NCBI GenBank assembly: GCA_025765615.1
Contig: JAIVFJ010000018.1
Location: 186,001 to 250,000, forward strand
Direction: 5' to 3'
DNA length: 64,000 nt
Source of the DNA: Zopfochytrium polystomum
Lineage: Eukaryota > Chytridiomycota > Chytridiomycetes > Chytridiales > Chytridiaceae
In this document: one piece after another, positions 1 through 64,000 of the stretch
How positions within the stretch are numbered: the first letter of the stretch is position 1
How the letters are laid out: each line of letters starts with the position of its first letter
The notes under the pieces: generated by a model
The model's database searches: none
What the model was told of the DNA's origin: nothing
The model's input: only the letters and a program-made list of their open reading frames with translations
Made by a program: the position numbers and the translations under genes

Positions 1-30
1 TTGGCCGGAGACGGGGCAAGGTGCAAGAAA

Positions 31-88
31 GAAGAAGAAGAAGAAGTAGAAGTAGAAGTAGAAGTAGAAGTAGAAGTAGAAGAAGAAA
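31..88. repeat. GAAGTA/GAA microsatellite
   Basis: A run of GAA triplets passes into GAAGTA hexamers. It lies just beyond the last recognisable coding block of the minus-strand Na+/H+ exchanger, so it is probably intronic or in the variable C-terminal tail. Translated on the minus strand it gives only a Ser/Thr run. Confidence 0.85.
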
Positions 89-96
89 CACTCAAC

Positions 97-785
97 TGAA
101 CGTCAAAGTAGTGAAGCCACCCAAACACGGGCTTGGACTCTGCTTCGTGGCGCGTTTCTTCGTCGTCCTGATTGAGAGAGCTCGTCGAGGCGTACGCGGC
201 CCCGCTCCCGCCGCTGGCCCCCTTGCCGTCCGCGGCCTTGACAGCGTGACCGCTCTCGACGTCCCCGTCGCCGCCGTTCTCTGCAGCGTCGCCGTCGTCG
301 CCCTTTTCGTCGCCGTCGACCTTTTCGCCGTGACCGCCTCCGCCGCCGCCGCCGTGCTGGTGCTCGCCGTCGAGAATGCCGAGCCACACGAGCATGTACG
401 GCGTCAGCCCTCCAAACACGAGCACGGTGAACACGACGACCATCACGGTCGTGCCAAAGATGTACCCCTTGACGTCCTCGTCAAACACCGGGTGCTCCAG
501 GAACGTGACGCCCAGCGCGAACGCGACCGCGCCGCGGAGCCCGGAGAACCAGATGAGCACTTGCTGGTTCCACGGGATCGGGACGTCGGTCTTGATGAGG
601 AGGTTCTTGATACCAAGGATGATAAATACGTGCGTGCGCGACACGAGGATGGCGATCTTTGAAGGTGGGGTAGTCGTGAGTATTGGACGGCGCGTTTGCA
701 CAATGGGAATTGTATGTATGGAAGAATCCGGCGTGAGCGCGTTACGCGCGCGCACAGACACGCACGCACGCATAAACACACACAG

Positions 786-822
<37 letters not shown>

Positions 823-2243
823 GAAACACCTTCACTTACAATCGCAAAAATGATCATCAGCGGGTCGTACTTTGTCTTTCCGCCGAACGAGAGGAGGCCC
901 AAACCAAGGTAGAGGAAAATGAAGCACTCGCACATGAAGGCGAGTACGCGGAGCGTCGTCTTTTTTGAGAGGCAAGATAAGCCAACGAACGGAGCAACCC
1001 TCTAATTAAAAAAAAAAGAAACAGAATAAAAGAGGAAATCCGCGCATACCCTAGACTGCCTGCGAGCGTCGTCGCTGAGGTTACCCTGAGCGTAGTGCGC
1101 CATAGTGATTCCAGTGAAGAAGATGCTAATGATACCCGTCAGCTGCAAAATGTCCGCCAAGAGGTAGCTGCAGTACGCAAACACCAGCAGCATGGTCATC
1201 TCGTAGACGGTCGAGTTCTCCGCCGTCTTTGCGTGCTTGGTGATCCACGCAAAGGCCAGGCCGATCAGCACGCCAACGATGAAGGACCCGACAAACACGC
1301 CGGCGGACTGGAAGACGGACACGAAGAACGGCCCGACGCCGAGCCGCGTCTTGGGGTCCGCGAGGCCGGTGAAGAAGCGGTACAGGATGATGGAGACGGC
1401 GTCGTTGAGCGCCGACTCGCCAAAGATGAGCATGTAGAGACGCCGGTCGACCGTCGACGGGAGCAGCGAGAGGACCGTGACCGGGTCGGTCGACGAGATC
1501 AAGGAGCCGAACACCAGGGACTCGACAAACGACCACGGGAAGACGGCTTTGGAGAAAAAGTACATCATCACCGAGCAGGTAAATGTGGAAAAGAGCGCTC
1601 CCGCAAACGCGAGCGCAAAGATGGTGAAAAAGTTGGAGAAAAACGATACGCGCTGCAGTGTGTATCCGCCCTGTGAAGAGAATGTTTCGGCTTTAGCTCG
1701 TGCGTTTTAGTGGAAAAATTGGAGTGGTAGGACGGGGAAGGGGAAAGAAGGGCAGAGAGCTCTGATCATATGCAGCAATGGGAGCGATAAAAGTGAAAGT
1801 TAGCAGGTTTCAGTTACCTCAAAAATGATGGGAGGAAGGAGAACCATGTAGAAGAAGTTTGAGCTGAGCTGGATATCAGCGTTTTCTTCGTCATACGCGA
1901 TAGTCGTCCAACCCATTGCGACGACCAGGCCTTCGTAGAACGGATTTTTTTATTTTTTTTAAATTTTTTGGGAGGAGAAGATTAGTTTAACTCCGTACAA
2001 TAGTTATGGACAACTGATCGGAGGCAAAACCCAAGACAAGAAACGTAGGAGAGAGAGCGTCTCACCGAGTAAAATTGTCACGGCGGACTCGCTCAGGTAG
2101 TGGAACTTGAGCCTGTGCAAGAGTCCGTTGATGTTCATAGAGACCAAAATCATAGAGAGCATGAGAAGGGCTCGAATGAAAAGGGCGTGAGTTTCGGCGG
2201 ACGCCGACGCGGGCGCCGTCCCGTCGGAAGCGGAGGTCGTCAT
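97..2243 (-). CDS. Endosomal-type Na+/H+ exchanger (CPA1/NHE family), 3' end incomplete
   Basis: This is a cation/proton antiporter of the NHE6-9/Nhx1 kind, expected to exchange luminal H+ for Na+ or K+ in endosomal or vacuolar membranes. Five exons fit GT-AG rules with continuous phase: 2243-2066, 1930-1818, 1670-1050, 959-840 and 656 to about 97. Together they give roughly 530 residues. The CPA1 signatures SSTDPVTVL and FGESALNDAV are present, with the ND pair of the ion-binding site. Many hydrophobic helices follow, then a Gly/Asp/His-rich acidic tail encoded near 150-360. The start is the ATG at 2243, followed by a short Ala/Ser-rich leader and the first membrane helix. The C-terminus is not certain: a weak donor lies near 97 and the gene may continue outside the window. 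Intron 4 contains a long CA repeat. Confidence 0.88.
787..820. repeat. (CA)n microsatellite in exchanger intron 4
   Basis: An uninterrupted CA dinucleotide tract lies inside the intron between the exons ending at 840 and starting at 656 of the Na+/H+ exchanger. On the coding strand it reads (TG)n just inside the donor site. Confidence 0.95.
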
Positions 2244-3303
2244 TGATCGTGGACTTTAAGGGGGGTAGCTTGGTCGTTCGTTACGATGCTGCCAGATTTT
2301 GGACGGAAACGGGCGCCAAAAGTCTGTGCTGGACGAAGCAGGTCAGGGAAGAGCGCGAAAAGGACAGTCAGCAGCGACGCGGAGTCGAGGCTGAGGTTGG
2401 GTGGAGAACAGGTCCACCGTGCCTTGCGATCCGTGGCCCGCCTTTGAACAAACTCGGCCGGCTTCAAATATACAGAATAAAAATGATATGAATGGTCCGC
2501 TATTCTTCTAATTATTCTGCACGGATTTTTACCGTTCTCTTTTCGCTTCTGTTTTTTTTCGCGCGTTTTTTTTTTTTTTTTCGCGTTTTCGGCCTTTTTT
2601 CTTCCCATGTTTTTGACAGCCAACACCGACAAACCGATCCACTTATTATTCTGATTTCTTCTACTTTCATCCAGCCTCTCGGAACCTCGCCCGCCCTCAG
2701 CTGCGCGATCCCTTTTTCCACTATCGAAAAAACCCGTTGTCTCTCTCCTCTGGTGCAACTTCCCACCTGCTCCCGAGTCCATAGCTGGAACCTTGCACAC
2801 ATTCATGGTAATGCGAAAGCAGCCAACTTTTCTCGCTACCCATCACCTTTGTCATAAATCCCACGGCCTTGGGCATTTAAGTGGGTCCCTCCATTGCCCT
2901 TTCGCTGTTTCCCTTCGCCCGCTTTCGTGGCTCTTTCCGGTTTTTAAGGCTGATGAAGAACCCAATGCGGGGCCTACTTATTCGCAATTTGCCCTCTGGT
3001 AGCAGACGTCGGTCTGGCTCAAATCGTGTGCTTGTTCTTTAATCTCAAAACGGTTGCACTTTTATTGCACTCTTTCACGGTGCCAATTGACCCAAACTTT
3101 TATCATGTCATTTCAGCGAGTGGTTGGTCATGCCTTCCGCAGCACGAAACAGATAACAAAGGAGACCGAGGTGGAGTCGGCCCGCATTCTCCCCCAAATG
3201 TGAAGACAGTTCCGAACGAGTGGTTTTCTGCTATCCACGGAAAGTGGGGACCTGGTGGCAAACAAAAAGCGTCCTTTAGTTCCGACAAGGAAAAGCATGA
3301 GCC
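2244..3303. other. Intergenic region, exchanger promoter side
   Basis: About 1 kb separates the exchanger start from the stop of the next minus-strand gene. It contains T-rich runs near 2566-2582 and no convincing conserved protein. A short plus-strand reading frame at 3104-3199 begins MSFQRVVGHAFRSTK and looks weakly like a mitochondrial leader, but no family could be recognised, so it is not called as a gene. Confidence 0.5.
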
Positions 3304-4710
3304 TCAAGCGTCAGTCACCTCCGCTCCGGTCGTTCCGCGCGAAGACATGTCGCGCTTGAACCATTTGCAAAATGCCAGCATTGGGGGTGATGGAAACATG
3401 GACTGAAGCCGGTGGTTGTCGATCAAGCCGTCCGCGTCGAACCGATACACGAACACACCTTCGTATACCACTGGAACGGCCGACTTTGGCCAAATAGAGG
3501 AGAAGAGCAATTGATGACGGGGTGTACCTGCAAATCCGGCGAGGTCGAATTGTGTGTGGCAGCGGTTAGATAGATTTTTTATGAGAAGCAAGCAACGACT
3601 ACTCGAACCTTCGAACACCCATCTCACAACAAGTCTTATTGCTTGATCGTCATCCCCACCGTCGTCTACCTCCTCCCGCCTCCACGCCCGCCGCCGCTGC
3701 AGCCCCGGCGACGCACTGCCGTCCAGCCCGTCCGAGTCTCTGTCGCCATCCCCTGGACGTCCCCACTCTCCCAAAAACACGTCATCCAAATGCTCGCCTC
3801 TCAACGGGCCCTTGATCTGCACCATGCGAACAATGTCCACCGCCGGCTCCTGAAAGTAGGCGATGCATGCAAAGCGTAGCATTCCTGCGAGGAACGCGTA
3901 CGCGGTCCGCCCGCGAACGATAAACCCGCGGATGTGGAACGGATCCGAGAACGTGACTCGCCGCGCGTAGATGCTCTTGTCGCCAAGACCGGTCATGGTC
4001 CCGCCGTTCGAGACGGGCTGGAAAAAATCAGGTAGTTCGTGGCGGAGAACTTCGGTTGCGCGGCCAATGTTGGCGTGCTGCTGCTGGCGCTTGCCTGGCG
4101 ATGAGGAAGAACAGGAGGAGAAGGGGGAGGCTCCGGAGGGAAACGAGAAGAAGACAGAGGGGAACGACTGCCACGGTCTATGACACGATGGTGAAGTGCA
4201 CCTCAATTTAGAGACGAGTGATGGGATCTCGGAATAAGTTGTTGACGGTGCACCAGGAAGGAGAGAACCGAGCTGGAAGGGTGGCGCAAGTCTCCGGCGG
4301 TGCAGCCTCTGGCAAACGACCATTTCGCTGGGGGTTTGCACACGTCGGTACAATAGCTGCTGGCGCGCATCTGGGGATAGAGGCTGGCGTATTCGCTTAA
4401 TCTGATGGAGTTGTGGTGCCGTGCGTTGTTCGGGTGGACAACTCGTCCACCGTGTCGAATGAGTGGAATGGAGAGATCGTCTGAGTCCGCTTGCTCGAAT
4501 AGAACCCAAGCACGCGGCGACGGCGAGCCCTTCAGAGGCAAGAGCTCCTGCTGCTGCTGCTGCTGTTGCTGTTACTACTGCTGCTCCTGCGGTTGAAGTG
4601 TTAGGTCGCCGCTGCGGAGGAGGGTTCGGCGTGCGTACAGAGCAGCCGATAGCACGCTGCCCATGAGGGCCCGCCGCCGGCCACGCGGCATCGGCAGCAG
4701 TGGATCTCAT
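3304..4710 (-). CDS. DUF2358 / NTF2-like fold protein (C6orf136-like), 5' end uncertain
   Basis: The C-terminal two thirds resembles the DUF2358 family (an NTF2/SnoaL-like fold that includes human C6orf136), whose biochemical role is not established. Matching blocks in order are EVLRHELPDFF, SIYARRVTFSDPF, AIRLVVRWVFEG and VYRFDADGLIDNHRL. The stop is at 3304. The domain is interrupted by an acidic Asp/Gly-rich loop near 3640-3760. A GT...AG pair at about 3530-3488 may mark a small intron before the last block. The ORF reads open to 4710, but its first ~200 residues are low-complexity Ala/Ser/Arg-rich and overlap a CAG repeat. The true start could therefore be further downstream or on another exon. 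The family assignment is moderate and the N-terminus is weak. Confidence 0.55.
   Translation of the reverse strand: MRSTAADAAWPAAGPHGQRAIGCSVRTPNPPPQRRPNTSTAGAAVVTATAAAAAGALASEGLAVAACLGSIRASGLRRSLHSTHSTRWTSCPPEQRTAPQLHQIKRIRQPLSPDARQQLLYRRVQTPSEMVVCQRLHRRRLAPPFQLGSLLPGAPSTTYSEIPSLVSKLRCTSPSCHRPWQSFPSVFFSFPSGASPFSSCSSSSPGKRQQQHANIGRATEVLRHELPDFFQPVSNGGTMTGLGDKSIYARRVTFSDPFHIRGFIVRGRTAYAFLAGMLRFACIAYFQEPAVDIVRMVQIKGPLRGEHLDDVFLGEWGRPGDGDRDSDGLDGSASPGLQRRRAWRREEVDDGGDDDQAIRLVVRWVFEGSSSRCLLLIKNLSNRCHTQFDLAGFAGTPRHQLLFSSIWPKSAVPVVYEGVFVYRFDADGLIDNHRLQSMFPSPPMLAFCKWFKRDMSSRGTTGAEVTDA
4547..4589. repeat. CTG/CAG trinucleotide repeat
   Basis: An imperfect CTG run on the plus strand (CAG on the minus strand) lies in the doubtful 5' part of the DUF2358-like gene. 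It would encode poly-Ala or poly-Gln depending on frame, which is one reason the upstream reading frame cannot be trusted. Confidence 0.85.
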
Positions 4711-4987
4711 GTGTAGGAGGGGAAGGAAACGACGACGACAACGACAGCCTTTGAGTCACAACAGAACCAAAAAGAAAGACTGTGGCGAGACTTCGTCATG
4801 TCCGTCCTGCATCGATCCGATTGACGCACTCACACACACCCCGACCCGACAACCCGCGCTGCACCCTCCTCTCCAACCCACAATGGTGCCTTTGCGGGTT
4901 ACACAAGACAGCGAGTGGGATTGCGCAAGCATATTCAACTCTGTTGCCAATAAACGAGGTCATGCCTCAAAAAACAGTTTGGAAGTT

Positions 4988-6812
<1,825 letters not shown>

Positions 6813-6885
6813 CGTCGTTGAGGTTTGAACTGTTTTCCTTCTCTTTTCCATCTGTCTGCGTCTGTCGGACGATGATCGGCTTGTC

Positions 6886-6895
6886 TCGCTCCCTC

Positions 6896-6947
<52 letters not shown>

Positions 6948-6970
6948 TCTCACTCTCTCTCTCTCTCTCC
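6886..6970. repeat. (CT)n microsatellite upstream of aminotransferase
   Basis: A nearly pure CT tract sits 75-160 bp upstream of the aminotransferase start codon, reading GA on the coding strand. Such tracts are common in promoters, but no specific factor site can be claimed. Apparent proteins over it are Ser/Leu or Arg/Glu repeats. Confidence 0.9.
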
Positions 6971-7034
6971 ATTCGTTCAATCTCCAAGCTGCTCATGACC
7001 GTTTTCGTGACCCTTGATTGACGTCACGTCATAT

Positions 7035-8680
7035 TCACACATCCTCTTCCAGAATCACGACGCCGTCAACAGGCAGCGGCAGCGGCGACCGTATTAGCAG
7101 CCCGTCGCGCCGATCGCGAGCAAAAAGCGCATGGCCCAAAACTGTCGTACACGAGGACCCAATCACTGCCCTTCGGAGAGAGCTTGCTCCCACGATGGCC
7201 CTCCAGCGGCCATCCACATTCCCCTCTTCCCTCTCCTTCTCCTGCAGTGACAGCAACCACGCACTCGTCACGAACTCGACATTGTCCGTTACTACCAGGT
7301 CTGGCATCGCGCTCAACCACAGCACTTCTAGTGCCGGCAGCACGGGGATGGCTGCCATCAAGTCTTCCAGCCGTCGGAAAGGCGGGGAGGCTAAGATTGC
7401 CGCGATATCCCGCAACTGCGATAAGCTGTGAAGGCGCAACTGCTGCAGTGCCTTGCAGCTGCTAGAAAGCGCCCGCATGCTATCGTCTGTTATTGCTGGG
7501 AGGTTGGCGAGCTCGAGAGTCACGAGTGTAGGCGCACACTGGTCGAAAATCGAAACGAGGGTGGCATCCGTCAGCAGAGGAATGTCGGTGAGCGTGAGCG
7601 AAGTCAGGCAAGATGCGGTGTGGGGGCTTCCCAAGATTGCAGCGTGTATCCGGTCTGGCAGATGCCCTGTTGCAGCTCGTAGTGATAACCGCTTCAGCCG
7701 AGTTCGCCGACCAAGCCTTTCGGTGTTGCCTTCCTCGGCGTCGTGGTCTGTGTCCACCGAAAGCAGTGCCGCCAGGCCCAATGGACTGATGGAAAACGTG
7801 CCAGTGAGGTCAAGAGATTGCAGACTTTTGCAGTGAGTAGCGATTGCAATCGCAAGAAGCTCTCCTCGGGCAGCGCCTAGTCCCTTCGTGGATCCCTTCA
7901 CGGTAGCTCTCGTACCCATCCTGAGGCGCTCTAAACGGGGAACATGTTCAAAAATTTTGCAAACCTCAGACTCTGGCAGACCCGTTCCAGCGACCGTCAA
8001 ATCAGTAAGTAACGGTGATAATCTGAGGAGTGAGGCGAGGATGCGGGCTGTGTGGCAGGGAACCAATTCGAATGAAAGAACCCTAAGAGCCGTCATACAA
8101 TCATAGCCTCTGTACGTCGTCGCAGGATCCGGAAGAATGGTAATGTTGTATATCGCCAAGTCTCGCAAGTTGACCAGCCTAGGAAGGATGCGCAGCAATC
8201 GGTCCGATTCTAGGGGCCCACTGATGTCTGCAAGCGTGAGGCTGACCATGAGGCTCCAGTAATCCACACGGAGTAGCTTGAGCACGGCCGGGATTTCACA
8301 TGCCGCAACGAACGACCGCCAGGCACTGTCACCTATAATTTCTGGGTGTGACCACAGGGGTCTTGAAGCTACCATCATCCAGCTGCGAGCGTGGGAGTGG
8401 GGATTGTGAGCGAGCGGTTAATTTGATTATGGGTGCTATAGCAGCGCAAGAAACGAATGCGGCCAGACATGCGTGCTTACTCTTTGCTGACCCGGGCGCA
8501 TTGGGCAAGGTGCTTTGAATGAGAGGATGATGCATCGGTTGGTAAAAGATGGGTAACGATAAGTTCCAGAATCTCTGGAGGGACCAGGCAAGGCGGACTC
8601 TGGAGTGCTGGCCTTCTCTCGATGGTCTGGGGCTGCGCGATTGGTGGCCAAGAGATGCGAGCCCAATCTGCCAGTGGCAT
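7035..8680 (-). CDS. F-box / leucine-rich repeat protein
   Basis: This is a probable substrate-recognition subunit of an SCF ubiquitin ligase. Two exons (8680-8481 and 8382-7035) join across a GTAAGC donor with a phase-2 split codon and give 515 residues. The N-terminal F-box reads VPPEILELIVTHLL followed by ARVSKDW. The second exon is a series of LRRs of the AMN1/FBXL type, recognisable by repeated patterns such as LKRLSL, LTSLTLTDIPLLTD and LVTLELANLPAITD. No transmembrane segment is present. The substrate cannot be inferred. It is transcribed in the same direction as the aminotransferase downstream, with only about 220 bp between them. Confidence 0.85.
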
Positions 8681-10304
8681 CTTTTTTTTTTTTTTTTTTT
8701 TTTCTTTTCTTTTCTTTCTGTCTTCTTTACCTTCGTTCACTTTTCTTCTTTGGGAAGCGGGCGTTTTGGGGGGGGAAAAATGAAAAGAAATGAAAAATAA
8801 AAAATGCAGCTGCCAAATGAGATGGCCCTAAAGGGTCGAAAGCACTCAGTTAAACCTGTCAACGAGCACACCTTAAAGTCGAGGGTGGTACTGTTTCTCC
8901 CTTTCGACACAAAGCAAGACATCTCTTTTTACCCAAAGCAACTTAAGGATTGCGGGAGAATGTTTGAAGCATGTCCAAAAAAAACCCAAACCCTCCCTTC
9001 ATGCACGGGAATAAAGAGTGACACTCAACTTGTCGTCATTAAAGTCAGCTAATACGGCTCCACCCTTCTCTTCCTGAAAAAGGAACCATTGTCCATAGAG
9101 CATACAGTGGTGGAGTTCCAACACGCGAGGGCTCGTGGGACGACTCTCTTTTCGTGCTTGCCGAGCCCACAGCAAGGCTGAAAGCCAGCAAACTGAAGGT
9201 GTGGCGCTGCGGAAAATTTGCGCAGTGTTTATATTGAGAACATAGAGAATATTCAAAAAAGGGGAGATTCTCCGGAGCAAGCTGACCCTTCCCCTTGCTT
9301 TCGGTGGAACTTTTGTTATTCCGTTTCCGTCAGTCATTTTGACTCCCAGCATAGCTCAATACAACAATCCGTGCGCGAACGCCAGTCTGTCAGTGCCTAC
9401 TTTCCAACATTGCCACTGCTTTGCCACAGGCGCTGGTTGGCTTCGTCCTTTGTTTAACTATCAGGTTTTTCTTGAAGGGCGGTTTCGAGTCTTGCTTCAA
9501 ACGCGTTGCTGCCATGATCAGTCTGCACATTATTTTTGTTTTGGTGATCATTTTGTTTGTATGCCGGTCATTCATTGAGCCCCAATAGACTCCACTCAGA
9601 AGAGGATGATGCTGTTTTCACATCTTCAGGCAAGTCTAAAAAGGATTTCCTTGCGCCCCCAAACGCTGCCATCGCCACCCCCACAGCAGCGTCGCAACAC
9701 TAACGGTCTTCCCCGCCCGGTGTCTGCGCAGAAAGTAGCAAGACCCCTTAACACAGCAGCGTACCGCAATGCTCATGATGGGGACCTGAAGGTTGGAGCT
9801 GTGATGGCAATGTAATGTCACAAGCTGCTCAGTCACAACAACGGAACTAACGAAGCTGCATCCGGGTGTGATAGGGGGACTGCAACCGGCCCAACGTTGC
9901 ATTGCTTCATTTGCATTTGTTGCTGGGCGAACTTCTCGCTCCGATTGCTTTTTCTTGACAAACGCAAGACTGTTTGGGATGTCGACTTCCAAATATTCAT
10001 TATGTAATATTACATATAAAAAAATAAGAAAAAAGTGTGGAAAGGAAGGAAGGTTGCTGTTTGGGGGGGGAGATGGACGATTTTTTATGCTTTTCTTTTT
10101 CTTTTCTTGTTCTGTCGCTCTTTTCAAAAGTGCGTGCACACACACTTGTTTCCCTCCAGGCCTCGGGCCTGTCTCCAACCCATCCGTGGCGCATCGCTCT
10201 CTTAAGTTTTTCCTTTTTTTCCCCCCATTTTTTGTCTGATTTCTTCTGGTCATTATTGTAAAGGAGGAATATCGCCAAAAAAAGAAAAGTAGATGACAAC
10301 AGAC

Positions 10305-10341
<37 letters not shown>

Positions 10342-10614
10342 CGCCGCACGCACGCCCAGGCAGGAAGCAAAACGAAGAAAAAGGAGAAAAAGGAGAAAAG
10401 GGGCGCCCTCTTTCCGCACGAGTCAATTGGCTTTTATTTGAAGAAAGAAAGAAAGAAGGCCGACCACCCCGGAACAACACCCAGTTTCTGCACACCCGTT
10501 TGGTGAACGTCCCTCCTGGAGTTCAAGCTGCGGGCACGCCCACCCCCTCGCTAGTCCTCGTCCCCACTGCCTCTCCTCCTCCTTGTCCTCCCGCCCACTC
10601 GATCGTCTCCTTGA
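8681..10614. other. Intergenic spacer between divergent F-box and P-ATPase genes
   Basis: About 1.9 kb contains no supported coding sequence. It carries poly-T near 8681-8703 (immediately upstream of the F-box start), a poly-A tract at 10308-10340 and A/G-rich runs. Reading frames across it are Phe/Lys homopolymers from these tracts. It must contain promoters for both flanking genes, but no clear TATA was assigned. Confidence 0.6.
10308..10340. repeat. A33 homopolymer
   Basis: An uninterrupted A run lies about 275 bp upstream of the P-ATPase start codon. It could be a nucleosome-depleting promoter tract or a retroposed poly-A remnant. No adjacent retroposon was recognised. Confidence 0.85.
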
Positions 10615-13600
10615 ATGGCGTCGGACGCCCCCAATGCAGCCCCTGTGGCGCCCCAGGCAGCCTCAGGACCGTCTCCCGATTCGATTGCCGTGACGTTCGC
10701 GCCCTCAGTGTCCATTACCACGACAGCCCCAAAAAGTGTTGCCGCTCCGGCTGCCACTCACTCTGAAAAGGAGAAGGGAAAAGGAGATGCCAAGAAGGAA
10801 GAAGCTGCAAAGCTCAACGTTGTAAGTGATACTTCCACCTTGCCATGGTAATCGCAGTATCTACTGGCTCACCTTCCCCGTTTCTAGACCGAGCACCTAC
10901 TCTCACTTGAGGAGATTCAGGCCAAATTTGAAACATCGTTCAACACGCAGAAACCGGCTGAGTCGGCCGGCCTGAGCGCCGCCGTTGCGGCGAAACGGCT
11001 TCAAGAAAATGGACCGAACTCGCTGACTCCCCCAAAGAAGCGCCATCCATTCTTGAAGTTCCTCGACTTGCTTTTCGGCCTTTTCAATCTCATGCTGATT
11101 GTATCCGGCATTGCTGCGTATGTTATCCTCGCCATCGACTACGCCAACAACTCTCAGAACGTAGGCAGTCTGTGGCATCTCATCGCTTCTAACCACTTGG
11201 GTTTTTTATGGCAGACTTACCTTGGAGCGATTCTCATTTTCGTTGCGTTTATGAATGCCCTTATCGAGTTTTATCAACAGCAGAAGTCTCAATCGATCCT
11301 GGAATCTTTCTTGGTACGAAAGCCTTGTTCTGCTTTAACAAGAATTACCTTATTTATTCAACTCTTCTCGACGACAGAATCTCATTCCTGCCAACTGCGT
11401 TGTTATTCGCGACGGTAAACGCCAGCAGATTCCAGCTGCTGAACTTGTTCTTGGAGACGTTGTGTATGTCAACATGGGCGACAAAGTTCCTGCGGATCTC
11501 CTTGTATTTGCCTCTACGGATCTGAAGGTGGACAATTCATCCTTGACTGGTGAAGCAGACCCGCAGGAGCGCAGCAAGCGGCAAACGCACGAGAACCCAT
11601 TGGAGACTGCTAACTTGGTCTTTAACGGAACCCTCGCCGTCAATGGTATTGTTTTTCCCGTTTGAACGGCATCCAAGTGCCACTGCTAAAGAGATACTTC
11701 AGGCGATGGGTACGGAGTTGTGATTCGCACCGGTGATCACACCGTCATCGGGCAGATTGCCTCACTCACTGCTGGAGAGGACCGCCGCGAGTCTCCCTTG
11801 TCGTCGGAAATTGAACATTTCGTGAAAATCATCGCCTCGGTTGCGGCCGTCGTTGCGGTTGTCTTCTTCATCATTGCTCTGGCGGTGAAAGGTCTTTCTG
11901 TCGCTCAAGCCATCAACTTTGCCGTTGGTACATTCGTCTCGTTCGTTCCGGAAGGCCTTCCAGCGACCGTAACGGTTAGTAATCATGCCTGTCAGTTACC
12001 TCAGCAGCCACTGAAAGTACAATTCTAGATGCTGTTGACCATCGCAGCCAAGCGTATGGCCGAGAGAAAAGTTCTGGTTAAAGACCTTCAGGGCGTGGAA
12101 ACTCTTGGTGCCATTACAATGCTGGCGACTGACAAAACGGGTACCCTCACCCGCAACCAAATGACAGTGACATACGTATGGTCAGGTCTTCAGTTCCTGT
12201 CTGCACAGCCTGTTCCTCCGACCCTGCCAGCCGGACTATCTTCGCTCGTTCCACTGGACCTCGCAAACCCCGGGCCAAATGAAGTGATGCATATTGCAGG
12301 CCTCTGCACGCGGGCCCGCTTCGATAGGACGGACGTTCCCCTGGCGGAACGGCAAGTTATCGGTGATGCCACTGAATCAGGCCTTCTTCGATGCGCTGCC
12401 AGCAAACTGGAAGACTTCGACACCATTGCCGATCGATTTCCCAAAGTGTTCGAGATCCCGTTCAATAGTACAAACAAATGGGCTATGACAGTTCACAAGA
12501 AAAAGCACTCCACCGGCTCCCTTATGCTTTACATCAAAGGCGCCCCGGAACGAGTTCTTGCGCTTTGCAAGTCTATTTTCACGGATTCTGGTGTCGTTCC
12601 CCTGACGCCTGAACACGCTGCGAAGTTTGACGAGTCTTACACCTTCATGGCTGGCCAGGGTCACCGTGTCTTGGCTTTCGCAGCGCTTGCCCTACCTGAG
12701 GATCAGTTCCCGGAAGACTTCGAATTCACGAAGGACCCTATTAACTACCCAAACAAAGACTTCACGTTCTATGGCCTTGTCTCGTTGGAAGACCCCCCCA
12801 AGCATGGTGTGCGTGAAGCTGTGGGCCATTGCCGTGCTGCGGGTATCAGGGTTATGATGGTTACTGGCGACCACCCTCTTACGGCGGAGGCCATCGGCCG
12901 CAAGATCAACTTGATGGTAACAGACACTAAAAGTATGATTGCGAAGAAGCGAGGTGTACCCGAATCCGAAGTGAGCGAAACGGACGTGAATGCAATCGTC
13001 ATTCACGGTGACAAAATCGACGGACTCTCTGACGCCGACTGGGAAAACATTTTCAGCAAAGAAGAAATTATCTTTGCACGGACCAGCCCCAAACACAAGC
13101 TCGCAATCGTCAAACGTGCCCAAGCACGAGGCCACATTGTTGGTGTGACTGGTGACGGTGTGAACGATTCTCCTGCTTTGAAGAAGGCCGATTTGGGAAT
13201 TGCCATGCACAAATCGGGTTCGGATGTGTCTAAAGAAGCCGCCGCGATGATTTTGCTGGACGACAATTTCGCTTCAACTGTTGCCGGCATTGAAGAGGGA
13301 CGTCTCATTTTCCAGAACTTGAAGAAGTCGGTTCAATACACCATCACACACACCATGCCGGAAGGTGAGCCCTTCCACATTGTGATTCTTAATCAATGCT
13401 TAATTTTGTCTTCCAGTGTGGGCGAACCTGCTCTACATTGCTGTTCCTCTTCCGTTGCCCCTCCAGTCTGTGCAGATTCTCATTGTCGATCTTGGCTTCG
13501 AGTTGTTCATGGCTCTGTCCTACGCTTACGACCCATCCGAGAACAAGACTGGACTAATGAAGCTAGCCCCCCGTAAGCCTGTCAACGAGGAATCCGTTGA

Positions 13601-14475
13601 GCGACTTCGCCGGCGCCAAGAACTTGATCGTGAGGAGCGTCTTCGTGCCGCAGGAAAGACGGCTGCGGAAACTGGTGACGTGGATGGAGGGGGTGAACAT
13701 CACGAGGAGGCCAAAGGCTTGGGCGCGAAGCTTAGACGGATGGGAAAAAACATCGGTCGCCTGTTCACTTCACGCTACTGGAAAGAGGCTTTCGAGAAGA
13801 CCGACGACGAAATCCTCGTCGATGGGGATGTTCTGTCCTGGGCTTACATTGAAGTCGGCACCATTCAGACAATTGGCTGTTTTGTGATGTATTTCTACGC
13901 TCTGTGGTACCACTTCTCGTTGACACCCTCGGATATCGTGAAGAATGGCGCCAGCTGGGGTTTGGACGGAAACGATTTTACCAATAGCCGCACTGGTGTG
14001 AAGTTCTCGAAGGATGACCAAGTCGAAGCCTTGAAATACGGTCAATCTGCTTTCTACCTTGGAATTATGTTCCAGCAGATGTTCAACCTTTTTGTGTGCA
14101 AGGCCCGTCTTGCATACCCTTACGGTGCTTATATGTTCCAAAACACGAAATCCTTTATCGGTCTATTTGGAGGTGGTCTTTTTGCCATGGCCATGGTCTA
14201 CATTCCTCCGTTTAACGTGGCTTTCGGTACGAGCTGGAGACTCTCTCCTCTCGTCTGGCTCATTGGCCTCGGCTTTGGAGTCTTAATTTTCCTCTACTCG
14301 TTCCTCCGTATCAAGATCAAGCGCATGTGTAAGTTCAATATCCGTCTCGCTATCTTCCAATCGCATCCGCTGTTAAGATTAACGTGCCTTTTTGAACGCA
14401 GTCGCCCCAATAAACTTTACGGGCGAAATCGCTGGTCTTCAAATGTACGCGACCCGTTGGTCCACTGGCCGATAA
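10615..14475 (+). CDS. Na,K-ATPase-type (P-type IIC-like) cation-transporting ATPase alpha subunit
   Basis: This is an ATP-driven cation pump of the plasma membrane or endomembranes, closest to the Na,K-ATPase class by domain order and linker sequences. Eight exons join in phase: 10615-10821, 10888-11160, 11215-11313, 11378-11645, 11703-11974, 12029-13364, 13417-14328 and 14402-14475. They give 1146 residues. The cytosolic N-tail is Lys/Ala-rich. The A-domain loop reads LTGEAD, the M4 motif VPEGLPATVT, the phosphorylation site DKTGT (D408), the nucleotide site KGAPERV, then MVTGDHP and [20 protein letters not shown]. After M6 there is an unusually long charged linker of roughly 100 residues before M7. 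Odd points are TGEA instead of the usual TGES and altered M5/M6 positions (see findings). The last exon supplies the short C-terminus ending WSTGR. Confidence 0.93.
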
Positions 14476-15095
14476 CCCACCTGAGCCTCGCGGTCATCTC
14501 ATTCTTCATAGCAATAATGGCAGACCGCTCCTTTTTTTTGAAACCTTCTCCAACCCGCTGCTTCTTCACCTTCCAGTGTACGCCCTCTTCTTCTTTCTCT
14601 TCGTCCTCCTCCCTCTTCCTTTTTCACCTTCGTTTTCTCCAGGTGCACTAGTATGCTTGGCTCCTCTTCTCCTCTGCTTCTCTTTTGGCCCTTCGGCCTC
14701 TCCGCGGTTTTCAGCGTTTCTTTTTTTTTTTTCTTCTTTTTTTTTCTTTCATTCTCCTTCTCCCTTTTCTACCCCGTCGAAGCCACCACCCGAGCAGCTA
14801 CCTTCCCAGCTGTTGAAAGAGTTAAAGAATCAAACGTACTGAGTAATCCCACCCAATGAAAACACACAAAGCCTCATGTATTTCCATATTCCTGCGCACA
14901 CTCCTCGTGCTCAACGCTTACGGCACAAAAGCAGGAGGGTCTACACAACTACGCATTCCAGGCAAATAGCCCAGCAAGATGTGTCTTAACCGCCGGCAAG
15001 AGACCATCCGCTCGTGGTAATGGGGGGTTGAACCACAAGCTCGAACGGCCAGCTCTTGGAAGACATGTCAAATAAAGTAGCTGGACCCGATCGCT
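14476..15095. other. Intergenic, CT/T-rich
   Basis: Pyrimidine-rich sequence (14576-14780) downstream of the P-ATPase stop runs to the start of the RING gene. No supported coding region is present. It likely contains the ATPase 3' UTR and the RING gene promoter. Confidence 0.5.
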
Positions 15096-16388
15096 TTGAG
15101 AATGACGCCATCCCCCGCAAGCAGCCACGGTCCTGCACTTGCGCAATGCGATAACCCCAACGGCCTTCCTGACGATGTGGATAACGGTAACGACGGTGAC
15201 AGAGCAAGTCCACTTGGCTTCGATCCCGTTGGCGAATTGCTTCATGCAGAGAGTTCATCCGGGAAGGACGGTAAGTTTCTCTTTCGCATGGTATCGTTGG
15301 AATGTTACTAAAAACGATTCTGCCGCTGCACCCGAAATTAAGATTTCGATGAAAGTCTTCGATCGGCTTTAGAGCAAGAGTTGGGAGAGCAAGAAGCAGG
15401 GACGAAGCGAAGACCACTGTCTCAGTCCAGTCATTTAATTCTCGAAGCATCCCCCGTCCAAAGATCGTTTCACAAACTCTTCAACTTCAAGACACCAATC
15501 GCTGTCAAGTCGCGAGGTCCGCTCCTCCGATCCATATGCGCCGAGGTAGTTGACTTGACAACTCCAACGCAGCTCTCGGAGCACCTTCAGCCAGCTCTGG
15601 CGTTACCCACACCGGAATCAAATTCAGCCTATGCCGGAACACGGGAGAAAGGAAAAGGGAAGGAACATCACACAGATGTAGTTGAATCTGTCGGATCGTC
15701 CTCTTCCACTTCGGTAATGCAAGGTGATCAAGAAGCCAAAGCTTTGGAAGTTCTTGACGACGATATTGTTGTCGTCAAGAGCGACGAGGAGGACTCAAAT
15801 GAACACGGGAAGCGGAGAATAAGCTCCCAATCAGATCAACGGCGACGGCGGAGGCGTGTGGAAGATGATGTTATCGACTTGACAAATGAGGAGACACCGC
15901 CGTCACAACGCCAGAGGAACTCGGTCTTCCCCCCGTTGCAATTTAATAACGGTGAGCGCCGGTAACCGCTGCTGAACCAACCTTTCCTAACTCCAATGAA
16001 CCCCGTTCCATGAAAATAAGCGTTTGTTCTGCAACCATTCACTGACTTTTTGAACTCAAGAGCGACTATGCCGGGTTCTTTTCCGCGATCCGTTTACCGT
16101 TCGCCAAGTCCTCCGCTGACGGTCCCCCCTCCTGCTCGCCCTAATATTCTTCGCAGCCTCCCCCTTCCCGCCGTCGACCCTGAGCCTGCAGATCCCGCGC
16201 GCCTCAAGTGCGTCATTTGTTTGAGCACACCGGATGCGTCGACTGAACTCAGTGCAACGGTCTGCGGGCACATTTTTTGTGCTGAGTGCCTGAGGGACTC
16301 GATTAAAAAGACGGGAAAGAAGTGTCCGATTTGTCGAAAGTCTCTGGCCGCTAAGAATTCTGTACATCGGCTGTATTTATCAAACTAA
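15096..16388 (+). CDS. RING-finger protein with SUMO-interacting motifs; likely SUMO-targeted ubiquitin ligase (RNF4/Slx8-like)
   Basis: Predicted to ubiquitinate poly-SUMOylated nuclear proteins. Three exons (15096-15270, 15343-15951, 16063-16388) join in phase to give 369 residues. The C-terminal C3HC4 RING begins CVICLSTPD and continues CGHIFCAECL and CPICRKSL, then ends within about 14 residues, as in RNF4 and Slx8. Upstream lie three SIM-like hydrophobic cores flanked by acids or Ser: EVVDLTT (about residue 127), DDIVVVKSDEED and EDDVIDLTNEE. A basic stretch (DQRRRRRRVEDD) could be a nuclear signal. Exon 3 requires the CAAGAG acceptor, two bases past the first AG, to keep the frame. Assignment to the STUbL class is inference from SIM plus RING architecture. 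Confidence 0.8.
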
Positions 16389-16538
16389 ACCGGTTCGAGG
16401 GTTTGGTTGCTGGGGACTACTTTACGCAATTATTCTGTGCTGCATTTTGCTTTTCTTCATCCCTCTGAGTTTGTGAGTCGAAACAGAAGCACATGTGGAG
16501 ACGTCAGGCCTATTAATACTACTTCTTCGTCTTCTTTT

Positions 16539-16600
<62 letters not shown>

Positions 16601-16789
16601 CTCTCTCGCTCGCTCTCGCTCTCTCTATCTCTCGCTCAGTTTGGGTTTGCGGGGGCGGTTTCAGATCGGATCGGGATCGAGCCAAACCACCCGTTTCCGT
16701 GACCAAAAGGACCAAGAATGATCACCGCTGAATGCAGCTTGCGATCACGAAAGATTTTTACAACACGCTCACTCAGCACCGCTCCCAGA
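16389..16789. repeat. Intergenic with long (CT)n microsatellite (16543-16637)
   Basis: The spacer between the RING gene and the flavin oxidoreductase is dominated by a CT tract with a few CGCT interruptions. Both-strand reading frames across it are simple Leu/Ser or Arg/Glu repeats and were discarded. Confidence 0.85.
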
Positions 16790-18229
<1,440 letters not shown>

Positions 18230-18323
18230 AAGATTCAAGACGAATGTATTGGATGGATGTATGCAAGCGAAAAAAAACGAATGAACATTTCGGACCAGAC
18301 TTGAGATCAGTTTCATAAACCTT

Positions 18324-19107
18324 TCATGCTTTCTTCATGGCTTCGAAGAGTGCCCCGGCGCATGCAGGAGTGTCTGTGGCGACCATTTTCAAAAGGGTTG
18401 AAGGAATAGTACCGTTGGGGTTTGCGTGGGTAATGTAGGTGACATCTGTGCCGTTCGCGGAGGCCTTAAGAATCCAAGCACCGACCGTGAGCTTGGCACC
18501 TGTGATGACAAGGGTCGTAGATGGCTCGGTTGATTCCAATGTGGAAGTTGAACACAAGCATACTCACGAACGCGTCCGTTCGTCTCAGGGGTTCGCGGAT
18601 CCTCTACAGAGGTCTGGATGTAAAAAATCGTGTCGCCCTCCCTGTAAACCTGAAAGGCGACAGAAAAATCGCGACCGCTGTTGTTGTCCGAGGGTTTGCG
18701 AGATGGAGGGAGGGGCCCGAAGACGAAGCCAGTCAGTCAGAGAGTGGGCAAAACGACTTCCCGCCGCCCGATCGAGGCACAGACCTCACAAACAAGGCAC
18801 CCTTCTGGTTAGAAAGCACCAGACCGCCCTCGTCATCGTATCGTTCGATGACTTGCGCACCCTCAAAGCGCGCGTCCCAGACTTTTCGAAAGTCTGGCTC
18901 GCGCAGTTTTTCGAGAATTTGGTCTGGGGTGAAGCCGACGAACGTGATCTCGCCCTTGGTGACGGGCACGGGAGTGTCCGTGATGTCCTTGCAGAAGAGC
19001 TTAGCGCCCTTGGCCTCCCCCGCGGGCTTGAAGTCGGTCGCCGCATAATACTGCTTGGCTAGCTCAAGGGCGGCGTCGGTGGCGGTGCGGAAGGGGTTAG
19101 GGACCAT
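18324..19107 (-). CDS. START-domain lipid-binding protein
   Basis: This is a small stand-alone START (StAR-related lipid transfer) protein of 191 residues from exons 19107-18790, 18649-18568 and 18499-18324. All joints are in phase, with GTGAGG and GTGAGT donors. Matching blocks are ITFVGFTPDQILEKLREPDFRKVWD, DTIFYIQTSVEDPRTPETNGRVR, GAWIL and DVTYITHANPNGTIPSTLLKMVA, the standard START helix-grip order. No signal peptide, PH domain or membrane anchor is present, so it is probably a cytosolic lipid carrier. The ligand cannot be read from sequence. It is convergent with the OYE gene: the two stop codons are about 95 bp apart. Confidence 0.85.
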
Positions 19108-19529
19108 TTGTTCGTTTCTTTCTTTTTTTCTTTTCTTTTCTTTGTTGCCAGCGGATTCCAGTTTGTTTGGTGGTTTAGTCACGAAGACAACCAGCCACCA
19201 ATCCACTGATCGACAGAAGAGCAAATATTCTACTATTAAAGACGAGTCACACGGACCAGCAAAAGTACATGTCGACAAATGAAAAAATGAAGAAGAACAG
19301 GGAAACAAAAATGAAAGTGGATCAGTTGTCAGAGAAGCTAGTTACACACAGCAGAACACATACCTTATTTGCCGACCCCATCCCAGACCAAAGTCTGCAC
19401 CTACAAAGAAGAAAGAAAAAAATAAGAATAAGAATGAGATGACAATATTATGAGCTAGTTACCAGTAATGGATGGTATGATGCATTCATTCTCCTCGGGC
19501 ACATCACCCAACACCCTCATGAAGGTCTC
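19108..19529. other. Intergenic flank between START gene and Ty3 array
   Basis: No coding sequence is supported. The five bases before the LTR are GTCTC, which do not match the five bases after the last LTR (CCACT), so no target-site duplication brackets the array. Confidence 0.5.
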
Positions 19530-19558
19530 TGTTATGAATCACCCTCTGGAAACCTCTG

Positions 19559-19621
19559 GAACCTTCTAGAACATTCCTTCATGGAACCTTCTGGAACCTT
19601 CTGGAACCTTCTAGAACATTC
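19559..19621 (+). promoter_or_regulatory. Heat shock element arrays in the LTR U3
   Basis: Perfectly phased alternating GAA/TTC pentamers occur here. One block has four units (19559-19576) and the next has eight contiguous units (19584-19621). A further degenerate block lies at about 19627-19657. The spacing matches the canonical HSF binding consensus nGAAnnTTCn. The same arrays occur in the other three LTRs. Confidence 0.85.
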
Positions 19622-19766
19622 CTTCATGGAACCTTGTGGAACCTTCTGGAACCTTCTTTGCTTTCCTGACTTGTCTTGTTGTCATTGGTATCATTGGTAT
19701 CATTGTATTACTAATTGCTCTTTCTGGAACTTTCTTGGAGTCTTGACAAGGAACACTCTCAAAAGG

Positions 19767-19774
19767 TATAAAAG
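19767..19774 (+). promoter_or_regulatory. TATA box of the Ty3 LTR
   Basis: TATAAAAG lies about 150 bp downstream of the heat-shock arrays and 35 bp upstream of the AAGTGAATTAT segment that pairs with the primer-binding site. This supports a transcript start near 19802. Confidence 0.8.
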
Positions 19775-19884
19775 GGGGATGGGGGACCTGTCCCATCCCT
19801 CAAGTGAATTATTGTTTCCAATACAATCATCACTCCTCTCAGTTCCTTGTCTGCCTTGTCCTGTCCTGCCCTGTTCCTGACATC

Positions 19885-19895
19885 ATAATTCACTT
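19885..19895 (+). promoter_or_regulatory. Self-primer binding site (Tf1/sushi type)
   Basis: ATAATTCACTT starts two bases after the LTR end. It is the exact reverse complement of AAGTGAATTAT at 19802-19812 inside the LTR, which is about where transcription should start from the TATA box. This matches the 11-nt self-priming arrangement described for Tf1. No tRNA 3'-end complementarity was noticed. Confidence 0.75.
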
Positions 19896-19922
19896 CACCC
19901 TCTCCCACTACTCTCTGCCATC

Positions 19923-20846
19923 ATGTCTGACCCAAACAACACCTTCCCTGATGCAACTGCCTTCCAAGCCTTGATGGACCAATTACAAGCCCTTTCAAGA
20001 CAGACACACCAACTTCAAGAACAAGTCCTTCACCAGCAGCACCAGCTTCAACAACAACTTCACCAACAAGAACATCAAGCTCTTCCCCTGCCTCAAGCCA
20101 ACCAAGCAAGAGAGCCCAAGGTTCCCAGCCCTGACAAGTTCACTGGGCTGGCCAAAGACCTTAGGAACTTCATGGCCACTGTGGAGAATGTCATCCTTCT
20201 CCAACCTTCAAGATTTCCCAGTGAGCAAGTCAAGGTTCTTTTCACAAGCACCCTCCTGTCTGGTCAAGCTCAATCATGGTACAGATCTCTCCCAAGCACA
20301 CCCACCACCCTGCAAGAGCTCTGGGAGGGGCTGGAAGCTACCTTTGGTGACCCCTACGCATCTTGGACAGCAAGATCCAAGCTCAAGCATATCAAGCAAG
20401 GAAAGCAATCTTGTGTGGCCTACACCAACCAATTCAAGCAACTAGCCAGAGACTCTGGATACAATGATGCAGCTCTGATGGAGCTGTACCATGATGGTCT
20501 CCATGAGTCTATCCAAGACATGCTCTCCCAGTCTCTGCACATCCCTGAGACCTTGGAAGAGTACATTCTCCTTGCCATCAAGATTGACAACAGACTCTAC
20601 TCCAAGAGGCTGAAGCAAAGACAAGTAGGAACTACATCAAGACCTACCCCAGTTCCTCAAGCTCTCACAGTTCCTGAACCCATGCAAGTGGATGCAGTTG
20701 AGACACTTCCTAAGGGTCCTCTGAGCCAAGAGGAGAAAACAAGGAGGGCCCAGCAGGGACTGTGTTTTTACTGTGGCTCCAAGGAGCATGCTGTCAAGGA
20801 CTGCCCAAGGAAGAAGCACCCAAACTCCCAGGTCCAGGCTCACTGA
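19923..20846 (+). CDS. gag: Ty3/gypsy Gag (full length)
   Basis: A 307-residue capsid/nucleocapsid protein. A Gln/His-rich N-terminal coiled region (residues ~15-60) is followed by a retrotransposon Gag capsid core containing QAQSWYRSL, LWEGLEATFGDP and LYHDGLHESI. The C-terminus carries one CCHC zinc knuckle, CFYCGSKEHAVKDC. Pol lies in the -1 frame and overlaps the gag end by about 85 nt. Only this first copy is full length: units 2 and 3 retain only codons from about residue 251 onward. Confidence 0.93.
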   Translation: MSDPNNTFPDATAFQALMDQLQALSRQTHQLQEQVLHQQHQLQQQLHQQEHQALPLPQANQAREPKVPSPDKFTGLAKDLRNFMATVENVILLQPSRFPSEQVKVLFTSTLLSGQAQSWYRSLPSTPTTLQELWEGLEATFGDPYASWTARSKLKHIKQGKQSCVAYTNQFKQLARDSGYNDAALMELYHDGLHESIQDMLSQSLHIPETLEEYILLAIKIDNRLYSKRLKQRQVGTTSRPTPVPQALTVPEPMQVDAVETLPKGPLSQEEKTRRAQQGLCFYCGSKEHAVKDCPRKKHPNSQVQAH

Positions 20847-23800
20847 GGGGCAATTCCCTGGACCCTCCTCCAAGCTGCCCCTGTTTCATCACCACCACCA
20901 GCACCACAAACACCTCAGATTCCAAGCCCCACCAACTCACCATGGATGTCAAGATTCAACTCTCACCCAAGTCAACCATCACAACCAAGGCCCTTATAGA
21001 CTCTGGATCATCCTGCAACATCATTGATGCCACCCTTGCCAAGTCTTGTGCCATTCCTACGATCAAGAAATCCACACCCCTCAAGGTCCACTTTGCCAAT
21101 CATGCTCTGTTCAAGGAAATCAGCCATGAAACCAAGCTAAACCTCCACATCCAAGACTTTCCACCATCCATGGTCAACCTGGAAGTATTGGATCTTGGCT
21201 CACCCACATTCTCTGTCATCCTGGGATTACCATGGCTGCAAGCCCAGAACCCTGCCATTGATTGGGTCACTGGTCAAGTCCAACCTCCACCAATCGGAAC
21301 AGTCACCCAAAACTCAAGTCAAGCCCCCAAGTCTCATGCTCTCAAGCCCTTGATTCAAGATTCACAGCCAGCCAAGACTCAAGTTCCACAGTTCACAGTT
21401 CACAGTCAAGATTCAAGTAGAGCTCATAGAGCTCACAGTCATGGCCATGACTCTTGTTCACAGAACCCACAGTCAAAGATTCAAGTACCACAGTTCACAG
21501 TCCACATTCAAGATTCAAGTTCCACAGCTCACAGTCTTTGCCAAGAACAGAACTCTCAGTCAAAGATTCAAGAATCACAGTTCCCAGTCAAGAATTCAAG
21601 CCCCACTGCTGAGGAGCACAACAACCTGGACCCATCAGACCTTTTGCTGGCATCCAAGCTACCAAAAGAATATCTCCCTTATGCTGATGTGTTTTCCAAG
21701 ACCAAGGCAGACCTGCTACCAGCTCAGAGGCCTTATGACTGTGAAATCCCACTCAAGGATGAAACTTGCAGCCCACCTTTCAAGCCACTGTACCACCTCT
21801 CTCCACCAGAAGCCAAGGCCCTCCAAGAATACATTGAAGAAATGCTGAACAAGGGATTCATCCAACCTTCCAAGTCACCAGCTGGAGCTCCCATCTTTTT
21901 TGTCAAGAAGAAGGATGGGGGACTGAGACCCTGTGTGGACTACAGAGATCTCAATGAGATGACAGTCAAGAACCGCTATCCACTGCCTCTCATCTCTGAA
22001 TTACTGGACAAACTGAGCCATGCAAGGATATTTTCCAAGATTGACCTCAGAGGTGCCTACAATTTGGTCAGAATTAAGCCCCAGGATCAATGGAAGACTG
22101 CCTTCAGATGCAAATACGGTCACTTTGAGTACTTGGTCATGCCCTTTGGACTTACCAATGCTCCAGCTATTTTCCAAGGCATGATGAATGACATCTTCAG
22201 GGATATTCTGGACCTTTTTGTCATTGTCTACCTGGATGATATCCTGGTATTTTCATCTGACACTGCAAGCCATATGGGACATGTCAAGACTGTCTTGGAG
22301 AGACTCAGACAGCATCACCTCTATGCAAAGCTGGAGAAGTGTGAATTCCACAAGACCTCCATTGAGTTTTTGGGGTTCATTGTGTCTGACAAAGGGATCT
22401 CCATGGCACCAGACAAGATCCAAACTATTCTTGAATGGAAGGCTCCAAATTCCATCAAGGATGTTCAAAGCTTCCTTGGATTTTGCAACTTCTACAGAAC
22501 CTTCATTGCCAACTATTCTGCCATAGCCAAGCCTCTCACTGATCTCACCAAGAAGACCACCAAGTTTGAATGGACCCCAGCAGCAGAGCAAGCCTGGCTA
22601 GCTCTTAAGACAGCAACCACAAGTGCACCACTCCTTAAGCATGTGGATCCCTTGCTTCCCTTCACCTTGGAAACTGATGCCTCAGACTATGCCCTTGGCG
22701 CTGTTCTGTCCCAGCCAAGCTCTCAGGACCCCTCTGCTCCTCTGCATCCAGTGGCATATTACTCCAGGAAGCTGAACAGTGCTGAGTGTAACTACACAGT
22801 CCATGACAAGGAGTTGCTTGCAATTGTGGAAGCATTCAAATTCTGGAGACACTACTTGGCTGGTTCTAAAAACATCTCTGTCTATTCGGATCACAAGAAC
22901 CTCACCTTCTTCAGGGCAAGGAGGTTGCTCAAGCAGAGGCATGCCAGGTGGGCTGAACTGCTCTCTGAGTATGACTTTAAGCTGTGCTATTCTCCTGGCC
23001 ACCTTAACACTGTGGCTGATGCCCTGTCAAGAAGAACAGACCTTGCACCTGAAGGGGGAGATGGTTTCACCCCACCATCCAAGACACACCTTTCATTGCT
23101 TCCTGACAGTGTGTGGGCCCATGCTATTTCCAAGGACCCCAAGCCTCACAAGATTCAAATCAGCCAAGAAGAGGAAAAACTTGAGATACTCAAGACAAGG
23201 CATGATGCAGCAACAGCTGGACACCCAGGAGAGCACAAGACCTATGAGCTTGTTTCCAGAGACTTCTACTGGCCAGGCATGAGGAAGTACATCAAGAACT
23301 ATGTCAGCAGCTGTGAAACCTGTCAAAGAAACAAATCCAGCAGACACAAGCCCTATGGACTTCTGGAGCCCCTCCCAATTGCCATCAGCCCTTGGTCATC
23401 AATATCCATGGACTTCATTGTGAAACTGCCCCCATCCCATGGATTTGACTCTATCCTTGTTGTCATCTGCAGAAGGACAAAGTTGGCCCATTTCATCCCC
23501 TGCACTGAGAATATAGATGCACAAGGAACAGCAGACCTGTTTTTGCAGCACATATTCAGGCTCCATGGGCTGCCTCAGTCAATCGTCAGTGACAGAGGAC
23601 CACAGTTCAGATCTCAATTTTGGAAAGCACTCACAGCAGCCCTTGGAATCAAGTCTCAACTGTCAACTGCTTATCACCCTCAGACTGATGGACAAACAGA
23701 AAGAACAAACCAGACTCTGGAGCAGTATTTGAGGTGCTATGTCAGCTATCAACAGGATGATTGGCCCACCCTCCTTCCACTGGCAGAATTTGCTCTCAAC

Positions 23801-24481
23801 AATTCTCTCCACTCAAGCACCCAGCTATCTCCTTTCTTTGCAACCTATGGCTTCAATCCAAGAGGAGATCTTCTGGGACAAGAGACCCTATCCAATGTCC
23901 AAGCTCCTGCTGCGGCTTCACACTTACATAAGCTCAAGATCATCAACTCCTTCCTGGACTCCACCCTGAAGCAAGCCCAAGAAGATGCCTCAAGATTTGC
24001 CAACACTCACAGAATGGACCATGACCTTGCTGTGGGTCAGCAAGTTTGGCTTCTGAGGAAGAACTTGCAGACCAAAAGACCAAGTCCCAAGCTAGACAAC
24101 CTCAAGTTGGGTCCTTTCAAGATCTTGGAGCAAATCAATCCAGTCACCTTCAAGCTGGATCTCCCTGCATCCATGAAGATCCACCCAGTTTTCCATGTCA
24201 GCCTTTTAGAGAAGTTTGTGGCCAATTCCATTCCAGGCAGAGTTGTTCCTCCTCCTCCTCCAGTTGAGGTAGAAGGTGAAGAGGAATTTGAGGTTGAACA
24301 AATCTTGGATGCCAAGTGGTTTGGAAGAACACTCAAGTTCCTTGTTAAGTGGAAAGGTTACTCAGATGCTGACAACACCTGGGAGCCTGAGTCAAACCTC
24401 ACTCACTGCCAAGACCTTCTGCTCGAGTTCAAGACCAGGTACCCCACCAAGTTGCAGAAGAGGCCTAAAAGGGGGAGATGA
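20762..24481 (+). CDS. pol: Ty3/gypsy Pol, copy 1 (PR-RT-RNaseH-IN-chromodomain)
   Basis: An intact 1239-residue reading frame. The aspartic protease site is ALIDSGSSCN, the reverse transcriptase carries KKDGGLRPCVDYRDLN and the catalytic YLDDILVFS, and RNase H starts ETDASDYALGAVLSQ. Integrase has an HHCC finger (GHPGEHKT ... CETCQRNK) and the DDE core (SMDFIVKLP, VSDRGPQFRS, HPQTDGQTERTNQ). The C-terminal chromodomain reads LVKWKGYSDADNTWEPESNL, expected to direct integration to modified histones. The start shown is the beginning of the open frame; translation is presumably by frameshift from gag. The stop codon overlaps the polypurine tract. Confidence 0.95.
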   Translation: MFLLWLQGACCQGLPKEEAPKLPGPGSLRGNSLDPPPSCPCFITTTSTTNTSDSKPHQLTMDVKIQLSPKSTITTKALIDSGSSCNIIDATLAKSCAIPTIKKSTPLKVHFANHALFKEISHETKLNLHIQDFPPSMVNLEVLDLGSPTFSVILGLPWLQAQNPAIDWVTGQVQPPPIGTVTQNSSQAPKSHALKPLIQDSQPAKTQVPQFTVHSQDSSRAHRAHSHGHDSCSQNPQSKIQVPQFTVHIQDSSSTAHSLCQEQNSQSKIQESQFPVKNSSPTAEEHNNLDPSDLLLASKLPKEYLPYADVFSKTKADLLPAQRPYDCEIPLKDETCSPPFKPLYHLSPPEAKALQEYIEEMLNKGFIQPSKSPAGAPIFFVKKKDGGLRPCVDYRDLNEMTVKNRYPLPLISELLDKLSHARIFSKIDLRGAYNLVRIKPQDQWKTAFRCKYGHFEYLVMPFGLTNAPAIFQGMMNDIFRDILDLFVIVYLDDILVFSSDTASHMGHVKTVLERLRQHHLYAKLEKCEFHKTSIEFLGFIVSDKGISMAPDKIQTILEWKAPNSIKDVQSFLGFCNFYRTFIANYSAIAKPLTDLTKKTTKFEWTPAAEQAWLALKTATTSAPLLKHVDPLLPFTLETDASDYALGAVLSQPSSQDPSAPLHPVAYYSRKLNSAECNYTVHDKELLAIVEAFKFWRHYLAGSKNISVYSDHKNLTFFRARRLLKQRHARWAELLSEYDFKLCYSPGHLNTVADALSRRTDLAPEGGDGFTPPSKTHLSLLPDSVWAHAISKDPKPHKIQISQEEEKLEILKTRHDAATAGHPGEHKTYELVSRDFYWPGMRKYIKNYVSSCETCQRNKSSRHKPYGLLEPLPIAISPWSSISMDFIVKLPPSHGFDSILVVICRRTKLAHFIPCTENIDAQGTADLFLQHIFRLHGLPQSIVSDRGPQFRSQFWKALTAALGIKSQLSTAYHPQTDGQTERTNQTLEQYLRCYVSYQQDDWPTLLPLAEFALNNSLHSSTQLSPFFATYGFNPRGDLLGQETLSNVQAPAAASHLHKLKIINSFLDSTLKQAQEDASRFANTHRMDHDLAVGQQVWLLRKNLQTKRPSPKLDNLKLGPFKILEQINPVTFKLDLPASMKIHPVFHVSLLEKFVANSIPGRVVPPPPPVEVEGEEEFEVEQILDAKWFGRTLKFLVKWKGYSDADNTWEPESNLTHCQDLLLEFKTRYPTKLQKRPKRGR
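24467..24481 (+). promoter_or_regulatory. Polypurine tract
   Basis: A purine-rich AAAAGGGGGAGATGA run immediately precedes the LTR. It is the expected plus-strand primer and overlaps the pol stop. It is repeated at the same relative position before LTR3 and LTR4. Confidence 0.8.
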
Positions 24482-24834
24482 TGTTATGAATCACCCTCTG
24501 GAAACCTCTGGAACCTTCCAGAACATTCCTTCATGGAACCTTCTGGAACCTTCTGGAACCTTCTAGAACATTCCTTCATGGAACCTTGTGGAACCTTCTG
24601 GAACCTTCTTTGCTTTCCTGACTTGTCTTGTTGTCATTGGTATCATTGGTATCATTGTATTACTAATTGCTCTTTCTGGAACTTTCTTGGAGTCTTGACA
24701 AGGAACACTCTCAAAAGGTATAAAAGGGGGATGGGGGACCTGTCCCATCCCTCAAGTGAATTATTGTTTCCAATACAATCATCACTCCTCTCAGTTCCTT
24801 GTCTGCCTTGTCCTGTCCTGCCCTGTTCCTGACA
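24482..24834 (+). repeat. Ty3 LTR 2
   Basis: A 353-bp LTR with TG...CA ends, effectively identical to LTR3. Unlike LTR1 it is followed directly by gag sequence (TGAACCCATG), not by the primer-binding site. Confidence 0.93.
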
Positions 24835-27800
24835 TGAACCCATGCAAGTGGATGCAGTTGAGACACTTCCTAAGGGTCCTCTGAGCCAAGAGGAGAAAAC
24901 AAGGAGGGCCCAGCAGGGACTGTGTTTTTACTGTGGCTCCAAGGAGCATGCTGTCAAGGACTGCCCAAGGAAGAAGCACCCAAACTCCCAGGTCCAGGCT
25001 CACTGAGGGGCAATTCCCTGGACCCTCCTCCAAGCTGCCCCTGTTTCATCACCACCACCAGCACCACAAACACCTCAGATTCCAAGCCCCACCAACTCAC
25101 CATGGATGTCAAGATTCAACTCTCACCCAAGTCAACCATCACAACCAAGGCCCTTATAGACTCTGGATCATCCTGCAACATCATTGATGCCACCCTTGCC
25201 AAGTCTTGTGCCATTCCTACGATCAAGAAATCCACACCCCTCAAGGTCCACTTTGCCAATCATGCTCTGTTCAAGGAAATCAGCCATGAAACCAAGCTAA
25301 ACCTCCACATCCAAGACTTTCCACCATCCATGGTCAACCTGGAAGTATTGGATCTTGGCTCACCCACATTCTCTGTCATCCTGGGATTACCATGGCTGCA
25401 AGCCCAGAACCCTGCCATTGATTGGGTCACTGGTCAAGTCCAACCTCCACCAATCGGAACAGTCACCCAAAACTCAAGTCAAGCCCCCAAGTCTCATGCT
25501 CTCAAGCCCTTGATTCAAGATTCACAGCCAGCCAAGACTCAAGTTCCACAGTTCACAGTTCACAGTCAAGATTCAAGTAGAGCTCATAGAGCTCACAGTC
25601 ATGGCCATGACTCTTGTTCACAGAACCCACAGTCAAAGATTCAAGTACCACAGTTCACAGTCCACATTCAAGATTCAAGTTCCACAGCTCACAGTCTTTG
25701 CCAAGAACAGAACTCTCAGTCAAAGATTCAAGAATCACAGTTCCCAGTCAAGAATTCAAGCCCCACTGCTGAGGAGCACAACAACCTGGACCCATCAGAC
25801 CTTTTGCTGGCATCCAAGCTACCAAAAGAATATCTCCCTTATGCTGATGTGTTTTCCAAGACCAAGGCAGACCTGCTACCAGCTCAGAGGCCTTATGACT
25901 GTGAAATCCCACTCAAGGATGAAACTTGCAGCCCACCTTTCAAGCCACTGTACCACCTCTCTCCACCAGAAGCCAAGGCCCTCCAAGAATACATTGAAGA
26001 AATGCTGAACAAGGGATTCATCCAACCTTCCAAGTCACCAGCTGGAGCTCCCATCTTTTTTGTCAAGAAGAAGGATGGGGGACTGAGACCCTGTGTGGAC
26101 TACAGAGATCTCAATGAGATGACAGTCAAGAACCGCTATCCACTGCCTCTCATCTCTGAATTACTGGACAAACTGAGCCATGCAAGGATATTTTCCAAGA
26201 TTGACCTCAGAGGTGCCTACAATTTGGTCAGAATTAAGCCCCAGGATCAATGGAAGACTGCCTTCAGATGCAAATACGGTCACTTTGAGTACTTGGTCAT
26301 GCCCTTTGGACTTACCAATGCTCCAGCTATTTTCCAAGGCATGATGAATGACATCTTCAGGGATATTCTGGACCTTTTTGTCATTGTCTACCTGGATGAT
26401 ATCCTGGTATTTTCATCTGACACTGCAAGCCATATGGGACATGTCAAGACTGTCTTGGAGAGACTCAGACAGCATCACCTCTATGCAAAGCTGGAGAAGT
26501 GTGAATTCCACAAGACCTCCATTGAGTTTTTGGGGTTCATTGTGTCTGACAAAGGGATCTCCATGGCACCAGACAAGATCCAAACTATTCTTGAATGGAA
26601 GGCTCCAAATTCCATCAAGGATGTTCAAAGCTTCCTTGGATTTTGCAACTTCTACAGAACCTTCATTGCCAACTATTCTGCCATAGCCAAGCCTCTCACT
26701 GATCTCACCAAGAAGACCACCAAGTTTGAATGGACCCCAGCAGCAGAGCAAGCCTGGCTAGCTCTTAAGACAGCAACCACAAGTGCACCACTCCTTAAGC
26801 ATGTGGATCCCTTGCTTCCCTTCACCTTGGAAACTGATGCCTCAGACTATGCCCTTGGCGCTGTTCTGTCCCAGCCAAGCTCTCAGGACCCCTCTGCTCC
26901 TCTGCATCCAGTGGCATATTACTCCAGGAAGCTGAACAGTGCTGAGTGTAACTACACAGTCCATGACAAGGAGTTGCTTGCAATTGTGGAAGCATTCAAA
27001 TTCTGGAGACACTACTTGGCTGGTTCTAAAAACATCTCTGTCTATTCGGATCACAAGAACCTCACCTTCTTCAGGGCAAGGAGGTTGCTCAAGCAGAGGC
27101 ATGCCAGGTGGGCTGAACTGCTCTCTGAGTATGACTTTAAGCTGTGCTATTCTCCTGGCCACCTTAACACTGTGGCTGATGCCCTGTCAAGAAGAACAGA
27201 CCTTGCACCTGAAGGGGGAGATGGTTTCACCCCACCATCCAAGACACACCTTTCATTGCTTCCTGACAGTGTGTGGGCCCATGCTATTTCCAAGGACCCC
27301 AAGCCTCACAAGATTCAAATCAGCCAAGAAGAGGAAAAACTTGAGATACTCAAGACAAGGCATGATGCAGCAACAGCTGGACACCCAGGAGAGCACAAGA
27401 CCTATGAGCTTGTTTCCAGAGACTTCTACTGGCCAGGCATGAGGAAGTACATCAAGAACTATGTCAGCAGCTGTGAAACCTGTCAAAGAAACAAATCCAG
27501 CAGACACAAGCCCTATGGACTTCTGGAGCCCCTCCCAATTGCCATCAGCCCTTGGTCATCAATATCCATGGACTTCATTGTGAAACTGCCCCCATCCCAT
27601 GGATTTGACTCTATCCTTGTTGTCATCTGCAGAAGGACAAAGTTGGCCCATTTCATCCCCTGCACTGAGAATATAGATGCACAAGGAACAGCAGACCTGT
27701 TTTTGCAGCACATATTCAGGCTCCATGGGCTGCCTCAGTCAATCGTCAGTGACAGAGGACCACAGTTCAGATCTCAATTTTGGAAAGCACTCACAGCAGC

Positions 27801-28641
27801 CCTTGGAATCAAGTCTCAACTGTCAACTGCTTATCACCCTCAGACTGATGGACAAACAGAAAGAACAAACCAGACTCTGGAGCAGTATTTGAGGTGCTAT
27901 GTCAGCTATCAACAGGATGATTGGCCCACCCTCCTTCCACTGGCAGAATTTGCTCTCAACAATTCTCTCCACTCAAGCACCCAGCTATCTCCTTTCTTTG
28001 CAACCTATGGCTTCAATCCAAGAGGAGATCTTCTGGGACAAGAGACCCTATCCAATGTCCAAGCTCCTGCTGCGGCTTCACACTTACATAAGCTCAAGAT
28101 CATCAACTCCTTCCTGGACTCCACCCTGAAGCAAGCCCAAGAAGATGCCTCAAGATTTGCCAACACTCACAGAATGGACCATGACCTTGCTGTGGGTCAG
28201 CAAGTTTGGCTTCTGAGGAAGAACTTGCAGACCAAAAGACCAAGTCCCAAGCTAGACAACCTCAAGTTGGGTCCTTTCAAGATCTTGGAGCAAATCAATC
28301 CAGTCACCTTCAAGCTGGATCTCCCTGCATCCATGAAGATCCACCCAGTTTTCCATGTCAGCCTTTTAGAGAAGTTTGTGGCCAATTCCATTCCAGGCAG
28401 AGTTGTTCCTCCTCCTCCTCCAGTTGAGGTAGAAGGTGAAGAGGAATTTGAGGTTGAACAAATCTTGGATGCCAAGTGGTTTGGAAGAACACTCAAGTTC
28501 CTTGTTAAGTGGAAAGGTTACTCAGATGCTGACAACACCTGGGAGCCTGAGTCAAACCTCACTCACTGCCAAGACCTTCTGCTCGAGTTCAAGACCAGGT
28601 ACCCCACCAAGTTGCAGAAGAGGCCTAAAAGGGGGAGATGA
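24835..28641 (+). CDS. pol: Ty3 unit 2: truncated gag remnant plus intact Pol copy 2
   Basis: The unit opens with the last ~57 codons of gag, including the zinc knuckle (frame ending 25006). A complete 1239-residue Pol follows at 24922-28641, identical as far as can be read to copy 1. With no primer-binding site or capsid region this copy cannot mobilise by itself. If its upstream LTR drives transcription it could make a nucleocapsid stub or Pol. Confidence 0.9.
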
Positions 28642-28994
28642 TGTTATGAATCACCCTCTGGAAACCTCTGGAACCTTCCAGAACATTCCTTCATGGAACC
28701 TTCTGGAACCTTCTGGAACCTTCTAGAACATTCCTTCATGGAACCTTGTGGAACCTTCTGGAACCTTCTTTGCTTTCCTGACTTGTCTTGTTGTCATTGG
28801 TATCATTGGTATCATTGTATTACTAATTGCTCTTTCTGGAACTTTCTTGGAGTCTTGACAAGGAACACTCTCAAAAGGTATAAAAGGGGGATGGGGGACC
28901 TGTCCCATCCCTCAAGTGAATTATTGTTTCCAATACAATCATCACTCCTCTCAGTTCCTTGTCTGCCTTGTCCTGTCCTGCCCTGTTCCTGACA
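28642..28994 (+). repeat. Ty3 LTR 3
   Basis: A 353-bp LTR matching LTR2, again joined directly to the gag internal sequence. It has the same heat-shock arrays and TATA box. Confidence 0.93.
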
Positions 28995-31900
28995 TGAACC
29001 CATGCAAGTGGATGCAGTTGAGACACTTCCTAAGGGTCCTCTGAGCCAAGAGGAGAAAACAAGGAGGGCCCAGCAGGGACTGTGTTTTTACTGTGGCTCC
29101 AAGGAGCATGCTGTCAAGGACTGCCCAAGGAAGAAGCACCCAAACTCCCAGGTCCAGGCTCACTGAGGGGCAATTCCCTGGACCCTCCTCCAAGCTGCCC
29201 CTGTTTCATCACCACCACCAGCACCACAAACACCTCAGATTCCAAGCCCCACCAACTCACCATGGATGTCAAGATTCAACTCTCACCCAAGTCAACCATC
29301 ACAACCAAGGCCCTTATAGACTCTGGATCATCCTGCAACATCATTGATGCCACCCTTGCCAAGTCTTGTGCCATTCCTACGATCAAGAAATCCACACCCC
29401 TCAAGGTCCACTTTGCCAATCATGCTCTGTTCAAGGAAATCAGCCATGAAACCAAGCTAAACCTCCACATCCAAGACTTTCCACCATCCATGGTCAACCT
29501 GGAAGTATTGGATCTTGGCTCACCCACATTCTCTGTCATCCTGGGATTACCATGGCTGCAAGCCCAGAACCCTGCCATTGATTGGGTCACTGGTCAAGTC
29601 CAACCTCCACCAATCGGAACAGTCACCCAAAACTCAAGTCAAGCCCCCAAGTCTCATGCTCTCAAGCCCTTGATTCAAGATTCACAGCCAGCCAAGACTC
29701 AAGTTCCACAGTTCACAGTTCACAGTCAAGATTCAAGTAGAGCTCATAGAGCTCACAGTCATGGCCATGACTCTTGTTCACAGAACCCACAGTCAAAGAT
29801 TCAAGTACCACAGTTCACAGTCCACATTCAAGATTCAAGTTCCACAGCTCACAGTCTTTGCCAAGAACAGAACTCTCAGTCAAAGATTCAAGAATCACAG
29901 TTCCCAGTCAAGAATTCAAGCCCCACTGCTGAGGAGCACAACAACCTGGACCCATCAGACCTTTTGCTGGCATCCAAGCTACCAAAAGAATATCTCCCTT
30001 ATGCTGATGTGTTTTCCAAGACCAAGGCAGACCTGCTACCAGCTCAGAGGCCTTATGACTGTGAAATCCCACTCAAGGATGAAACTTGCAGCCCACCTTT
30101 CAAGCCACTGTACCACCTCTCTCCACCAGAAGCCAAGGCCCTCCAAGAATACATTGAAGAAATGCTGAACAAGGGATTCATCCAACCTTCCAAGTCACCA
30201 GCTGGAGCTCCCATCTTTTTTGTCAAGAAGAAGGATGGGGGACTGAGACCCTGTGTGGACTACAGAGATCTCAATGAGATGACAGTCAAGAACCGCTATC
30301 CACTGCCTCTCATCTCTGAATTACTGGACAAACTGAGCCATGCAAGGATATTTTCCAAGATTGACCTCAGAGGTGCCTACAATTTGGTCAGAATTAAGCC
30401 CCAGGATCAATGGAAGACTGCCTTCAGATGCAAATACGGTCACTTTGAGTACTTGGTCATGCCCTTTGGACTTACCAATGCTCCAGCTATTTTCCAAGGC
30501 ATGATGAATGACATCTTCAGGGATATTCTGGACCTTTTTGTCATTGTCTACCTGGATGATATCCTGGTATTTTCATCTGACACTGCAAGCCATATGGGAC
30601 ATGTCAAGACTGTCTTGGAGAGACTCAGACAGCATCACCTCTATGCAAAGCTGGAGAAGTGTGAATTCCACAAGACCTCCATTGAGTTTTTGGGGTTCAT
30701 TGTGTCTGACAAAGGGATCTCCATGGCACCAGACAAGATCCAAACTATTCTTGAATGGAAGGCTCCAAATTCCATCAAGGATGTTCAAAGCTTCCTTGGA
30801 TTTTGCAACTTCTACAGAACCTTCATTGCCAACTATTCTGCCATAGCCAAGCCTCTCACTGATCTCACCAAGAAGACCACCAAGTTTGAATGGACCCCAG
30901 CAGCAGAGCAAGCCTGGCTAGCTCTTAAGACAGCAACCACAAGTGCACCACTCCTTAAGCATGTGGATCCCTTGCTTCCCTTCACCTTGGAAACTGATGC
31001 CTCAGACTATGCCCTTGGCGCTGTTCTGTCCCAGCCAAGCTCTCAGGACCCCTCTGCTCCTCTGCATCCAGTGGCATATTACTCCAGGAAGCTGAACAGT
31101 GCTGAGTGTAACTACACAGTCCATGACAAGGAGTTGCTTGCAATTGTGGAAGCATTCAAATTCTGGAGACACTACTTGGCTGGTTCTAAAAACATCTCTG
31201 TCTATTCGGATCACAAGAACCTCACCTTCTTCAGGGCAAGGAGGTTGCTCAAGCAGAGGCATGCCAGGTGGGCTGAACTGCTCTCTGAGTATGACTTTAA
31301 GCTGTGCTATTCTCCTGGCCACCTTAACACTGTGGCTGATGCCCTGTCAAGAAGAACAGACCTTGCACCTGAAGGGGGAGATGGTTTCACCCCACCATCC
31401 AAGACACACCTTTCATTGCTTCCTGACAGTGTGTGGGCCCATGCTATTTCCAAGGACCCCAAGCCTCACAAGATTCAAATCAGCCAAGAAGAGGAAAAAC
31501 TTGAGATACTCAAGACAAGGCATGATGCAGCAACAGCTGGACACCCAGGAGAGCACAAGACCTATGAGCTTGTTTCCAGAGACTTCTACTGGCCAGGCAT
31601 GAGGAAGTACATCAAGAACTATGTCAGCAGCTGTGAAACCTGTCAAAGAAACAAATCCAGCAGACACAAGCCCTATGGACTTCTGGAGCCCCTCCCAATT
31701 GCCATCAGCCCTTGGTCATCAATATCCATGGACTTCATTGTGAAACTGCCCCCATCCCATGGATTTGACTCTATCCTTGTTGTCATCTGCAGAAGGACAA
31801 AGTTGGCCCATTTCATCCCCTGCACTGAGAATATAGATGCACAAGGAACAGCAGACCTGTTTTTGCAGCACATATTCAGGCTCCATGGGCTGCCTCAGTC

Positions 31901-32801
31901 AATCGTCAGTGACAGAGGACCACAGTTCAGATCTCAATTTTGGAAAGCACTCACAGCAGCCCTTGGAATCAAGTCTCAACTGTCAACTGCTTATCACCCT
32001 CAGACTGATGGACAAACAGAAAGAACAAACCAGACTCTGGAGCAGTATTTGAGGTGCTATGTCAGCTATCAACAGGATGATTGGCCCACCCTCCTTCCAC
32101 TGGCAGAATTTGCTCTCAACAATTCTCTCCACTCAAGCACCCAGCTATCTCCTTTCTTTGCAACCTATGGCTTCAATCCAAGAGGAGATCTTCTGGGACA
32201 AGAGACCCTATCCAATGTCCAAGCTCCTGCTGCGGCTTCACACTTACATAAGCTCAAGATCATCAACTCCTTCCTGGACTCCACCCTGAAGCAAGCCCAA
32301 GAAGATGCCTCAAGATTTGCCAACACTCACAGAATGGACCATGACCTTGCTGTGGGTCAGCAAGTTTGGCTTCTGAGGAAGAACTTGCAGACCAAAAGAC
32401 CAAGTCCCAAGCTAGACAACCTCAAGTTGGGTCCTTTCAAGATCTTGGAGCAAATCAATCCAGTCACCTTCAAGCTGGATCTCCCTGCATCCATGAAGAT
32501 CCACCCAGTTTTCCATGTCAGCCTTTTAGAGAAGTTTGTGGCCAATTCCATTCCAGGCAGAGTTGTTCCTCCTCCTCCTCCAGTTGAGGTAGAAGGTGAA
32601 GAGGAATTTGAGGTTGAACAAATCTTGGATGCCAAGTGGTTTGGAAGAACACTCAAGTTCCTTGTTAAGTGGAAAGGTTACTCAGATGCTGACAACACCT
32701 GGGAGCCTGAGTCAAACCTCACTCACTGCCAAGACCTTCTGCTCGAGTTCAAGACCAGGTACCCCACCAAGTTGCAGAAGAGGCCTAAAAGGGGGAGATG
32801 A
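28995..32801 (+). CDS. pol: Ty3 unit 3: truncated gag remnant plus intact Pol copy 3
   Basis: Same structure and breakpoint as unit 2. Pol is at 29082-32801 with all catalytic motifs intact. The constant 4160-bp offset from copies 1 and 2, with no indels, shows a very recent duplication, gene conversion or an assembly duplication. Confidence 0.9.
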
Positions 32802-33154
32802 TGTTATGAATCACCCTCTGGAAACCTCTGGAACCTTCTAGAACATTCCTTCGTGGAACCTTCTGGAACCTTCTGGAACCTTCTAGAACATTCCTTCATG
32901 GAACCTTGTGGAACCTTCTGAATCCTTCTTTGCTTTCCTGACTTGTCTTGTTGTCATTGGTATCATTGGTATCATTGCATTACTAATTGCTCTTTCTGGA
33001 ACTTTCTTGGAGTCTTGACAAGGAACACTCTCAAAAGGTATAAAAGGGGGATGGGGGACCTGTCCCATCCCTCAAGTGAATTATTGTTTCCAATACAATC
33101 ATCACTCCTCTCAGTTCCTTGTCTGCCTTGTCCTGTCCTGCCCTGTTCCTGACA
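32802..33154 (+). repeat. Ty3 LTR 4 (right end)
   Basis: A 353-bp LTR with several private substitutions: CGTGG for CATGG, GAATCC for GGAACC, and CATTGCATT for CATTGTATT. It is the most diverged LTR of the array, which suggests that the right boundary may derive from an older resident copy. Confidence 0.92.
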
Positions 33155-34060
33155 CCACTCCTCACCTCCCACCACTCCACTTTAATCCAGCTCCCTTCTC
33201 GCATCCCTGCTTTCAACCAATGGATGTTCCTCTCCTCCCCGCTGCCTTTGCTCATACCCACCCATCCTTGACCTTTGACACCAATGGCTCCCTTTGTGAG
33301 GAGGGCTTCATGGCTGGCTCTGTTGTTTGCCTTGAGCTTAACTTTGAATTTTCTTTTGCCCTTACTCCACTCTCTGCCTCTTCCACAACAGCTGGAATTG
33401 CTGCTCTCCTTGCTGCCCTCCCCATCACTGCAAAGCTTTCCCTTAGTCCCCATCTGCACAGCGAGCTCAACACACCTCCTCTCTCTGATTCCCTATATTG
33501 TCTTTTGCACACCACCTCCCACCCCACCCTTTGGGCAATTCGTTGCAGCCACTTGGATTGGCCCGCTCCACAAGTTTCCTGGGTTTGTGGACACAACAGA
33601 AATGCTGGCAACAAACGAGCAGACAAGCTGGCATCATCTGTACCCTCAACTTCTGACCCAACCACGTTACCAATCCTCTCACAACAGATCCTCCCAGCCA
33701 CCACCTTCATCTCAAATACCCCAGTCTTGGGCCAACTTTGACAACAACTGCGACTCCTCACAGGTCTCTCTCACCATTTTGCTCTTCTGAACACCTCAGC
33801 CTTTGCCTGCTGCAGAGGCGACGGTGGTGCCATCGTCGACCCTGCAAGGGTGTTGGTGGTCGCGCCCTGCGCAGTCCCCGACACCTGAGAGTTCGATCTA
33901 TGAGTGCCTGCCTTGGTCCTATTGCTGTGAGAGTGAGATGTGTGAGTACGAGTGCGATGCAATAAAGCCTGTTGGTCAAGTGATTGTGCCGACGCAGCCC
34001 AGCAGGGTGCGTGTACAATCACAGATATTTCCATGTGCGAGTTCCCTGCTGGCGACCTTC
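33155..34060 (+). pseudogene. LINE-type retrotransposon fragment, RNase H domain
   Basis: A 5'-truncated non-LTR element C-terminus. The reading frame to 33741 shows an RNase H pattern: TFDTNGS (first Asp), LSDSLYCLL (second Asp) and WVCGHNRNAGNKRADKLAS (His plus last Asp). The glutamate usually found in the second helix appears as Gly in STTAGIAALLAAL, so it is probably inactive. The frame is lost near 33740, although LINE-like sequence (LLTGLSHHFALLN) resumes in another frame. It abuts the right end of the Ty3 array. Confidence 0.65.
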
Positions 34061-34689
34061 TGACCCCTACATAGTCGACTTCTCTCTCTCTCTCTCCCAT
34101 CACTGGCAACGATGAGGGCTTCCGCAGCACTGTCCGCAACAAGGGGCGCTAGGTCACACCCTGTCTGTCCCTTTGCTATTAACTGCTCCTGTTGTTCATG
34201 AGATTAGGTTTGTGAGATAAAACCCCCTGTTTCCCTCTTCTCTCTCTTTATTCTGCGGTTGTGTCGCGCCCTCAGGAGTGCCCTTCTGTTTCCCCTCACA
34301 TCAGCCCGTGGCCACGTGAGTAATCAGTGCTCTGGCACTGATCCCTCAGAGGATTGTCCCTCTGAATGTTTATTCTTTGTGTTTGAGACCCCTGTTAGAC
34401 AGATCAGTAGGGATACTTCGTGGACTAGGCAAGTAGTACGGTTGAAACACCCCTAGACAACAGCCCAATAAAGTTAGTTTTAGCCTATCATTTGCTTTCC
34501 CTCACTCCAGGGCCCAGATCCCAGGGTCAAAGGAGTGAGTATAGTCTCACAGCAGCACAACCAAGCAGTTGCACAGCCTGAGAATGAGCGGCGTGAGGCG
34601 ATGAGCCTGCCCTACAGGTTTCTCTCTCCTTGACTAACTTTTCATATTTGCTTCAATTAGTGAAATGGACCATTTCCTGGCAGCTGAAT
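34061..34689. other. Non-coding spacer, probable LINE 3' region
   Basis: It includes a CT run (34078-34097) and an AATAAAG near 34466. No protein domain was recognised. The boundary between the LINE remnant and the helicase-bearing element is unclear. Confidence 0.35.
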
Positions 34690-35284
34690 TGAAAAAATGC
34701 ATGACAACCAGAATGAAGCTGCAAGACAGGGAAGAGTTGTTATGGCAATGGAGGGAATGGATTTGGTCAAGGAAAAGTGGGTGAATGCTGCAGATGAGCT
34801 TCCACAGGCAGATGTGCAACAAAACACACAGTCTGACAGACTTGGATTGGACCTACCATTGGCAGCAAACTATGACTGGAGTGTCCATCATTTGAGGTTT
34901 TCCGAGGAGAAACTTAAGGAGGCACCAAATTTGTTGAAAAAAAAAACAAGCAGACACTGGAAGATGTCCCTGAAGGTGCAGAGGCTCCTTATCTCAGCTC
35001 TGAGAGCCTGGATCGTCCTTCTTTATACTGAATGGCACTGCAGGCACTGGGAAGTCCCACGTATTCAACGCTCTGTCAAGCAGCTTTTTGCAAAATGAAG
35101 TTGTTTGTGCAGCTTTCACAGCTAAAGCTGTGTTTGCCATTGGTGGAACAACTTTACACCCTCTCTCCATTCAAGCTTGATGTACATGGATCAAAGAGGG
35201 GTGGCTTGATCTCAGGAAAACAGCATGGAAATCTTCAGCCAGTTTTTCGCAATGTGAGGCTGCTCATTGTGGATGAATACTCAA
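34690..35284 (+). pseudogene. PIF1-like helicase pseudogene, N-terminal part (Helitron-type)
   Basis: A decayed 5'-3' DNA helicase of the kind carried by Helitrons. Walker A reads LNGTAGTGKS at about 35028, followed by AAFTAKAVFAIGGTTLH and Walker B LLIVDEYSMV. At least two frameshifts separate these blocks (between ~34990 and 35028, and near 35158). The reading is cut at Walker B by a copia insertion and resumes at 37548. No Rep/HUH domain was seen upstream, so it may be a fragment. Confidence 0.75.
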
Positions 35285-35289
35285 TGGTC

Positions 35290-37547
35290 CGAAAGGATCT
35301 GCAAAATTGGCTGATTGATGGATTGGGCTGCTGTGGTGTACACTACTGAAGGTGGTGGTGGTGGGAGGTTGATCTTGGCTTCTGTCAGTCTTGTGCTTGT
35401 CTTTATACGAAACTGTTACAAGGACCAATCACTTGCAAATGCTGCAAGTCATTCTTGCATAGCAGTATCAGGTCAAAGCTCCAACACACACTGCTTACAC
35501 CAAAAGACCCAAAACTAACACTCCCGCCTAAGCTGTGGGCAGGAGCAAAGGCCAGCACAGAGGAAAACCTTAAGCCATAGTCAACTTAAGGAAACCATAC
35601 ACCCGAGAAAGAAGAATAACAAACACATATGACTGGCCATCAGATGGCAGAACAGAAAGGACAGAGCACACCAATCAAAAATGGATGGGGGAAATATTGA
35701 ACTTCACATGAAAAAGAAAATGAGTCACAGTAATGAAAAGGAACAAAGAAGAATACAATTTCACAGGTAAGAAAAACAATCAGAGGTAAGAAAAGAAACA
35801 AAGGTCAATGCGACTCAAATGGTATTCACTGAGAGCAGCTGAGAGAGATTTCGTCATATAGTCCACAGGCTGTTCTCCTCCAGCAATCCATTCAAGCTGT
35901 ACTACTTTTTGTTCCACGAGTTCTCAAATATAATACTTTACCATGGTATGCTTTGACTGATTGGAGTAAAGATCATTTGAACTACCACACCACTGTTGTC
36001 AGTGTAGGTGACAAGAGGAGTTGGAGACAGAAGTTGAAGTGCTGAGTAGAGTTGGGATAGTGCCTAAGTTCTTGTCCTAGTTCAGACACAGCGACGTATT
36101 CAGCTTCCTGCAGTGAGAGCATGACAGTGCTGCTCCAAACAGATGTCCAACTAATAGCTGTTCCCCCAAATAGAACATAGTAGTCAAGCTGTGATTTCCT
36201 ACTACTGTTGAGATATTCGAGAACCCAAATAAGGATCTTCATGTGTTGCTTGATGGGATCCTTGCTGAAGGCACCAAGATGAAACTGCTGGGGCAAGGTA
36301 TGGTCGCGAGTGTGTTGCAAGGTAGTTGATGCTGCCAAGGATTGCCTGGTACAGACTCTGATCTGCAGTTGCTTCGTTGATCCTACGTGGTTGAAGACTG
36401 AGACTGCTGGGAAGGGCAGTTACTGCAGTGCGGTTGTTGATAATGTTGGCGTGGCACTTGATAATGTTGGCAAGGCACTGAAGTAACTTCTTGATATAGG
36501 CTTTCTGATGTAAGAAGATTCTGTTATGGTAATGTTACAGCTGCATATCGAGGATGGTTTTTGATTGCTCCCATTTTGCAGAGTTTGTAACAAGATTAGG
36601 CGGCAAGACAATGGCAGAAGAAGTTTTGCAAGAATCACCAAAAAACAAATTTTGTTAACAAAGCTTGCAGTGTGGATGATGTGTCAGTCAATCTGACAAA
36701 GGAGGATGCAGTGGTCTTCCAGAAGATCATACTTTCCTGACAACTGTGTGATTTTGGTGGCTGTTCAACTCCAGCAGTCATGCAGATTGGCACATAAAAT
36801 ATGCTGTTGAGGTATGTGTTGCTAATGTCCACTCTGCCAGTGTCCCAGTTGATTCAGCAGCCATTTCAGTGAGTTAACAAAGATTATTGATTTGGACACG
36901 AGGTGAGTGAATATTCTGAATATCAATGCAATGACACTAAGTGGGACCCTTAGCAATGTGCCGTGCATAGTGTTAGTTTTGGGTCTTTTGGTGTAAGCAG
37001 TGTGCAGGAGCTTTGACCTGATACTGCTCTGCAAGGATGACTTGGAGCATTTTGCGAGTGATGGTCCTTGTAACAGGTTTGTATAAAGACAAACACAAGA
37101 CTGACAGAAGCCAAGATCAACCTCCCACCACCACCACCCTCAGTAGTGTACACCACAGCAGCCCAATCCATCAATCTGCCAACATAGTGAATTCTTTCAA
37201 TGATTATTCAGCAAAGTGCATTCTTGACAACAGCATCGTTCTGCTCTGTGTTGATGTGGTTGGGTGACTCAGTAGTCATGTTGTTTTCCCAGGGAGATTA
37301 TGTGTGCCAAGTTTGAAAGGATTTCATTGGGTTTTGGGTTTGTTGTGAAGGTGGTGTTGCAGCAGATGAAAAGCTGGATTGTTAACTTGGTGTGTGTCAG
37401 GTAGGGGGGTGGTCGTTGTCTCCAATTGGGGAGAAAAAATCAAAATCAATGGTGTGAGGGTTGGAGGTAATCTGGTGACCCTGAATGGAAAAAGGCGTCG
37501 CTTAAAGCTCCTGCACACTGCTTACACCAAAAGACCCAAAACTAACA
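35290..37547 (-). mobile_element. Rearranged, degenerate copia-A-type element inserted in the helicase
   Basis: It is bounded by the 5-bp duplication TGGTC (35285-35289 and 37548-37552); removing it restores the helicase motif across the site. On the minus strand it has a 3' LTR (35290-35520), a polypurine remnant, broken RNase H/RT sequence (about 35780-36930), a gag/5'UTR remnant (37195-37505) and only the last ~42 bp of a 5' LTR. An extra LTR copy in the opposite orientation (36969-37185) interrupts the interior. Many frameshifts and deletions are present. Confidence 0.8.
36969..37185 (+). repeat. Inverted internal LTR copy in the rearranged copia element
   Basis: The sequence begins TGTTAGTTTTGGGTC on the plus strand and is the reverse complement of the left LTR at about 35303-35520, including the shared end GATTGATGGATTGGGCTGC. 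An LTR in this orientation inside the element is not explained by normal integration. Confidence 0.75.
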
Positions 37548-37552
37548 TGGTC

Positions 37553-38262
37553 AGCTGTGAAATCATGGGCAAGATGAACTCACACTTGAGGCAGGCATTT
37601 GTTAAGCCACATGCGCCATTTGAGGGCCTTTTCTATCCTGTTGGTGGGAGACTTGGCTCAGATACCTCCAGTTGGAGGCACTCCATTACTTAATGGCGCT
37701 AGTGCAAAACAGACCAAGGAAAGGCAGGTTATCATCCCTATAAACTTTTCAACGAGACTGCATGCTTGACAATAATCCATCATCAGCTGCTTGTTGGCCA
37801 TGACCCAAACCAAGCAACTTTTGTTGACCTCTTGAGGGCAATGCGGAATGGCATCATGACCAAAGATCACAGGAGGTTTCTTATGAACAACTGCAGTTAT
37901 GAAAGGGCTGGTGCATGTGAGATTTACCAGAACCAATTTTGGGATTCAGTGCATTTATTCTTCACAAACTCTGCAGTTGAGGGGAGCATAACTGTGCCCA
38001 GCTGCAGCAACTGCGCTCTCCAATTGTTTGGGTAATTGCACTCAATAATCGTGAAGATGCAAGAAGTAAGGATTCCAAGAACTTTCAAAACTTGGAGAAT
38101 TTCACTTTCATTGCCCTTGAGGCAAGGGTTGCCCTAGCATCAAATATGTGGAAGCATGTCGGGCTTACAAACGGTGTACTTGGTACTATCCAAGATATAG
38201 TTTTTGGAGAAGATCAAAAATTGGTTGTTCTAACAATCTTGAAGGACCAATAATTGTATCAG
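37553..38262 (+). pseudogene. PIF1-like helicase pseudogene, C-terminal part
   Basis: It continues the helicase after the copia insertion: SCEIMGKMNSHLRQAF joins directly to DEYSMV. Downstream are FVDLLRAMRNGIMTKDH and, in another frame near 38112, the block ARVALASNMWKHVGLTNGVLGTIQDI, a PIF1/Helitron C-terminal motif (RVMLTSNLWTEVGLVNG type). Stops and frame changes show decay. Confidence 0.72.
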
Positions 38263-38289
38263 GAATGCAAAATTGGAATAAAGTATTAT

Positions 38290-38313
38290 CCAGCCCCCCC
38301 TCTGGGGGGCTGG
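38290..38313. terminator. Perfect 10-bp GC hairpin downstream of helicase
   Basis: CCAGCCCCCC pairs exactly with GGGGGGCTGG around a 4-base loop (CTCT). Helitrons carry a short GC hairpin near their 3' end, and this lies about 30 bp after the last helicase-like sequence. A clear CTRR end was not found at the usual distance, so the assignment is tentative. Confidence 0.4.
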
Positions 38314-38534
38314 ATTACAAATATCCTTGCAGGCGAGGTGGTAAGGCGTAGCCTTCCCATATCTTATCTCCGTGCAATGATGTATCATCTATCACCTGAG
38401 ATTGGCCACGTTAAAAATGCTGGCCAGACAGCGCCAGACCGCACATCGTGCTGTCTAAAAATGCTTGCGAATGATTTTTTTTCCCTCGCCTTTCTGGTTG
38501 GCTGGTCGTTCTCTCTTGTCGCTCACTGCAAGGG

Positions 38535-39580
38535 ATGGCACCCTCTCCTTTGGATGGCGTGGAGGACCCATCGTCCTCCCCGCCTGCGTTCGCGATTTTC
38601 GTTGGTGAGTGAAACAAACGCAACTCAAGCATCACTATCCGATCGTTAAACGCACTTCTCGCATCGTCTTTTGGCTCCTGTCGCGCATACGCGTCGTAGG
38701 TCCAGCCGCAGTCTATGACTCCAAGGGCAACGTTGTTTCAACGAGCACAGGCAAACTGCTCTACGGCAATGGGCAACTGGACAGCAACATCATCTCCAGC
38801 AAGCTTGGCCTTGGCGTTCCTGTTTCTCAAGGGAATTCGGATTCTAGCACCGCGTCTGGTACCTCAAACGCTGTTGCATCTGCTGGCCTTTCCGGGGGTG
38901 CACTTGCTGGTTTGTCTGTACTTGGCGTCGCAGTTCTATGCGTCCTAGGCCTGGTCGCTTTCCGCAGCAACCCCAATCTCTTGCGAAGCATCAGTGGTGC
39001 CCGCCGTCGCGCAGGCGGCAATGGCTTTACTTCTTCGCATCATCAAACGAAGGGAGGCATTGGTGGTGTCCCCGTTTGGGAAATGGGCCAATGGCGAGTT
39101 ATTCGAGCAGAGGACTGGGCGACCCTGGAGGCGGCTGGGATCGCTACCACTGCTTTCGCATCCAACCCTGACCAAGACTCTGACATTTCAAACAAGACGG
39201 AGTATTCCCCGGTCGTGGGTGCGGAGCAAGACAGATCCAAAAACGATGCTATTTACTCTCGCAGCCTCAAGAAGAATGTCAGCTTTTCAGACCAGATGGA
39301 TGTTGTAATTCCACAGCATGTTGAACAGCGACAAGGCGATAAAACGGGAGCTGTTGCGATTGTTCCTTCACAACCAAGCGGGTTGATAACGATGCGGGAC
39401 GAAGAGAGCGGCACGCCAGCAACGGAAGAGGTGGAGGAGGAGTTCGAGGACGGCGGCGAGGTCGTTGGTGCTGATGTGGAGGAAGTTGACGATGATGGAG
39501 ACAGCCGGACAATCTCGTTCAGATACTCTCTGCTGTCGCAGCTCTCTGACCATAGTGCGGCGGACATACACCGTGCGTGA
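38535..39580 (+). CDS. Single-pass membrane protein with cytosolic acidic tail, unknown function
   Basis: Two exons (38535-38604 and 38700-39580; GTGAGT donor, phase-1 join) give 316 residues. The extracellular or luminal part is short and Ser/Gly/Asn-rich, and is followed by a glycine-rich transmembrane helix (residues ~87-111, SGGALAGLSVLGVAVLCVLGLVAF). The cytosolic tail is ~200 residues and holds VPVWEMGQWRVIRAEDW, a KKNVSFSDQMDVV stretch and a strongly acidic end. There is no N-terminal signal peptide. The exon-1 frame stays open upstream of the ATG, and the gene begins only about 220 bp from transposon sequence. It may therefore be the 3' part of a longer surface protein beheaded by insertion. 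I do not recognise the family. Confidence 0.6.
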
Positions 39581-40484
39581 CTGTGACCCTCTTTGCCTGT
39601 CTTTCCCGTCGCTCTCCTCGTTTCTCTCTCTCTTTCTCTCTCTTTCTCTCCCTCTCGTGCTCTTTCTCCATCTCTCTGTCTCCTTCCCCCCCGATATCCT
39701 TAAATTTTTTCTGTTTTGCCAAGAAATATGCAATGCCGAAAAAGGAAATCGGTCTTGGCGTGCGGAGGCAGACAGGCTGCAGACAGACCGTACTTCGGAA
39801 GAGTGTCTTTTCTCTTCGAATTCCTGCGGGTGTGGCTTCCATCAATGGTCCATCCATGTCCCTTTTTGTGTTATGGGGAAGTTTTCCGAAATTCAGCCCA
39901 TTCCAAAATCAACAAACTTTTTTTCTGTGAAACAAAAAAGAATAGGAAAGGAAAAAAAAACAGAACAACACAAATGCATAAGAATAACCGCGCGCAGCAC
40001 CACCACCGCAGCAGCAGCAGCACCAGCCCGGGATCCGAGCTTTCTCCGCCTCCCGCCGCCGAATCATCCACCACCGAGGAGGGCATCTCCTCCGCCCCCG
40101 CCCTCCTCCACCAGCACCAAAACCACAACCACAACCAGAACCTTCCGTCTCCGTTCTCTCCTCTCAACCCGCACACTCCGAATTTTCTGTCTTTCGTTAC
40201 ACTCAACCCACCAGAGACTGTTTCCCCCGCGCATCTCGCGTCCAACTCGAAGACCTTTAAGACGCAACCGTATTCATCCCCACCTAGCCGCACGTACGTC
40301 GTTCTAAGTGTTGGTTCGAGTAAAGCAACCGTCTCTGACCCGTGTGCCTCTTCTCAGAAATAGCGACTTTGGGGGCGGGTTCCGGCAGCAGCAAACCCTC
40401 GCCAGGCTACGCAGCGTTTGCTGCTTTAACGATGACAACCGCGAGCGTCTGCCAGCCTCTGGCCGCTGTGCCATCTGCTGCATC
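39581..40484. other. Intergenic, CT-rich then Pro/Thr-coding low complexity
   Basis: A CT tract lies at 39624-39690. CAC/CCA-rich sequence at 40000-40130 gives Thr/His/Pro low-complexity frames on both strands. No conserved domain was seen. It presumably holds the membrane-protein 3' UTR and the glycosyltransferase promoter. Confidence 0.45.
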
Positions 40485-41426
40485 ATGCCCACCCACTCCT
40501 CATTACCCCTCAATGTGAGCAAGATCCCACCTACAAAGGCCAGGATCCTAGCCGCGGCCATTTTTCGCCGAACGTTTCGCGCGCGTCTTGTCGGCGGTCT
40601 CCTTGTTGCTGTCACTATTCTTGTTCTTCTTCACGCTTACGTCTCGGCCTACATTGGTCTGTTCCCAAACGACATCGCCGTCCTTCCCACCAGCGTTCCG
40701 AGGGCTTTCGTACTCCACCACCGCTCTTCCTCCAATCAGCACCTGCTCATGGTGCCTGCCGGCGCGTTTCCGCAGGACGACAGTCAGCAACAATCCCGAG
40801 TTGCGAGGCGTCCCGCTTGCACCGACTTTCTCCGTGGGGACATCGCGGTCGGAGTCACCCCCGTGGAGTCTGCCAGGGCATGTTGGGCACCCGCGAACGA
40901 GACGCTTGTGGAAGAGAGGAACTCCCACCCGCTCCTCGTCAACCCGCCAATCCTCTCTCCGTCCAGCCCGCTCGTTCGTTACCGCCGACTTTTGCCGTCG
41001 CCGTCGTTGTCGTCGTCCGGGTTGGAGCCGATTCCCGCCGGCGTTTCGCGCATCAAGTGCTGGACGTCCGACCCGCATCTTCCGGAAACGTTTTGCGAAG
41101 CGATGGACGTTGCGCTCGAGCTGGAGCTGATTCCGCGGGTGAAGGAGGGCACTTCCTACCCGAACCTCGATCTGCATCCGCAATCCGAGGGGCTGATAAG
41201 GGGCTCGTGCCAGAAGGATTTCCATTTTTGGAAAAAGAGTAACTTTGGGTGGGGGGCAAGCCACTTTTTGTTTGGTGAGTGTTGAGAGAAATGTATATAA
41301 TTTTTTGGTCTTGTCTTTTCGTTTGTTTTTTGTTTTCTTGTTCTTTTTTTTTTGTCTGTTGTTTTGAGTTTTATTTTAGTCACCATCCCCGTGACACGAC
41401 ACTGACTCCCGCTCACTCACTCTCAA

Positions 41427-41457
<31 letters not shown>

Positions 41458-41465
41458 TCTCTCTC

Positions 41466-41533
<68 letters not shown>

Positions 41534-42728
41534 ACCCATCCTCCCACAAACAATAACAACAACAACAACAACAACAGCCGGCTTGTCTTCCAACGCGTCA
41601 GAGTCCATCGAGTGCGACGCGTGGATCGACAATCCAGTCTTCTTCTTGATGCGCAACGACGCCACAAACGTGTACCACCACTACCAGGACAGCCTCAACA
41701 CGTTCCAGGTCTACTCGGCGCTCGGTCTGGACGCCGAAAAGACGCAGCTGGTGCTCGTCGACAACCGCGTTGTTGACGGCGACTTTGTCGGCGCGTGGGC
41801 GAGAATCTTCTCCGGTTCGCAGCGCGTGCGCGACCTCCGTGAGCTGACGGATGAGGTCTTGCGCGAACTCCAAGACGTCAACGGCAAAGTCGGGGGCGCC
41901 AGACCATCGCACACGCTTTGCTTTCGGCGGGCGGTGTTTGGCGTCCACGGCGGCGTGTCACCACTTTCGCGAAACTCGAATCTTCCGTCTCGATGTCCGT
42001 CGTCCCCTTTGCTTAAAGGGTTCGCTGACTTTGTTCGACATCGCGTGTATGACAGGACTAGCCGCGACGAGGCTTGGAAAAGGTTGGCCGAAAGTGGCGA
42101 CGGCTTGGGCGTACGTCCGTCTAGTCTGGTGGAGTCTGCCAGGGCAAGCTCGTCAGAGGAGCCGGAGCGGAGGTGGTTCCACAACCATTTTGCTCCTTCT
42201 GCACGCCTGATCCCGCAACCCGCCGCGCACGGCCTCAATCTCACGGTCACTTACGTGACTCGCCGCCCAAACACCGATGGGCATTGCAGCCGTTGTATCC
42301 GCAACGAAGACGCTCTAGTCACCTACCTCGCGGATCGCTTGAGCCGGACGGTCCCGCGTTCATGCCTGACCACCGGTTTTGGCCCGCCGACGTTGCGCGC
42401 TGTCGACTTTGCTTCATTACCGTACGCGTCCCAGCTTCACTCGGCACTGACCTCCGATGTTATGATAGGGCTTCATGGTGCTGGATTAGCCCATTCTTTG
42501 TTAATGCGTCGTACTCCGCTGGCTGGGCTGGTTGAGCTAAAGCCGCCTCAGCGGCGCAATGGGAACAGCCAATTCCAGAACATAATACTGGGACTAGGTG
42601 GTATTTATGAGCAGCTTTGGGTCGGAGACCAAGTGCTGCCTGATGAGATGCAGGTTATTGGGGATAAATTGGAACGGGTAGTTGAGCGCGTCTGCAAGGC
42701 TTGGGCCGGGGGGAGGTCCTTCCTGTAA
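40485..42728 (+). CDS. GT61-like glycosyltransferase (DUF563), Golgi/ER type II membrane protein
   Basis: Probably a xylosyl-, GlcNAc- or related glycosyltransferase of the family that includes EOGT and plant xylan transferases. Exons 40485-41274 and 41578-42728 join in phase 1 and give 646 residues. A short basic cytosolic tail is followed by a membrane anchor (residues ~35-59, LVGGLLVAVTILVLLHAYVS) and a Ser/Pro-rich stem. The catalytic part contains NVYHHYQDSLNTFQVY early and the conserved MIGLHGAGLAHSLLM block followed by LVELKPP. An insert of about 100 residues lies between the two. The intron is filled with CA and CT microsatellites. Donor and substrate cannot be read from the sequence. 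Confidence 0.82.
41429..41530. repeat. (CA)n(CT)n compound microsatellite in glycosyltransferase intron
   Basis: A CA tract passes directly into a CT tract about 75 bp long in the polypyrimidine region of the intron, ending close to an (AAC)n acceptor region. Length variation here could affect splicing. Confidence 0.9.
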
Positions 42729-42735
42729 ACGGCCT

Positions 42736-43440
42736 CTATGAGCGTTCAAAGCGCAATACAGTGTGATGTTGGGGTTCAACTGCGATGACTACGCACCCAA
42801 ATATTTTAAGGTGGTCGATTTTAGAAGTGACACCGTTCCACACAGAAAACGGGGTCCTCTCTATTGTGCTGTGGACAGTACGTTTCTTTGTGTACGCGGC
42901 GAAGCGAATCGCGCAAAATAAAAGGTTAGGAGGAAGCCTTGCTTCAAGTAACATGCCATCTTTTTAAGTACACCGATGGTGTGTTCACAAGTCCATCGAC
43001 TTCTTTCAAGTGAGCTGGGCTTGGCTCAATTTCAATAGGTGGGTGTTTGGCTGACACCCAGATATGAAATTCAGAGCTCTTTTCAATCTCTCCTTGATCG
43101 AAGCATACAGCTTTAGTGTGACGAATGTTTGTTTTCAAATGCCTCAAGCACAAGTTGGAATTGAGTTTTGGCGTCCGCTTTTGATGCAAGTAATTTTATC
43201 TCACCCCAACAAGCGTACTTGTCTATAATACACAGCAGTAAAGTTCTTTACACATGCCTCGCACAGGCAGCAGGATCAGTGAGAGGTAACATAGTCTGTC
43301 CATTTCTGATTTCTGTTGTTACTCTGTCTGCACATTTTCATCTAAATCACACTAAAACCCTCCACTGTCTATCAGCGATGGAGAATACTGTGGTGGTGAT
43401 TGGAAGTGGGACCAAATTCTTTTCCAAACCCGCCACTTCT
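42736..43440 (-). pseudogene. Degenerate copia integrase/pol remnant
   Basis: The minus-strand frame at 42736-42954 shows the copia integrase C-terminal pattern ERTPFSVWNGVTSKIDHLKIFGC. Further weakly related sequence runs to about 43440. It overlaps the 3' side of the glycosyltransferase gene and is truncated on both sides. Confidence 0.55.
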
Positions 43441-43446
43441 TCCCGC

Positions 43447-43749
43447 TATTATGAATCACCCCCTGGAAACCTTTGGAACCTTCTAGAACATTCCTTCATG
43501 GAGCCTTGTGGAACATTCTGGAACCTTCTTTGCTTTGCTGACTTGTCTTGTTGTCATTGGTATCATTGGTATCATTGTATTACTTATTGCTCTTTCTGGA
43601 ACTTTCTTTGAGTCTTGACAAGCAAGACTCTCAAAAGGTATAAAAGGGGGATGGGGGACCTGTCCCATCCCTCAAGTGAATTATTGTTTCCAATACAATC
43701 ATCACTCCTCTCAGTTCCTTGACTATCTTGTCCGGCCCTGTTCCTGACA
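43447..43749 (+). repeat. Solo Ty3 LTR
   Basis: A diverged copy of the Ty3 LTR, about 303 bp, with TATTATGAATCA at the left (TG to TA) and CTGACA at the right. It lacks part of the GAA/TTC array but keeps two four-unit heat-shock elements, the TATA box and the AAGTGAATTAT segment. The flanks CCCGC and CCTGC differ at one base and may be an aged target duplication. Confidence 0.85.
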
Positions 43750-43782
43750 CCTGCCTTCGTGGTCAGCACGTGTGAGGACAAC

Positions 43783-43920
43783 AGGCTGTTGAGCCTGCAA
43801 CCTCAAATAAAAAGAGTATACCTTGCTTTTTCAACTGATAACTTTGTGAGAATGACAGGCTGTCAAGCCTGTGACCTCAAATAAAAGAGTGTATACCCAC
43901 TTTTTCACTGATAATTGTGA
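43783..43920. repeat. Two diverged tandem copies with internal hairpin
   Basis: Two ~70-bp copies share AGGCTGT-AGCCTG hairpins (for example CAGGCTGTCAAGCCTG), ACCTCAAATAAA and CTTTTTCA-ACTGATAA blocks. Each copy contains AATAAA. No coding potential is evident. Confidence 0.6.
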
Positions 43921-44144
43921 GGATTATCCACCTGTCTCGAAGTGCGTTATACACGCATTTGGCTTGGACTCTGCTGTATTTATTATTATTTTTTTATTAT
44001 TGGTTGTCCGCATAATCCACTGACTGAGACTTGTTGTCACACCAAAGTCACCTGTCACTATTATTATTTGTGCTATTATTATTATTATTCTGCACAGCGG
44101 CTGCAGACTGAGTGACTCAGTGTTTGCTCAACTGCTGGCACAGG

Positions 44145-44360
44145 GCTCCCTTTCTCAGTGGTTAGAGCGCTCCCTTCAATTGGGAAGGTGCCAAGTTTGA
44201 GACACGCTAGCTGTTGGGCTGCAAAGTCCACCAGCTAGTAACCCCTCACTTTTGGAATGGCTAAGGACTGAACCACTTCTGTGGGGGAAGTGCAAAGTCC
44301 AGATGCCCAGCTACAATGATGTAATGCCTCATATGAGTGGTGGTATGAGAAGACAGGGCT
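44145..44360 (+). mobile_element. tRNA-like SINE candidate
   Basis: The block contains an A-box-like AGTGGTTAGAGCG, an anticodon-arm-like CTCCC-TTCAATT-GGGAAG and a B-box-like AAGTTTGAGAC at tRNA spacing. A non-tRNA body follows. No intact acceptor stem was found, so it is a tRNA-derived retroposon candidate and not a functional tRNA. Confidence 0.45.
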
Positions 44361-45934
44361 TTACTTTCTCTTTCTGTTGATGATTTTTACTTATTTTTTC
44401 AATTAGTATTTTCCTTTGTTTTGGCTCTTTTTCTTGTTTTATCTTTTATTTAATTGTTTGTTTACTGTCTCTCTTTGTGTGTGTGTTGAGATTTGAGCCT
44501 AGGAAGCAAGCTTCTTATGTCAACAGCAGCCTCGTTGCTGCCGCAGATGTGACTTACACTAAGTTGGGTAAGCTGAAGGCCTAATCTGAATCCAACAAAA
44601 AGAGTTAGGTGAAGACGGCAGTGATTCTAGCTTTGCTTTCCAAGGCTTCACCAGCAAGGACAATGCGATTAGAATCACACTCAATGGGTTCAGAGAAATG
44701 TTGAACCAGGGCAGTTCACAGCAGCTCCAGGTCAGCTGACTGTTGTCTGAACCAATGATGAACCAGGGACTGGTTGATTTGAAATGCTCTGAATATTTCA
44801 AATCATCCTGCCTCTGTGGGAAGGGGTTTACAACACCTGCCCAAAGCAAAGTCCTGTCTGAAGCAGTTTGCAACTCGTTCAGATAGGCAAAACAGGAAAA
44901 CTGGTCAACCTCCCTGCAGGAGTATAAATTGGGCAGAGTTTTCTTATTGAAAAAAAACTCTCACTCCAATTTGCCAGTCCCGTCTAAAACAAGCTCTCTT
45001 TACCCACTTGCCCTTGGTTGCTTGCTACGCTCGCTCCCTTGTACAAGTTCTCAATTCAAGCCTTGGTTCCTCGTCCCTTCAACCTTCTTGCAACGCTGCC
45101 TCCAGTCATGACATCACCTTCTACACTGCAACTTCAACAGTGTGTCTTTCTTTTTTTCTGTGACTTTGGTGACTGTCTTCTTGTCTGCACCAATCATTTC
45201 TTGCCACCCCCCCCTCCACTCTGCTCTGGTGGCTGTCTGCCAAGAAATGGCCCCATGATTCTCTGAGCTGTCTCTCTTTGTTGGTGGCTCAGCCCCACTT
45301 GGTGAATCACCCTCCCATTCTTTCTTTCCTGTTTTATTTATTGTTTTGTTGTTTTGTATGTGCTTTCCCTCCCTTTTCCTCTCCTCTATGTGATTCCAAC
45401 CCTCTACTATTTAAACTGCTGCCCCCCCCTCTTGTTGACTGTGAGAACTGTACCTGAAGTCCTTTGCCTGCCCTTTTCTTCCTGACTGTGTGTATGAGCT
45501 GGGGGTTGCAGTCCCCTGGTGTGTGACAGGAGGGTTGGTTCCTTTTGGCCATCATGGCAGTGTGCTGGGCTCAATCTCCAGTGCACCTCACTGCGAGATT
45601 CCTAATCTCACTGATCATGGTCATAGCTGGGGTCTCCCTAAAAGCTCCCCCAGTTGTGACTATGTCATTATGTTGGCCCCCTGTATTTTTTTTTCTTTAT
45701 TACTGTTCATCACATCCCCCACAGGTTCTAGTGTTTATCACTATAAAAGAGCATCCTGTGTTCCTTGTGCTGAATGGGCCTAAGCACAAGGGACACACCC
45801 CTTCTTCATCCTATTCATTCTAAGTTTTACTCATTTTCCTTTTCTCTCATTTTCCCACCTTTCAATCCACTGTCCCTGCACTGATGTGGTCTCAAAGTCT
45901 CAAATTATGTTCACCCAAATTTGGAGGCAGGAGA
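44361..45934. other. Non-coding spacer, T-rich, unassigned
   Basis: No protein domain was recognised. Short frames near 45018-45266 and 45490-45823 are pyrimidine-rich and unsupported. The last five bases (GGAGA, 45930-45934) are the left target duplication of copia-A. Confidence 0.4.
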
Positions 45935-46173
45935 TGAAAGATTTCGTTGGGCTGGATTGTCTATGGGTTGTGCTGCTGTGGTGATGGGTGGAGTACACTA
46001 CTGAAGGTGGTGGTGGTGGGAGGTTGATCTTGGCTTCTGTCAGTCTTGTGTTTGTCTTTATACAAAACTGTTACAAGGACCATCACTTGCAAAATGCTGC
46101 AAGTCATCCTTGCAGAGCAGAAACTGGTCAAAGCTCCTGCACACTGCTTACACCAAAAGACCCAAAACTAACA
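45935..46173 (-). repeat. Copia-A 3' LTR
   Basis: 239 bp with TG...CA ends (TGTTAG...TTTCA on the element strand), identical by eye to the 5' LTR at 52215-52453. The polypurine tract AGGGGGGAG precedes it on the element strand. Confidence 0.93.
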
Positions 46174-46434
46174 CTCCCCCCTAAGCTGTGGGCAGGAGCA
46201 AAGGCCGGCACGGAGGAAAACCTTAAGCCATAGTCAACTTAAGGAAACCGTACACCGGAAAAAGAAGAATCACAAACAGGTATGACTGGCCATCGGATGG
46301 CAGAACAGAAAGGACAGACCACACTAGCAAAAATGGATGGGGGCACATATTGAACTTCAGAGGTAAAAGAAAATGAGTCAAAGTAATGAAAAAGAACAAA
46401 GAAGAAAACAACTTCACAGATAGAAAAAAATGAA

Positions 46435-48153
46435 TCAGAGGAAAGAGAAGAAACAAAGGCCAATACGACTCAAATGGTATTCACTGAGAGCAGCTGAGAG
46501 AGATTTCGTCATATAGTCTGCAGGCTGTTCTCCTCCAGCAATCCACTCAAGCCGTACTACTTTTTGTTCCACGAGTTCTCGAATATAATGATACTTTACC
46601 ATGATATGCTTTGACCGATTGGTGTAAAGATCATTTGAACTGAGGTTGATCACACCGCTGTTGTCAGTGTAGATGACAAGAGGAGTGGGAGACGGAAGTT
46701 GAAGTGCTGAATAGAGTTGGGACAGTGCCTTAAGTTCTCGTCCCAGTTCAGACACCGCTACATATTCAGCTTCCTGCGGTGACAGCATGACAGTGCTGCT
46801 TCGAACAGATGTCCAACTAATAGCTGTTCCTCCAAATAGAACATAGTAGCCAAGCTGTGATTTCCCATCTGAGTGGACACCATGGGCAGCATCGGAGTAA
46901 CCGGCTATATCTGTGCAGTTGCAAGAATAGAATAAACCATACTCACTAGTACTGTTGAGATATTCGAGAACCCGAATAAGGATCTTCATGTGTTGCTTGC
47001 TAGGGTCCTTGCTGAAGGCACCAAGGTAGGAAACTGCTGGGGCAAGGTCTGGCCGCGTGTGTGTTGCAAGGTAGTTGATGCCGCCAAGGATTGCCTGGTA
47101 CAGTCTCTGGTCTGCAGCTGCTTCGTCGATCCCACGTGGGTGAAGATTGAGACTACTGGGAAGGGCAGTTACTGCAGTGCGATTGTTGATAGTGTTGGCA
47201 TGGCGTTGAAGTAATTCCTTGATATAGGCTTTCTGGTGCAAGAAGATTCCGTTGTGGCGGTGTTCCAGTTGCATATTGAGGATGGTTTTGATTGTTCCTA
47301 TTTCGCGGAGCTTGTAACGAGATTTTAGCAGTGTGATGGCAAAGGTGATCTCCCCAGAATCCCCAAAGAAACAAATATCATCAACATAGATGGCAATGAA
47401 AATGACTTTTCCATCCACTTGACGGAAGAGGATACAGGGGTCTGCTGTGCTTTGCTGATATCCATTCGACTTCAGGTGGCTAATCAGTTCTTGGTACCAA
47501 CACCGGCCAGCTTGCTTGATACCATTAACAGCTCTCTTCAGTAGCCATACTTTGCCATCACTGCGGTAGCCATCTGGCTGCTCCATGTAAATGGGCACAT
47601 CAAGCATGCTGTTCAGGTACGCGTTGCTGATGTCGACAATAGCAGTGTGCCAGTTGTTTGCAGCCGCCATGGCAATGAGCCAACGAAGACTGTTGATTCG
47701 GACAACAGGAGAGTGAGTATTCCAAAAATCAATGCCATGACGTTGAGTGAAGCCCTTAGCCACAAGCCGTGCACGGAAGCGCTCAATGCTGCCGTCTGGT
47801 TTAAGTTTGACCTTATAGACCCATTTGTTCTGCACGACGTTGATGTTGGTGGGCCGCTCCACAACTTCAAAGGCTGCTAAAGTGCGAAGGGCATCGATCT
47901 CAGTCTGCTCTGCTGCAATCCACTCCTTGGACCATTTACCCGACATGGCTTCTGCACGAGTTTGGGGGTCAGGACATGTTGTGCTTGTGAGGTAGGTTTG
48001 CCCAGAACGCGTACGCTTGGCTGAGTTGTCAGGTGATGGTGAACGTGAATGTTGGTGATGAGGAGGTGGTTCTGGTGGAGGTGGTTCTGGAGGTGGAGAA
48101 GCCTGTGAGGCATCCCTAGTGGGTGTGTCTGCCATTGTTTTATCTTGTAGGGA
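46435..48153 (-). CDS. pol: Copia-A Pol 3' exon: reverse transcriptase-RNase H
   Basis: This part copies the RNA genome to cDNA. From the predicted acceptor the frame reads into MADTPTRD and a Pro/His-rich linker, then the copia RT: WSKEWIAAEQTEIDAL, VVRINSLRWLIAMAA, DISNAYLNSMLDVPIYMEQP and the catalytic YVDDICFFGDS. RNase H follows with GYSDAAHGVHSDGKSQ, SPQEAEYVAVSE and YTDNSGVINL. The frame is uninterrupted to the stop at 46435. The exon start at 48153 is inferred from conservation of the CCAAAG boundary in copia-B; an ATG at 48135 could also serve. Confidence 0.9.
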   Translation of the reverse strand, partial: SLQDKTMADTPTRDASQASPPPEPPPPEPPPHHQHSRSPSPDNSAKRTRSGQTYLTSTTCPDPQTRAEAMSGKWSKEWIAAEQTEIDALRTLAAFEVVERPTNINVVQNKWVYKVKLKPDGSIERFRARLVAKGFTQRHGIDFWNTHSPVVRINSLRWLIAMAAANNWHTAIVDISNAYLNSMLDVPIYMEQPDGYRSDGKVWLLKRAVNGIKQAGRCWYQELISHLKSNGYQQSTADPCILFRQVDGKVIFIAIYVDDICFFGDSGEITFAITLLKSRYKLREIGTIKTILNMQLEHRHNGIFLHQKAYIKELLQRHANTINNRTAVTALPSSLNLHPRGIDEAAADQRLYQAILGGINYLATHTRPDLAPAVSYLGAFSKDPSKQHMKILIRVLEYLNSTSEYGLFYSCNCTDIAGYSDAAHGVHSDGKSQLGYYVLFGGTAISWTSVRSSTVMLSPQEAEYVAVSELGRELKALSQLYSALQLPSPTPLVIYTDNSGVINLSSNDLYTNRSKHIMVKYHYIRELVEQKVVRLEWIAGGEQPADYMTKSLSAALSEYHLSRIGLCFFSFL

Positions 48154-48652
48154 CTTTGGAGGAATTAATTATAACAGTCTCAGATATCCAACGCACAAAA
48201 GTAAGCAAGGATGAAATGCACAGGTGAGCCTTCCGCACGATGCTGGTCTGGGCTCCCCCCAGTACCCTATGAGGTGAGGCAACCACTCCCCCATACACAG
48301 CTTGCCCTCAACGCTACCCCCCCGCGTCTCGCCTGGGCACATCAGGAGAATAACTGTCTCCTGGTTGGTGCTCCTCACGGAATGGGCTCCCTGCTCAGGA
48401 CTCCACCTCCTCTGACACAGGTCTGGGCCACACTAGCCTACGAGCTGGGGCTTCGGTTGTCGTGGGCCTTCGGTTGCTTCACATTGCCGGTCTACCCCCC
48501 GATCCGGTCTCCCTCAGTCACGCCTATAGTGCTCCCAATAAGGCCCACTGGAGATGACGTTAATTGCAGTAGCACGGAATCCAACCCATCATGCCGTCAC
48601 CTCCAACACCAGAGCTGTACATCATTATCTGATTCACTTTCGCTGTGCTTAC
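48154..48652 (-). other. Conserved intron-like structured segment between IN and RT (copia-A)
   Basis: A 499-nt segment with a CAG|GTAAGC donor and CCAAAG| acceptor, both in phase 0, so removal would fuse integrase to RT in one frame. Unspliced reading stops 27 codons downstream of the donor. The interior is not coding but is conserved with copia-B in blocks. A 10-bp stem pairs 48550-48559 with 48595-48604. See findings for the covariation. Confidence 0.7.
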
Positions 48653-50317
48653 CTGAGGGGTGACACTTTTTACCAATTCCACCGGGGCCACTGGTGTTGG
48701 TTCTGGCTCAGGGAGCTGTTCAATGTGTACGTTTGCTTCGCGAAGGAGGGCCTTGATGTTGCTGTTGGTTTCCTGAAGTTCGTCAGCTGAGAGTAAGGGC
48801 GTGTGGTGATGCTGTAGTTCTGAACTGTCATCATCAGCATCTGATTTGTTGAGTTTGGGAAAGCTGTCTTCGGCGATAGTGAGGTCGTTGAGGCGATGTG
48901 TGATAACGCGACCAGTGTTGATGTCGATGAGCCGGGCAATGGATCGGCCTATATTGCCAATGTATATTGCTGGTCGTGCTCGTTCTGCCAGTTTCTTGTA
49001 CTGGTGTGTGCTGCCGCGTTCCTTGGCTGTCACATGGTAGAGGCAACCAGCGCCAAAAACCCTAAAGTGGCTGATGCAGGGAGGAAAGCCAAGTAACATT
49101 TCAACCGGTGAAAGCAAACCACGACTGAGAACTGGCAGTGTGTTGATGATGTCCACGGCATGTCGAATAGCATAACCCCACCAAGACCAAGGTGAGCCAG
49201 CATGCTGAAGGAGTGAACGAGTTACATCCATGACTGTCCTAACTGCACGTTCTGCTTTGCCGTTGAGCTCTGGTGTGTGTGGTGGACTGACTTCAACCCG
49301 TATCCCACGAGAGGCACAGAAGCGTTCAAAGGCAGTTGACTTAAGTTCACCCCCATCAAACCTAACTGACTTAACCTGAACGTCTCGCACAGTCTGGAGT
49401 TGCTGAATGATTTTGATGGCTTCTGGTAAAGCATCAGACTTCCGTCGTAGGTTGGTTGACCAGATATAATTGCTGACATAGTCAATGGCAATGAGGGCAA
49501 AGCCGTACTGCCCCCTGAACTTGGGTTTGACCTCCACAAGGTCAAACGCCAAGTGTTCCCCAGGTAGCTTGTCCGGAGGATCTGTGTGGGGAATAGAGGC
49601 ACGTATCTGCTTTGCAATAATACAGGCCTTACACTCGTCCTCAAGCAGTTCTAAGTCTATGTCTGGAAAGTCAGCACAGGTTCGTCGTTCCTTCATGGAG
49701 CGAAGTCGAGCATAGGGAATGTGTCCTAGACGTTGGTGCAGTCGGCGAGTGTCTGGTTTTTTGCTGTTGAGAAATGCTGCACGAATGCTGTGTGTGTCTG
49801 CAGGTTCTGCTGACGTGAAAAAGTTGTAATATCTGCTGGCGCAATGGGCGAGAAATTGAGTGCTGTAATTGAAGGTTGGGTTTGCTGCAGTTGGGAACCA
49901 CTGGAGACCGTGCCGAAGGATCATTTGAAGAACTGCTGGGTCACCTTCTTCATGACTGCTGCGGTGAATAACACCTGGTTGGAGGTCTCGTGCCAAGTGA
50001 TAGTAACCGCATAGCTGGAGGTCCCTGTCGGCAATAAGGTTGACTGGGCATTCTGGAGCAAACTGCGCGCCTTCAATAATGAGAGTGATGTTGTTTGCAA
50101 GAGGAATTCGTGCAACGCCTGAGCCCTCGCAGTTGAGAACTGGGCCTTCCTTTGCGATGCGCATACTGGATTTTTGGTTGTTGAAGGTTGATGGGATAAA
50201 GAAGGAGAAATCACGAAGAGTAGTAACATTGCAACCGTTATCAATAAGGAGAGGAAAGGAAGTAACAGGAGGTGGAATGTTGACTGCAAATGCCCGGATC
50301 ACTCCCGGGCCATCCAA
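48653..50317 (-). CDS. pol: Copia-A Pol 5' exon: protease-integrase
   Basis: It contains the aspartic protease LLIDNGCNVTTLRDFS, which has Asn in place of the usual Ser/Thr, and the GAG-pre-integrase HHCC finger (RLHQRLGHIPYARL ... CKACIIAKQ). The integrase core follows with AFDLVEVKP, VRFDGGELKSTAFERFC and PPHTPELNGKAERAVRT, then the C-terminal WWGYAIRHAVDIINTLP. It is in the -1 frame relative to Gag and overlaps Gag's last codons. The overlap holds GATTTTTGG, where a P-site TTT could slip one base back. The exon ends at CAG before the intron-like segment. Confidence 0.9.
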
Positions 50318-51615
50318 AAATCCTGTTGGTGGTTGTCGTCACTTTGGCCGCCAAGCTGTGAGTTGTAAGTCTCTTCCCATAACTGCTGTTCGTTTGCAAA
50401 CTGCTGACTCTGTTGTTCATCCCAATCACTGTCTGCTGGTGCACTGTATGTTAGGAGTGCCTGCTGGGATTGCTGAGGCATCTGCTCCTGCACGTTTGCA
50501 GCTGAAGGACATTCCCTTGCATAATGTCCACGACCACTGCAATTGTTGCAGGTGACATTTGCGGATGCCCGGCTCTGGTGTGGACGGAATGGTTGCTGTG
50601 GTCGCCATCCACTTTGCTGGAGTCGCCATCCCATCTGCTGGGGTCGCCAACTTCCTTGAGAGAGTGGAGTGGGCCCTCTGCCAAAGCCACCATAGGGTCG
50701 TGGGGTGTATGGCTGTGGCCTTGGTTGGAGCGGTCGATAGCCACCACGGCCTCGGGGGTGGGTGTAGTGAACTTGGGCAACATTTGCAGTTGGTGTGTTG
50801 ACCTCTGGGGCTGCAGTGGAGGTGTCCCCTTCTCTTTGATTTGCCAGCTCGATGCGTCGCTTATCATAGTTGTTTTGACGAACAGTTTGTTTGAAGAGTG
50901 AGATTAGTTTGGCTAAACTTGTTATCTCAGGAGCTGGGTTGCCGACAACAAGAAAAACGTTTCCTATCCCCATGTCCAATAGGCTTTGGTTCAGTGAACC
51001 AACAAAGATTCGAACAACTTTTTGGAAAGGGCGGATACGATGGAGAAGTTCTCCCGCTGCTGATTTTGCAAAGCTGTCAACTCGATGGTATGCTTCAGTG
51101 AATCGGGTAATGAAGGCATCTGAGGCTTCAGTTGGTTCCATTTTGATGCGTTCAAAGTCGTCAATGATCTCCTTTGCGAGTCCCTGGTCTGCTGTGCGGC
51201 AAATTATTCCCAATTCACCAACCAACTCATAAGCAAAGTTTCGACCAGGTGTGATTTGGGTGAGAAGGGCTCGAGAGATGTGGCGGCGAATAATTAGACA
51301 GCAATGTGCATTCTGGTTCTGTGTACCAGGAAACCAAGTTACTTTCTCTTGTCCACGAGGCGGAGGCACCAATTGGAATCTCTGTCCTTGGAATGGTCCA
51401 TCTCTGATGAGACAGGTTCCAGTGTCGCGGAGGTCTAGTGGATCAATTGCATCATTCTGCTCTGCGTTGATGTGACTTGTGTCAATGCAGTGGCGTAAGT
51501 CGACATTTTTGTTGGAGAGTTCTGCTGTAAGATCCTCCAACCAGTCACCGAAATTCTCTGGTCCCTCCAAGACGCTGAAGGACTTGGCAACATACTTGGT
51601 TGAGTCAGTAGTCAT
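50299..51615 (-). CDS. gag: Copia-A Gag
   Basis: A 438-residue copia Gag. The capsid region (UBN2/retrotran_gag type) includes FGDWLEDLTAELSNKN, GLAKEIIDDFERIKMEP and LNQSLLDMGIGNVF. A Gly/Arg/Pro/Gln-rich linker and one zinc knuckle, CNNCSGRGHYAREC, follow, then a Gln-rich acidic tail ending DFWMARE. The start ATG at 51615 is preceded by a ~600-nt leader that runs to the 5' LTR. Confidence 0.92.
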   Translation of the reverse strand: MTTDSTKYVAKSFSVLEGPENFGDWLEDLTAELSNKNVDLRHCIDTSHINAEQNDAIDPLDLRDTGTCLIRDGPFQGQRFQLVPPPRGQEKVTWFPGTQNQNAHCCLIIRRHISRALLTQITPGRNFAYELVGELGIICRTADQGLAKEIIDDFERIKMEPTEASDAFITRFTEAYHRVDSFAKSAAGELLHRIRPFQKVVRIFVGSLNQSLLDMGIGNVFLVVGNPAPEITSLAKLISLFKQTVRQNNYDKRRIELANQREGDTSTAAPEVNTPTANVAQVHYTHPRGRGGYRPLQPRPQPYTPRPYGGFGRGPTPLSQGSWRPQQMGWRLQQSGWRPQQPFRPHQSRASANVTCNNCSGRGHYARECPSAANVQEQMPQQSQQALLTYSAPADSDWDEQQSQQFANEQQLWEETYNSQLGGQSDDNHQQDFWMARE

Positions 51616-52200
51616 GCTGTTTTCTCAGGACGATTATGTGTGCCAAGTTTGAAAGGATTTCGTTGGATTTTGGGTGTGTTGTGAAGGTGGTGTTGCAGCA
51701 GATGAAAAGTTGGTTTGTTAGCTTGGTGTGTGTCAGGTAGGGGGGTGGTCGTTGTCTCCAATTGGGGACAAAAAATCAAAAATTAATGGTGAGGGTTGGA
51801 GGTAATCTGGTGACCCTGAATGGAAAAAGTGGGCGCTTATCGCAAAGGAGAGTGATTTTGGGATCCCGTTGGTGACAGTTGTGTAGTCCGGAAGCAGGCC
51901 TTTCGAATGATAGCTTGGGATTGGCTGGGGGAGGTCTGGAAGGCCAGCAAATTAAGGTTGAAGTTGGAAAAGTGGTTGCCAACTTCAGAGGTGGTGTACG
52001 CAACGTAGGAGCGTCGGATCCGAGATCAGGTGGGTTCGTTGGAAAGAGGAGATCGAGAGCTTTCCAATGGTAGTAACAGAATTGCTGTACGATGTCTGTA
52101 GCGTCCGTGATCGATCCCCAAAGTTGGCAGATCTGAAAAGCGTACAGGCTCTTCTACTGATTGGATCTTGTTGAAATCAAGGGGGAAGTGATTGGGATGG

Positions 52201-52214
52201 GTAACAGTTTTGTA
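52201..52214 (-). promoter_or_regulatory. Copia-A primer-site region complementary to its own LTR
   Basis: The 14 nt directly after the 5' LTR (element strand TACAAAACTGTTAC) are the exact reverse complement of GTAACAGTTTTGTA inside the LTR (plus-strand 52341-52354). Copia-B shows the same pairing with compensating changes. No tRNA complementarity was recognised. Confidence 0.7.
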
Positions 52215-52453
52215 TGAAAGATTTCGTTGGGCTGGATTGTCTATGGGTTGTGCTGCTGTGGTGATGGGTGGAGTACACTACTGAAGGTGGTGGTGGTGGG
52301 AGGTTGATCTTGGCTTCTGTCAGTCTTGTGTTTGTCTTTATACAAAACTGTTACAAGGACCATCACTTGCAAAATGCTGCAAGTCATCCTTGCAGAGCAG
52401 AAACTGGTCAAAGCTCCTGCACACTGCTTACACCAAAAGACCCAAAACTAACA
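52215..52453 (-). repeat. Copia-A 5' LTR
   Basis: 239 bp, identical by eye to the 3' LTR. On the element strand a TATAAAG box lies at about position 115, overlapping the LTR segment complementary to the primer-site region. This places that segment in U3 if the box is used. Confidence 0.93.
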
Positions 52454-53829
52454 GGAGAGACACGGGGTGGAAGGGAGTGTGGCTGAAAGAGTGATTCATA
52501 CTTCCAAATTGTTCTTTCTTTCATTTTCTCCTTTTTTTTATGTCTTTTCCCTTTTTCTCTTTTCTTTCTTTCTTCCTTCTTTTCTTCTTTCTCACCTCTC
52601 CTTTCCTAAAAAAATTCCCTCTCTCTCCTCTTTTGTTCTATATCTATCTTTTCTCTCTCAATAAATCCTACCTAGGTAACTGTTAGATTTTGGGTTTTTG
52701 CAGTAAGCTGTGTGCAGGAGCAACACCTCACACTGTGGTGCATGGGAGCACCAACTGTGATGAGGATTTGGTGCATTTTTTGTCACCTGGTCTTTGTCAC
52801 AATTTTGTATAAAGCCAAACAGCATACATTGTACAACAGTCTCCCACCTCAGCTTCACCATCACAAGAGAGTGGTCCACCAGAGTAGTTCACCACCATCC
52901 ACAAACAGCAGCTGTCATTTCTTTCATACAAAATTGTGACCCATCCCAATCATCTGGAGTATAAACAACGTGCAGAACACAGCAACACACTTGAAAAGCG
53001 CACAGAACGAGCAAACAGAAGCAGTGCCACTCGCCATCACACTATCAACTTGCTCAGTTTTTGTACCCCCACCATTCCACCACGTCTACACCACTTTTAA
53101 CACTGGGGAAGACGTTTTGACGATCGTTTTTCACTGCAGCAGCGTCGCAGAGCGTGTAAAAGCACTCATCCACAACATCAGCCACCTGATAACGTCGAAT
53201 TTCGAGAGTTTACGTTTGCAACTTCTTTCAATCGCTTTAGGAATCGCTTACCACCATTTGAAAGTGCTCCTTTTGTTCTATCTACCCACCAAATATCGTG
53301 ATCTTCGACTGGTTCCTTGCAGAATAACAGCTGTCCGTGTTTTTACTGTTCAATTAGCACTCAACTCGTCGAAATTGCTGTATTGGAGCTTCCCACCAAC
53401 ACAACTCAGCCAAAACCAGACCAAATTGCCTCAATCCAATTTTCCTGCATTGCTCAGCGCCCAATCTTCGTGATTCCACTCGGTGATCAATCAGATACAT
53501 CTACTTTCATTGCAGAATATTGAATAACGACGAGCTGCAACCATATTTTGCAGTATCCAGTTGTGCCACTACTCAATTTTCGCTTCAAACCCCGTGACAA
53601 GTCTGTTTTTCTCGTCCCCAACTCGCTACACTCGTGTGCAAACTTGGCTACATCACCTATCCACCTATCCACACCCATACCTTGACCATCAAGTGTCGTG
53701 TCACGCTTGTTGAGTGTCGACTTAAAGACTGCTACTATTCCCTACGAAGGGTTACCACTAAATCAGGGAAATCACTGCCTTTCAAATTTCTATTCTCCTG
53801 CAAAGCTCTCACACATTTTCCTCCCAAGC

Positions 53830-55247
53830 ATGAGCGAGCGTGATCAAATCAAGTATGCTTCCCGTGCATTCCCCATCCTCAAAGGCGCAGCAAATTTTGG
53901 AGATTGGCTGGACGACCTAATTTCAGAACTATCCAACAAAAGCAATGGTCTCCGCCACTGCGTCGACCCAGACCAAATTAACGTATTACCCAATGAACAA
54001 GTGGACCCCAATGATCCTAATGTCGGCCCAACATGCAGAGTACGCAGGGGCCCAACCATGGCAAGCATTATGCATTTGCACGAGACGGGCGTGAGCCGGT
54101 CAAATGGCTCCCAGGGACAGAAGACCAGAACGCATACTGTATCCTTCTCATTCAACGACATGTTGAACCAGAGCTTCTACCACAGTTCCCCCGACGAGGG
54201 TAGATTTTTGCCTACACACTGCTTGGAGAAATTGCGATTGCATGTCAAACAACAGATCAAGGATTAGCAAAGGAAATTATTGATGATTTCGAACGTATAA
54301 AAATGGAACCTGCAGAATCATCCGAGTCATTTGCAATGCGCTTCATTACAGCTTACCACAAAGTAGAAAGCTTTGCAGAAAGTTCATCACTGGAAATCCG
54401 CAGTCGCATCACACCATTTTCCAAAGTTGTGCGAGTCTTCGTATCTGCCCTGAACAACACACTAATCGATATGGGTGTTGCCAATACGTTCATGTTTGCA
54501 GGGAATCCTATCACTTCTGTTTCATCATTGACTAAACTAATCACCTTATTTAAATCTACCGCCCGCCAAAATACACATGATGAGAGGCGGGATCGACTTG
54601 CAGCACAACAGGAGCGGGACCTGACAACAGCCGTTCCAGAAGTCATTACACCAACAGCAAATGTAATTATTCGGCCAAAAGTACACTATAGTCAACTCCG
54701 CAGTCGTAGCAGTTATCATAAACCTCAGCAGTACCAGCCGTATCCTAATATCCGCCCAACAACCTTGCAGTACCAAAACCCTCAGTCCCAACAGTACACA
54801 CCGCGCCCATATGGTGGTTTTGGCCGAGGCCGAGGAACATGGCGAGGACTAAGTTCACGTGGAACAGCAACAGGTGGTACCGCAATGGGACGCGGCTCTG
54901 GGGGGAGTTGGTACCCTGCACAGCAACAGTCTTTTGGAGTCCAATGTCATGCATGTGGAGGCTATGGTCATGTTGCTCGACAGTGTGCCAACACATTTCT
55001 TCAGCAATTGCAGCAACAGCAACAGAATCGACCACCAGCAAACCCAAATGCGCTCTTAATCCAGCAACCAAACCCTCCACAACAGCAGATACCTGAAAAC
55101 CAAGCACTTCTGCTACAGAACGGTGATTGGGATGACCAGCAAAGTGAGCAGTATGCTGCAGAACAGCAATTGTGGATGGAAACGCAACTCAAATCAGAGA
55201 CCGAACAAGATGAAAGTCAACAGGATTTTTGGATGGCCCGAGAGTAA
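53830..55247 (+). pseudogene. gag: Copia-B Gag, left arm copy (broken)
   Basis: Related to copia-A Gag: it starts MSERDQIKYASRAFPILKG and ends DFWMARE, with a zinc knuckle CHACGGYGHVARQC. The frame shifts once around 54030-54060, and an in-frame TAG lies at 54201 before FAYTLLGEI. The same lesions occur in the right arm, so they predate the inverted duplication or were copied with it. Confidence 0.82.
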
Positions 55248-56172
55248 TCCGGGCATTAGCAGTTAACGTCCCTTCCCTTCCAATTTCTTTTCCTGTACTC
55301 ATCGACAACGGTTGCAATGTCACAACGCTTCGAGATTTCTCTCTCTTCATTCCCTATAGTTATACTCAGCAGAAATCTAGCATGCATATCGCCAAAGAAG
55401 GACCTATTCTCACTTGTGAAGGATTCGGCACAGCTCTCATACCACTCGCCAACAACATCACACTTATAATTGAAGGTGCCCAATATGCTCCAGAATGTCC
55501 TGTCAACTTGGTCGCTGATTGGGACCTACAACTATGTGGCTTCTTCCATCTTGCACGAGACCTTTCACACAATCTCTTCCAAGACATGTTGGTTCACCAT
55601 GGTCATGGTGGGGATACGCGATTCGACATGCAGTAGATATCATCAATACACTTCCTGTCGTCAGCCGTGGATTACTATCTCCAGTTGAAACGCTTCTTGG
55701 ATTCCCTCCATGCATCAGTCAATTCAGAGTTTTTGGCTCAGGATGTTTGTATCATATCACAGCAAAGGAATGTGGACAAACACATCAGTTTAAAAAGCTT
55801 GCAGAACGCGCCCGACCAGCAATTTACATTGGAAACATTGGTCGTTCCATTGCTCGTTTGATTGACATCAGCACGGGTAGAGTAATCACTCATCGATTGG
55901 ATGACCTTGTGGTTGCAGAAGACAGTTTCCCTCGCCTCAGCACCTCAGCAGCAGAGGATATTGCTCAGGACCTCGTTCATCAGCTAACACCACTCCTCAG
56001 CAAAGATGAACTTACATCAACTGAACAAAACATCACCAACCTCCTTCGTGAAGCCAATGTTCGCGTAGATCAATTCCCAGAACCAGGACCAGCAGCGGTA
56101 GCTGAACGACAACCTTCCACAGAACTAGCACCAAATGAACATGAAGTGGTCCAGGTACGGCAGAGAAAGTGA
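55229..56172 (+). pseudogene. pol: Copia-B protease plus integrase with core deletion, left arm
   Basis: The protease part (VLIDNGCNVTTLRDFS) reads to HLARDL, then joins directly to sequence matching the integrase C-terminal region (GSPWSWWGYAIRHAVD) in another frame. By comparison with copia-A about 250 residues are missing, including the HHCC finger and the DDE core. The same deletion is present in the right arm. Confidence 0.82.
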
Positions 56173-56186
56173 ATCGGATAACGATG

Positions 56187-56427
56187 GAAATGACAGCTGC
56201 TGTTTGTGGATGGTGGTGAACTACTCTGGTGGACCACTCTCTTGTGATGGTGAAGCTGAGGTGGGAGACTGTTGTACAATGTATGCTGTTTGGCTTTATA
56301 CAAAATTGTGACAAAGACCAGGTGACAAAAAATGCACCAAATCCTCATCACAGTTGGTGCTCCCATGCACCACAGTGTGAGGTGTTGCTCCTGCACACAG
56401 CTTACTGCAAAAACCCAAAATCTAACA
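56187..56427 (-). repeat. Copia-B 3' LTR, 5 bp short at its outer end
   Basis: It matches the 246-bp LTR at 62196-62441 except that the terminal TGAAA (plus strand) is missing where it joins the inverted arm. The other end is normal (CTAACA) and is followed by the polypurine tract complement CTCCCCCCT. Confidence 0.9.
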
Positions 56428-56711
56428 CTCCCCCCTAATCTGTGGGCAGGAGCAAAAGGGCCAGCACGGAGGAAAACCTTACGCCATAGGCAACGTAAGG
56501 AAACCGTACACTGGTTAAGGAAAAGCAATAAACAGGTATGACTGGCCACCAGGTGGCAGAACAATAAGAAAAGAATGCCCATATGAAATTTGTAGATGGA
56601 GAGCAAAGAAGCTTGAATGCAGGAATATAAGAAGCAATGCAGAAGAAGAAGAAGGGCAAGAAAGAGAAAGGAGAAAGAGAATGCAATACAAATAAAGAAA
56701 GGGGACAGAAA

Positions 56712-58436
56712 CTAAGGCACACGACAAAGACCAATATGACTAAGATGGTAAGCACCTAAAGCAGCTGGTAATGATTTTGTAAGATAATCTGCTGGTTGCT
56801 CGCCACCATGAATCCATTCCAGTCGAATCACTTGTTGATCAACCAGTTCCCTGATATAGTGATACTTAACCGGAATATGTTTTGACCTATTAGTGTAGAG
56901 ATCGTTTGAGCTCAAATTGATAACGCCTTGGGTGTCAGTATAGATTGGAATAGGAGTTGGGGATGGGAGCATAAGTGCTGTGTGCTGTTGTGAGATGGCC
57001 TCCAGTTCTCATCCTAGTTCTGAGACTGCAATGTATTCTGCTTGCTGAGGTGACAGCATAACTGTAGGACTGCGAGTTGATGCCCAGCTGATAGCGGTAT
57101 TTCCAAACAAAGCGAAGTAGCCAAGTTGTGATTTCCCATCAGCATGAACTCCATGAGCAGCATCCGAGTAGCCGAAAATTCCAGACCCTGTGTTGGAATA
57201 AAACAAACCATACTCACATGTACCATTGATGTATTGAAGGACTCGAATGAGGATCTGCAAGTGGTGTTTGCTTGGGTCCTTGCTGAAGGCGCCAAGATAT
57301 GAGACTGCTGGTGCCAAGTCTGGTCGTGTGTGTGTTGCCAAATAGTTGCTGCCACCAAGGATTGCTTGGTAGAGCTGTTGATTTGCTGTGGGTTCATCAT
57401 TTTCTCGAGGTTGAAGAGTGAGAGGACTGGGGAGAGCAGTTACTGCTGTCTTCTTTCCATTGACTAGGTCTGCATGGCGTTGGAGTAACTCTTTGGTGTA
57501 AGCTCGTTGATGCAAGTAGATGCCAGTTGGTGTTTGATGAACTTCCATATTCAGTACGGTCTTGATATGACCTAGTTCGCGGAGCTTATAGAAGGATTTT
57601 AGCAAAATGATGGCAGAGGTGATTTCCTCTGTGTGCCCAAAGAAACAAATATCATCGACATAGATAGCAATGAAAATAATACATTCCTTTGTGCGCTTGA
57701 AGAGGATGCACGGATCTGCTGCGCTTTGTTGGTAGTTGGCAGACTTGAGACGACCAATGAGCTCCTGGTACCAACAACGCCCCGCTTGCTTGATACCGTT
57801 GACAGCTTTGTGCAAAAGCCAGACCTTGCCATCCGAACGGTAGCCATCTGATTGCTCCATGTAGATGGGGACATCAAGTTTGCTGTTGAGGTAGGCATTG
57901 CTAATATCGACCATAGCTGTGTCCCAACCGTTTGAGGCTGTCATAGCAAGGAGCCATCGTAGACTATTGATGCGAACAACAGGAGAGTGAGTGTTCCAGA
58001 AATCAACGCCACGACGCTGTGTAAAGCCCTTCGCCACTAGTCGTGCACGAAAGCGCTCACTGCTGCCGTCCGGTCGAAGCTTGACCTTGTAAACCCATTT
58101 GTTCTGCACGACATTGACATTCTTGGGTCGATCAACGACTTCGAAAGCTGCAAGCATTCTGAGAGCGTCAATCTCTGTTTGCTCTGCTGCTATCCACTCT
58201 TTGGACCACTTTCCACTCATGGCCTCAGTGCGTGTTACCGGGTCTGGACATTTGACACTGGTTAAATATAGATGTCCAGATCGAGTATGTTTTGGAGATG
58301 GGCTGCACGTAGGGCTGCATGGTGATTTGCGCACATGTGTAGGTGGAAGCTCTAGTGGTGGAGGTTCTGGTGGTGGCGCTTGAGGTGGTAGGTCTCTAGT
58401 TGGTGTTTCAGCAATTGTTTTGTCATCAGGGGTATG
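56712..58436 (-). pseudogene. pol: Copia-B Pol 3' exon: RT-RNase H with one premature stop
   Basis: The RT is complete (VVRINSLRWLLAMTA, DISNAYLNSKLDVPIYMEQ, YVDDICFFGHT). RNase H reads GYSDAAHGVHADGKSQ and SPQQAEYIAVSELG. A TGA at 57011-57009 replaces the Arg codon found in copia-A right after SELG, and the same frame then continues to 56712 (YTDTQGVINL...). The lesion is consistent with a single C-to-T change. Confidence 0.88.
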
Positions 58437-58967
58437 CTTTGGTGGTGTTAGTAAAATGACAGAGGTGTTTGTGAGTATTAGGATGCAGAAAAAGGAAATA
58501 GAAAAATCATTGGCAGGTGAGCCTTCTGCACGATGCGGCTCGGGACACCCCGTGCTAGAGAGCCTTCTCTTCCTCTCTCCACAGCCCGCCTTCTGCACTT
58601 TCCCCCATGCGTAACGTCAGGCGCCAAAGGACCTATCTCCCCTGGTGGTGTTCCCTACGGAATGGGCTCCCCAAACAGGCATCCATCCCTTCTGACTTGG
58701 GTTCACGCCACACTAGCTCCCGCAGGGTCGGTATGGCCCAGGGCCTTCGGTTGCGCCACCCACGTCACTCCCAGCCGAGAGTGCGCCTGCAGTCACAGAG
58801 CCAGTTGCCGCCCTCACTCATCCGATTGGTCCCCCGGCTTTAGTGCTCGTAGGTAAGGCCCACTGGAGATGGCGTTAATTGCGGTAACACGGAGTCCATC
58901 CCGTCGTGCCGCCACCTCCAACACTTCGTGCTGTACATCGTTATCCGATTCACTTTCTCTGCCGTAC
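58437..58967 (-). other. Conserved intron-like structured segment between IN and RT (copia-B)
   Basis: A 531-nt segment bounded by CAG|GTACGG and CCAAAG|, both phase 0, with a TACTAAC branch-point consensus 58453-58447 just upstream of the acceptor. It shares blocks with the copia-A segment, including the stem pairing 58865-58874 with 58910-58919 and a 3'-proximal GCATCGTGC-GAAGGCTCACCTG element. Confidence 0.7.
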
Positions 58968-59893
58968 CTGGACCACTTCATGTTCATTTGGTGCTAGTTC
59001 TGTGGAAGGTTGTCGTTCAGCTACCGCTGCTGGTCCTGGTTCTGGGAATTGATCTACGCGAACATTGGCTTCACGAAGGAGGTTGGTGATGTTTTGTTCA
59101 GTTGATGTAAGTTCATCTTTGCTGAGGAGTGGTGTTAGCTGATGAACGAGGTCCTGAGCAATATCCTCTGCTGCTGAGGTGCTGAGGCGAGGGAAACTGT
59201 CTTCTGCAACCACAAGGTCATCCAATCGATGAGTGATTACTCTACCCGTGCTGATGTCAATCAAACGAGCAATGGAACGACCAATGTTTCCAATGTAAAT
59301 TGCTGGTCGGGCGCGTTCTGCAAGCTTTTTAAACTGATGTGTTTGTCCACATTCCTTTGCTGTGATATGATACAAACATCCTGAGCCAAAAACTCTGAAT
59401 TGACTGATGCATGGAGGGAATCCAAGAAGCGTTTCAACTGGAGATAGTAATCCACGGCTGACGACAGGAAGTGTATTGATGATATCTACTGCATGTCGAA
59501 TCGCGTATCCCCACCATGACCATGGTGAACCAACATGTCTTGGAAGAGATTGTGTGAAAGGTCTCGTGCAAGATGGAAGAAGCCACATAGTTGTAGGTCC
59601 CAATCAGCGACCAAGTTGACAGGACATTCTGGAGCATATTGGGCACCTTCAATTATAAGTGTGATGTTGTTGGCGAGTGGTATGAGAGCTGTGCCGAATC
59701 CTTCACAAGTGAGAATAGGTCCTTCTTTGGCGATATGCATGCTAGATTTCTGCTGAGTATAACTATAGGGAATGAAGAGAGAGAAATCTCGAAGCGTTGT
59801 GACATTGCAACCGTTGTCGATGAGTACAGGAAAAGAAATTGGAAGGGAAGGGACGTTAACTGCTAATGCCCGGATTACTCTCGGGCCATCCAA
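58968..59893 (-). pseudogene. pol: Copia-B protease/integrase remnant, right arm
   Basis: The mirror image of the left-arm copy with the same protease site (DNG) and the same deletion of the integrase catalytic core. It ends at the CAG preceding the intron-like segment. Confidence 0.82.
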
Positions 59894-61292
59894 AAATCCT
59901 GTTGACTTTCATCTTGTTCGGTCTCTGATTTGAGTTGCGTTTCCATCCACAATTGCTGTTCTGCAGCATACTGCTCACTTTGCTGGTCATCCCAATCACC
60001 GTTCTGTAGCAGAAGTGCTTGGTTTTCAGGTATCTGCTGTTGTGGAGGGTTTGGTTGCTGGATTAAGAGCGCATTTGGGTTTGCTGGTGGTCGATTCTGT
60101 TGCTGTTGCTGCAATTGCTGAAGAAATGTGTTGGCACACTGTCGAGCAACATGACCATAGCCTCCACATGCATGACATTGGACTCCAAAAGACTGTTGCT
60201 GTGCAGGGTACCAACTCCCCCCAGAGCCGCGTCCCATTGCGGTACCACCTGTTGCTGTTCCACGTGAACTTAGTCCTCGCCATGTTCCTCGGCCTCGGCC
60301 AAAACCACCATATGGGCGCGGTGTGTACTGTTGGGACTGAGGGTTTTGGTACTGCAAGGTTGTTGGGCGGATATTAGGATACGGCTGGTACTGCTGAGGT
60401 TTATGATAACTGCTACGACTGCGGAGTTGACTATAGTGTACTTTTGGCCGAATAATTACATTTGCTGTTGGTGTAATGACTTCTGGAACGGCTGTTGTCA
60501 GGTCCCGCTCCTGTTGTGCTGCAAGTCGATCCCGCCTCTCATCATGTGTATTTTGGCGGGCGGTAGATTTAAATAAGGTGATTAGTTTAGTCAATGATGA
60601 AACAGAAGTGATAGGATTCCCTGCAAACATGAACGTATTGGCAACACCCATATCGATTAGTGTGTTGTTCAGGGCAGATACGAAGACTCGCACAACTTTG
60701 GAAAATGGTGTGATGCGACTGCGGATTTCCAGTGATGAACTTTCTGCAAAGCTTTCTACTTTGTGGTAAGCTGTAATGAAGCGCATTGCAAATGACTCGG
60801 ATGATTCTGCAGGTTCCATTTTTATACGTTCGAAATCATCAATAATTTCCTTTGCTAATCCTTGATCTGTTGTTTGACATGCAATCGCAATTTCTCCAAG
60901 CAGTGTGTAGGCAAAAATCTACCCTCGTCGGGGGAACTGTGGTAGAAGCTCTGGTTCAACATGTCGTTGAATGAGAAGGATACAGTATGCGTTCTGGTCT
61001 TCTGTCCCTGGGAGCCATTTGACCGGCTCACGCCCGTCTCGTGCAAATGCATAATGCTTGCCATGGTTGGGCCCCTGCGTACTCTGCATGTTGGGCCGAC
61101 ATTAGGATCATTGGGGTCCACTTGTTCATTGGGTAATACGTTAATTTGGTCTGGGTCGACGCAGTGGCGGAGACCATTGCTTTTGTTGGATAGTTCTGAA
61201 ATTAGGTCGTCCAGCCAATCTCCAAAATTTGCTGCGCCTTTGAGGATGGGGAATGCACGGGAAGCATACTTGATTTGATCACGCTCGCTCAT
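59875..61292 (-). pseudogene. gag: Copia-B Gag, right arm copy (broken)
   Basis: The exact reverse complement of the left-arm gag with the same frameshift and nonsense codon. The remaining open part (60819-59875) encodes the Gln-rich linker and zinc knuckle. Confidence 0.82.
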
Positions 61293-62181
61293 GCTTGGGA
61301 GGAAAATGTGTGAGAGCTTTGCAGGAGAATAGAAATTTGAAAGGCAGTGATTTCCCTGATTTAGTGGTAACCCTTCGTAGGGAATAGTAGCAGTCTTTAA
61401 GTCGACACTCAACAAGCGTGACACGACACTTGATGGTCAAGGTATGGGTGTGGATAGGTGGATAGGTGATGTAGCCAAGTTTGCACACGAGTGTAGCGAG
61501 TTGGGGACGAGAAAAACAGACTTGTCACGGGGTTTGAAGCGAAAATTGAGTAGTGGCACAACTGGATACTGCAAAATATGGTTGCAGCTCGTCGTTATTC
61601 AATATTCTGCAATGAAAGTAGATGTATCTGATTGATCACCGAGTGGAATCACGAAGATTGGGCGCTGAGCAATGCAGGAAAATTGGATTGAGGCAATTTG
61701 GTCTGGTTTTGGCTGAGTTGTGTTGGTGGGAAGCTCCAATACAGCAATTTCGACGAGTTGAGTGCTAATTGAACAGTAAAAACACGGACAGCTGTTATTC
61801 TGCAAGGAACCAGTCGAAGATCACGATATTTGGTGGGTAGATAGAACAAAAGGAGCACTTTCAAATGGTGGTAAGCGATTCCTAAAGCGATTGAAAGAAG
61901 TTGCAAACGTAAACTCTCGAAATTCGACGTTATCAGGTGGCTGATGTTGTGGATGAGTGCTTTTACACGCTCTGCGACGCTGCTGCAGTGAAAAACGATC
62001 GTCAAAACGTCTTCCCCAGTGTTAAAAGTGGTGTAGACGTGGTGGAATGGTGGGGGTACAAAAACTGAGCAAGTTGATAGTGTGATGGCGAGTGGCACTG
62101 CTTCTGTTTGCTCGTTCTGTGCGCTTTTCAAGTGTGTTGCTGTGTTCTGCACGTTGTTTATACTCCAGATGATTGGGATGG

Positions 62182-62195
62182 GTCACAATTTTGTA
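62182..62195 (-). promoter_or_regulatory. Copia-B primer-site region complementary to its own LTR
   Basis: The element strand TACAAAATTGTGAC pairs exactly with GTCACAATTTTGTA in the LTR (plus-strand 62313-62326). Relative to copia-A two positions differ, and both are compensated in the partner. Confidence 0.7.
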
Positions 62196-62441
62196 TGAAA
62201 GAAATGACAGCTGCTGTTTGTGGATGGTGGTGAACTACTCTGGTGGACCACTCTCTTGTGATGGTGAAGCTGAGGTGGGAGACTGTTGTACAATGTATGC
62301 TGTTTGGCTTTATACAAAATTGTGACAAAGACCAGGTGACAAAAAATGCACCAAATCCTCATCACAGTTGGTGCTCCCATGCACCACAGTGTGAGGTGTT
62401 GCTCCTGCACACAGCTTACTGCAAAAACCCAAAATCTAACA
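62196..62441 (-). repeat. Copia-B 5' LTR
   Basis: 246 bp, TGTTAG...TTTCA on the element strand, related to the copia-A LTR mainly at the ends and around TATAAAG. It is an exact mirror of 52681-52926. Confidence 0.92.
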
Positions 62442-63690
62442 AAAAAAGGATATCCGGTACGCACAAAATATTGCAGTGGCGCTGGGCCCGCTTGTGGCCT
62501 GATCCGCGTTGCGTCGCCGCCCTGATTCTGGCTCCATCAGCCCTTCTGCGTTTGTACCGACCAAGAGCGGACCATCTGCTTCAGTTAAGAGACCAAAGGG
62601 GCTCAAAAAATGTTTCATCCATCTTAAGTGTCGAGCCGTCGGTGTCGTCCACAAGATGGGGTGCGTCGCGTCGTAAGCTAATTTTTTTCCTAAAACTGTT
62701 GTGGCCGAAAGCCGCGGCAGCGGCGGGGTGTTGATAGTGGTTTAGGAAAAATCACTTTCCAGCGCTGTCGGGGGCAGAGAAAAACGAATCTTTCGGATCT
62801 GAGAGCCACAGATGGGGCCATTGTAGTGCCATTTCAATGCCAGTCAGTCGGCGGCCTCCTTGCACACCGCTCCAGCGCCCGTGCTCTGCTCAGTGGCGCT
62901 TACAACAACAACAGAGACCGCATCCACGGAGGGCGCCAGACAACAAGAAGATATGACCGTTTCCCCATAGTCCAACCTGTCTTGCGTTGGCCCCTTTCCT
63001 CCTTCACAGCCTGTTACTCCACCACTTCAAATCCCAAACCTCGTTGGCATGGAACGAGAGTGCAAAAAATCGTTGAGTGTCAAAATGATTCACCTGATTT
63101 CTGTCAAATACGGAATCCAATTAATAGTGACTGACTGATCTTGAAATTATAGTTCCCTGACCACCCTGCACCAACCAAGTGGATGAACCATCCACCCACA
63201 GCGTTTGCCCGGAGCTTGCGTCAGGGCGCCAGCCCTGACCCAAGCAACCCTTGCTGAGCCTAACTTCATCGTGGCCCTTCGTGGTCCGCCACACTACGTT
63301 TATATTTGCACGCCCATTGTGGCCAGCTACACTTGGTTCTTTGTCCATGCCGCTCTCTATAATCCGTCTGTACTTCGCTCACCTTGGGGCAGAACGGATA
63401 TCTGCTTGCTACTTGTCTGTCTTTTCCACCGCCCATCATCATCATTCGTTCGCCATTGCTGATTTCCACAGGCGAGGTGCCCACCACCACCACACCAGCA
63501 GCAGCTTCAGCAGCAGCTGCTACTGAAATCATTCGGGATGTTGCCTCCAATTGACTCGAATTGCCTTCAATGGCAGCCCTTTAACACTATATCGACCATG
63601 TGTGTAAGGGGTAAATTGGTCACAGTAGCTGCATTATTTGTGGCAATGGCGGCTACTGTCACTGGCAGGTGGTGGCGTCAGCAACAGTAG
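62442..63690. other. Unassigned spacer right of the palindrome
   Basis: No conserved domain or RNA gene was recognised. Short frames near 62826-63134 and 63205-63526 lack support. Higher GC than the copia block suggests host or older repeat sequence. Confidence 0.35.
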
Positions 63691-64000
63691 AGGGGGCCGA
63701 ACAGCAGAACGCTGCAGCGGCCCAGTTGCTGCCACTTCTCAGCTTGTGCTCAGCCGGCCCTCCAGGAGCACCCTTGAAAACAATCAGTGATGCACATGAT
63801 GGGGGCTGTTTGAGCTGCAAGTCAACTCAACTGTGAATCGAAGGTTGCTGTGCCCTGTTGTCCAAATGACCACTTTTTTGATCCCTTCAAAGCCAGATTC
63901 CTCTTTGGTACCATGTCAAAGAACACAGGCACCTCGTCCATGTTCCAGATTTCCTTTTGGTCACCCCAGCAAACAAGAATTCCAAAAAGGATGGAACTTT
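63690..64000 (-). pseudogene. pogo/Tigger-type DDE transposase fragment (partial at window edge)
   Basis: The minus-strand translation shows IWNMDEVPVFFDMVPKRNLALKGSKK, the first-Asp region of DDE_1 (CENP-B/pogo family) transposases. LRFTVELT and, in another frame, IVFKGAPGGPAE follow, resembling the family's TVVL...P..IFKG segment. Frame changes show a decayed copy. It continues beyond the window. Confidence 0.65.

What the first reader, a model, noticed from the sequence alone, without database searches (positions are those of the whole stretch)
48154..48652. Conserved intron-like RNA segment splitting copia Pol between integrase and RT
Both copia families carry a ~500-nt segment at the same place with phase-0 CAG|GTA.. 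and CCAAAG| boundaries; removal fuses IN and RT. A retroelement should lose a spliceosomal intron on passage through spliced RNA, so its retention in two diverged families implies selection, for example to set a Gag-PR-IN : full Pol ratio. The segment is also structured. A 10-bp stem (48550-48559 with 48595-48604) is matched in copia-B (58865-58874 with 58910-58919) by a compensatory A-U to G-C change, with the same 35-nt loop interval. The inner GCAyG/CGTGy pairing also covaries, and a 3'-proximal GCATCGTGC-GAAGGCTC stem is shared. This may be a regulatory or catalytic RNA not previously described in copia elements.
Basis: partly seen in the sequence, partly recalled or inferred. Interest (0 to 1): 0.88.

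Follow-up and report, generated by a model that had tools for sequence, protein, structure and literature searches.

The report
Structured intron inside copia Pol genes
A family of jumping genes in a fungus-like genome keeps, in the copies checked, an intron-like piece between its integrase and reverse transcriptase, and much of that piece is conserved, folded RNA that may mark the uncut RNA as the genome to be copied.

Summary
Copia-A (48154-48652) and copia-B (58437-58967) carry an intron-like segment at the same place, phase 0, with GTA...AAAG ends and a branch-like YTAAY. A third, non-autonomous family (C; 142 sites with its donor boundary) has it too. Coding constraint starts right after the AAAG end. 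No spliced copy was found: junction searches gave 0 hits for A, B and C, and 49 of 49 A-type exon-2 starts have the segment directly upstream. Between A and B, fourfold sites in RT are 45% identical, but a 5' block of the segment is 84%, a 3' block 88% and a middle block 69%; other core parts are 45-58%. The A/B alignment folds better than 400 of 400 column shuffles (z -5.1; usable coding controls 0.4 to -1.7), though the first 150 columns alone do not stand out. Best reading: a spliceosomal intron harbouring a ~430-nt structured cis element acting on unspliced RNA (packaging, export or splicing control). Nothing points to a ribozyme. Splicing and function are unproven: no RNA data, one genome, effectively one deep comparison (A and C versus B). 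Intron-bearing LTR elements are known (Ogre, Drosophila copia, BARE1, EVADE), so this is a new variant of a known kind.

The parts
52214..52453 (-). copia-A 5' LTR
   Evidence: 240-nt direct repeat identical to 45934-46173
50299..51624 (-). copia-A gag reading frame with zinc knuckle
   Evidence: PF00098 at residues 358-374
48560..50338 (-). copia-A protease-integrase frame; reads 30 codons into the segment before a stop
   Evidence: SH3_retrovirus over its cut-off, rve and gag_pre-integrs just under theirs; protease inferred from position
48154..48652 (-). copia-A intron-like segment (499 nt), GTAAGC at 48652, AAAG at 48154, phase 0
   Evidence: sequence; 40 of 40 scored genome places (of 342 candidates) match at 92-100%
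48221..48643 (-). conserved structured core inside the segment
   Evidence: A/B block identity versus fourfold sites; alignment fold z -5.1, 0 of 400 shuffles
48614..48641 (-). 5' block of the core (GAAAGTGAATCAGATAATGATGTACAGC)
   Evidence: 265 genome sites with <=3 mismatches, 0 control
48550..48604 (-). hairpin: 48595-48604 pairs with 48550-48559 (A-U in A, G-C in B at one pair)
48221..48243 (-). 3' block of the core (GCATCGTGCGGAAGGCTCACCTG)
   Evidence: 280 genome sites with <=3 mismatches, 0 control
48164..48168 (-). branch-site-like TTAAT (CTAAT in 4 of 8 A loci), 11 nt before the AAAG end
46435..48153 (-). copia-A reverse transcriptase-RNase H frame (exon 2)
   Evidence: RVT_2 E 1e-53; 14 of the 150 scored RVT_2 places have the same open frame length of 577 aa
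45934..46173 (-). copia-A 3' LTR
58437..58967 (-). copia-B intron-like segment (531 nt), GTACGG to AAAG, phase 0
   Evidence: 40 genome places (of 306 candidates) at 96-100%
58514..58959 (-). copia-B structured core
57009..58436 (-). copia-B reverse transcriptase frame (this copy ends early at a stop)
56187..62441 (-). copia-B element between its 241-nt LTRs

Best explanation
It is a spliceosomal intron inside the pol gene of a small clade of Ty1/copia elements. Its interior is a ~430-nt folded RNA acting in cis on unspliced element RNA. Spliced RNA joins integrase to RT-RNase H and serves as mRNA for full Pol. Unspliced RNA ends Pol just inside the intron (Gag, protease and integrase only) and, because it alone still carries the core, is the RNA that is exported, packaged and reverse transcribed. 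That would keep spliced RNA out of the replication cycle and so keep the intron. Shown: intron anatomy, phase, coding constraint starting at exon 2, no spliced copy found by the searches made, selection on core blocks between A and B, alignment-level structure. Inferred: that splicing occurs and is partial, and that the core acts in packaging or export rather than in splicing control.
For: Intron: donors GTAAGC (8 of 8 A loci), GTA[CT]GG (30 of 32 B-type loci with a 5' block), GTAATC (16 of 16 C-type loci with a 5' block). Branch-like ACTAAC in 33 of 33 B-type tails, CTAAT in 16 of 17 C-type tails, CTAAT or TTAAT in 8 of 8 A tails, 11-12 nt before the end. Six host introns in the window, read by eye, have GT donors of similar kind and AG ends. 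In the ten codons KT[MI]A[DE]TPTRD near the start of exon 2, all six A/B differences are at third positions. No spliced-junction copy for A, B or C with <=3 mismatches; 49 of 49 A-type exon-2 starts have the segment upstream. Selection: A/B fourfold identity 77/173 in RT and 26/79 in the integrase tail, against 107/128 and 23/26 in core blocks. Read on from integrase, the 5' block lies in different frames in A and B, so it is not protein. Structure: z -5.1, 0 of 400 shuffles, antisense -3.4, four usable RT controls 0.4 to -1.7; 19 of 91 pairs have two-sided changes, reached by 10 of 500 shuffles. Deletion derivatives keep the segment: family C and two A copies that share an integrase deletion ending about 13 nt before it.
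Against: No RNA data. The 3' end is AAAG, whereas the six host introns read by eye end in CAG or TAG. Within family C the segment is no less variable than its flanks (medians mostly 3-7% throughout), so C copies show no selection on it. Nearly all covariation is one contrast (A and C against B). Pair types beyond the first (47) are fewer than in the shuffles (mean 51.9; 500 of 500 at least as high). Of seven 150-column windows only two fold clearly better than shuffles (3 and 0 of 200; the other five 19 to 96 of 200). The pairs closing the core hardly vary, so they are untested. Packaging signals need not be intronic: in Rous sarcoma virus Psi is in spliced and unspliced RNA (PMC5035971, figure legend passage). 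Two of 32 B-type loci have lost the GT, and some A and C copies the final AG.
Confidence: 0.55

Rival explanations
1. The fold serves splicing itself: pairing of the 5' block with the 3' block brings the splice donor near the branch site, so that a ~500-nt intron behaves like the 47-80-nt introns of the host; nothing is packaged through it.
For: Consensus fold closes columns 17-40 with 394-398 and 452-471; about 15 nt lie between donor and stem and about 55-65 nt between stem and branch site; six host introns read by eye are 47-80 nt.
Against: Closing pairs are nearly invariant, so untested; a short intron would do as well, so it does not explain why ~430 nt are kept; does not explain the absence of spliced copies.
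Confidence: 0.25
2. The segment is not spliced; the core is an internal ribosome entry site that starts translation of RT-RNase H as a separate product.
For: Structured RNA shortly before the RT frame; copia-A has ATG at nt 19-21 of exon 2.
Against: Copia-B has ATT at that codon; codon-level constraint includes and precedes it; donor, branch-like site and acceptor recur in three families; a tail of about 67-77 nt, little conserved, separates the core from the RT frame.
Confidence: 0.08
3. The intron is kept only to lower the amount of RT relative to Gag and integrase; the conserved blocks are splicing regulators.
For: Unspliced RNA stops Pol inside the segment; Drosophila copia, BARE1 and EVADE use splicing to raise Gag (PMC3735527 and PMC12786077, passages).
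Against: Gag excess may already be provided by a -1 frameshift at the gag end (inferred); a ratio role does not by itself prevent copying of spliced RNA.
Confidence: 0.1
4. Self-splicing or otherwise catalytic intron.
For: About 430 nt of conserved structure.
Against: No Rfam match at E <= 1 over 46000-63000 on both strands; spliceosome-type ends and branch-like site.
Confidence: 0.02

Closest known systems
Ogre (Ty3/gypsy, legumes) intron-containing LTR retrotransposons
   Same: A spliced intron between reading frames (PMC12786077 and PMC3735527, passages; the Ogre paper itself was not held; position between protease and RT recalled).
   Different: Other superfamily; other position; no conserved structured core known to me.
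Drosophila copia, BARE1, EVADE (Ty1/copia) alternative splicing
   Same: Copia-superfamily elements whose RNA is partly spliced, giving two kinds of RNA (PMC3735527, PMC12786077, passages).
   Different: There splicing removes pol or shifts the frame so that the spliced RNA makes Gag only; here the spliced RNA would make full Pol.
Cer1 (C. elegans) and IAP/MusD RNA transport elements
   Same: Special means to export unspliced genomic RNA (PMC10309623, abstract; PMC12786077, passages).
   Different: Cer1 uses a protein; RTE and MTE are other RNA elements; no sequence relation was tested beyond the Rfam scan.
Retroviral Psi / RRE
   Same: A structured cis element used by unspliced genomic RNA (general knowledge).
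   Different: Different place in the element; analogy only.

Membership tests
Ty1/copia LTR retrotransposon (copia-A) | LTRs, gag with zinc knuckle, integrase before RT, RVT_2 RT | tested here: met
   (rve just under its cut-off, SH3_retrovirus over it)
Spliceosomal intron | GT donor, branch-like site, AG acceptor in several families | tested here: met
   a few copies have lost one of them
Spliceosomal intron | Flanking frames compatible, coding up to the junctions | tested here: met
   for A and B; not in non-autonomous C
Spliceosomal intron | Removal from RNA observed | not testable with these tools
   no RNA data held
Group I / group II self-splicing intron | Match to the family's covariance model | tested here: not met
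   no match of any family at E <= 1
Cis-acting structured RNA | Sequence constraint beyond neutral sites | tested here: met
   A against B; within C not seen
Cis-acting structured RNA | Conserved pairing beyond shuffled alignments | tested here: met
   for the whole core; two of seven windows
Cis-acting structured RNA | Covariation in several independent lineages | tested here: inconclusive
   mostly one split, A and C against B
Packaging or export signal | Bound by Gag or export factor, needed in cis | not testable with these tools
   no experiment; retention in non-autonomous C is only suggestive
IRES | Conserved start codon directly after the RNA | tested here: not met
   ATG in A is ATT in B; non-AUG starts not excluded

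The most novel reading that the evidence does not exclude
A Ty1/copia clade has put its genome-selection signal inside an intron of pol, so that splicing separates messenger from genome: only RNA that escaped splicing carries the folded signal needed for export, packaging or reverse transcription, and this self-enforcing arrangement keeps a spliceosomal intron in a retroelement indefinitely and lets non-autonomous derivatives travel by keeping the same intron.
Probability: 0.4. Interest if true: 0.78.

Novelty: new variant of a known kind. Interest (0 to 1): 0.6.

Why it matters
Retroelements are expected to lose spliceosomal introns, so one that is present in three families of a clade, with blocks more conserved than silent sites of its own genes, is a natural test of how an element tells messenger from genome. 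It gives a defined RNA of about 430 nt whose role in splicing, export or Gag binding can be tested directly, in a group (Ty1/copia elements of a chytrid-like host) where the choice of genomic RNA is poorly known (my judgement).

Tried and rejected
Selection shown by family C: rejected. A first window count suggested that the segment varied less than its flanks in C, but with local pairwise alignment the divergence is flat. The B loci were chosen by similarity of the segment, so within-B counts are biased and not used.

A/C identity as proof of constraint: rejected. C is also 88-94% identical to A in gag and about 90% in the 3' half and LTR.

Single-sequence folding energy: not significant. Inner GCAyG/CGTGy helix: one-sided changes only.

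Relatives elsewhere: RT homologues at 46-48% identity in Chytriomyces confervae and unnamed contigs, but their DNA could not be reached; a scan of viral contigs found none. P0001 by eye runs from integrase to RT in one predicted protein, which does not tell whether a gene caller removed an intron.

Literature: the listings (no paper) showed no description of an intron between integrase and RT in copia elements; I saw titles and starts of abstracts, passages of four papers (PMC12786077, PMC3735527, PMC5035971, PMC5718144) and the abstract of PMC10309623. This does not show that none exists.

Full report
What is there. Copia-A lies on the minus strand between LTRs at 52214-52453 and 45934-46173. 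Its gag frame has a zinc knuckle, the next frame integrase-type domains (SH3_retrovirus over its cut-off; rve and gag_pre-integrs just under theirs) and the last frame RVT_2. Between integrase and RT lies the segment 48652-48154. The integrase frame runs 30 codons into it and stops; the RT frame opens at its end. Copia-B has the same layout with a 531-nt segment at 58967-58437. The host is an 80-Mb, 761-contig genome. The best-named RT relatives come from Chytriomyces confervae at 46% identity, so a chytrid-like fungus is likely.

How widespread. The 28-nt 5' block of the segment occurs 265 times in the genome and the 23-nt 3' block 280 times with up to 3 mismatches; the reversed patterns occur 0 times. 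The 40 scored places for A (of 342 candidates) match at 92-100% and 40 places for B (of 306 candidates) at 96-100%. A third family, C, has 142 sites with its donor boundary, a few of them mosaics with A. The C copy read at length is non-autonomous: gag pieces 88-94% and the 3' half and LTR about 90% identical to A, an RT piece 75%, 2.2 kb without similarity to A in place of protease-integrase, frames broken by stops, and the segment kept from 29 nt upstream of its donor. Other Copia clades of the genome have long frames around RT (for example 1,657, 1,740 and 1,906 aa among 150 scored of 987 candidates), so the segment seems to belong to this clade.

Is it an intron. Donors are GTAAGC (8 of 8 A loci), GTA[CT]GG (30 of 32 B-type loci with a 5' block; two have TT) and GTAATC (16 of 16 C-type loci with a 5' block). 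A branch-like YTAAY stands 11-12 nt before the end: ACTAAC in 33 of 33 B-type tails, CTAAT in 16 of 17 C-type tails (one is truncated), CTAAT in 4 and TTAAT in 4 of 8 A tails. The end is AAAG in 8 of 8 A, 31 of 33 B-type (one more has GAAG) and 15 of 17 C-type tails. The A and B loci were picked by similarity to the window's segments and the C loci by an exact 3' block, so these are not random samples. Exon 2 is coding near the junction: A and B share DKT[MI]A[DE]TPTRD, and all six nucleotide differences in its last ten codons are at third positions. Donor and acceptor frames agree in phase 0 in both. Six host introns in the window, read by eye, are 47-80 nt long with similar donors but CAG or TAG ends; the copia intron is about six to eleven times longer.

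Is it ever lost. Searches for the spliced junction gave 0 hits for A, B and C with up to 3 mismatches. The A-type exon-2 start occurs 49 times within 3 mismatches. Of these, 39 coincide with segments and 3 with 3' blocks; the remaining 7 were fetched and each has segment sequence directly upstream, one only its 3' half: 49 of 49. In the loci held before that, 48 of 48 exon-2 starts had the 3' block upstream (these overlap the 49). No such census was made for B or C, and more diverged copies would be missed.

Is the interior selected. A and B are far apart: fourfold-degenerate sites are identical at 77 of 173 in RT and 26 of 79 in the integrase tail, and codon positions 1 and 2 in RT are 82% and 86% identical. 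In the core, columns 6-135 are identical at 107 of 128, columns 449-474 at 23 of 26 and columns 220-330 at 75 of 108, while the stretches between are 45-58% with many gaps. The patchiness speaks against a recent exchange between the families. Read on from integrase, the 5' block lies in different frames in A and B, so protein coding does not explain it. Within C, by contrast, the segment varies as much as its flanks, so nothing can be claimed from C copies.

Is it structured. A 20-sequence alignment gives one consensus fold of 91 pairs: a long-range closing stem between the 5' and 3' blocks and several inner helices. 98.3% of cells pair, against 37-44% when the partner is slid; 19 pairs have changes on both sides (10 of 500 shuffles reach this), but further pair types (47) are reached or exceeded by 500 of 500 shuffles. 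Since the fold was derived from this alignment, these controls are generous to it. The fairer test is column shuffling: A3/B3 z -5.1 with 0 of 400 shuffles as good; antisense z -3.4 (1 of 400); RT coding controls with identities 0.68-0.77 give -1.7, -1.5, -1.2 and 0.4 (a fifth, z 0.04, is misaligned). Most compensatory changes are one split, A and C against B, and the closing stem hardly varies. Rfam has no match at E <= 1.

How it most likely works. The intron would give two RNAs. Spliced RNA encodes integrase fused to RT-RNase H. Unspliced RNA stops inside the intron and keeps the folded core. If the core is needed for export, packaging or reverse transcription, spliced RNA cannot re-enter the genome, which explains why no spliced copy is seen, why blocks of the interior are conserved while the tail is not, and why deletion derivatives (C; L091 and L093) keep it. 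Gag excess may be made separately, by a -1 frameshift at the gag end. The strongest rival is that the fold helps the splicing of an intron that is long for this host. Both could be true.

Against known systems. Splicing in LTR elements is known: Ogre and EVADE contain functional introns (PMC12786077, passages), BARE1 and Drosophila copia make spliced Gag RNAs, and Ogre splices between ORFs (PMC3735527, passages). Cer1 needs a protein from a spliced RNA to export its unspliced RNA (PMC10309623, abstract). What differs here is the position between integrase and RT, the direction (splicing would make full Pol), and the conserved folded interior. The searches listed no such case, which is not proof. 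I file it as a new variant of a known kind.

Noticed in passing
window 50240-50380 and 59810-59950, minus strand: Gag and pol overlap in the -1 frame in both A and B, with the shared stretch CAACAGGATTTTTGGATGGCCC; the heptamer G GAT TTT is a plausible -1 slippery site (resemblance to the yeast L-BC virus site is recalled).
   Followed up: partly
window 52681-56186 and 58936-62441: Two 3,506-nt inverted arms reported as 100% complementary: a second half copy of copia-B abuts the end of its 3' LTR and stops about 32 nt inside the intron. This looks like one cDNA end joined into the intron of another copy (autointegration-like), or an assembly fold-back.
   Followed up: partly
L091, L093: Two copia-A copies sharing an integrase deletion of about 1 kb that ends about 13 nt before the splice donor; the intron is kept.
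   Followed up: partly
L089 and up to 142 genome sites: Non-autonomous family C: A-like LTR, partial gag and 3' half, 2.2 kb unrelated to A in place of protease-integrase, intron kept from 29 nt upstream of the donor.
   Followed up: partly
L077; G000 C81:73872 and C155:25254: Copies with a C-type donor side and an A-type intron or 3' side: probably recombinants between families.
   Followed up: no
window 20714-32801: Three tandem copies of a Ty3/gypsy-like element, each with an identical-looking 1,255-aa frame.
   Followed up: no
window 48205-48663, plus strand: A 152-aa open frame antisense to the intron; one-base indels between A and B make it unlikely to be a gene.
   Followed up: no
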